From positions 1 to 29,724 of the IMG/VR virus record IMGVR_UViG_3300032731_000230: a DNA stretch of 29,724 nt, one strand, 5' to 3'. A program made the position numbers and the translations under genes. The notes under the pieces are model-generated. The model searched no databases, was not told the DNA's origin, and worked only from the letters and a program-made list of their open reading frames with translations. How positions within the stretch are numbered: position 1 is the stretch's first letter; each line of letters begins with the position of its first letter. The stretch comes from a virus. Shown piece by piece: positions 1-29,724 of this stretch.

Positions 1-2302
1 AGATAACTGTGCCATTATAAGGAGAAGAGACTTCCGCCTTATTTCCACCGGCAAGAACAAAGTCCAATCCCTTAGCATTCTTCTCCGAACCATTGAGTCC
101 AGTTATAACACCGCTTCCAATTGATAATGTTGCCTGACCACCACCGGAACTCTTATTGACTGAAATCTGGTTGACAGTTCCGGCCTCTTCATTAATTTCA
201 TAGAACTTTCCGTCTTTAGATTCTATTCTTATTCCGTCTTTTTCTTTCTGAACTTCATCCTGAACATATTGGCTCATCTTATCCCAAGCGGCTTCCGGAG
301 TATCAAGCAAGGTAACACCCCCCTTAACCGCACTTTCGGGATATTTATTTATCATATTCATAAAACTATTCTTGTTTGTTTCAATCTGATCGCGCTGATT
401 CTCCAATAGTCCCATTTGCATTTCAACAAATTCTTTCTCATCTTCGGCTAGAGTCATAACTTTATTATTATGTAATGTAAGGAGTGTTCCGTATGCGTTC
501 ATCTCATTCGCCACTTGCTGTTTCAATAGTCCTGAAACATCGTTTGCAATATCCATTGCAATTTGCATATTGCCCTGGTAAATCTCGCCGATAGCTGATA
601 AAGCACCGATACGAGCCAAACCTCTTTGTTCAACCGCTTTCTGGCGCCGAGTAGCGATTGTTAATGGCGCAACTCGTTCACCCTCGCCAATAACACCAAG
701 ATTCATTGATTCCATCTCTTTTTCTATACTTATTAAAATTTCATTTAGTTTAGTTTGGTTTTCGTCAAACTTCCTCGCAGTCAATTCATCTTTGTATGCC
801 TGAACCAAATCAGTTTTCGCAACCGTTTCCAGCTTGTCAGCAAATTCCGTTTCCTTAGCTTCTGCCTTTGTTTTTAAATCAGCTGTTATCTTTTGTTGTT
901 TTTCTACCAAACTATTAATTGTTTTATTTATCCCGCTCAAAGACTTAGACACAAAACTTCCAACCTCTTGAGTGTTCTTTTCAATAGCACCACCGTCCGC
1001 AATGACTGTTGAAGGCTCTTTTTCAAATGAAATATCCTCTGGTTTTAATTCAGAAGCAAGGCCTGCATCAACCTTATCAACCAACGAAGTCGGCGCAAAC
1101 ATAAGTCCGGCTGCCTTGCCTGCTCTTGTGATTTGATCCTCGGTCAATCCGCCCTCTTTAGCTAATTGTTCCAAATGGGCTTGATTTTTAATAACCGTTA
1201 GACCCTTAGCTTCCATTGCCGCCTTAATCTTATCTGCTTGAGCGCCGGGGAATATCTTAGTAATAGATAATACGTTTTCAAGATTGCCAACCTTTTTTCC
1301 AGTCCAATATCCCAACTCTTCCGCCGTTGCGTCCCGGCCATGGTATTGTTTAAACAGTTCATTCGTAGCATCCTTGTTTAAGTCCAATTCTTCCTTACCC
1401 TTATAAATCCCCTTATATCCGGGTATAGTCCCCTCAAAGCCCAATTCTGACGCTATGTCGCCCTTCTGTGCCGGAGGAGCAACCCAGGGATTGTCAGCAC
1501 CACCTGGTTTACCTGCTTCTATTTGTTGCTGTGTAAATGGTAGAATCTCGCTGAAGCCTGGTTGACCTGGTTGGATATCCGTTTCTGTACCCTGTGCAGG
1601 TGCTGATCCTTGTTTATAAGGAGAGTCTTCTGGTATTCCAACGCTTCCTGACTTTAACCATTCAACTAAATTCTTTGCAGAACCAACTTTACCTGCCCAG
1701 AAATTACTACCTTGTTGTTTAATTTTCCAGCATTCATCTTTTGGTTGTCCGAAGAACTCTTCAAGCCAATTAGCTTCTTCTTTCGTTAAATCAGACTCTT
1801 TGTTAGCTAATGAGTCAATATTCATTACACCACCATCAGCTTTCTTTTCTTCCTCTTTTACTGTCGGCTCTGGAACTTCTACACCATACTTTGACGCTTC
1901 TGCTAAATCTTTTTCATTCAAAATCTTTTCATTATTGTCAACATAATAATAACTACCACCTTTTTTATAAAAGTTCCGTTTACCAGGAGTAGCTGGTGGT
2001 GTTTCTTCTACTGGTTTAACAACATCCTTTTTTACTGGTGCTTCTTCTTTAACAACCACCTTCGGCAAAGCTGCTTCCCAACCTGGACTAACTGGGTCAA
2101 ATGGTATATCACCTGAAATCTTTGCACCTTCTGTATATCCTTCTTTATAAGATGGGTCTAACTCAACCATAAAATTAAAGATTGATTTACCACTCTTTGT
2201 TTTTACTTCCTTCGTAAAGTGTCTCAACTTTCCGTTATCAACTAAATAAACCTTAGCGTCACCTTTGAATTTTACTATTGAACCGTTTTTTAATTCCGCC
2301 AT
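1..2302 (-). CDS. Large coiled-coil tail-associated protein, C-terminus cut by window edge
   Basis: Open frame of about 767 codons from ATG at 2302 to the window edge with no stop, so the protein is partial. The N-terminus (residues 1-30) has a short motif, KVYLVDNGKLRHF, of the kind seen in surface-associated repeats. Residues about 305-325 (QYHGRDATAEELGYW) resemble the DUF4214 type of phage and surface proteins. Residues about 440-540 are charged and probably coiled coil. The last visible residues (GLDFVLAGG, then SSPYNGTV) look like the start of an M23 peptidase-like fold, but the usual first zinc histidine of HxGxD is Ala here. It is the last visible late gene, after the fibre gene, so a virion tail or ejection protein is likely. 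The family assignments are by eye. Confidence 0.75.
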   Translation of the reverse strand, partial: MAELKNGSIVKFKGDAKVYLVDNGKLRHFTKEVKTKSGKSIFNFMVELDPSYKEGYTEGAKISGDIPFDPVSPGWEAALPKVVVKEEAPVKKDVVKPVEETPPATPGKRNFYKKGGSYYYVDNNEKILNEKDLAEASKYGVEVPEPTVKEEEKKADGGVMNIDSLANKESDLTKEEANWLEEFFGQPKDECWKIKQQGSNFWAGKVGSAKNLVEWLKSGSVGIPEDSPYKQGSAPAQGTETDIQPGQPGFSEILPFTQQQIEAGKPGGADNPWVAPPAQKGDIASELGFEGTIPGYKGIYKGKEELDLNKDATNELFKQYHGRDATAEELGYWTGKKVGNLENVLSITKIFPGAQADKIKAAMEAKGLTVIKNQAHLEQLAKEGGLTEDQITRAGKAAGLMFAPTSLVDKVDAGLASELKPEDISFEKEPSTVIADGGAIEKNTQEVGSFVSKSLSGINKTINSLVEKQQKITADLKTKAEAKETEFADKLETVAKTDLVQAYKDELTARKFDENQTKLNEILISIEKEMESMNLGVIGEGERVAPLTIATRRQKAVEQRGLARIGALSAIGEIYQGNMQIAMDIANDVSGLLKQQVANEMNAYGTLLTLHNNKVMTLAEDEKEFVEMQMGLLENQRDQIETNKNSFMNMINKYPESAVKGGVTLLDTPEAAWDKMSQYVQDEVQKEKDGIRIESKDGKFYEINEEAGTVNQISVNKSSGGGQATLSIGSGVITGLNGSEKNAKGLDFVLAGGNKAEVSSPYNGTVI

Positions 2303-2306
2303 ACTG

Positions 2307-2444
2307 TTATTGTTTCTTAAAATATTTAATTATTTCTTTTGGTATTTTATCTTCATCAAACTGTTTGTCCTTAAATAAAAGTTTCAGCAACTGTGCTATT
2401 GCGAATGTGTTCGGTTTAGTTGTATTATCAAATTTGTATTTCAT
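2307..2444 (-). CDS. Small 45-residue hypothetical protein
   Basis: ATG at 2444, TAA at 2307-2309, starting MKYKFDNTTKPNTFAIAQLL. It fills the gap between the fibre gene (stop at 2446) and the large tail protein (start 2302), with spacings of 1 and 4 bases, so it is translated from the same message if real. Lys and Phe rich, with an amphipathic helix in the middle and a basic tail. No family recognised. Tight packing and a complete frame are the main support. Confidence 0.6.
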   Translation of the reverse strand: MKYKFDNTTKPNTFAIAQLLKLLFKDKQFDEDKIPKEIIKYFKKQ

Positions 2445-2445
2445 A

Positions 2446-4329
2446 TTATATATCGGCAAATATTGTATAATTATTTGTTATGTAAAGAGTAGAATCACCT
2501 GCTGCTTCACTAGCCATAAAATAGAATTTAAGCCAACGGTCAAAAGCACTTGTGTAATCATGAGTAGCTTTTAAAATATCATTAACATAAAATTTAATTG
2601 AAGTTCCAGCATCGAAAACTATTCTATAAGTATTCCAGTTAGTTGTTGTTATTCCTGTAATAGTTGTAGCAGTATTACCATCATCATCTGTACTACTTGC
2701 TTTTAAAGCTCCACCATCAAACCAAAAATATGCGTGTCTAGTTCCCTCACTTGACACTCCAAATCTGCCAGCCTCAACAGTAGCAACTTCTTTTGCTTGC
2801 ATTATAATCTCAAAGCTATCTGCAAAATAAACTAATCCAAATTCAGCAGATAATAAACCAGCTGCACCAAATGAACCGACTAATGTAGTTGTAACCAAAT
2901 CCCTAGTAATTGTAGAACCACCACCAGTAGTTTCAGGAATTCCATCGTTATAGTTCCCAATAAACGCTTTATCTTCAAATAAACTATTTGCTCTTGATTC
3001 TATTGTGCCTGCAGGTGTTGTGTTTATTAAACTATCGCTACCAACACTTGCGTCCGTACCGTCAAATTGGAAATACTTATTAGCACCGTCACCAACATAA
3101 AGTCGTGGAGTTCCAGCGTTATATTGTAATTGGATACCTTGATTCTGCCAGGTAGCATCATTAATTGAAATACTTGAAGTAACAGATATGTTTCCTCCGT
3201 CTATCTCGGTATAATTACCAGCCTGTCCCCAATCCCTATACTTAGGTGAGAACGGCATAGGAGAAGTTCCTTCAACTAACATTGCACCATCAAAATAAGC
3301 AGTTTGGTTAGTGCTTAATATCTGACCACCAGCCTTAGCCCAAGTTGCAGCTGCCTCTATTGTCCTTGAAACAGTAAGCAGTTCCCAATCGCCTCCGCCA
3401 GTATGAGCGGATGAATCCGTTCTACCAACACTATCTTGTATCTTAATTGTTACATTAGCATCACTTGCCTGTACCCATATGCTTAGAGTAACTGTTCTGC
3501 CCTGCCAATATGCTATCCCTTTATCTGCATGGAATTCTTCTGTAAGTGCAGTATCAACACCAGACCTTGTAAGAGCTGCTGAATATGTACCAATTTTATG
3601 TGTAGCACTTCTTGCCACTGAACCATTTGCTAATAACCAACTATCAGGCGCAACGGCCACCCCGGCAGTCCAATTCTCAAGATCACCATTATCCAATAGC
3701 TGTGCTGAATCCAAACTGTTTTTAATAAGATCTTCGCCGGAAAATAATCTTCCACCCAACCCGCCAAAAGTCTGGATTTTACAGTATTGATTAACATCTG
3801 TCGATGGCGTTATTGTAGATAAATGGATTTTATTTATTCCAACAACATCACTATATGTTGTACTTTTTTGCAGTTCAGTTACACTCGCACCTGTATCCAA
3901 ATAAATATAAGTTACCGCCGCTATATTACCAGAATTATTCGCGCTAATCGCATAAGTTGTCCCGTTTGAACTTAGTAAAGAACCAGAAGCCCAGGCCGCT
4001 GTATCATAATCCGTAGAGCTAAAAACAACATTACTTGACCAGTTCCCTGTTCCGGGCGCGATAATTGTCCCATCTCTAACACTTACCCAGCTCAACGTCG
4101 CACTTGCCCTATATGTATGGTTAGAATCGTCTGTATCAACCCAGAAATCACCCTCTTTATAGTTCTGTGTCGGCGCTGAATTTTGACGAAATGTTTTACT
4201 GTTTGTCGCTTTACTTTCAGGCGTACCTACACCGGCAACGTCAGCCCACTCAACAGGTTCAACAAATATGTCCCTGTAAGTTTTTACTTGAACTACGTCT
4301 TTTGTATATAAATTCTTTATCTTTGCCAT
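2446..4329 (-). CDS. Tail fibre / receptor-binding protein with carbohydrate-binding and LamG-like domains
   Basis: 627 residues. Residues about 55-95 contain KEGDFWVDTDDSNHTYRA and WVSVRDGTI, the short linker motif common in phage tail fibres and tip proteins. Residues about 215-365 look like a CBM4/9-type jelly roll (LLDNGDLENW, then VTLSIWVQAS, then AYFDGAMLVEGTSP). The last 130 residues look like a concanavalin A/LamG-type sandwich (FEIIMQAKEV, WNTYRIVFD, IKFYVNDILKATHDY). The likely role is binding host surface glycans at the virion tail. It lies between the propeller-like protein (3-base gap upstream) and the 45-residue gene. Domain calls are pattern-based. Confidence 0.8.
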   Translation of the reverse strand: MAKIKNLYTKDVVQVKTYRDIFVEPVEWADVAGVGTPESKATNSKTFRQNSAPTQNYKEGDFWVDTDDSNHTYRASATLSWVSVRDGTIIAPGTGNWSSNVVFSSTDYDTAAWASGSLLSSNGTTYAISANNSGNIAAVTYIYLDTGASVTELQKSTTYSDVVGINKIHLSTITPSTDVNQYCKIQTFGGLGGRLFSGEDLIKNSLDSAQLLDNGDLENWTAGVAVAPDSWLLANGSVARSATHKIGTYSAALTRSGVDTALTEEFHADKGIAYWQGRTVTLSIWVQASDANVTIKIQDSVGRTDSSAHTGGGDWELLTVSRTIEAAATWAKAGGQILSTNQTAYFDGAMLVEGTSPMPFSPKYRDWGQAGNYTEIDGGNISVTSSISINDATWQNQGIQLQYNAGTPRLYVGDGANKYFQFDGTDASVGSDSLINTTPAGTIESRANSLFEDKAFIGNYNDGIPETTGGGSTITRDLVTTTLVGSFGAAGLLSAEFGLVYFADSFEIIMQAKEVATVEAGRFGVSSEGTRHAYFWFDGGALKASSTDDDGNTATTITGITTTNWNTYRIVFDAGTSIKFYVNDILKATHDYTSAFDRWLKFYFMASEAAGDSTLYITNNYTIFADI

Positions 4330-4331
4330 AT

Positions 4332-5795
4332 CTATTTCTTAAATACATAATGTCCTTCTACTATTATTGATCTAACACTCAACGGATTTGTCGCATTAGC
4401 ATTAGCCCAGTCCAAGAATATCCGGAAATCTTCCACGTTTGCCAGCTTAGGCTCAAAGACCACTCTCGTCTTTCCGGCTTGATTCGTATGTGTAATTGTT
4501 CCCAGGGTTTTACTGGAAACTTGATTATATTCCAACTTAACATCCACTCGCGCATTGGCCGCCGTTGGTTCAAAAATTACTGTTACCTTATCAATCGTTG
4601 AAGTAAACACATCAAACATTTTTGTTTTATTCTGACAATCAGTCGCATAGGAACTTCCCAGCTTAGCCAGACTATAATTAGCGCCTGCTGTTGATCCGGC
4701 AATAATATTCCCGAATGGAACTGCCAATCCACCTCCGGTCGCATTCAACAAAGTCGCATGGTTAGATAAGGTTATCGGGTTTTCTACATCTACCGCGCCC
4801 CATAAATATAATAAAGCGTCAGATAGCCATGCAATCATGTTCTTGTATTTTATCGCCTGGCCAGGAGAAGGTAAACTGCCATTAAATGATCTCAACTCCT
4901 CTATCATATCACCCCTGATTCTTCCCAATTTACCCTGTGAGCTAGCAACATCTTGATAAAAACAATAGACTAATCCATTCTTCAATACCAAAGCCCCAAC
5001 TTTTCCACCAACTTCAATTATCGGCTCTTGAAATGTACTTGAAACAGTATCCCAAGCAATTATAACACCCTCATTATTATTACTTCCTGATATATTCGGT
5101 CGATTATAAGCAATCCATAAAATGTTCTTTTCCCATACTAAATCAACTGCTACCGCATCAGCGTATAAATCCAAGGCCTGTGTATCTAAAACATCGTTTG
5201 TTTCATCGTAAGTCCCAACGTACCGGCCATTTGTGAAATAAATTATTCCATCTAGTCCTTTGATAGCCGCATGTGGAGCATTCACTAAAGCAGCCGCACC
5301 TGTTGCCGGAATTGTACTGCCAAAATCATCATCGAAAGTATCTGTGGAAATTGTTAATCTTCCAATATCACCAGCACTTCCACTATGGTTATAAAAATAA
5401 TATAAATAATCTCCATTAACTACCATATCTTCTCCGTCTTCTGCTGTTACCGCGCCTTTATCAATCGTATGTGGATAAGCACCGGCATTTGTTACTGCTG
5501 TATTACTAAACTTATATAGTTTCGCTCCACCAATAGCCCAACCAACTCCACTAGAACTCGGAAAATCTAAAACTCTTTTAATCAAAGTTGTTACCGCGCC
5601 AGCTTGAGTTCCGGCCGTTAAGTTTACGAATAACTTCCCCTGCGTAATTTTACTGGGATCAAGAATATCACAATTAGTCATCCGTCCTGAATGACTTCTG
5701 TTCCCAAAACTTGGATAGGAGTTTTCCCACCAGCCGGGAGCTAGCCCGACGAAAGGGCTGGAAATTTTTATGCGCCAATTTTGTCCTTCTGCCAT
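4332..5795 (-). CDS. Beta-propeller-like tail hub/nozzle protein
   Basis: 487 residues. Repeated short beta blades with aromatic and Gly motifs (GWAIGGAKLYKFSN, GDYLYYFYNHSGS, GIIYFTNGRYVGTYD, NILWIAYNRP, NGLVYCFYQD) suggest a propeller of several blades, followed by a C-terminal beta domain. In podoviruses, propeller-like proteins form the tail hub or nozzle (P22 gp10, SU10/T7 gp12-like). The neighbour upstream looks like the matching adaptor (11-base gap), and the fibre gene follows, which fits a short tail built of adaptor, nozzle and fibre. A generic surface propeller remains possible. Confidence 0.7.
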   Translation of the reverse strand: MAEGQNWRIKISSPFVGLAPGWWENSYPSFGNRSHSGRMTNCDILDPSKITQGKLFVNLTAGTQAGAVTTLIKRVLDFPSSSGVGWAIGGAKLYKFSNTAVTNAGAYPHTIDKGAVTAEDGEDMVVNGDYLYYFYNHSGSAGDIGRLTISTDTFDDDFGSTIPATGAAALVNAPHAAIKGLDGIIYFTNGRYVGTYDETNDVLDTQALDLYADAVAVDLVWEKNILWIAYNRPNISGSNNNEGVIIAWDTVSSTFQEPIIEVGGKVGALVLKNGLVYCFYQDVASSQGKLGRIRGDMIEELRSFNGSLPSPGQAIKYKNMIAWLSDALLYLWGAVDVENPITLSNHATLLNATGGGLAVPFGNIIAGSTAGANYSLAKLGSSYATDCQNKTKMFDVFTSTIDKVTVIFEPTAANARVDVKLEYNQVSSKTLGTITHTNQAGKTRVVFEPKLANVEDFRIFLDWANANATNPLSVRSIIVEGHYVFKK

Positions 5796-5805
5796 ATATA
5801 CAATA

Positions 5806-6543
5806 TTATCTAAAATTTAATACCTTTGGTTTTAATCTTATTGAATCATCTGCATCGCGTGAACTGTAAAAATCCAACATCTGCTCTTTTATATATTCAG
5901 CTTTTTCTAAATAGTCTTTTCCTTTTTTACCTTCACCATTTGCCGACAACCATTCTGCGGCCGCCAAATAAGCCAACACGTGATGATATGCGGCGTTAAA
6001 TACAGGAGTTGATGTTGCACCTGTACCTTCAACTAAAAGCGTCACCAGGCTCGTATAATGGACGATAATACCACTTGCCACATTCACTTCCGGAATAGCG
6101 CCTACTTGAAGCTTTCCGCTCCTAATCCACACAAGAGGACTATTTGATGAGCCTGCTCGAGAATTGTAACTATCAACATTAAACAAACCAGTAGGAACAG
6201 TTGCCATTTTAATTATCTCGGCCTTGCGGTAAGCATTCTCATCTGCACTATACCGAAGTTCAATTGCGTCCACACTCATCAAATCAGTCGCTAAAGAATA
6301 TGAAGCTGTTCCGGCAACAAGATTAATCGCACCACTGCCAGTCCCATCAGTAGTGTTTTCCTTCCATTGATTCATCATGTTCGTCAATAAATAACCCTGA
6401 ATTTCTTTATACTTGATATTTATCATGTCCGTGATTTGAATATCAGTAAAAGACGTTACATCATCCAATGTATTTGTTAGAAATCTTGTTAATCCTCGTA
6501 ATGTGCTTAACGCAACTGCCGAGGCAGCCCCAATTGCAGACAT
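5806..6543 (-). CDS. Head-tail adaptor-like protein (podovirus type)
   Basis: 245 residues. The N-terminal helical part (LSTLRGLTRFLTNTLDD, then ITDMINIKYKEIQGYL) followed by a small beta domain (SYSLATDLMSVDAIELRY, WIRSGKLQVGAIPEV) and C-terminal helices (HHVLAYLAAAEWLSANGE) resembles the adaptor proteins that bind beneath the portal in SU10/T7-like phages. In that family the helices pack against the portal dodecamer and the beta part contacts the nozzle. Position directly before the propeller-like gene supports this. The start is ATG at 6543 without a Shine-Dalgarno. Confidence rests on pattern plus gene order. Confidence 0.65.
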   Translation of the reverse strand: MSAIGAASAVALSTLRGLTRFLTNTLDDVTSFTDIQITDMINIKYKEIQGYLLTNMMNQWKENTTDGTGSGAINLVAGTASYSLATDLMSVDAIELRYSADENAYRKAEIIKMATVPTGLFNVDSYNSRAGSSNSPLVWIRSGKLQVGAIPEVNVASGIIVHYTSLVTLLVEGTGATSTPVFNAAYHHVLAYLAAAEWLSANGEGKKGKDYLEKAEYIKEQMLDFYSSRDADDSIRLKPKVLNFR

Positions 6544-6566
6544 AGTATTATTAGTTATTTTTTATG

Positions 6567-7640
6567 TTATTTTTTCTTAATTGTAATACTTCTATGCTGT
6601 GTTATATCAAACAACTGATAGTTGTTTCGTTTATAAAAACTCAACCAGTTCATCAAATCAACCGCAGTATATCCGTTATAAGTTAAAGCATCGATCAATG
6701 GAAACCAGAACCTTGAAGCAACCAACCTGGCTTTGTCAAACTCCGCAAATGTATTATATAATTCATTCTTTAATTTAGTGGCATTTCTCTTCTCTAACTT
6801 AACATTACGGATCTTGCGTTCCGGTCTTATCTCTAAATGATATTTTTCAATACTCTCTTCAACTAGAATACCCCAAACATCCATTGTCTTGTTCCGTCTA
6901 TGTAATTTAATAATCCTATTAGCACTATCTACCAAAATGAGATACTCTCCCTCCCAACCGATACATAACATCGCATGTCCCCATTTTTTATTTCCACGCG
7001 CGTAATCAATTGTCTCTTCGTCTTTTATATCACCCCAACCATTCCACCAATGAAGACCAACAACACATGGCATTTTTTCTTTATCTATAAATACTTTTAT
7101 AGAATCGAAGTCAACTAAATTACCATAACGCTCATCAACCCTAACATATAACCAACGAGCTTTTTGTGCCGCTTCGTTATATAAATAACTATCTGGATAA
7201 TAATTTCTGTAAGCACTATCGCTTGAGGTATTTGATGAATTATTCGGAGCTTTATCGTAAGCGATCGAACCAAATTTATCCAAAGCCTTCACACCATCGC
7301 GCATGTAAGCGCCCCATTTAAGACCACTTAGCCTAAAACCAAACCGGGACAAGAACCGAGGACTAAATTTATCCTTGTAGATATAATTTAAAAGTCCAGT
7401 AGCGGAATGAAACACGCAACTGGAAGTACTACCCTGGCTATATAACCAGTCTTTTTTATAATCTAACCTATAATTAACAGGCAACTTTCTTACGTATTCT
7501 TTCCATGCCTCTTCATTTTCAACATCTTTAACTAATTCACCGAAAATAATATCCCTCGAATCACTGCGATCCTCAACATACCCAGTACCGATTGATTTTA
7601 TTTCAAACAAACTAAATAATTTTTTTAATAGTTTTAACAT
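6567..7640 (-). CDS. Papain-like (C1-type) cysteine peptidase
   Basis: 357 residues with the C1 layout: QGSTSSC gives the oxyanion Gln (69) and nucleophile Cys (75), WGHAMLCIGW gives the catalytic His (222), and LVDSAN gives Asn (241). Spacing and order match papain-fold peptidases, and the second half has the usual GH-x-hydrophobic beta strand. There is no signal peptide. Residues 250-345 form a helical C-terminal extension. It lies between two small membrane proteins and the adaptor gene, so it could act in host envelope entry or exit, or in virion maturation. The sequence does not decide. The peptidase call is firm, the role is not. Confidence 0.8.
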   Translation of the reverse strand: MLKLLKKLFSLFEIKSIGTGYVEDRSDSRDIIFGELVKDVENEEAWKEYVRKLPVNYRLDYKKDWLYSQGSTSSCVFHSATGLLNYIYKDKFSPRFLSRFGFRLSGLKWGAYMRDGVKALDKFGSIAYDKAPNNSSNTSSDSAYRNYYPDSYLYNEAAQKARWLYVRVDERYGNLVDFDSIKVFIDKEKMPCVVGLHWWNGWGDIKDEETIDYARGNKKWGHAMLCIGWEGEYLILVDSANRIIKLHRRNKTMDVWGILVEESIEKYHLEIRPERKIRNVKLEKRNATKLKNELYNTFAEFDKARLVASRFWFPLIDALTYNGYTAVDLMNWLSFYKRNNYQLFDITQHRSITIKKK

Positions 7641-7677
7641 AAGAATTTAGAGCTAGACTTTTTTAGAATAAACCTAT

Positions 7678-7884
7678 CTATTTTAATAAAATTTTCTCTC
7701 CATTCGATTTAACTCTACCCCAAACAGAATAAACCACACCGACTAGAATGAAGATTGAACCTACGATAGCACCTGCTTCATCTCCTATAATCGGAAGGTT
7801 AAACACTCTAATTAATAGCCCTAAAACTGTTACAATTTGACCTTGTAATGTACTGGATTTGTACCAGACTTTTGAATTTTCCAT
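7678..7884 (-). CDS. Small two-helix membrane protein, holin-like
   Basis: 68 residues with two hydrophobic stretches (about 14-30, IVTVLGLLIRVFNLP, and about 37-55, AGAIVGSIFILVGVVYSVWG) and a short polar tail. The WYKSSTLQG start and the VVYSVWGRVKSNG end match the look of small phage holins, where SKTVW and W-G-R motifs flank two membrane helices. Flanked by the peptidase and by a single-pass membrane protein, it may belong to a lysis cluster. Holin is a hypothesis from size, topology and position. Confidence 0.6.
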   Translation of the reverse strand: MENSKVWYKSSTLQGQIVTVLGLLIRVFNLPIIGDEAGAIVGSIFILVGVVYSVWGRVKSNGEKILLK

Positions 7885-7888
7885 AAGT

Positions 7889-8485
7889 TTATTTTTTTAG
7901 TTTGTCAAATAAATAATTTCGCTTTTCAAGATATTGCTCTTTGATATATTCCTTGTCCTTTAATTTAACTTTTTTCTTGAAAAACGGTTTTTTCTCTATC
8001 TCCTTAATCAAAGTAGGAAGAAAATTATCTATACTCCCAACATTTTCACCGGTAAAACCGCCCATCAATTTTAATTCATAATTCAGAATTGCTATCGTTT
8101 CATCTCGTTCTTCAAAGGTAAATTCTTTAGTTTCCTTTTTAGGTTCTTTTTCTTCATCTCCGGACTTACCAATAGGGAAACCTTTTCCATCGTTCAGATC
8201 AACATCTTCTTCTGTAATGTCCTGTATCCCCGGTAAACTATCTGGTAGGCTTTCCACATTAAACTTTAATTCTTCTTTGAACTCTTTGTCCTCAATAATA
8301 TCACTAATGACTTCCTTCGCCACAGTTATTTTATCGAATAAAACTACTTCTTCTTTTTCAATCTCCTGTTCAATCTCCACAATTTTTTTAATATTACCCA
8401 ACAGAAGAACAATAGAAAAATAAACGATCAATAAAATACCAATAGCCGAAACACCTGCGATTTTGTAAAACTTTTGTTTATCCAT
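7889..8485 (-). CDS. Single-pass membrane protein with long charged domain
   Basis: 198 residues. Residues 9-31 form one membrane helix (IAGVSAIGILLIVYFSIVLL), followed by a Glu/Lys-rich region probably coiled coil (VEIEQEIEKEEVV), a linker, and a helical C-terminus rich in Lys and Phe. No catalytic motif seen. Topology (short N-terminus in, bulk outside or inside) resembles spanin or membrane-tethered accessory proteins, but no family is recognised. The stop is 4 bases before the holin-like gene. The leader contains a hairpin at 8502-8535. Confidence 0.65.
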   Translation of the reverse strand: MDKQKFYKIAGVSAIGILLIVYFSIVLLLGNIKKIVEIEQEIEKEEVVLFDKITVAKEVISDIIEDKEFKEELKFNVESLPDSLPGIQDITEEDVDLNDGKGFPIGKSGDEEKEPKKETKEFTFEERDETIAILNYELKLMGGFTGENVGSIDNFLPTLIKEIEKKPFFKKKVKLKDKEYIKEQYLEKRNYLFDKLKK

Positions 8486-8501
8486 ATTATATTGAATTAG
8501 T

Positions 8502-8535
8502 GCAGAGTTTTTGTTTTTGTTAGGAGGAACTCTGC
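8502..8535 (-). promoter_or_regulatory. Hairpin whose loop complements the upstream gene's ribosome binding site
   Basis: On the minus strand an 8-bp stem GCAGAGTT/AACTCTGC encloses an 18-base loop that begins CCTCCTAA. Together with the last stem base, TCCTCCTAA is the exact reverse complement of TTAGGAGGA at 8780-8788, the Shine-Dalgarno of the Cys-rich gene ending 30 bases upstream of this hairpin. A loop-to-leader pairing of 9 bp would hide that ribosome binding site. The hairpin also lies in the leader of the 198-residue membrane protein. The stem and the complementarity are seen directly. The regulatory role is inferred. Confidence 0.5.
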
Positions 8536-8564
8536 TTAAACCCCCCGAAATTGTGGCCAGGTCA

Positions 8565-8774
8565 TTACTTAATCCTCTCCTTTAATCTCACAACTCTGTG
8601 AAGTTTATAGAGTGTACAGTCATAATTACAGTCACGCTTGTTAGGTAATACAATCAACCTTTTAGAGCCACAGATACATTCAGAGTGTACAAAACAAGTA
8701 TGTTTGTCTTTCCTGTTACAGCTCTGTACCTTTTTCTTCTTACCACAATCACAATCTAAAATACTTTTCGCCAT
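8565..8774 (-). CDS. Cys-rich small protein, probably zinc-binding
   Basis: 69 residues from ATG at 8774, chosen because AGGAGG lies 6 bases upstream (8781-8786). An in-frame ATG at 8780 overlaps too closely with that Shine-Dalgarno. Cys pairs CDCG, CFVHSECICG and CNYDC make a likely zinc ribbon or knuckle, with many Lys and Arg (GKKKKVQ, NRKDKH), so nucleic-acid binding is possible. It is one of the few late genes with a strong Shine-Dalgarno, and that site is complementary to a hairpin loop just past the gene (8502-8535). No family recognised. Confidence 0.6.
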   Translation of the reverse strand: MAKSILDCDCGKKKKVQSCNRKDKHTCFVHSECICGSKRLIVLPNKRDCNYDCTLYKLHRVVRLKERIK

Positions 8775-8784
8775 TTTCATCCTC

Positions 8785-8982
8785 CTAATTTCTATTGACA
8801 GACTCTTTTATGATTTCTTTTAACCCTGATAAGACTTCTGTATTATTTTTCATTGCTTCTGTATTATGGTTGATATGATTACCAACAATTTTCAAAAAAG
8901 CAGAAATTAGATAAACCAAAGCTCCTACCAAAGCAAGGCAAATCCCAACTACTCCATATTGTGCCAAGTCAGTTAAATCCAT
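8785..8982 (-). CDS. Single-pass membrane protein, BhlA/UviB-like architecture
   Basis: 65 residues. Residues about 9-33 are a membrane helix (VVGICLALVGALVYLISAFL). The tail (NHINHNTEAMKNNTEVLSGL) is a polar amphipathic helix with heptad spacing. This is the layout of small holin-like proteins such as BhlA/UviB, though sequence identity cannot be checked. A second holin-like gene lies at 7678-7884, so the pair could be holin and antiholin. Starts at ATG 8982 without a Shine-Dalgarno. Confidence 0.6.
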   Translation of the reverse strand: MDLTDLAQYGVVGICLALVGALVYLISAFLKIVGNHINHNTEAMKNNTEVLSGLKEIIKESVNRN

Positions 8983-8988
8983 AGATTA

Positions 8989-9357
8989 TTAATTTAAATG
9001 TATTATACAATTAGCTAATCCTGCACCGTCAGCAACAACATTTCCGTCTTTATCACCAAACACAACCCCAATAATATCAGGTTGGTCATCTGGAATAAGA
9101 ATAAAGGCATTATCTATGGCACTTGCGGTATATATATAGGCAATTGTACCCTTAATCGAGTTACCACCAGTCTTATTTGTAAGTTTTATGGCAACACCGC
9201 CATTGTTAGTAAAACCAATATTACCTCCCCCCATTATGTCAACTATTCCACTGCTGCCAGTTTGCACAGCTTGAACTTCTTTCGCTACATAACCTAAACT
9301 AAACAAACAAGTTAAAACTAGAAATGAAATTAAGAGTCTGTTTTTCATATTAGTCAT
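8989..9357 (-). CDS. Small exported protein with Sec-type signal peptide
   Basis: About 122 residues from ATG at 9357. The next ATG, at 9348, gives the cleanest signal peptide. A basic start (MKNRLL), a hydrophobic core (LISFLVLTCLFSLGYV) and an AxA-like site (VQA then VQTG) predict cleavage near residue 30. The mature part is small, beta-rich and Gly/Asn rich (GGGNIGFTNNGGVAIKL). The gene overlaps the end of the 805-residue exported protein, so the two are translated together. A Sec signal is unusual on a phage structural protein, so this may be displayed on or secreted from the host. Confidence 0.7.
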   Translation of the reverse strand: MTNMKNRLLISFLVLTCLFSLGYVAKEVQAVQTGSSGIVDIMGGGNIGFTNNGGVAIKLTNKTGGNSIKGTIAYIYTASAIDNAFILIPDDQPDIIGVVFGDKDGNVVADGAGLANCIIHLN

Positions 9358-11767
9358 CAATGGTTAGATTTCTTGAGATTTCAACCCAGAGGTCATCGCC
9401 TGAATCATAACAAACTTCAAAATTATCGTTTAAGCCTAAAACAATATCAACATCACCATTAAAAGCCAATCCAGTATTAGCAAGATTATCCTCATCTTGG
9501 AATGTTAGAGTATTTGTCCCGTCAGTTCCAAAGAATCTGATACAAATACCGTCTGCTAATGCGTCTGCGATACTTGGAGTTGAAGTCAACGATCTTGCCG
9601 CACCATTACCAGCGACACGTTGTACTGTACCAGTTGAAGGGACTGTATCGGCAGCCACAAAGGTCGCATCTGCAATCGGTGTAGTAGTGGTATTGCCCGT
9701 AATAGTAACAGTACCATCATATCCTACGCTAAATTTTTCAACACCGCCTGCACTTGTTACGTTATTTCTAACACTAAGCAATTTACTTCCAGCGGTTACA
9801 AAATTACTATTTGCACCTACAATCACACCAACATCGGTTGCATCGCCACCATCTTCATAACCCACAAATACAGGGGTTTCGCCAGAAGAATCTCTTGAGA
9901 TTGTGCTGAAAGGTGTTCCGCCAAGCCCTAATTGGAAAGTTCCATTTGGATTAACACCGGCAGCTACACCTAAATCAATATTAAAACCACCACCAAGACC
10001 AGAGGTTAAAGCATCACCTGCATTGAAAACAAGACTACCACCAGCTCCACTTGTTACCGCATTACTGGCGCTAAGAGTGTAATTATCGCCGTTACCAGCT
10101 GAACTTGTTAAAACTGATATTGAAGGACTATAATCTATAAACTCTACATTTCCACTTGAAAACTCAAATGCCGTATCATATCCAGTAGCAACAGAGAAAG
10201 CTGTCAGTTTTGCACTTCCACCACTGTCTGTTGGCGCAGAAGCATAAAACGCTATCAAATCAGTATTCGCCGCATCAGAAGCACTATTAGTTATTAAAGC
10301 TTGGAAATTTACGATTCCATTTGATGCCGTTGTCATCCCATTAGAAGTAGTGGTTGATACAACATTTGCCACACCACCTATATTGTCATTACCCCAAGCA
10401 CCTGTAAACGAAGTTGCATTAGTGCTATTAGCATGAGTTGTTGTTGAAGCGTCAACTGCAAACAGTCCGCTAGTAGTTAAAGTTACATCAAGATTACTAG
10501 CAGGCACTAGATCAATATCGCCTGTATCAGGAGTGATACTGAAATCACCTTGGTCATCTGAACTCATCGCCATTAAGGTTACCGGATCGCCTGTTTGTGC
10601 TCCCATTGTCATTGTAATTGCATCAGTATCAACAGTTGTACTTCCCAATAATACACCGAAGGTTCGCAGATTTGCACTACCGTAAAAAGAATTACCTGAT
10701 TTATATGTTCCACTTCTATCAATATGAGAAACTTCGCTTCCGTTATTATCAATACTCACCATTTTATCGCCTGATGTATTTAACGTTTCTGAACTTCTTA
10801 ATGTTGTCGCTATTGCACTTCCATCACTTACATCACGCCCAATAAGTCGTACACCATTTCCAGCCGTTTGAGATTCAAAATCACCTGAACCAGCCCTTAC
10901 ATCAGAAGTAACGTTCATGTTACCACCTGAATTGACAGTAAAAAGGGTTGCAGTAACCACACCTTCTCGTATGTAGGCAACGTTATAAGTTCCGCCAACT
11001 ACAGCTGATGAGGTAGGAGAAAAAGATAGACCAACGCCACCATCCCTTGCAACCGCATCATCTGTATCCCAACTAGAACCATTTACACTAAAACTTGATG
11101 AACTTACCACAGTTGTCCCTATCGTTGCATCGGAAGGAGTTTCTATGGTCACATTAGCACCAACCGCAGTAAGTGAAATATCGTCATTAGAAGCAAATAT
11201 TAGACTTCCGTCGTCAGTAGTAAACGAAGCATTACCAGCACCATCGCCACTAAGAGCGATAATAAAAGTATCATCACCAGTTTGCGCTCCGTCTGTCATT
11301 GTGAAAGCACCTGCGTCAAGAGTTGCTGTTCCCATACTTAACCCACCATCTTCAATAATTACAGCACTACCTGATAAAGTTGTGAACACATTTACTGTGA
11401 ACTTGAAATCGTCAGCTCCTCCAACCGCAACATCAATCTGATCGTCTGTATCGGCACATAGAGAAGAATTTTCGTCAGCGTCAAGTGTTAAACAGTTCCC
11501 GTTCATATCAAGGCCACCAGAACCGACAGTTCCTCCGAGCGTTAAAACTCCACTGATATCTAAATCAGTAAACCAGCCCTTAGCTACTCTAACACTACTT
11601 GAGCCTAGTTCCCAAAGTGAATTTAGGAAAGTAACATTATTACCTGCCCTCTTAAAAAAGCGCAAGAAGCTAGAACTTTGCGCATTAGCAGAACTCACGC
11701 TCATGCAGGTTACGCCAACCACAATAAGCAACAAAAGGCTTATGAATATTTTTTTGTAATTCCTCAT
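9350..11767 (-). CDS. Large exported fibre/adhesin-like protein with signal peptide
   Basis: 805 residues. The N-terminus is a classic signal peptide: MRNYKK, hydrophobic core (IFISLLLLIVVGVT), and ANA|Q at residues 27-30. The VTC before it is not a good lipobox. The body is Ser/Thr/Gly/Asp rich beta repeats (DISGVLTLGGTVG, GGLSMGTATLDAGAFTM, DDQGDFSITPDTGDIDL), the pattern of fibre shafts, and the C-terminal 130 residues (TPIADATFVAADTV, then RFFGTDGTNTLTF) form a compact beta domain. It sits inside the late operon between head genes and membrane proteins. It could be a virion fibre, but the signal peptide suggests export through the host membrane. Confidence 0.75.
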   Translation of the reverse strand: MRNYKKIFISLLLLIVVGVTCMSVSSANAQSSSFLRFFKRAGNNVTFLNSLWELGSSSVRVAKGWFTDLDISGVLTLGGTVGSGGLDMNGNCLTLDADENSSLCADTDDQIDVAVGGADDFKFTVNVFTTLSGSAVIIEDGGLSMGTATLDAGAFTMTDGAQTGDDTFIIALSGDGAGNASFTTDDGSLIFASNDDISLTAVGANVTIETPSDATIGTTVVSSSSFSVNGSSWDTDDAVARDGGVGLSFSPTSSAVVGGTYNVAYIREGVVTATLFTVNSGGNMNVTSDVRAGSGDFESQTAGNGVRLIGRDVSDGSAIATTLRSSETLNTSGDKMVSIDNNGSEVSHIDRSGTYKSGNSFYGSANLRTFGVLLGSTTVDTDAITMTMGAQTGDPVTLMAMSSDDQGDFSITPDTGDIDLVPASNLDVTLTTSGLFAVDASTTTHANSTNATSFTGAWGNDNIGGVANVVSTTTSNGMTTASNGIVNFQALITNSASDAANTDLIAFYASAPTDSGGSAKLTAFSVATGYDTAFEFSSGNVEFIDYSPSISVLTSSAGNGDNYTLSASNAVTSGAGGSLVFNAGDALTSGLGGGFNIDLGVAAGVNPNGTFQLGLGGTPFSTISRDSSGETPVFVGYEDGGDATDVGVIVGANSNFVTAGSKLLSVRNNVTSAGGVEKFSVGYDGTVTITGNTTTTPIADATFVAADTVPSTGTVQRVAGNGAARSLTSTPSIADALADGICIRFFGTDGTNTLTFQDEDNLANTGLAFNGDVDIVLGLNDNFEVCYDSGDDLWVEISRNLTIDD

Positions 11768-11790
11768 AATTTATTTATATTAGATAATTA

Positions 11791-12129
11791 TCAATTGTTT
11801 TTAGCCCAACCTACTTGCACTTCAATCACAACATTAACGGCAGCATCGTCATGACGAACCAACATGATTTTTGATAGAACACCTGTATCGGTTTTCTTCT
11901 CTCCGTTTGAGATTGTTTCACCCTCTGTTCCAGTTGGAGTATTGCCGTCATTCAAGTATCTAACCGCATTCCCTGTTGGATCAACATTGTTAATCACAAC
12001 TTTATCCAAGGAACTCGGAAGACTTTGCGCCGCACCGGCCGCAGTATCAATTAGATCAAACAAAGATGTTGCTGTTGCTGTAACCGTAATGATATGAGCA
12101 GCTGCATTAGAAAGCTTGTAAGGAATCAT
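11791..12129 (-). CDS. Small beta-rich structural protein
   Basis: 112 residues, Ala/Thr/Val rich with predicted beta strands (HIITVTATATSLFDLID, KVVINNVDPTGNAVRYL, KIMLVRHDDAAVNVVIEVQV). No signal peptide or catalytic motif. Size, composition and position two genes after the capsid gene fit a head decoration or head-completion protein, but this is inference. A terminator-like hairpin (12160-12179) lies before the gene in transcription order. Starts at ATG 12129 with AT-rich leader and no Shine-Dalgarno. Confidence 0.6.
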   Translation of the reverse strand: MIPYKLSNAAAHIITVTATATSLFDLIDTAAGAAQSLPSSLDKVVINNVDPTGNAVRYLNDGNTPTGTEGETISNGEKKTDTGVLSKIMLVRHDDAAVNVVIEVQVGWAKNN

Positions 12130-12159
12130 AAGATTTTGTTATTTATGACTTAAAGTAAA

Positions 12160-12179
12160 GGGAGAAAGAATTTTCTCCC
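12160..12179 (-). terminator. Terminator-like hairpin after the 83-residue gene
   Basis: On the minus strand GGGAGAAAA, TT and CTTTCTCCC form a stem of 8 bp around a tiny loop, followed by TTTACTTT. It lies just past the stop of the 83-residue gene (12186). The tail is U-rich but broken, so it may be a leaky terminator or an RNA 3' end rather than a full stop. Confidence 0.45.
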
Positions 12180-12185
12180 CTCAAT

Positions 12186-12437
12186 TTACTTCTTAGCTTT
12201 TTTCTTTGTAGGTTTTTTAACTTCTTTTTCTACTTCTTCCGAAGTTGCAATTTCCGGAATACCTTCTGCTACACCTAGCTCTTCAACTGCCTTTTCTATA
12301 GCAGGAGTGTCAATACCAGGAATCGGTAAAACTGTCCCTACATGTTGCGGAAAAAGCTTTCTCGACTTAGAACAACGCATGTGCGCGCTAATCTCAAACC
12401 GTAAACGGTTTTGTTCTGCTTGGGTTAGTTCTGACAT
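12186..12437 (-). CDS. Small Lys-rich hypothetical protein in the head module
   Basis: 83 residues. The N-terminus (TQAEQNRLRFEISAHMRCSK) is helical, the middle (LFPQHVGTVLPIPGIDTPAIEKA) less regular, and the C-terminus is a charged tail ending KKPTKKKAKK. Lies between the two small beta-rich proteins downstream of the capsid gene, with a 4-base gap to the upstream stop. No family recognised. It could be a minor head or DNA-contacting protein because of the basic tail. Confidence 0.6.
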   Translation of the reverse strand: MSELTQAEQNRLRFEISAHMRCSKSRKLFPQHVGTVLPIPGIDTPAIEKAVEELGVAEGIPEIATSEEVEKEVKKPTKKKAKK

Positions 12438-12441
12438 AGAT

Positions 12442-12807
12442 TTATACAGTTGGGTTAAAAATTACGAATTTAACTTTATAAGCCTCATCACAAGCATTAG
12501 CTGGATCTGCATTAAGAATTGTAATTACAGCAGAACCAGCTGCCTCGGTAACAATTCCTACAACTGGATCACCTGCACCACCACCCGCTACCTTACAAAT
12601 CACAATAGAATTTACTGATTTAATAAACTTATTAGTCAATGTAATAGCTTCTGTTGTCTTTGCTGCAAGAGTAGTTGTTGAGCTAGTAAAATAACCAGCC
12701 CTTGCGTTTATTTCAACCGCTTGTGATGCTTCTGTTGCCGTCTTTGCGTCCACATCTACACCCGCGTCAGGTGAGAATTTCTTGCTCACCAATTCATATT
12801 CACTCAT
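12442..12807 (-). CDS. Probable head decoration-like protein
   Basis: 121 residues, mostly beta-strand and small residues (ARAGYFTSSTTTLAAKT, SIVICKVAGGGAGDPVVGI, AVITILNADPANA). Directly follows the major capsid gene with a 60-base gap holding a GC hairpin. Small beta proteins immediately after the capsid gene are often decoration or stabilising proteins, which is why I call it so. Sequence alone does not prove it. Start ATG 12807, leader AT-rich without Shine-Dalgarno. Confidence 0.6.
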   Translation of the reverse strand: MSEYELVSKKFSPDAGVDVDAKTATEASQAVEINARAGYFTSSTTTLAAKTTEAITLTNKFIKSVNSIVICKVAGGGAGDPVVGIVTEAAGSAVITILNADPANACDEAYKVKFVIFNPTV

Positions 12808-12833
12808 AAAAATTTTTGGTTATGAATTAAGAT

Positions 12834-12859
12834 GAGGGGAGGAGGTTAAGCCTCCCCTC
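12834..12859 (-). terminator. Strong GC hairpin directly after the major capsid gene
   Basis: On the minus strand GAGGGGAGG and CCTCCCCTC pair over 9 bp around an 8-base loop, starting 8 bases past the capsid stop. No U-run follows (ATCTTAATT), so it is not a classic intrinsic terminator. It may pause polymerase or protect the capsid message 3' end, raising capsid over downstream genes. Confidence 0.5.
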
Positions 12860-12867
12860 TATACAAT

Positions 12868-14067
12868 TTACCAACTTGAACTATCACAATTAACATCAAC
12901 TAGCATGTCTTTGTTACGTAAGAATGTTTTAACTCCAAACATATCCCATGCAACAAGATTACCGGAACCAGGAAGCAATTTAGGTTCTTGGTTGAATCCG
13001 ATCTCTGGACTTCTTTGCATTCCGAAATCAATCGCACCTCTTTTACCGAATAGACAATGAACTGTTTCAAGACTCCAAAGATCAGCTGTTTCTGAAGCCG
13101 CAACTGCTACTTCACCACCACCTACATGCTCAATACCTAGATAAGTTGTTCCGTCAGTTGCAACAATTCCTTCTAACAATACCTGGTTAGCTAATGTAAT
13201 TGCGATATAACCAGTTTCAGTAGCGTCTGCGATTGCAGTACCTGGAGCGTTCAAAGCTGCTACCATGTTAGTTAATGTATTCGCTGTTGCAGTACCAATG
13301 TGTAAAGCACCAGGGACTACTCCAAGAGTAGCTTGGAAAGTGAATACAACACCGTTGATAGTAACAGTGTCAGCTGCTGTTGGATTATTTGCCGGAGTCC
13401 AACGAGAAGTAAAGGTCAAGTTCTGGGATAGATATACATCAAACCCGAACGCAGAACCAACACGGCCACGTTGAAGAACCTGATCACCGAACATTGTATC
13501 CTTACCACCAATGTAAAGTTGCATGTATTCAAGGATTGTTGGTGAAATAATAGCAAATCTATCACTTAGACCAACACTTAAATTATTCAACTTTTTACCG
13601 GCAGAAGAAAACAATTTTGCGACATTAGAAGGAGTAACGACAGCAGAAACACCAGATGTTCCGCCAATATCACCGTCATCTATGTCTGAAGCTGCTTGAT
13701 CGTACTGATCAAGGATTTTAGCGTCCATTCCACGTCTTAAATCCTCTGCAATCGTAGGGGAAAGGTTTTGGCGCGCAGAATAGAAATTCTGAACCATGTC
13801 AACCTTATCGATTAACAAAGGAACACATTTAACCTGATCCAATGACAATTGCTCATTGGTAGACGTGATGTCTTGAACAGTGAAATTAGTGCCCTTTGTG
13901 TAAGACTGACCTAGATGTTTACTCATGTACGGTTTATCAATGATATCATAACCATCTAAGTTTCCGTGGATTTTACAGATATCCAAACCGGTTAGATTTT
14001 TCTCTAACTCAATTTGTAACTCTTTGTCCCATTTCTCTTTATTACTGGCTGTTAAATTATTCGCCAT
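12868..14067 (-). CDS. Major capsid protein (HK97/P22 coat fold) with inserted domain
   Basis: 399 residues. Overall layout matches phage coat proteins of the P22-like type: a helical N-terminus, then VPLLIDKVDMVQNFYSARQN, the long helix (IAEDLRRGMDAKILDQYDQ), and a P-domain region (RFAIISPTILEYMQLYIGGK, FGFDVYLSQNL). Residues about 225-325 are an extra beta domain (DTVTINGVVFTFQATLG, ALHIGTATANTLTNMVAALN) inserted before the last coat segment (GAIDFGMQRSPEIGFNQEP). The highly charged gene just upstream is the expected scaffold. Role: builds the icosahedral head. Confidence 0.85.
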   Translation of the reverse strand: MANNLTASNKEKWDKELQIELEKNLTGLDICKIHGNLDGYDIIDKPYMSKHLGQSYTKGTNFTVQDITSTNEQLSLDQVKCVPLLIDKVDMVQNFYSARQNLSPTIAEDLRRGMDAKILDQYDQAASDIDDGDIGGTSGVSAVVTPSNVAKLFSSAGKKLNNLSVGLSDRFAIISPTILEYMQLYIGGKDTMFGDQVLQRGRVGSAFGFDVYLSQNLTFTSRWTPANNPTAADTVTINGVVFTFQATLGVVPGALHIGTATANTLTNMVAALNAPGTAIADATETGYIAITLANQVLLEGIVATDGTTYLGIEHVGGGEVAVAASETADLWSLETVHCLFGKRGAIDFGMQRSPEIGFNQEPKLLPGSGNLVAWDMFGVKTFLRNKDMLVDVNCDSSSW

Positions 14068-14085
14068 AAATTAGGGAATTAATAA

Positions 14086-14709
14086 TTAACTTCCCCGCTT
14101 CTCGTCCCATTCGACAAATTTCTTATATGTTTTTTCGTCCATACCCCGAATTAATTCGGGATTATCGACAGCCTTCTTAAAAGAAGTGATGTCGTTATTA
14201 GGAGCATCGCCTGAACGATCGGAAGGAGCAGGTGTATTTTCTTCCCGTTGTTTTTGCTCTTCCCTACCAGTCAAAACTGCCTGGTAATGGTCAGACTCGA
14301 TTACTTCAGTAAGAGTTTTTCCTTCTTCTTCGGCATCACGTTTGGCACGTCGCATATCCACATCAGTGAGAAGTGGGTACTTAGTTTCCAAACTCAATTC
14401 CTCTTTTAACTCTTCTTTTGTAAACTCGCCTGGTTTTGATTTTTCCTTCGGTTTTTCTTCCGGCTTTACTTCTTTGGCTGGATTAGCTTCTTTGTAGGCC
14501 TCAAACTCTTCGTTTGCCTTTTCAGCTTTAGTCCGCCAATGTTTCTTTTGAGCAATCGCAGTTTTAATTTTTTTGGAGGTGTCCTCCTCTAAAACTTCAA
14601 GCTCATCGTCTTGAATGTCTACATCTTGCTCTAACTCGTCATTATTAAGCGTTGTGTCGCTACCAGGAGTTTCATTAGGGTCTTGGCCACCCTGATTTCC
14701 TTCTGTCAT
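14086..14709 (-). CDS. Scaffolding protein
   Basis: 207 residues, extremely charged and low in aromatic residues, with coiled-coil segments (KHWRTKAEKANEEFEAYKEA, PEEKPKEKSKPGEFTKEEL) and an acidic start (NNDELEQDVDIQDDELEVLE). The C-terminus (NPELIRGMDEKTYKKFVEWD) is a short helix with basic and aromatic residues of the sort that binds coat protein. Immediately precedes the major capsid gene, the standard place for a scaffold. It would guide procapsid assembly and then leave the head. Confidence 0.8.
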   Translation of the reverse strand: MTEGNQGGQDPNETPGSDTTLNNDELEQDVDIQDDELEVLEEDTSKKIKTAIAQKKHWRTKAEKANEEFEAYKEANPAKEVKPEEKPKEKSKPGEFTKEELKEELSLETKYPLLTDVDMRRAKRDAEEEGKTLTEVIESDHYQAVLTGREEQKQREENTPAPSDRSGDAPNNDITSFKKAVDNPELIRGMDEKTYKKFVEWDEKRGS

Positions 14710-14764
14710 AAGATTAATTTTTTTATTGGGTTTAATTTAACCCTTAGTGTTTTTTTTCACTTGA

Positions 14765-14872
14765 CAAAAAAGTCCTGCGCTCAATAGCACAAGACCTTAG
14801 CCATAAACAGGGCACAACGAGAAAATCCCTGCTTAATAGCTAAGCTTCTGCTATCAAACATTCTCGTTGTTG
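14765..14872 (-). ncRNA. Structured RNA with pseudoknot ending in a terminator hairpin
   Basis: Minus-strand RNA in the gap between the 56-residue gene and the scaffold gene. Stem 1 is CAACGAGAA/TTCTCGTTG (14861-14869 with 14815-14823, 9 bp). Inside it a 7-bp hairpin pairs 14850-14856 with 14834-14840. CAGGG (14827-14831), within the stem-1 loop, pairs with CCCTG (14808-14812) outside it, making a pseudoknot. An intrinsic terminator follows. A weak promoter sits just upstream. Nothing known was recognised. It may be an independent phage small RNA or a leader/attenuator of the capsid message. Confidence 0.5.
14766..14798 (-). terminator. Intrinsic terminator upstream of the scaffold gene
   Basis: On the minus strand AAG(G)TCTTGTGC pairs with GCGCAGGACTT over 11 bp with one bulged G and a TATTGA loop, then runs into TTTTTT. 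It is the best intrinsic terminator in the late region. It would end the terminase-portal message or the structured RNA upstream. The scaffold and capsid genes then need read-through, antitermination or a new promoter. Confidence 0.6.
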
Positions 14873-14878
14873 TTTTAT

Positions 14879-14907
14879 ATTGTAATTTTAATCTTCTAGC
14901 ATTTCAG
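14879..14907 (-). promoter_or_regulatory. Weak sigma70-like promoter for the structured RNA
   Basis: CTGAAA (14902-14907), 17-base spacer, TACAAT (14879-14884) on the minus strand. Transcription would start near 14872, right at the first stem of the structured RNA. The -10 fits 5 of 6 and the -35 only 4 of 6, and the site overlaps the end of the 56-residue gene, so this is tentative. Confidence 0.3.
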
Positions 14908-15055
14908 CTAACCGGAGCTTGGCTTTCCTTTCAGCGCCTCGATTAACAAAAATCTCTTTGATACGATTGTTAATCAATACTGCCCAACCGCCTTTCATTG
15001 CCTCAATCCTATTTGAAGGGATTGGGTTTTCTTTTTTCTTTTTTGTCATACTCAT
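14888..15055 (-). CDS. Small 55-residue basic protein
   Basis: ATG at 15055 (an in-frame ATG also at 15049), stop TAA at 14888-14890. Starts MSMTKKKKENPIPSNRIEA and ends in a helix (GAERKAKLRLAEMLED). The first 47 bases overlap the end of the 89-residue gene in another frame. A later start (MKGGWAVLIN, 14998) would remove the overlap. Position between portal and scaffold genes suggests a minor head-assembly role, but no family is recognised. Confidence 0.45.
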   Translation of the reverse strand: MSMTKKKKENPIPSNRIEAMKGGWAVLINNRIKEIFVNRGAERKAKLRLAEMLED

Positions 15056-15278
15056 CGTTTTTAATCAAATTTATTTCCTTTAAAAACGTCATTAATACTT
15101 CCATTGACATCTCCTTAGCAATAACATTACGCGCGATTGTCGCATCCGGTAAGTCTTTATTTATCTTTGTATTCTCTATTTTATCAATCTCTCTATATAA
15201 CAATTGCTCAATTAAAGGCCAATCCGGTGAATTTACCAATCTATGGATACGTTCTTCTATTGTGGATTCTTCACTCAT
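15009..15278 (-). CDS. Small hypothetical protein after the portal gene
   Basis: 89 residues, helical and charged (EERIHRLVNSPDWPLIEQLL, NVIAKEMSMEVLMTFLKEIN), ending in a basic tail. Overlaps the portal stop by 4 bases (ATGA-type coupling), so it is translated together with the portal. Not recognised. A portal-associated or head-assembly accessory protein is a reasonable guess from position only. Confidence 0.65.
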   Translation of the reverse strand: MSEESTIEERIHRLVNSPDWPLIEQLLYREIDKIENTKINKDLPDATIARNVIAKEMSMEVLMTFLKEINLIKNDEYDKKEKRKPNPFK

Positions 15279-17041
15279 ACTTGTGGTTGTGGTTTAACAG
15301 GGGCTTGAGCCGCCTGTGGTGTCGCTTGTGGCGACCCAGGAGCGGTTTGTGGAGCTTGTGGCGCTACAACTGGCATAGTAACATCAAGTTTACCAAAACC
15401 GCTTAAATTCAAAGCTTCTTGGAATAATGGATTATCTACAAGTGCAGGGTTTTGTCCTAGCGCGGTGATCAACGTACTGATAGTTTGTAGCTTTGTCTGC
15501 TTATCCACACGCTCACCTGTAAATTCAAACTCTACGTCCTCAAAATCGATATATTTTTCCGGTAAATCTAAGAATACGCTCTTTTGTGTTAAAAACCTTT
15601 CAACCAATAATTGCTCAACCAACTGAACTTCTTCTATAGTAGGTTTACGGCCTTCTTCTAAAATGAACTTCTTTACAGCGTCCCATGTCTTGTTTTTGGC
15701 AAACTCTACCGCTAACTCTTTTATTTCCTCTCTGTCAGTAATTTCTAATATCCGTTTCTTTGTAAGTTCTTTACTTAACGCCGGGGCAACCCAATCTTCA
15801 AATATCTCTTGATAGAATAATCCTAACTTCTCGCGGATATGGTCGAATAGTCTGGCCGCATTGCGCTCGAGCATTGCGCCAAGACTGAACGGAGTTCCGC
15901 TCATCATCTTTTCGCCGGTCATTACTTCTCTAGTATTTGCCAAATCTCTTAATAATTTATCTATTTCATTACTGATTTGTTGTTTCTCGCCCAGATTCCG
16001 CACGTTTAACGGAACTTCCTTGATCTCCTTCCGCACCCTAAGAATATCGCCATTCTCCAAGTCGGTCAAAATATTCCTAGCAAGTTTTTTATCTTCTGTT
16101 TGCAATAAAATAATACTACTTAATCTTAATGCCATTTTCATGTAATGCATCTCTTCATTCTTCAAGATTTGCAATTCCTCCAAATCCTCAACAACACTCG
16201 GGCTTAACCACCGACCCTCTACCCTATCACGATGACATTCTTTGAAATATTTATCAGTTACCGTATCTTTATGTAAAACTAAGCCGTCTTTCTTTTCCCA
16301 ATCTTTTTTGCTTGTATCAGGTACTACAATGAAAAATCTACCCCGGACATACTCCTCACTCTTGCCCTTTATCTCACTTTTCTTTACGTCATCAATATAT
16401 TCTCTAACATGGATGTATTGCGAACCACCACGCTTATCATTCTTTGAAAAATTATCAACATAGTTTTCTTTCCCTGATATCTGATAAGCCTCAATCGCCA
16501 TGTCAATAACTTTATCGTTCCATTTCCCTTTCATTTTTCGCAAGTCAGTTGGAGTCATCCATAGTTCCTGGATTGACCAGCATTGATTAAGATTATCAGC
16601 CGTTGGGTCATTCTTCAAATTTCTTAACTGTACCGGCGCGAATATTTTCTTATCATTAGTTTTTTTAGCAACTACACTTCCATAGATAGGAAGCTTATCA
16701 CTGAACTGATTGAATACCTGGCCTAACTTCTCTTTTTTAATAAGGTACTTCAAGGCTCTTCTTAAAATCCACGCCTTCGTCATTGCTGATCGGCGCATAG
16801 CCAAAACATTAATATCTTTTGTATCGATATCAATTTCTTTAGTTTCGTTCTTGCATGCAGGCTTTGTTATGTTGAAGAACCGCACATCCTCATCCGTGCC
16901 ATTAACAAATTTAGAAGCGTAATAAAGATGATTCTTCTTTACCCTATCCATTTGATTAAAATCATAACCCTCAACGATTGTAACGTCTTGATTAACAAAA
17001 TAATCATCGTAAGCTTGGATTCGTTTAAATACGCTTTCCAT
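15275..17041 (-). CDS. Portal protein
   Basis: 588 residues, the usual size for a P22/SU10-like portal. The middle has conserved portal-like features: DPTADNLNQCWSIQELWMT, a long helical stem and crown region (EDLEELQILKNEEMHYMKMA), and the loop GEKMMSGTPFSLGAMLERNA that matches the portal tunnel segment. The C-terminus is Pro/Gln/Ala rich (VAPQAPQTAPGSPQATPQA), probably flexible. Follows the large terminase, the standard position. Role: dodecameric DNA channel at one capsid vertex, docking site for terminase and adaptor. Confidence 0.85.
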   Translation of the reverse strand: MESVFKRIQAYDDYFVNQDVTIVEGYDFNQMDRVKKNHLYYASKFVNGTDEDVRFFNITKPACKNETKEIDIDTKDINVLAMRRSAMTKAWILRRALKYLIKKEKLGQVFNQFSDKLPIYGSVVAKKTNDKKIFAPVQLRNLKNDPTADNLNQCWSIQELWMTPTDLRKMKGKWNDKVIDMAIEAYQISGKENYVDNFSKNDKRGGSQYIHVREYIDDVKKSEIKGKSEEYVRGRFFIVVPDTSKKDWEKKDGLVLHKDTVTDKYFKECHRDRVEGRWLSPSVVEDLEELQILKNEEMHYMKMALRLSSIILLQTEDKKLARNILTDLENGDILRVRKEIKEVPLNVRNLGEKQQISNEIDKLLRDLANTREVMTGEKMMSGTPFSLGAMLERNAARLFDHIREKLGLFYQEIFEDWVAPALSKELTKKRILEITDREEIKELAVEFAKNKTWDAVKKFILEEGRKPTIEEVQLVEQLLVERFLTQKSVFLDLPEKYIDFEDVEFEFTGERVDKQTKLQTISTLITALGQNPALVDNPLFQEALNLSGFGKLDVTMPVVAPQAPQTAPGSPQATPQAAQAPVKPQPQV

Positions 17042-17044
17042 ATA

Positions 17045-17272
17045 TTATTTGAATTTACCTTTATTTCTTAATCTGTTTCTTTTGAAACCCACCATGGCTT
17101 GTTTTTCCTCTCGCATGGATTCTTTTATGTTTTCATCGATAGGGATTGATAATCCACCGTTAAGGATTTTTACCCTTCTCAATGCGCTTCTAGACCAAAC
17201 TTCACTATTAATATCAAATCCATGGTTCAAAACAAGCTGTAATTGTTGTCTGGCATGTTCTACTATCTCCAT
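17045..17272 (-). CDS. Small basic protein between terminase and portal
   Basis: 75 residues, starting MEIVEHARQQLQLVLNHGFD and ending in a basic stretch (GFKRNRLRNKGKFK). Helical, no known motif. Two bases separate it from the large terminase stop and three from the portal start, so it is in the packaging operon. Could be a DNA-packaging accessory protein. No family recognised. Confidence 0.65.
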   Translation of the reverse strand: MEIVEHARQQLQLVLNHGFDINSEVWSRSALRRVKILNGGLSIPIDENIKESMREEKQAMVGFKRNRLRNKGKFK

Positions 17273-17274
17273 AT

Positions 17275-18705
17275 TTATTTGAACCTTCCCATATTTCTAT
17301 TATTGTTCTCCTCTGCCTCAATAAGACTAGCCGGATCAAATATCTCTGTTGGTGGTGAAATATGTAAATGGAAACTTAAAGCGTCAATTAAATCTTTATA
17401 TTTACCGCGTGGGAATTGAATTAACTCGTTCTCAATATCTGTCATCCATGACCGGTGGTAAATCAAGCCCATTTTATACTGTGGGACAAGACCCTTTATC
17501 CGCTGATCTTTATCATGCTTATCAATAAATGTTTCAATGTTAAGATACTTTTTCTGCCGTTTCATTTCCTCTTCAAAGACATATTTCAATGCTTCTTGAT
17601 ATGCAACGCCCTCTATCCAAACCTTAATATCAGCATTCGGATACTTGCCCCTGAACTCATAATACATTTTAAAGGTCGCTTCTATCAGCTCATAAGGATC
17701 AAGCTTTCCCTTAACATAGTCTAGAATGTGCCAATTTGGCGAATATTCCTGTTTTGCAACGCCCAAAATCGCCGTATTACAGGCTTTTTTGCTCTTACTG
17801 ATAGCTGGATCAATCGTAATATCAATATCAAATTGATCAGGTAAATCCTCTTCTTCGAACTTTTTAAAATATTCTTTCTTAAATTCTTGTGTCGCAGCAC
17901 TGATCGGGTTCTGTTGCCATAAACATTCAAAGTCATACAGATCTAGTACGCGTAACCCCTCTAGTTCTTTGAGTGTTTTCTTGAAAGACCATAGAGCTTC
18001 ACCTTCTTTCCGGAACTCTTCATCTTCCACAGCAATGGCCGGGAAACTAATCACATCCCATTTCTCACCAGTTTCTAGCGCTTTTTCTTTTACTCGGCCA
18101 ACCAAATCATCTAAGTGCCACCTAGTCATAATAATTATTACCGCACCCATACCCTCAAGCCGTGTATTCACAACACTCGTGTACCAATTCCAGCATTTCT
18201 CCCGGATAACTTCAGATTCAGCTTCTTCTCTATCTTTTATTGGATCATCGATCAAGAAAATATTTGCGCCACGACCGGTTGTCGCTCCGCCACGCCCGAC
18301 AGAAGTATAACTTCCGCCTTTGTTTGTCTGCCATTTATCCTTTGACTTACTATCTTGTTTTAATCTTGTATCAAATATTGATTGATATTGAGCGTCGCTC
18401 ACAACATCTCGAGTCTTACCGCCAAAATCTTTTGCCAAATCGCCTGAATAAGAAGCGATAATAATCTCTTTATCCGGATTACGGCCTAAAAACCAAGACG
18501 GGAAATAAATACTCGCTAGCTGTGATTTTCCGTGCCGGGGAGGCATCTCAATGATCAAACGATTGATTTCGCCCCTTTCAACCTTCTCCAACGCTTCCGC
18601 TATCTTTCTATGATGCCAATTAACAATATAATTCTTATCGTAAGTTATGCAATAATCAATCAAATGCTTCCGGCTATTTTGTATGGCCAAGTCTTCAATT
18701 GACAT
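17275..18705 (-). CDS. terL: Terminase large subunit (ATPase and nuclease)
   Basis: 476 residues. Walker A is PPRHGKS (55-61), Walker B LIDD (151-154) with the coupling motif TRWH (194-197). The C-terminal RNase H-like nuclease starts ITIDPAIS (first Asp 299), has WIEG (Glu 365), and ends DLIDALSFHLH (Asp 441), giving the acidic metal-binding set. This is the Terminase_6 type. It cuts concatemeric DNA and pumps it through the portal. The gene overlaps the small subunit by 11 bases, and the small subunit ends in TGA across this ATG, so the two are translationally coupled. Confidence 0.95.
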   Translation of the reverse strand: MSIEDLAIQNSRKHLIDYCITYDKNYIVNWHHRKIAEALEKVERGEINRLIIEMPPRHGKSQLASIYFPSWFLGRNPDKEIIIASYSGDLAKDFGGKTRDVVSDAQYQSIFDTRLKQDSKSKDKWQTNKGGSYTSVGRGGATTGRGANIFLIDDPIKDREEAESEVIREKCWNWYTSVVNTRLEGMGAVIIIMTRWHLDDLVGRVKEKALETGEKWDVISFPAIAVEDEEFRKEGEALWSFKKTLKELEGLRVLDLYDFECLWQQNPISAATQEFKKEYFKKFEEEDLPDQFDIDITIDPAISKSKKACNTAILGVAKQEYSPNWHILDYVKGKLDPYELIEATFKMYYEFRGKYPNADIKVWIEGVAYQEALKYVFEEEMKRQKKYLNIETFIDKHDKDQRIKGLVPQYKMGLIYHRSWMTDIENELIQFPRGKYKDLIDALSFHLHISPPTEIFDPASLIEAEENNNRNMGRFK

Positions 18706-19102
18706 TTTTCTGGCGGTTAGTTTCCTCTTCTGCTATTCGCGCTCTCTGTTCAGATGTAAGCAATACACCTCCAACCCTTTCAGTATCTTCACCACTTAAT
18801 AACTGATGACTTTTAGTAAGGGAGTCGTTTATGTAAGCTAAGTCCCGGGCCGCACTATCCTTCAATTTCTTTTGAGTCATTGCGGTTAAAGCCCATCTTC
18901 GTCTATCGTCTATCAATTTCAATAGTTTATCTGTATGTTCCTTAATAGCCTTACCAGCCATTGCCTTTTGTGGTGTTTCTGACATTGATTTAGAGTATCC
19001 GGCTTTAAGCAATAACTCTCCTTTTGTCTTACATTTCTTATTTCCTACATTTTCGGATAATAGCTTTTTTAACCTTTTTTGTTTTTCGGTTGCCCTTTTC
19101 AT
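18695..19102 (-). CDS. terS: Terminase small subunit
   Basis: 135 residues. The N-terminal KGELLLKAGYSKSMSETPQKA is the helix-turn-helix pattern of small terminases (AGYS...A), followed by helical oligomerisation segments (IKEHTDKLLKLIDDRRRWAL) and a charged tail that would contact the large subunit. Overlaps terL by 11 bases. Role: recognises the packaging start site in phage DNA. Size and motif are typical. Confidence 0.85.
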   Translation of the reverse strand: MKRATEKQKRLKKLLSENVGNKKCKTKGELLLKAGYSKSMSETPQKAMAGKAIKEHTDKLLKLIDDRRRWALTAMTQKKLKDSAARDLAYINDSLTKSHQLLSGEDTERVGGVLLTSEQRARIAEEETNRQKNVN

Positions 19103-19142
19103 ATGTAGTCATTTTTTAATCTTTTGTGATTTATTAAAACTT

Positions 19143-19349
19143 TTAGTTATCTTGTAGAAATTCATTTACCGTTGACTCGAGCGATTTCAAGAAATTAACA
19201 TATTCCTTGTGCTGTTTCTCTTTCATTTTCGATCCGTAGCTGTAAGTTGATAACCGGCCTTGCGTTTTTTCCCCCATTCTCTGTTTATCATAGACATACA
19301 ACATCACATAGCCTGCATCGTTTCTTTTTAACTCAATTCCAATATTCAT
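19143..19349 (-). CDS. Small hypothetical protein, first gene of the late operon
   Basis: 68 residues, starting MNIGIELKRNDAGYVMLYVY, mixed alpha/beta, with a C-terminal helix (EYVNFLKSLESTVNEFLQ). It is the first gene after the strong promoter at 19453-19481, and its ATG is preceded within 10 bases by a terminator-like hairpin and U-run. Not recognised. Confidence 0.65.
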   Translation of the reverse strand: MNIGIELKRNDAGYVMLYVYDKQRMGEKTQGRLSTYSYGSKMKEKQHKEYVNFLKSLESTVNEFLQDN

Positions 19350-19354
19350 AAAAC

Positions 19355-19376
19355 AAAAAAAGCAAATTAATGCTTT
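19355..19376 (-). terminator. Terminator-like leader hairpin abutting the first late gene
   Basis: On the minus strand AAAGCA and TGCTTT pair over 6 bp around TTAATT, with the U-run TTTTTTT reaching to within 6 bases of the ATG at 19349. It sits inside the leader of the transcript from 19453-19481. The stem is short and AU-rich, so termination would be partial and suited to attenuation or antitermination control. Confidence 0.4.
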
Positions 19377-19452
19377 AGTTTCTTCCCAACGAATTTATAG
19401 AAGATTGTGGAAACATATAAATAAAAATTAGTTCGAAGTGTTTTCTACTTCT

Positions 19453-19481
19453 GTTATATAACATTTTTTAGCAATCGTCAA
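19453..19481 (-). promoter_or_regulatory. Strong sigma70-type promoter of the late/packaging operon
   Basis: TTGACG (19476-19481), exactly 17 bases, TATAAC (19453-19458) on the minus strand, each 5 of 6 to consensus, preceded by an AT-rich stretch. Transcription would begin near 19446 and run into the terminase genes through a roughly 95-base leader. The only long gene-free gap in this part of the map surrounds it. Confidence 0.7.
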
Positions 19482-19509
19482 TAAAAAGTGTAATACAATA
19501 TTATAAAAC

Positions 19510-19529
19510 CGTGGACAAACTGTGGGTAA
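19510..19529. promoter_or_regulatory. Pair of DnaA-box-like sequences
   Basis: TTACCCACA (minus strand, 19521-19529) differs from the DnaA box TTATCCACA at one base. TTGTCCACG (19510-19518) follows in the same orientation with two mismatches, 11 bases away. AT-rich DNA lies beside them. Could be a replication origin element or host DnaA acting on the promoter 30 bases further on. Two weak sites are not proof. Confidence 0.35.
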
Positions 19530-19817
19530 CTATAATTTCAATACTATATCAACAATTTTAAATACTTCCATTGTTGATCTTAATCTCAACTTTAGAGAGT
19601 CTATATTCAACTCTGTGATTTCTATATTTTTCTTCACTGCTGCCAATTCGTTAATTCTTACAGAATCAAGAGATTGTCCTGTTAATTCAAGTTGAACTTT
19701 CTTCTTGTTGTAATATATCCACTCACTTTGCTGTTGCGCTAATTTAATTAAGTTCTTTTTCCTCTCGTCATGAAGAGCTTCTTCAAAGTCCTTCTTGTTT
19801 TGTTCTTTGATAGTCAT
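19530..19817 (-). CDS. Coiled-coil hypothetical protein
   Basis: 95 residues from ATG at 19817 (MTIKEQNKKDFEEALHDERK). The frame extends upstream without an ATG that avoids the neighbouring 42-residue gene, so this start is preferred. Almost wholly helical, with heptads (VKKNIEITELNIDSLKLRLR). Last gene before the DnaA-like boxes and late promoter. No family recognised. Confidence 0.6.
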   Translation of the reverse strand: MTIKEQNKKDFEEALHDERKKNLIKLAQQQSEWIYYNKKKVQLELTGQSLDSVRINELAAVKKNIEITELNIDSLKLRLRSTMEVFKIVDIVLKL

Positions 19818-19821
19818 AGTT

Positions 19822-19950
19822 TTATTTATTTTTAATCTTTTTAGCTTTCTTTTTCTTGGTACAAAAAATACGTTTATAGTTCTTATCGTATAATTCCCTG
19901 CTCTTCTTTGTTTCAATGGGGTTGCGTTTCACACCACCGAAATCTGTCAT
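19822..19950 (-). CDS. Small very basic protein (42 residues)
   Basis: ATG at 19950, TAA at 19822. MTDFGGVKRNPIETKKSREL at the N-terminus, then a run of Lys (FCTKKKKAKKIKNK). Fills the gap between the HNH gene and the coiled-coil gene with 4 bases to the next start. Probably nucleic-acid binding if expressed. No family recognised. Confidence 0.5.
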   Translation of the reverse strand: MTDFGGVKRNPIETKKSRELYDKNYKRIFCTKKKKAKKIKNK

Positions 19951-19963
19951 AGGTTTTTATTTA

Positions 19964-20323
19964 TTATTTATTTAATTTGCTTTCAAAAAAACCAATTATA
20001 TCCTTGTAATATCCTATGTTTATTTTGGATATTTTGTATTTACTCAATTGTAAATATTGAAACCACTTCGCGCCTCTAAGTAAAACTATCCGGCCAATAA
20101 AATCAGAAGCACGACTGGAATGGAATCCCAGATGACAACCGGTACATACTGGAATCATGTTTTTTTCCTCATATCGCAGAGCAGAACTTGCGGCCTTTGT
20201 AACAAAGTGATGACCGCAAGTTGCAACATTAAGACATAATTCACATTGACTGTTTTTAGAAATAAACCATTGCTGAAATAATTTATCTGCCTTCTTCCTA
20301 TAATAAGCAATTTTTTTTGCCAT
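19964..20323 (-). CDS. NinG/Rap-like HNH protein
   Basis: 119 residues. KKADKLFQQWF at residues 10-20 matches the start of the lambda NinG (Rap) family. Cys27-x2-Cys30 and Cys60-x2-Cys63 form the zinc site; Cys36-Gly-His-His39, Asn55 and His64/His68 provide HNH-type catalytic and structural residues. In lambda, Rap is a Holliday-junction endonuclease acting in recombination. A NinB-like gene at 29118-29513 supports a nin-type set. It lies 2 bases after a membrane protein gene, near the late promoter. Confidence 0.75.
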   Translation of the reverse strand: MAKKIAYYRKKADKLFQQWFISKNSQCELCLNVATCGHHFVTKAASSALRYEEKNMIPVCTGCHLGFHSSRASDFIGRIVLLRGAKWFQYLQLSKYKISKINIGYYKDIIGFFESKLNK

Positions 20324-20325
20324 AA

Positions 20326-20889
20326 TTACTCCTCTGTATTAACTACTGGATCAGGGGTTATTTCTGGTTGAGGTACTGGCGAGGAAATTGAACTTTCCAA
20401 AATCAAAACAATTTCTTCCTTGCTTTGATCTTCATTAATCGAGGTTACATTAACTTTCCCATCTTGTTTCGCCTTGACGACTATTCCCCTCCAAATAGCA
20501 TTGCTGATTTGATTACTTGTTTCAGTCACAAAACCTTGTAAAATCTCTTTTTTTGTTTTACCTTCAACCTCTAAAGTAAATTCATTGAAACCATTTTCTT
20601 TGGCGATCAAAGCAAAATCAGTCACCACTTCTTTGACCAATTGTTCTTTTTGTTTTTCACGATTGTCCTTCATTTTATTATTCACTACATTTCCAATAGA
20701 GAATAAAAGTGTAACCATACAAACTAACGCAATAGAAAACATAACTTTCATTGAAGTATCATTTTGCACTTTTTCAATGAATGTTTCTTTTGGTAGTTCT
20801 CTCTGCTCGCTTGTTGGCTTTGGATCAATTAATGAATCGCCTGTTGGCTCTTTTGGTTCTAGGGCTGGACCTGTTGATTTTTCTTCCAT
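20326..20889 (-). CDS. Membrane-anchored hypothetical protein
   Basis: 187 residues. Cytoplasmic-looking Pro/Glu-rich start (EPKEPTGDSLIDPKP), one membrane helix at about residues 48-66 (VMFSIALVCMVTLLFSIGNV), then a soluble domain with mixed strands and helices (NEFTLEVEGKTKKEILQGF, RGIVVKAKQDGKVNVTSI) and a Pro-rich acidic tail. No enzyme motif. The function is unknown. Exclusion or envelope roles are common for such phage proteins. Confidence 0.65.
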   Translation of the reverse strand: MEEKSTGPALEPKEPTGDSLIDPKPTSEQRELPKETFIEKVQNDTSMKVMFSIALVCMVTLLFSIGNVVNNKMKDNREKQKEQLVKEVVTDFALIAKENGFNEFTLEVEGKTKKEILQGFVTETSNQISNAIWRGIVVKAKQDGKVNVTSINEDQSKEEIVLILESSISSPVPQPEITPDPVVNTEE

Positions 20890-20907
20890 AAGATTTTTTT
20901 AAATTAA

Positions 20908-21078
20908 TTAAGTAAACATTATTGCGAGATTAAATATTGTTTCAATAAGTAAAATAGTTCCCAATATTTGAAGAAGGAAATGGTTTTCTTTTTCCATTAA
21001 TAGGATTGCAATCAAACTATGCAAAAGTAATGAAATGTAAGACCAAGAAACACCCAAAAGATTCATGATAAAATCCAT
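20908..21078 (-). CDS. Small two-helix membrane protein (56 residues)
   Basis: ATG at 21078, TAA at 20908-20910. Two hydrophobic helices (LLGVSWSYISLLLHSLIAIL and LLQILGTILLIETIFNLAIM) joined by a charged loop (MEKENH). Tightly set between two other membrane protein genes, 18 bases before the 187-residue gene. Function unknown. Confidence 0.55.
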   Translation of the reverse strand: MDFIMNLLGVSWSYISLLLHSLIAILLMEKENHFLLQILGTILLIETIFNLAIMFT

Positions 21079-21092
21079 ATAAATATATTTTA

Positions 21093-21305
21093 TTATTCAA
21101 CGTAACAACTTTTAATTTTCTTATAGCAAATTTCTAACTTTGTTTTGTCATTTTCGTTCAAATAATATTGAACTTCACAGTTCCATCTTCCTTTAATACA
21201 TCTTTCTTTTTGTATTTTGTAATATGATCCAGCAGATACCATGATAAAAATAGCTACAATTCCAAGCACTAATCCTGACATGTTACTTTCATTTTCTTCT
21301 TCCAT
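21093..21305 (-). CDS. Small single-pass membrane protein with Cys-containing tail
   Basis: 70 residues from ATG at 21305 (MEEENESNMSGLVLGIVAIF). The frame extends further upstream, but this start avoids overlap with the methyltransferase-like gene. One membrane helix (GLVLGIVAIFIMVSAGS), then a tail with four Cys (RCIKGRWNC, ICYKKIKSCYVE) that could form disulphides if outside the membrane. No family recognised. Confidence 0.55.
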   Translation of the reverse strand: MEEENESNMSGLVLGIVAIFIMVSAGSYYKIQKERCIKGRWNCEVQYYLNENDKTKLEICYKKIKSCYVE

Positions 21306-21309
21306 ATAT

Positions 21310-21936
21310 TTAACTGTTAAGACTTTTTGATATATTCTCTGGCGCATTATTTAGATAGAAGCAAATTAAACTATCTTGTATATGGTAAATTGTATGTTGC
21401 ATGGAAATTTCGTCAATAAATTCTTTGACTTTTGGGATAGTTGGATAATCATGCCAAACTATACAAGAAAAATTATCTGAAAGCATCTTGAAAGCGTTTT
21501 CTGTATCAGCTCTTATTGTCTTGTCATCACGACCACCATCAACTAAAACTATATCCATTTTCCCATAAAACATAGAGTAATCAAAATTTACTGAATCAGC
21601 AATATAATTATGGATGCGTGTTTCGTAGTTTGTATTTGAATAAACTTGTTTAAATTTTTCAATATCAATACTATAAAATTCAAGTTCCGGAAAGTTCATT
21701 GCTAGATTTAACAAAGTTACTCCATAATCTGTTCCAAACTCAAAAAAATTATTTGGTTTTATCATTTTAGTTAAAGCGATCAGAATAAAATCATCAATTG
21801 TTCTTTGTCCGTGCGCAGATTCGATGCCGTTGATATTAGTTGCTTTAGGTGAATAAAGCAATCTAACTGTGTTGCCGGGACTGATTTCACGATTTGTTAG
21901 ATTAAATAAATTTCTGGGAGTAGTACTAATTAACAT
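21310..21936 (-). CDS. Methyltransf_24-like SAM-dependent methyltransferase
   Basis: 208 residues with a class I methyltransferase fold: FFEFGTDYGVTLLNLA (64-79) is the SAM-binding glycine loop, FYSIDIEK the acidic end of strand 2, and DIVLVDGGRDD with CIVWHDYPT and VKEFIDEI match the Methyltransf_24 family often found in small-molecule or sugar modification. No DNA-methyltransferase motif (DPPY or PCQ) is present, so a glycan or metabolite substrate is more likely, perhaps modifying host surface sugars. Neighbours are membrane proteins. Confidence 0.7.
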   Translation of the reverse strand: MLISTTPRNLFNLTNREISPGNTVRLLYSPKATNINGIESAHGQRTIDDFILIALTKMIKPNNFFEFGTDYGVTLLNLAMNFPELEFYSIDIEKFKQVYSNTNYETRIHNYIADSVNFDYSMFYGKMDIVLVDGGRDDKTIRADTENAFKMLSDNFSCIVWHDYPTIPKVKEFIDEISMQHTIYHIQDSLICFYLNNAPENISKSLNS

Positions 21937-21953
21937 ACTGTTTTAAAATTATA

Positions 21954-21974
21954 AATTAATTATTTTAATTAATT
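21954..21974 (-). repeat. Perfect AT-only inverted repeat
   Basis: AATTAATTA, AAA, TAATTAATT on the minus strand: 9 bp perfect, at the stop of the 38-residue gene. Tail TTATAATTTT. May act as a weak terminator or be chance in AT-rich DNA. Confidence 0.3.
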
Positions 21975-22085
21975 CTCATGGTGAAGAGCGAAAAAGCCTG
22001 CGTAGACCTTCCAACGCCCTGTCCGCTTTGTAGTTCTTTTGAATTGTAATTTGTTCTTCTCTGGATTCTTGTTTGGTTTGCCCAT
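21969..22085 (-). CDS. Small basic protein with WKVYAGFFALHHE motif
   Basis: 38 residues, ATG at 22085, TAA at 21969. Basic N-terminus (MGKPNKNPEKNKLQFKRTTK) then RWKVYAGFFALHHEN. The last 13 residues before the stop closely match WRVYAGSFALFHE encoded at 23363-23494, with about 85% DNA identity over 40 bases and mainly synonymous or conservative changes. The paired motif supports translation in this frame. Function unknown. Confidence 0.5.
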   Translation of the reverse strand: MGKPNKNPEKNKLQFKRTTKRTGRWKVYAGFFALHHEN

Positions 22086-22097
22086 GTGTTTAACTGT

Positions 22098-22631
22098 TTA
22101 TTTGGTTAGTTTATTAGGCATATCCTCTAACGCTATCTGGCATAACGCATAGTTAGGACATGCTGGATTAGCACAGACATGGCTCTCTTTTATTGTTTGC
22201 ATATCCTTCATGCATTGGTTACAGGTGTCTTTACTTCCACTTGCGAGGACCGCCGACGGGCGATTGTCAAACCAGTCGTTGCCGAGCCAATGATAGTCCC
22301 AGTCCCACTGCGAGCCATCGTAGTATAAGTATAGTACACGTCGAGTACCATTAGGCGACCGCAGGATTGTTCCAAAAAAAGAAATATATTTACCTTTCCA
22401 TTCTTCAGGAATATGTTTAGGATTATCTAGTAAATACTTTAATACTGCCGAGTTTAACGGCTTTTTATCTTTTAGTTCTTTTAACAAATCTTCGCCTTTG
22501 ATATAATTATCACTTTCTTGCTTTTTTGACAAATACAATTCAATATCTTTAACATCAACTTCACCACAATCTTCGTGGCTCTCTAATTTGTATCCGTCTG
22601 GTACCCACGGTTTTTTTGTGTCTAGTTTCAT
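22098..22631 (-). CDS. Hypothetical protein with DGR-like hypervariable segment and Cys cluster
   Basis: 177 residues. The segment KGKYISFFGTILRSPNG to WFDNRPSAVLAS (about 80-130) is Trp/Asp/Tyr/Asn rich. From Tyr-Tyr-Asp-Gly onward most codons are NNC or NNT between TGG codons (TAC TAC GAT GGC, GAC, GAC TAT CAT, CTC GGC AAC GAC, TTT GAC AAT CGC), the mark left by adenine mutagenesis of AAY codons in diversity-generating retroelements. Local GC is higher than in flanking DNA. The C-terminus has CNQC, CANPAC and C, a likely zinc site. No reverse transcriptase or template repeat is in the window. The role may be variable ligand binding. Confidence 0.6.
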   Translation of the reverse strand: MKLDTKKPWVPDGYKLESHEDCGEVDVKDIELYLSKKQESDNYIKGEDLLKELKDKKPLNSAVLKYLLDNPKHIPEEWKGKYISFFGTILRSPNGTRRVLYLYYDGSQWDWDYHWLGNDWFDNRPSAVLASGSKDTCNQCMKDMQTIKESHVCANPACPNYALCQIALEDMPNKLTK

Positions 22632-22651
22632 AAGTTTGTTTATTTTAGTTT
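22629..22651 (-). repeat. Cassette junction repeat (variant)
   Basis: Minus strand CTAAAATAAACAAACTTATG, the last three bases being the start codon of the 177-residue gene. One base from the copies at 24767 and 25073. No Shine-Dalgarno. Confidence 0.5.
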
Positions 22652-22857
22652 TTCATTAATCTTTTTATAACCCTCTTCTGTTTCCTTGTCGGTATAGCTC
22701 CCTCTAATTTCGGTTTAGCTGTTCCATATTTACCAAAACAAACAATACCATATGGTGTCCCTAGAACTTCGTATTTTAGCTTTCTTAGATTATTATTAAG
22801 GTTTTCGTACTTCTCTTCTAAAATGTACAACCTCTCTTGTAGTTCTTTTTTTCTCAT
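22645..22857 (-). CDS. Small coiled-coil protein
   Basis: 70 residues. N-terminal heptads (ELQERLYILEEKYENLNNNL) then a short compact part (GTPYGIVCFGKYGTAKPKLE) and a basic tail (RKQKRVIKRLMKN). Its start lies in the conserved cassette junction. Not recognised. The basic tail suggests nucleic-acid contact. Confidence 0.6.
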   Translation of the reverse strand: MRKKELQERLYILEEKYENLNNNLRKLKYEVLGTPYGIVCFGKYGTAKPKLEGAIPTRKQKRVIKRLMKN

Positions 22858-22875
22858 AAGTTTATTTGGTTAGTT
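22855..22875 (-). repeat. Cassette junction repeat copy
   Basis: Minus strand ACTAACCAAATAAACTTATG. It carries the L-T-K stop of the preceding gene and, at its 3' end, the ATG of the 70-residue gene. Identical copy at 23288-23308. Confidence 0.6.
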
Positions 22876-23020
22876 CTTCGTTAATTATATCAACAATATC
22901 TTTTGACCAATTTTTTAATGAAGCAACGTATATACGAATAACATCTCCCTCTTGATTATTAGCCAATGTACTCATTTCTGACGCTAATATACCTAACCTA
23001 ATTTTATTTTTTTCTTGCAT
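22862..23020 (-). CDS. Small helical protein (52 residues)
   Basis: ATG at 23020, TAA at 22862. Starts MQEKNKIRLGILASEMSTLA and ends IVDIINEELTK. The AAGGAG inside the preceding gene end lies 13 bases upstream of this ATG, which is long for a Shine-Dalgarno. Sits in a run of small cassette genes. Function unknown. Confidence 0.5.
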   Translation of the reverse strand: MQEKNKIRLGILASEMSTLANNQEGDVIRIYVASLKNWSKDIVDIINEELTK

Positions 23021-23021
23021 A

Positions 23022-23156
23022 TTATTTATTCAACTCCTTTGTTGTTACTTCTTCGCAACTTCCCTCGCTTACATTATCAAATAAAATGTCTGTTATTTCA
23101 TCTATTGATGTTTCTTCGTCATCTATAACTATTCTAATATCAAATATTCTTTTCAT
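23022..23156 (-). CDS. Small acidic protein (44 residues)
   Basis: ATG at 23156, preceded by AAGGAGTTAAT (good Shine-Dalgarno, spacing 6). MKRIFDIRIVIDDEETSIDE suggests a short beta strand then acidic helix. TAA at 23022. One base before the next ATG. Strong ribosome site supports expression. Function unknown. Confidence 0.55.
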   Translation of the reverse strand: MKRIFDIRIVIDDEETSIDEITDILFDNVSEGSCEEVTTKELNK

Positions 23157-23173
23157 ATTAACTCCTTATTTGG

Positions 23174-23290
23174 TTAGTTTATTTCTTCTAAAATTTCTTC
23201 GATTGCTATCCCTCCGAATGTTACGGCATCTTTAACAGCAGCTATTGGTAGCTCAACAACAGTTTTAACAAGTGCTTTTAATAGTCCCAT
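23174..23290 (-). CDS. Small conserved-looking phage protein (38 residues)
   Basis: ATG at 23290, TAA at 23174. MGLLKALVKTVVELPIAAVK, then DAVTFGGIAIEEILEEIN. The K-T-V-V-E-L-P-x-A-x-V-K-D pattern recurs in tiny phage proteins that I recall without a known function. Amphipathic helix, possibly membrane-peripheral. Starts in a cassette junction without Shine-Dalgarno. Confidence 0.6.
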   Translation of the reverse strand: MGLLKALVKTVVELPIAAVKDAVTFGGIAIEEILEEIN

Positions 23291-23308
23291 AAGTTTATTT
23301 GGTTAGTT
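23288..23308 (-). repeat. Cassette junction repeat copy
   Basis: Minus strand ACTAACCAAATAAACTTATG, same as 22855-22875. Here the DNA before it is a structured non-coding element, although the frame still reads L-T-K stop, so the repeat is kept even where the upstream gene is not obvious. Confidence 0.6.
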
Positions 23309-23318
23309 TTAAATCGGA

Positions 23319-23360
23319 GAGCGATAGTTTGTACAGAGGGTCGTAACCCTACTATCGCTC
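23319..23360 (-). ncRNA. Stem-closed RNA element with inner hairpin
   Basis: GAGCGATAGT/ACTATCGCTC, 10 bp perfect (23351-23360 with 23319-23328), encloses an AGGGT-TACG-ACCCT hairpin (23337-23350) and 8 unpaired bases. It begins 2 bases after the stop of the WRVYAG-type frame. First of four such elements in 390 bases. Either strand could fold; minus is favoured by gene direction. Confidence 0.45.
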
Positions 23361-23362
23361 GC

Positions 23363-23494
23363 CTAGGACTCATTGAGCATAGGGAACTCGTGGAAACCTA
23401 CGCCGTTTTTACTTTCTTTGCCACCAATGATGTCCTCATGGAAGAGAGCGAAAGAACCTGCGTAGACCCTCCAAGAGTCCGTCTGGCAGTCCAA
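23363..23494 (-). CDS. Possible small protein with WRVYAGSFALFHE motif
   Basis: 43 residues if started at TTG 23494 (no ATG after the in-frame TAA), stop TAG at 23363. WRVYAGSFALFHED matches WKVYAGFFALHHE of the 38-residue gene at 21969-22085, then IIGGKESKNGVGFHEFPMLN follows. A different frame with an ATG (MEGSERLKVLIIGLPDG) overlaps, and the DNA also forms a long hairpin, so the frame may be a degraded or leaderless gene. Kept because of the protein-level match. Confidence 0.35.
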   Translation of the reverse strand: MDCQTDSWRVYAGSFALFHEDIIGGKESKNGVGFHEFPMLNES

Positions 23495-23531
23495 TGATAA
23501 GGACTTTTAATCTCTCGCTTCCCTCCATGAG
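23435..23531 (-). ncRNA. Long 21-bp imperfect hairpin element
   Basis: Minus strand CTCATGGAGGGAAGCGAGAG pairs with the arm ending CTCTCTTCCATGAG: 21 paired positions, one A-C mismatch and three G-U pairs, only possible as wobble on this strand. Inside are AGTCC/GGACT and a smaller hairpin. It overlaps the WRVYAG-type frame and carries an ATG in its 5' arm, so it may hide a start codon. Confidence 0.5.
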
Positions 23532-23574
23532 ATGTTAACCTCATTCTTTTGTAGGGTTAACGGTTGTTAAAGAG

Positions 23575-23637
23575 GACTGGTTGGATTGGGGTTCGAACCT
23601 ATACCACCCTTAAGACGGTGAGTACCACCAACCAGCC
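23575..23637 (-). ncRNA. tRNA-like element without a D arm
   Basis: Closing stem GGCTGGTTGG/CCAACCAGTC (10 bp, one G-U). Inside: a stem-loop ACCGT-CTTAAGG-GTGGT with a 7-base loop that would present UAA like an anticodon, then GGTTCGAACC, the exact T-loop consensus. Only 7 bases separate the closing stem from the anticodon-like stem, so there is no D arm, the T stem is weak, and no CCA end is encoded. A decayed tRNA-Leu, a tRNA mimic or an RNA of the same type as its neighbours are all possible. Confidence 0.45.
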
Positions 23638-23647
23638 ATCAAATCAA

Positions 23648-23704
23648 GCAATAATGACTTTGGGAGTTCCCACCTGCGAACAGATGAAAGTTAGCCATTA
23701 TTGC
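23648..23704 (-). ncRNA. Three-way-junction-like RNA element
   Basis: GCAATAATG/CATTATTGC (9 bp perfect) then ACTTT/AAAGT (5 bp) close two hairpins: CATCTG-TTCG-CAGGTG (6 bp, G-U pair on this strand only) and GGG-AACT-CCC. Same layout and length as the tRNA-like element 10 bases further on. It overlaps the stop of the 37-residue gene, and an ATGGCT overlaps that stop (TAATG), opening a 19-codon frame. Confidence 0.5.
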
Positions 23705-23811
23705 CTGGTTTGAATTAGCATTTTATGAATATGTTTTAATGCTTTTTCTAAATTCGGTATCTTTGCTTTCCTTGCAGTACTTAATGCTTTTTCATATTCA
23801 GTCTTCTTCAT
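23698..23811 (-). CDS. Small helical basic protein (37 residues)
   Basis: ATG at 23811 with GGAGTAAAT Shine-Dalgarno (AGAGGAG, spacing 6), TAA at 23698. MKKTEYEKALSTARKAKIPN, then LEKALKHIHKMLIQTRQ. The ribosome site lies in the end of the previous gene. Function unknown. Confidence 0.55.
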   Translation of the reverse strand: MKKTEYEKALSTARKAKIPNLEKALKHIHKMLIQTRQ

Positions 23812-23813
23812 AT

Positions 23814-23951
23814 TTACTCCTCTGATTCGTTAAATAAATCGTCTAAGTCATCTTCTAAATAATCCAACTTAATACGGCTATCCCACTCCTTGAGTGCGTA
23901 GACAATCTTTTCCAATATGCTTTTTAGTTTTTTCATTTCTTCCTTCTTCAT
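23814..23951 (-). CDS. Small acidic helical protein (45 residues)
   Basis: ATG at 23951 with AGAGGAGTAAAT upstream, TAA at 23814. MKKEEMKKLKSILEKIVYAL, then an acidic end (YLEDDLDDLFNESEE). The final SEE codons (TCAGAGGAG) double as the Shine-Dalgarno of the next gene. Function unknown. Confidence 0.55.
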   Translation of the reverse strand: MKKEEMKKLKSILEKIVYALKEWDSRIKLDYLEDDLDDLFNESEE

Positions 23952-23953
23952 AT

Positions 23954-24133
23954 TTACTCCTCTGATTTAATTGTCCATTCTTCTTTTGGTTCTTCTAATA
24001 AATATTTTTTATAAAGTTCTAATCCAAAAGTTGCCCAGAAATTCTGTTGTTCTGACGGACTTAGCCAATAACCAAAATTCTGCTTCATTTCATTATATAT
24101 ATTGGTTATTTCTTTTTTAGTTTCATCTTCCAT
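23954..24133 (-). CDS. Small acidic protein (59 residues)
   Basis: ATG at 24133 with AAAGGAGTAAAT upstream, TAA at 23954. MEDETKKEITNIYNEMKQNF, then GYWLSPSEQQNFWATFGLEL and an end in KSEE that again encodes the next gene's Shine-Dalgarno. Not recognised. Confidence 0.55.
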   Translation of the reverse strand: MEDETKKEITNIYNEMKQNFGYWLSPSEQQNFWATFGLELYKKYLLEEPKEEWTIKSEE

Positions 24134-24135
24134 AT

Positions 24136-24375
24136 TTACTCCTTTAGTTTATTTAAGATTTCTTGACGGCATTCGTTGAAAGCTCTAGCATAAAAATTAG
24201 CTGGAGTTTTTACTTCCTTCTCCTCTGGCAACACATCCAACACAGCCTGCTTTATCTGGGCGTGGATGAATTGTTTGATATTAGTTGCATCCCAAACATC
24301 TCTTAAATGATAATCAGATACAAACTGCTCATCAAAATCATTATCTACTCGCTCTAATATCTTGTTTAGTTTCAT
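24136..24375 (-). CDS. Hypothetical protein with FIHAxIKQAVLDV motif
   Basis: 79 residues. IKQFIHAQIKQAVLDVLPEE is shared, with small changes, with the 76-residue protein at 26455-26685 (IKLFIHAEIKQAVLDVVEE), so the two are paralogues. The N-terminus (MKLNKILERVDNDFDEQFV) and C-terminus (ARAFNECRQEILNKLKE) are helical. Function unknown. The ATG at 24375 has no clear Shine-Dalgarno. Confidence 0.65.
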   Translation of the reverse strand: MKLNKILERVDNDFDEQFVSDYHLRDVWDATNIKQFIHAQIKQAVLDVLPEEKEVKTPANFYARAFNECRQEILNKLKE

Positions 24376-24387
24376 AGGGTTATCTTA

Positions 24388-24594
24388 TTAATTTCTTCTT
24401 TTTACACCAACAATAGCTTCCAAATAATCTGAAGCCAATACAATTTCTTCTTCTTCCGATAATGGTTTTCCGTTTTCTCTTGCTTCAATAGCACCTGAAG
24501 AAAGTTCTAACCCAACATGAGCTGTAACTCCCTTAAACTGAATATATAATGTTTTAGGTATTCTTGTGTCCAAAGTGTAATATATTTTCTCCAT
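24388..24594 (-). CDS. Small alpha/beta hypothetical protein
   Basis: 68 residues: short strands (KIYYTLDTRIPKTLYIQF, AHVGLELSSGAIEARENG) then a helix (SEEEEIVLASDYLEAIVG). Preceded by the L-T-K stop of the upstream membrane protein and a longer than usual AT-rich gap. Not recognised. Confidence 0.6.
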   Translation of the reverse strand: MEKIYYTLDTRIPKTLYIQFKGVTAHVGLELSSGAIEARENGKPLSEEEEIVLASDYLEAIVGVKRRN

Positions 24595-24607
24595 ACTACT
24601 TATGTTT

Positions 24608-24769
24608 TTATTTGGTTAGTTTAGATAAAATATAGCTTATATTCTCGGAATTATTCTTGATAAGCCATGACTGCTCTTGAACGATATTAAACACACGACG
24701 TTGTAATATCAAAACTGCAATTAAATCAACCGCTAGTATCAATATAACGACGCTTTGTAATAGCTCCAT
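24608..24769 (-). CDS. Small single-pass membrane protein (53 residues)
   Basis: ATG at 24769, TAA at 24608. MELLQSVVILILAVDLIAVL is a membrane helix, then a polar tail ending SYILSKLTK. Starts in a cassette junction. The L-T-K end is shared with two neighbours because it is encoded by the junction DNA. Function unknown. Confidence 0.55.
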   Translation of the reverse strand: MELLQSVVILILAVDLIAVLILQRRVFNIVQEQSWLIKNNSENISYILSKLTK

Positions 24770-24789
24770 AAGTTTGTTTATGTTAGTTT
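24767..24789 (-). repeat. Cassette junction repeat copy
   Basis: Minus strand CTAACATAAACAAACTTATG followed by GAG, the start of the 53-residue membrane protein. Identical to 25073-25095 over the whole motif. Confidence 0.6.
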
Positions 24790-25075
24790 ATAAAGCCACT
24801 CTGTTTTTTAACTCATTTATTAAAGCATTCATTCTTTCTATAACATCAATATCTTTCTGAATATCCTCCGCCAAATCACAATCTCTTTTTGCTCTATCCT
24901 TTCCAACTTCCTCTAGCTTTTCTGGTGTTAAAACTGGATTCAGCTTTTGAGTTAATAGAGAAATGTTTTCATCCAATCTTTGAATTTCTTTATCCAATAT
25001 TGACATTACCATTTGAATTTCAGGTGTTTCGCCGATTTTAGTTTTAGCACCTTCACATTGTTCTAAATTCTCCAT
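24788..25075 (-). CDS. Coiled-coil hypothetical protein
   Basis: 95 residues, almost fully helical with heptads (MVMSILDKEIQRLDENISLL, IQKDIDVIERMNALINELKN). Two Cys, no motif. The region upstream holds the structured RNA at 25112-25231, so this may be the gene controlled by it. Not recognised. Confidence 0.65.
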   Translation of the reverse strand: MENLEQCEGAKTKIGETPEIQMVMSILDKEIQRLDENISLLTQKLNPVLTPEKLEEVGKDRAKRDCDLAEDIQKDIDVIERMNALINELKNRVAL

Positions 25076-25095
25076 AAGTTTGTTTATGTTAGTTT
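25073..25095 (-). repeat. Cassette junction repeat copy
   Basis: Minus strand CTAACATAAACAAACTTATG followed by GAG, starting the 95-residue gene. Here no coding frame precedes it, only the structured RNA region. Confidence 0.6.
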
Positions 25096-25111
25096 AATTA
25101 ATTAATCAACT

Positions 25112-25231
25112 AAAGGGGCATAAGTATGTATCTTTTTCTACAAATTAAGCTGTTGATTGTACTAATTGCGCATGACGATAAAAGAACAAATTTGATTTCG
25201 TCAACTGCGCGAAGTGGTCTTATACCCCTTT
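25112..25231 (-). ncRNA. Structured RNA with 13-bp closing stem
   Basis: In the 162-base gene-free gap. AAAGGGGTATAAG (25219-25231) pairs with CTTATGCCCCTTT (25112-25124), 13 bp with one G-U that becomes a C-A mismatch on the plus strand, so the minus strand is the likely RNA. Inside, GCGC + TGACGA (25207-25210, 25198-25203) pairs with TCGTCA + GCGC (25173-25178, 25168-25171), 10 bp with an internal loop. A TATAAT at 25237-25242 could start transcription right at the stem. Nothing known recognised. Leader, riboswitch-like element or small RNA are open. Confidence 0.55.
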
Positions 25232-25237
25232 GGCTAA

Positions 25238-25552
25238 TTATAAATTCCATGGATTACATTTTGGTTTGGCCTCATCTCCTCCCCAGGAGTGCCGAATTTG
25301 GCCAGATTCTGCCTTCTGTGCTGATTCCGTCGCCAATATGGTATCTCGTACCCCTTCCCACCTATAAGCGATTGTAGCACCTTTTTTATTAGGGATCGAA
25401 ATTACATTCGGACTTTCAGATTTTCTAAGTCTTCTTTCACCATTTGAAACTTTATAACCAAGATCACGACAGATCTGTTCCATTTCAGCAACAGTGATCT
25501 CACCTCTTGATTTTATTATTTCGTTTAGTTTTTGTTTTAATCCGACCCGCAT
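25238..25552 (-). CDS. Winged-helix-like DNA-binding protein
   Basis: 104 residues. KLNEIIKSRGEITVAEMEQI, then CRDLGYKVSNGERRLRKS fits helix-turn-helix plus wing: a first helix, a turn (GEITVAEM), and a recognition-like helix (VSNGERRLRK), then a beta wing (VISIPNKKGATIAYRWEG). Such phage proteins are often small regulators. Overlaps the 64-residue gene start region by 53 bases. Target unknown. Confidence 0.6.
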   Translation of the reverse strand: MRVGLKQKLNEIIKSRGEITVAEMEQICRDLGYKVSNGERRLRKSESPNVISIPNKKGATIAYRWEGVRDTILATESAQKAESGQIRHSWGGDEAKPKCNPWNL

Positions 25553-25694
25553 ATCCTTGTTCTATTAATTTTTGATAGTACACGAAATTGTTTCCGGCTA
25601 TCCTGATAAATTCACTTGATAATTTAATTTTCTCTGATAAGGCCAGCGCCTTCATTTTTAGTTCAAACTTTTGCCTTGCTTCTTTTGGTTGCAT
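25500..25694 (-). CDS. Small basic helical protein
   Basis: 64 residues, ATG at 25694 with AAGGAGTTAAT upstream (strong Shine-Dalgarno). KEARQKFELKMKALALSEKI, then a basic tail (GRIKTKTKRNNKIKR). Overlaps the winged-helix gene in another frame. The ribosome site favours this one as real. Not recognised. Confidence 0.6.
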   Translation of the reverse strand: MQPKEARQKFELKMKALALSEKIKLSSEFIRIAGNNFVYYQKLIEQGYAGRIKTKTKRNNKIKR

Positions 25695-25722
25695 ATTAAC
25701 TCCTTATTTATTATTGCTAAAT

Positions 25723-26358
25723 TTATATTAAAGTTTTTTGTCTGGTTTGGTCTTCTATTCTCTGCATTGCTTGTTCGTAGTATTCCTTGTCAAGCTCGCA
25801 AGCAGTTAGGTCAAAGCCCATGTAATGACAGGCAATAGCTATGCTTCCACTACCCATGTGAGTATCAAGTATCTTATCTCCCTCTTTGGCGTAGTTCTTA
25901 AGTAGCCATTTATAAAGTTGTACTGGCTTTTGACAAGGATGTATAGTTTCTTCACATCTATTAAGCGAATACCATTCTATATCTACCAGAGCTACTCGTT
26001 TGTGCATAGAGGTAGATGCTATCTCACAATCGCTGAATTTAGGATGTTTAGTATGTTTGTACCAAACTATAGCTCCCCCAAGATTATGGAAACAATTATA
26101 ATAATTTGCTCCCCATATTATTTGATTCTTAGAAACTCTATTTACTTCGTTAAAATATTCTATATTAGGTGTTTTATTATTCCATTTAACATTTCCAAAC
26201 TTCCCTCTTGTAACTCCTTTTTTCTTGTTCGCTTTTTTATTTGTAAAATCTCCTATCCCATACGGAGGGTCAACTATAGCCAACTCAAAATGGTTGTCAG
26301 CATATCGCTTCATCAACTCCATGCAATCCATGTTGTAAATCTTTAAGTCTGGAGCCAT
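25723..26358 (-). CDS. DNA methyltransferase of the DPPY type (N6-adenine or N4-cytosine)
   Basis: 211 residues. DPPYGIG at 30-36 is the catalytic loop and DTHMGSGSIAIA at 165-176 the SAM-binding motif; HPCQKP (140-145) is the conserved segment between them. DPPY before the FxGxG-type motif makes it a beta-class enzyme. The target-recognition region is short, typical of phage orphan methyltransferases. It would mark phage DNA, probably to resist host restriction. No restriction gene is nearby. The target sequence cannot be read from this. Confidence 0.9.
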   Translation of the reverse strand: MAPDLKIYNMDCMELMKRYADNHFELAIVDPPYGIGDFTNKKANKKKGVTRGKFGNVKWNNKTPNIEYFNEVNRVSKNQIIWGANYYNCFHNLGGAIVWYKHTKHPKFSDCEIASTSMHKRVALVDIEWYSLNRCEETIHPCQKPVQLYKWLLKNYAKEGDKILDTHMGSGSIAIACHYMGFDLTACELDKEYYEQAMQRIEDQTRQKTLI

Positions 26359-26441
26359 AAATCTGAAATTAATTTACTTAATAACACCCACAATACCACC
26401 CCAGCACCCATACCATACAAAAATGCGTCAAGTTTAGTCAT
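26343..26441 (-). CDS. Tiny single-pass membrane protein (32 residues)
   Basis: ATG at 26441, TAA at 26343, overlapping the methyltransferase start by 16 bases. MTKLDAFLYGMGAGVVLWVL is one membrane helix with a short tail. Complete frame in an otherwise empty gap is the only support. Function unknown. Confidence 0.4.
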   Translation of the reverse strand: MTKLDAFLYGMGAGVVLWVLLSKLISDLWLQT

Positions 26442-26454
26442 ATAATTCTACTGG

Positions 26455-26685
26455 CTATTTATAATGATTTCTTAGAACACTTATAATCCAATCACTACCA
26501 CTATATACATCACCCTTTTTATCAATCATGGTAATAGTTTCTTCAACCACATCCAACACAGCCTGCTTGATTTCGGCGTGGATGAAGAGTTTTATATTTT
26601 TATAATCAACACATATTGTTTCATTGTCCTGATAAACAAAATTTAATTTATCAAGTTCTCTGTCTACTTGTTGTTCTGGTTTCAT
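26455..26685 (-). CDS. Hypothetical protein, paralogue with FIHAxIKQAVLDV motif
   Basis: 76 residues. IKLFIHAEIKQAVLDVVEE matches the 79-residue protein at 24136-24375. The start has AAGGAGTTAAT, a strong Shine-Dalgarno, which lies in the end of the previous gene; the reading frames overlap by 4 bases (ATGA). N-terminus MKPEQQVDRELDKLNFVYQD. Function unknown. Confidence 0.65.
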   Translation of the reverse strand: MKPEQQVDRELDKLNFVYQDNETICVDYKNIKLFIHAEIKQAVLDVVEETITMIDKKGDVYSGSDWIISVLRNHYK

Positions 26686-27086
26686 ATTAACTCCTTATTT
26701 ATTAGCTTGTTTTCAATTAATTCTATCAACATTTTTGCCATTGCATTTGCTAGTTTCTTGTCAGCAAATACTAAGCCCCCATGACCATTACAATCTACCT
26801 CCCAGCTATTGTCTACGTACTTACAAATATTTAGATAACTGTATTTCCCTCGAAGTTTATTTTTTACTTTATAAGGCAACAGCTCGCCCAACTCAGCGAC
26901 CGTGAAGGCGGGAAAATGCTCTTGAACTAGAAATCCGTGTCTTCGTTTTATTTTTTTATAATGCAATTCCCAGACAGTTTTGTTGCCTGTATATTTTATC
27001 CAATAAAACAAACTTTCCTGCTTCACACCCAGCTTTTCTAATTTCATTGACAGCTCACGGCTAACTACTTGGTCTTCTACTTTCAT
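26682..27086 (-). CDS. Conserved-looking phage hypothetical protein with FPAFTVAELGELLP motif
   Basis: 134 residues. FPAFTVAELGELLP and the WEVDCNGHGG segment recall proteins repeated in tailed phages without a known function. LFYWIKYTGNKTVWELHY forms strands, then a helical end (LANAMAKMLIELIENKLI). Strong Shine-Dalgarno (AAGGAGTTGAT) inside the end of the 46-residue gene. Two-gene overlap of 4 bases. Confidence 0.7.
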   Translation of the reverse strand: MKVEDQVVSRELSMKLEKLGVKQESLFYWIKYTGNKTVWELHYKKIKRRHGFLVQEHFPAFTVAELGELLPYKVKNKLRGKYSYLNICKYVDNSWEVDCNGHGGLVFADKKLANAMAKMLIELIENKLINKELI

Positions 27087-27223
27087 ATCAACTCCTTATT
27101 TATTATTGCTAGATATTTCTCTGCTCGGCGTAGCAACTTATCATCCTTTGTCCGCACCGCCTCCTGATAATGATACTCCCACTTAGCCTTTAACATCTGT
27201 AACCTTTGTTTTGTCATATTCAT
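27083..27223 (-). CDS. Small helical basic protein (46 residues)
   Basis: ATG at 27223 (in-frame ATG also at 27217), TGA at 27083-27085 overlapping the next ATG (ATGA). MTKQRLQMLKAKWEYHYQEA, then RTKDDKLLRRAEKYLAIINK. Its end contains the Shine-Dalgarno of the following gene. Overlaps the last 41 bases of the ribbon-helix-helix gene. Function unknown. Confidence 0.5.
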   Translation of the reverse strand: MNMTKQRLQMLKAKWEYHYQEAVRTKDDKLLRRAEKYLAIINKELI

Positions 27224-27461
27224 TTATTATTTCCTCTAATCTACCGGCAATACTTTTTTTATGCTTTGTTTTTAATAAATAATTATAGTGTTCCTCCGAT
27301 ATAACCACCGCCTTTGTGAATCTAGTTGTCTTTGAATCTCGCATAACATGCTGATTATGATTATCATGATTAACATGATTAGTATGTCCTCCCTCCCTGA
27401 CCTCCCTTAATGAGCCCGGAAAGGCTCGGTCAGGTTCGGCATTGTTAAGCTCTTGCTTCAC
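27183..27461 (-). CDS. Ribbon-helix-helix-like regulator with His/Asn repeat
   Basis: 92 residues from GTG at 27461. A later ATG at residue 40 (MRDSKTTRFTKAVVISEEHY) would start just at the domain. VVISEEHYNYLLKTKHKKSI, then AGRLEEIINEY, fits a ribbon-helix-helix: a beta strand then two helices. Before it, THVN-like repeats (TNHVNHDNHNQHV) come from a 9-base DNA repeat. Such proteins repress phage promoters as dimers. No Shine-Dalgarno at the GTG, so the short version may be the real one. Confidence 0.55.
   Translation of the reverse strand: MKQELNNAEPDRAFPGSLREVREGGHTNHVNHDNHNQHVMRDSKTTRFTKAVVISEEHYNYLLKTKHKKSIAGRLEEIINEYDKTKVTDVKG
27347..27386 (-). repeat. Four 9-base iteron-like repeats
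   Basis: CTAATCATG, TTAATCATG, ATAATCATA, ATCAGCATG in tandem on the minus strand. They lie inside the regulator gene and encode its TNH/VNH/DNH stretch. Tandem AATCAT units are typical of operator or initiator binding sites, but a translated low-complexity run is the simpler reading. Confidence 0.45.
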
Positions 27462-27537
27462 AGCAGAGAAGGGTAGTCCGATCCCCTAAGCACACTTGTA
27501 TTCGTAGGTAAGTATGGGTAAACCTAAAAATTAAAAA

Positions 27538-27831
27538 TTACTTTTTATCTTTTGGAAACCATGTTCTAACTCTATTATCTTCTTCAATCTTTTTAGGTTG
27601 AACTTTAGGTTGATTCTGCTTTTTAGGCTTCGCTTCAATTTCTCCCTTGTTAATTTTTTGCAACCTTGCCTCCATTAAATGGTAAGCATCTCGTAATCCT
27701 GTAGTAGCCAATCTCTCATAAGCAATTAGCATTTTTCTAAAGATAATAAAATTCTCTTCAGCTGGGTTCATATCAATCCCTTTTTCAGCTAACCAGTCGT
27801 AAATTTGTTTTCTTGATTCTTTTTTAGTCAT
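27538..27831 (-). CDS. Helical hypothetical protein, first gene after the early promoter
   Basis: 97 residues from ATG at 27831; longer starts would run through the promoter and hairpin, so they are rejected. MTKKESRKQIYDWLAEKGID, then a helical middle (LRDAYHLMEARLQKINKGE) and a Lys/Pro/Gln tail (KPKKQNQPKVQPKKIEED). First in the transcript from 27907-27935. The U-run of the leader hairpin touches its ATG. Function unknown. Early-gene control is suggested by position. Confidence 0.6.
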   Translation of the reverse strand: MTKKESRKQIYDWLAEKGIDMNPAEENFIIFRKMLIAYERLATTGLRDAYHLMEARLQKINKGEIEAKPKKQNQPKVQPKKIEEDNRVRTWFPKDKK

Positions 27832-27898
27832 AAAAAAAACTCTCTTAACATGAGTTGCCAGGCTTTCATCAAGCCCTACGCTCATATTGAGAGAGTTT
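27832..27898 (-). terminator. Leader hairpin with U8 tail abutting a start codon
   Basis: Stem 1 AAACTCTCT/AGAGAGTTT (27890-27898 with 27837-27845, 9 bp), stem 2 TATGAG/CTCATG, stem 3 GGCTT/AAGCC, then TTTTTTTT and immediately ATG at 27831. Transcription from the promoter just upstream would begin at the first base of stem 1. It is a complete terminator or attenuator, or a 70-nt independent small RNA, and could be released by an antiterminator. The structure is clear, the function inferred. Confidence 0.6.
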
Positions 27899-27906
27899 CT
27901 GATGAA

Positions 27907-27935
27907 ATTATGGCAAGATTTATTGATTGTGTCAA
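27907..27935 (-). promoter_or_regulatory. Consensus sigma70 promoter
   Basis: TTGACA (27930-27935), 17 bases, CATAAT (27907-27912) on the minus strand: 6 of 6 and 5 of 6 to consensus with ideal spacing. Start expected near 27900, at the first base of the leader hairpin. Best promoter in the window. Confidence 0.8.
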
Positions 27936-27945
27936 TTGTATTCAT

Positions 27946-27974
27946 ACTATAGCACATATAAAAACTTCCGTCAT
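27946..27974 (-). promoter_or_regulatory. Second, extended -10 promoter upstream
   Basis: ATGACG (27969-27974), 17 bases, TGCTATAGT with extended TGn and TATAGT at 27946-27951 on the minus strand. It would start transcription inside the next promoter, near 27939. The -35 fits only 4 of 6 but the extended -10 compensates. Confidence 0.5.
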
Positions 27975-27982
27975 GTGGATAA
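27974..27982 (-). promoter_or_regulatory. Perfect DnaA box
   Basis: TTATCCACA, an exact match to the DnaA box, overlapping the -35 of the extended promoter. One box is enough for regulation by host DnaA. Origin use would need more boxes. Confidence 0.5.
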
Positions 27983-27996
27983 CTATCTAAAAACAC

Positions 27997-28079
27997 CCAG
28001 AAGGCTGTGGCGGTGATCTTAAGTAAATAAGCCCAACACCGCACAGCCCATGCTTGACTGCCTTTCGACAGCCTTCCGG
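27997..28079 (-). promoter_or_regulatory. Long stem structure after the cytosine methyltransferase gene
   Basis: CCGGAAGGCTGT (28068-28079) pairs with ACAGCCTTCTGG (27997-28008), 12 bp with one G-U, followed by GTGTTTTTAG. A competing pairing joins GGCTGTGCGGTG (about 28037-28048) with CACCGCCACAGCC (28004-28016) over 12 bp with one bulge, sharing the 3' arm. Two exclusive folds of similar strength suggest a switch or a terminator of the upstream operon. Confidence 0.45.
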
Positions 28080-28083
28080 ATAT

Positions 28084-29115
28084 TTATATTAATTTTTCCA
28101 TTATAGCTTTAACAACATTTACAGTAACAGCATTTCCGGCCATTTTGTACTTTTGAGAATCCGAGATTTCCTTTCCGTCAGCACCAACGTCACACCAATT
28201 ATCCGGAAATGATTGAAGGCGCATACATTCCACCGGGGTTAATCTTCTTATTCTTGCGCCGTCATATACCCCATGTCTGTCTTGAGCAGTATAGGTAAAG
28301 GCTGGCTCTCCTTCTTCTTTAAATCGTCTTCCGTTCTGTCGTTTCTTTAGTCTGTCTGGTGTTAAAACTGGAACTGCATACAAACCAGTCTTTGCACCTT
28401 GACCACCAGCTTGACTGGCCTGAGTGCAACTAATGCCATCAATTTCATAAACTCTATTTCCTTGCCCTCCACTTATAATTTGTTTAAGAGTTTTTGAGTT
28501 ACCTCCTCCAATAGGAAATATTTGTCTTCTACTTTCTCCTCTAGTATGTCCGACAATGAACACTCGTTCCCGGTTTTGTGGAACGCCGAAATTTTTGCTG
28601 TTAAGTACCTGCCATTCAACTCTAAGCCCCACATTGGAGAGAAGCCTAATGATTGTCTGGAAAGTTTTTCCACCGTCATGAGATAGTAAACCTTTAACGT
28701 TTTCAAGTACCACAAGTCTGGGTCGTTTTTCTGCACAAATCCGCAAGATGTCAAAAAAGAGTGTTCCTCTTGCGTCGTCAAATCCTCCCCTTTTTCCAGC
28801 AATACTGAAACTCTGGCAAGGAAATCCGCCAACCAGCATGTCAAAGTCTGGGAGTTCTCCCACATTGATTTTTGTAATGTCGCCATAGTTGTGGTGGTTA
28901 GGGAATTGTTTTTTATAGACTTGGACTGCGTAACGGTCGATTTCACTATAACCCACGCATTCCCATTGCTTGAATTTGTTCTCAATGCTGTGCAATTCTT
29001 TTGGTCTCTTGCTATCCGCCAGTTCATTGGGTCGTAAATTATATATTTCTTCATACGCTTGTTGTATTCCTTTTTCGAAACCTCCGATACCGGAAAATAA
29101 TGATAAGTATTTCAT
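28084..29115 (-). CDS. dcm: C5-cytosine DNA methyltransferase
   Basis: 343 residues. Motif I LSLFSGIGGFEKGI (4-17), motif IV GGFPCQSFS with catalytic Cys100, motif VI ENV (138-140), motif VIII QNRERVF (180-186), variable recognition region about 190-300, and the C-terminal KMAGNAVTVNV helix (motifs IX/X). All are in the canonical order for the Dcm/M.HhaI family. It would methylate a specific cytosine in phage DNA, probably for protection against restriction. The symbol marks the family, and the target site is unknown. Neighbour of a NinB-like gene, 2 bases apart. Confidence 0.95.
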   Translation of the reverse strand: MKYLSLFSGIGGFEKGIQQAYEEIYNLRPNELADSKRPKELHSIENKFKQWECVGYSEIDRYAVQVYKKQFPNHHNYGDITKINVGELPDFDMLVGGFPCQSFSIAGKRGGFDDARGTLFFDILRICAEKRPRLVVLENVKGLLSHDGGKTFQTIIRLLSNVGLRVEWQVLNSKNFGVPQNRERVFIVGHTRGESRRQIFPIGGGNSKTLKQIISGGQGNRVYEIDGISCTQASQAGGQGAKTGLYAVPVLTPDRLKKRQNGRRFKEEGEPAFTYTAQDRHGVYDGARIRRLTPVECMRLQSFPDNWCDVGADGKEISDSQKYKMAGNAVTVNVVKAIMEKLI

Positions 29116-29117
29116 AT

Positions 29118-29513
29118 TTAGTAATCAATAGAATTTGGAAGCGGGATCTGAAATCCGAACTCCCCTATGCAAAATTTATTTATCTTCTCGATATATTCAG
29201 AAAACTGAACTGTGGTTAATTTTTTTGTGCTGACTGTTGTTTCCCACTTTCCCAGTTGCGCGCGCAGAAATTTGAACTTCATTAATTCATGGACTTCTTC
29301 CGGCTCGAACCCGGTATGTTCTGAAATTAGCTTGTAAACTACTCCATGCAAATATTTGTTCTGGCGATTACTTCGTTGCGGTTTTGTTCTCGGCCTGACA
29401 ATGATTTCAATTTTTTTATCATTCAAAGAAGCAACAACATCAAGATATCGAAGATAGTCGTAATATTTAATTTGATTTTTTTCTACCTCGGCGAGGTGGA
29501 TTGGAGTAATCAT
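29118..29513 (-). CDS. NinB-like recombination-associated protein
   Basis: 131 residues. RSNRQNKYLHGVVYKLISEH (47-66), EVHELMKFKFL and STKKLTTVQFSEYIEKINKF with a proline-rich end (IPLPNSIDY) match the NinB (Orf) family of lambda-like phages, which binds single-strand DNA and helps recombination. The N-terminal 40 residues are more divergent. Lies just before the cytosine methyltransferase. The NinG-like gene at 19964 would be its partner in a lambda-type nin set. Confidence 0.7.
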   Translation of the reverse strand: MITPIHLAEVEKNQIKYYDYLRYLDVVASLNDKKIEIIVRPRTKPQRSNRQNKYLHGVVYKLISEHTGFEPEEVHELMKFKFLRAQLGKWETTVSTKKLTTVQFSEYIEKINKFCIGEFGFQIPLPNSIDY

Positions 29514-29532
29514 ATTTTTATCCCCGGCCGAA

Positions 29533-29585
29533 GGCCTTGTAGCGAACCTAACTCAAGTTAATGAGTAACAGCGCACTACAAGACC
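29533..29585 (-). promoter_or_regulatory. Stem-loop in the leader of the NinB-like gene
   Basis: GGTCTTGTAG (29576-29585) pairs with CTACAAGGCC (29533-29542), 10 bp with one G-U, around a loop with a small ACTC/GAGT hairpin. The GGCC end can pair alternatively with the following TTCGGCC, which lies next to the GGGG-like ribosome site. Possible translational switch or operon terminator for the gene upstream. No U-run. Confidence 0.4.
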
Positions 29586-29605
29586 AATCAGCGAGGGATT
29601 TGAAA

Positions 29606-29724
29606 TTATCTAATCGATAAACTTTTCTTCTTGAAAATCTTCAGGCCGGGAATATTAAATACCTTCTCCTTTATTTTAGCACGCACTTTCACTTCATCCA
29701 AAACAAGATATTCTACCGGAACAA
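29606..29724 (-). CDS. C-terminal fragment of a gene cut by the window edge
   Basis: Last 38-39 codons of a gene whose start lies beyond the window. Reads VPVEYLVLDEVKVRAKIKEK, then VFNIPGLKIFKKKSLSIR and TAA at 29606. Basic, alternating beta/helix. Too short to assign. A 91-base gap with a stem-loop separates it from the NinB-like gene. Confidence 0.5.
   Translation of the reverse strand, partial: VPVEYLVLDEVKVRAKIKEKVFNIPGLKIFKKKSLSIR

Follow-up and report, generated by a model that had tools for sequence, protein, structure and literature searches.

A chain of stem-closed RNA elements between two small genes of an uncultured phage, probably involved in mRNA processing or gene separation

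Our analyses support the view that a spacer of approximately 410 nt (23305-23715) in a virus record of 29.7 kb, hereafter the window, most of whose genes lie on the minus strand, carries stems that are real, are RNA-level features and belong to a wider feature of these phages. Rather than being tRNAs or part of a protein gene, the spacer elements are probably RNA structures that process mRNA or separate genes, and probably a variant form of the intercistronic RNA elements already known from phages. More specifically, the long stems might be intercistronic processing or insulating sites of the RNase III type, similar to those of T7 early mRNA, a reading to which we give a little less than an even chance and which would imply transcription through the spacer, cleavage within it and an effect on the mRNA.

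The spacer is bordered on both sides by small minus-strand ORFs (23698-23811 upstream and 23174-23290 downstream), which would share a common transcript. Four consecutive stem-closed elements had originally been predicted here from the letters alone, and all of them, designated E1 to E4 (Table 1), were recovered at their predicted coordinates by folding the minus strand. The 411-nt region folded at -150.4 kcal/mol, compared with -111.0 +/- 5.3 kcal/mol for shuffled sequences (z -7.4; none of 100 shuffles as good), while the plus strand reached a z of -5.5; minus-strand folding, proposed as a check of the prediction, yielded here the strongest fold of any 400-base stretch in the window. Among 98 sampled minus-strand windows of 400 nt, the spacer was the most extreme, with an energy excess of -34.9 against a mean of -3.6 (sd 8.3), and it contained five long stems where shuffles gave 1.3 on average and 4 at most. 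Its GC content is raised (46% vs 37% in the window) and its GC skew is approximately zero, whereas most windows over the flanking genes lie at -0.3 to -0.4, a pattern in keeping with paired RNA. The claim that G-U pairs favour the minus strand was also sustained in the folded structures (5 vs 1 in E1 and 6 vs 2 in E3). The three-way-junction layout said to be shared by two elements needs correction for E1, where the best fold is a long stem with one hairpin and a 3/8-nt asymmetric loop, the three-way-junction fold being 1 kcal/mol worse.

Table 1. Features of the spacer, its surroundings and the other long gap stems of the window
Feature	Position	Strand	Description
Upstream small ORF	23698..23811	(-)	37 aa; stop codon inside E1
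E1	23639..23713	(-)	Closing stem of ~20 bp, UUCG-loop hairpin, 3/8-nt asymmetric internal loop; 5' arm holds the stop of ORF 23698-23811
E2	23575..23637	(-)	Closing stem of 10 bp, hairpin CACC-GUCUUAAG-GGUG, plus GGUUCGAACC; resembles a D-armless tRNA, fails tRNA tests
Small linker hairpin	23534..23561	(-)	GUUAACC/GGUUAAC, between E2 and E3
E3	23435..23531	(-)	Closing stem of 21 positions (17 Watson-Crick, 3 G-U, 1 A-C); three-way junction within
E4	23316..23363	(-)	Closing stem of 12 bp and inner hairpin; ends 25 nt ahead of the ATG of ORF 23174-23290
Downstream small ORF	23174..23290	(-)	38 aa; gene-like codon usage
Copy of the E3 3' part	21975..22014	(-)	40 nt, 85% identical; within the 36-aa ORF at ~21972-22085
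Stem element	25103..25240	(-)	Element of the spacer's kind; closing stem of 22 positions around 94 nt; starts at the stop of ORF 25238-25552
Stem element	27988..28088	(-)	Element of the spacer's kind; closing stem of 21 positions; starts at the stop of the C5 methylase gene 28084-29115
Stem with U run	27835..27900	(-)	Stem of 20 positions; possible terminator or leader hairpin

On the processing or insulation reading, the spacer is a noncoding, RNA-level chain of stem-closed elements in the minus-strand operon, extending from the stop of one small gene to the ribosome-binding region of the next. Its long stems (20-22 positions, about two helical turns) would be cut by a host enzyme of the RNase III type or, alternatively, would block exonucleases, and the outcome would be separate, differently stable mRNAs for the neighbouring cistrons. 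RNase III prefers approximately two turns of duplex, and the placement from stop to next start, together with the two-turn stems, fits intercistronic processing or insulation. As in RNase III signals of the T7 type, the spacer lies between ORFs of the same strand, and irregular stems of about 20 bp or longer are found in E1 and E3 (20-21 bp); the stems of E2 and E4, in contrast, are no longer than 10-12 bp, which is little for an RNase III site of two turns and argues against processing. An asymmetric internal loop (3/8 nt) occurs in the predicted fold of E1, while no comparable loop was apparent in E3. Two genes could be separated by a single site or a pair of sites; a run of four flanked by ORFs of 37 and 38 aa suggests something more. 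It is conceivable, if unlikely, that the gap stems are gene-specific RNA cassettes in which a closing stem of ~21 bp surrounds differing branched bodies, diced by RNase III into short functional RNAs, with the cluster at 23.3 kb as a four-member array.

The closest known counterparts are the early RNase III signals of T7, which are likewise hairpins between the genes of a polycistronic phage transcript with a stem of about two turns. One of them, R1.1, is a 60-nt RNA between genes 1.0 and 1.1 that has a 4/5-nt asymmetric internal loop, comparable to the 3/8-nt loop predicted in E1, and is cut by RNase III (PMC6121014). In the phages studied here, however, the long stems frequently enclose bodies that are larger and branched (26-108 nt), four elements occupy one spacer and cleavage is inferred. 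Highly structured noncoding RNAs of phage genomes are also represented by GOLLD and ROOL, from which the spacer differs in its smaller size (410 nt), its separate short elements, its lack of an Rfam match and the absence of any sign of a single conserved RNA. Phage tRNA clusters resemble it in their tandem elements of 50-100 nt and in the one T-loop-like hairpin of the spacer, which nevertheless has no D arm, no valid T stem and no match to tRNA models or ARAGORN. Rho-independent terminators are similarly stem loops behind stop codons, whereas none of E1 to E4 has a U run and their loops are large or branched; the hairpins near 14760-14800 and 27835-27900, unlike these elements, look terminator-like.

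Long stems were not confined to the spacer. A closing-stem scan of the window revealed five closing stems of 20-22 positions at gaps or just ahead of a gene, two of them within the spacer. They score 38-44 on the gene strand compared with 30 or less for the others there, have no equivalent in two shuffles, and all pair better on the gene strand; their length is the same irrespective of loop size. Three of the elements (E1, 25103-25240 and 27988-28088) start at the upstream gene's stop codon or overlap it, and in the related records stems start 4 and 7 nt (G002), 15 and 22 nt (G001), 1 nt (L004) and 0, 2 and 9 nt (L103) after stops, with single stems at -16, -5, -3, 0, 1, 2, 4 and 7 nt from the stop. 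Across the window and five related records, a strand-symmetric search outside ORFs yielded 41 G-U against 12 A-C pairs in gap stems read on the gene strand (p 4e-5), or 46 against 12 at a looser score cut-off. Gap stems were 3.3x denser than in control phage contigs (1.37 vs 0.42 per gap kb), a comparison that involves a small focal set of six records, crude gene calls made as simple ORF picks and score cut-offs picked after seeing the window. Eleven of the 14 focal gap stems measured 20-24 positions, and the same number started within 35 nt of the upstream stop, compared with 8 of 23 in the controls. Similarly, gaps with a fold z below -3 were more frequent in the window and two relatives (16/38) than in other phages (54/260; p 0.005). 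Gap stems of the control phages had a G-U excess as well (42 vs 19). Terminators and other stems that are transcribed should give such an excess, and the signal is thus in part a general one. The RNA-level reading holds for gap stems generally; what is special here is their density, uniform length and position.

Among the alternative explanations, it seems improbable that part of the spacer constitutes one or more small protein genes, with the 40-nt copy marking a paralogous gene and the stems being incidental. Two frames stay open over the duplicated E3 stretch, which accounts for the ambiguous translation reported earlier. The open frame 23363-23506 (~47 aa) has the motif W(R/K)VYAG.FAL.HE in common with the 36-aa ORF, and a possible Shine-Dalgarno sequence accompanies the open frame 23436-23528. 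Scored by the phage's own codon usage, the frames within the spacer (0.04, -0.06, -0.08 and -0.11 bits per codon) are nevertheless not like the genome's genes, the flanking small ORFs scoring 0.18 to 0.40 and known genes typically 0.1 to 0.4. Furthermore, changes between E3 and its copy are spread over all codon positions, no relatives of either peptide were found, and a protein gene would leave unexplained a 21-position stem with biased wobble pairs. The proposal that RNA rather than protein is the product is thus supported by fold z, GC skew, codon scores near zero and the strand asymmetry of G-U pairs, and we judge the spacer to be noncoding, although E3 may have captured part of a coding sequence. 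Less credible still is a decayed tRNA gene cluster, or a functional D-armless tRNA in E2. The only copy of the T-loop 10-mer GGTTCGAACC in the window (0.01 expected by chance) lies in E2, placed as in the 3' half of a tRNA: the loop and the acceptor strand have 7 nt each, the T-stem strand has 5 nt, a discriminator A is present and 6 of 7 acceptor-like pairs form. The T stem (AUAGG/CCCAA), however, is broken, with 3 of 5 pairs; only ~5 nt and no D arm separate the acceptor- and anticodon-like stems; the apical loop has 8 nt (GUCUUAAG) in the best fold, instead of the predicted 7-base loop presenting UAA; and forming a 7-nt T loop would cost ~6 kcal/mol relative to the best fold. The Rfam covariance models for tRNA and tmRNA (including RF00005) gave no match at E up to 10, standard ARAGORN found no tRNA in E2 and no recognisable tRNA gene in the window, its mitochondrial and relaxed settings gave weak overlapping calls only, and the exact 3'-half pattern had no match in ~85,000 prokaryote genomes. 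Nor do E1, E3 and E4 show any tRNA feature. A permuted tmRNA call (tag ANFHLFAGG...) obtained with relaxed ARAGORN was rejected, the same settings giving 15 other calls and Rfam no tmRNA match. The T-loop sequence and the missing D arm of the original description therefore stand, the tRNA likeness of E2 is at most a partial resemblance and the tRNA label should be dropped, even if E2 may be tRNA-derived in origin.

The main rival to processing, possible though doubtful, is that the elements are independent small RNAs (short noncoding RNA genes or one 400-nt noncoding RNA) cut from the operon transcript and acting in trans, e.g. as antisense RNAs or decoys for host nucleases. Consistent with such a role, most of the 410-nt spacer is taken up by the four successive elements, every one of which folds independently, and in G001 promoter-like sites (TTGACA/TATACT) stand directly ahead of stem-closed elements. 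In addition, the copy at 21975-22014 is one of the best predicted pairing partners, E3 itself aside, for the 5' arm of E3 (-21.9 kcal/mol), a contact that might be regulatory. On the other side, promoter-like sites are not enriched near the spacer relative to shuffles, and no terminator-like site (a G+C-rich hairpin followed by a U run) was found on the minus strand in 21900-24700. E1 overlaps a gene end and the spacer sequence is not conserved in related phages. As originally reported, no known RNA family was recognised, Rfam (GOLLD, ROOL and tmRNA included) giving no match at the gathering threshold in the window or in the related phages, and only noise at E up to 10. Three further candidates were discarded: a diversity-generating repeat, as the 40-nt copy differs at non-A bases and the genes examined included no obvious reverse transcriptase; a mobile palindromic repeat family, as stem sequences, the 40-nt copy excepted, do not recur in the window; and TIGR guide arrays, because the elements are not repeats.

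Spacer homologues searched for by blastn gave short chance matches only in phages and nothing in plasmids, and neither spacer sequence patterns nor homologues of the neighbouring small proteins were found in viral contigs. A match to the E1 arms in L007 proved to be coding sequence and a product of chance. One record (L003) is 99.99% identical to positions 7278-20996 of the window and ends before the spacer, while the gene at 24788-25075 is common to G001 (64% amino-acid identity) and G002 (89%). Terminase identity is 54% in L004, 45% in L103 and 41% in L109, the last two being MAG contigs binned as Pacearchaeota and Shapirobacteria, respectively. As these two are among the closest terminase relatives, they might hint at ultrasmall prokaryote hosts, although phage contigs are binned unreliably and no host can be assigned on this basis. 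The promoters in G001 resemble those of sigma-70, which suggests a bacterium as host.

Three further hairpin features lie on the minus strand of the window. An intergenic hairpin (ACAACGAGAA/UUCUCGUUGU) at 14755-14870, upstream of the gene 14086-14709, carries a bulge CAGGG that can pair with CCCUG just downstream, forming a possible pseudoknot; behind it lies a strong terminator that includes a U run. At 27835-27940, a promoter-like TTGACA-17-CATAAT is directly followed by the 20-position stem and U run of Table 1, just ahead of a gene start, an arrangement resembling a promoter coupled to an attenuator or to a leader hairpin. A very stable hairpin at 29519-29620 ends 5 nt ahead of the ATG of a NinB-like gene and has AUCCCUCGCU in common with a similar pre-ATG hairpin near 1448-1547 of G002 (L100). 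Elsewhere in the window, leader motifs recur ahead of small genes (24755-24790, 25061-25096, 22090-22115 and 23158-23183), with exact repeats of 27 nt between leaders, and a 51-nt repeat of 88% identity lies within two paralogous small genes (24232-24282 and 26548-26598). Repeated palindromes TTATGC-(TTTT or GTTT)-GCATAA are clustered at record positions 32640-32900 of G001 (L098).

If the elements process or insulate mRNA, an uncultured phage lineage would organise its operons of tiny genes by intercistronic RNA structure, well beyond the few signals of T7, and closing stems of 20-22 bp at stop codons, with a G-U bias on the gene strand, would provide a sequence-only signature by which other phages could be screened. 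The release of discrete RNAs would instead mean that the phage has a set of small RNAs that has gone unrecognised.
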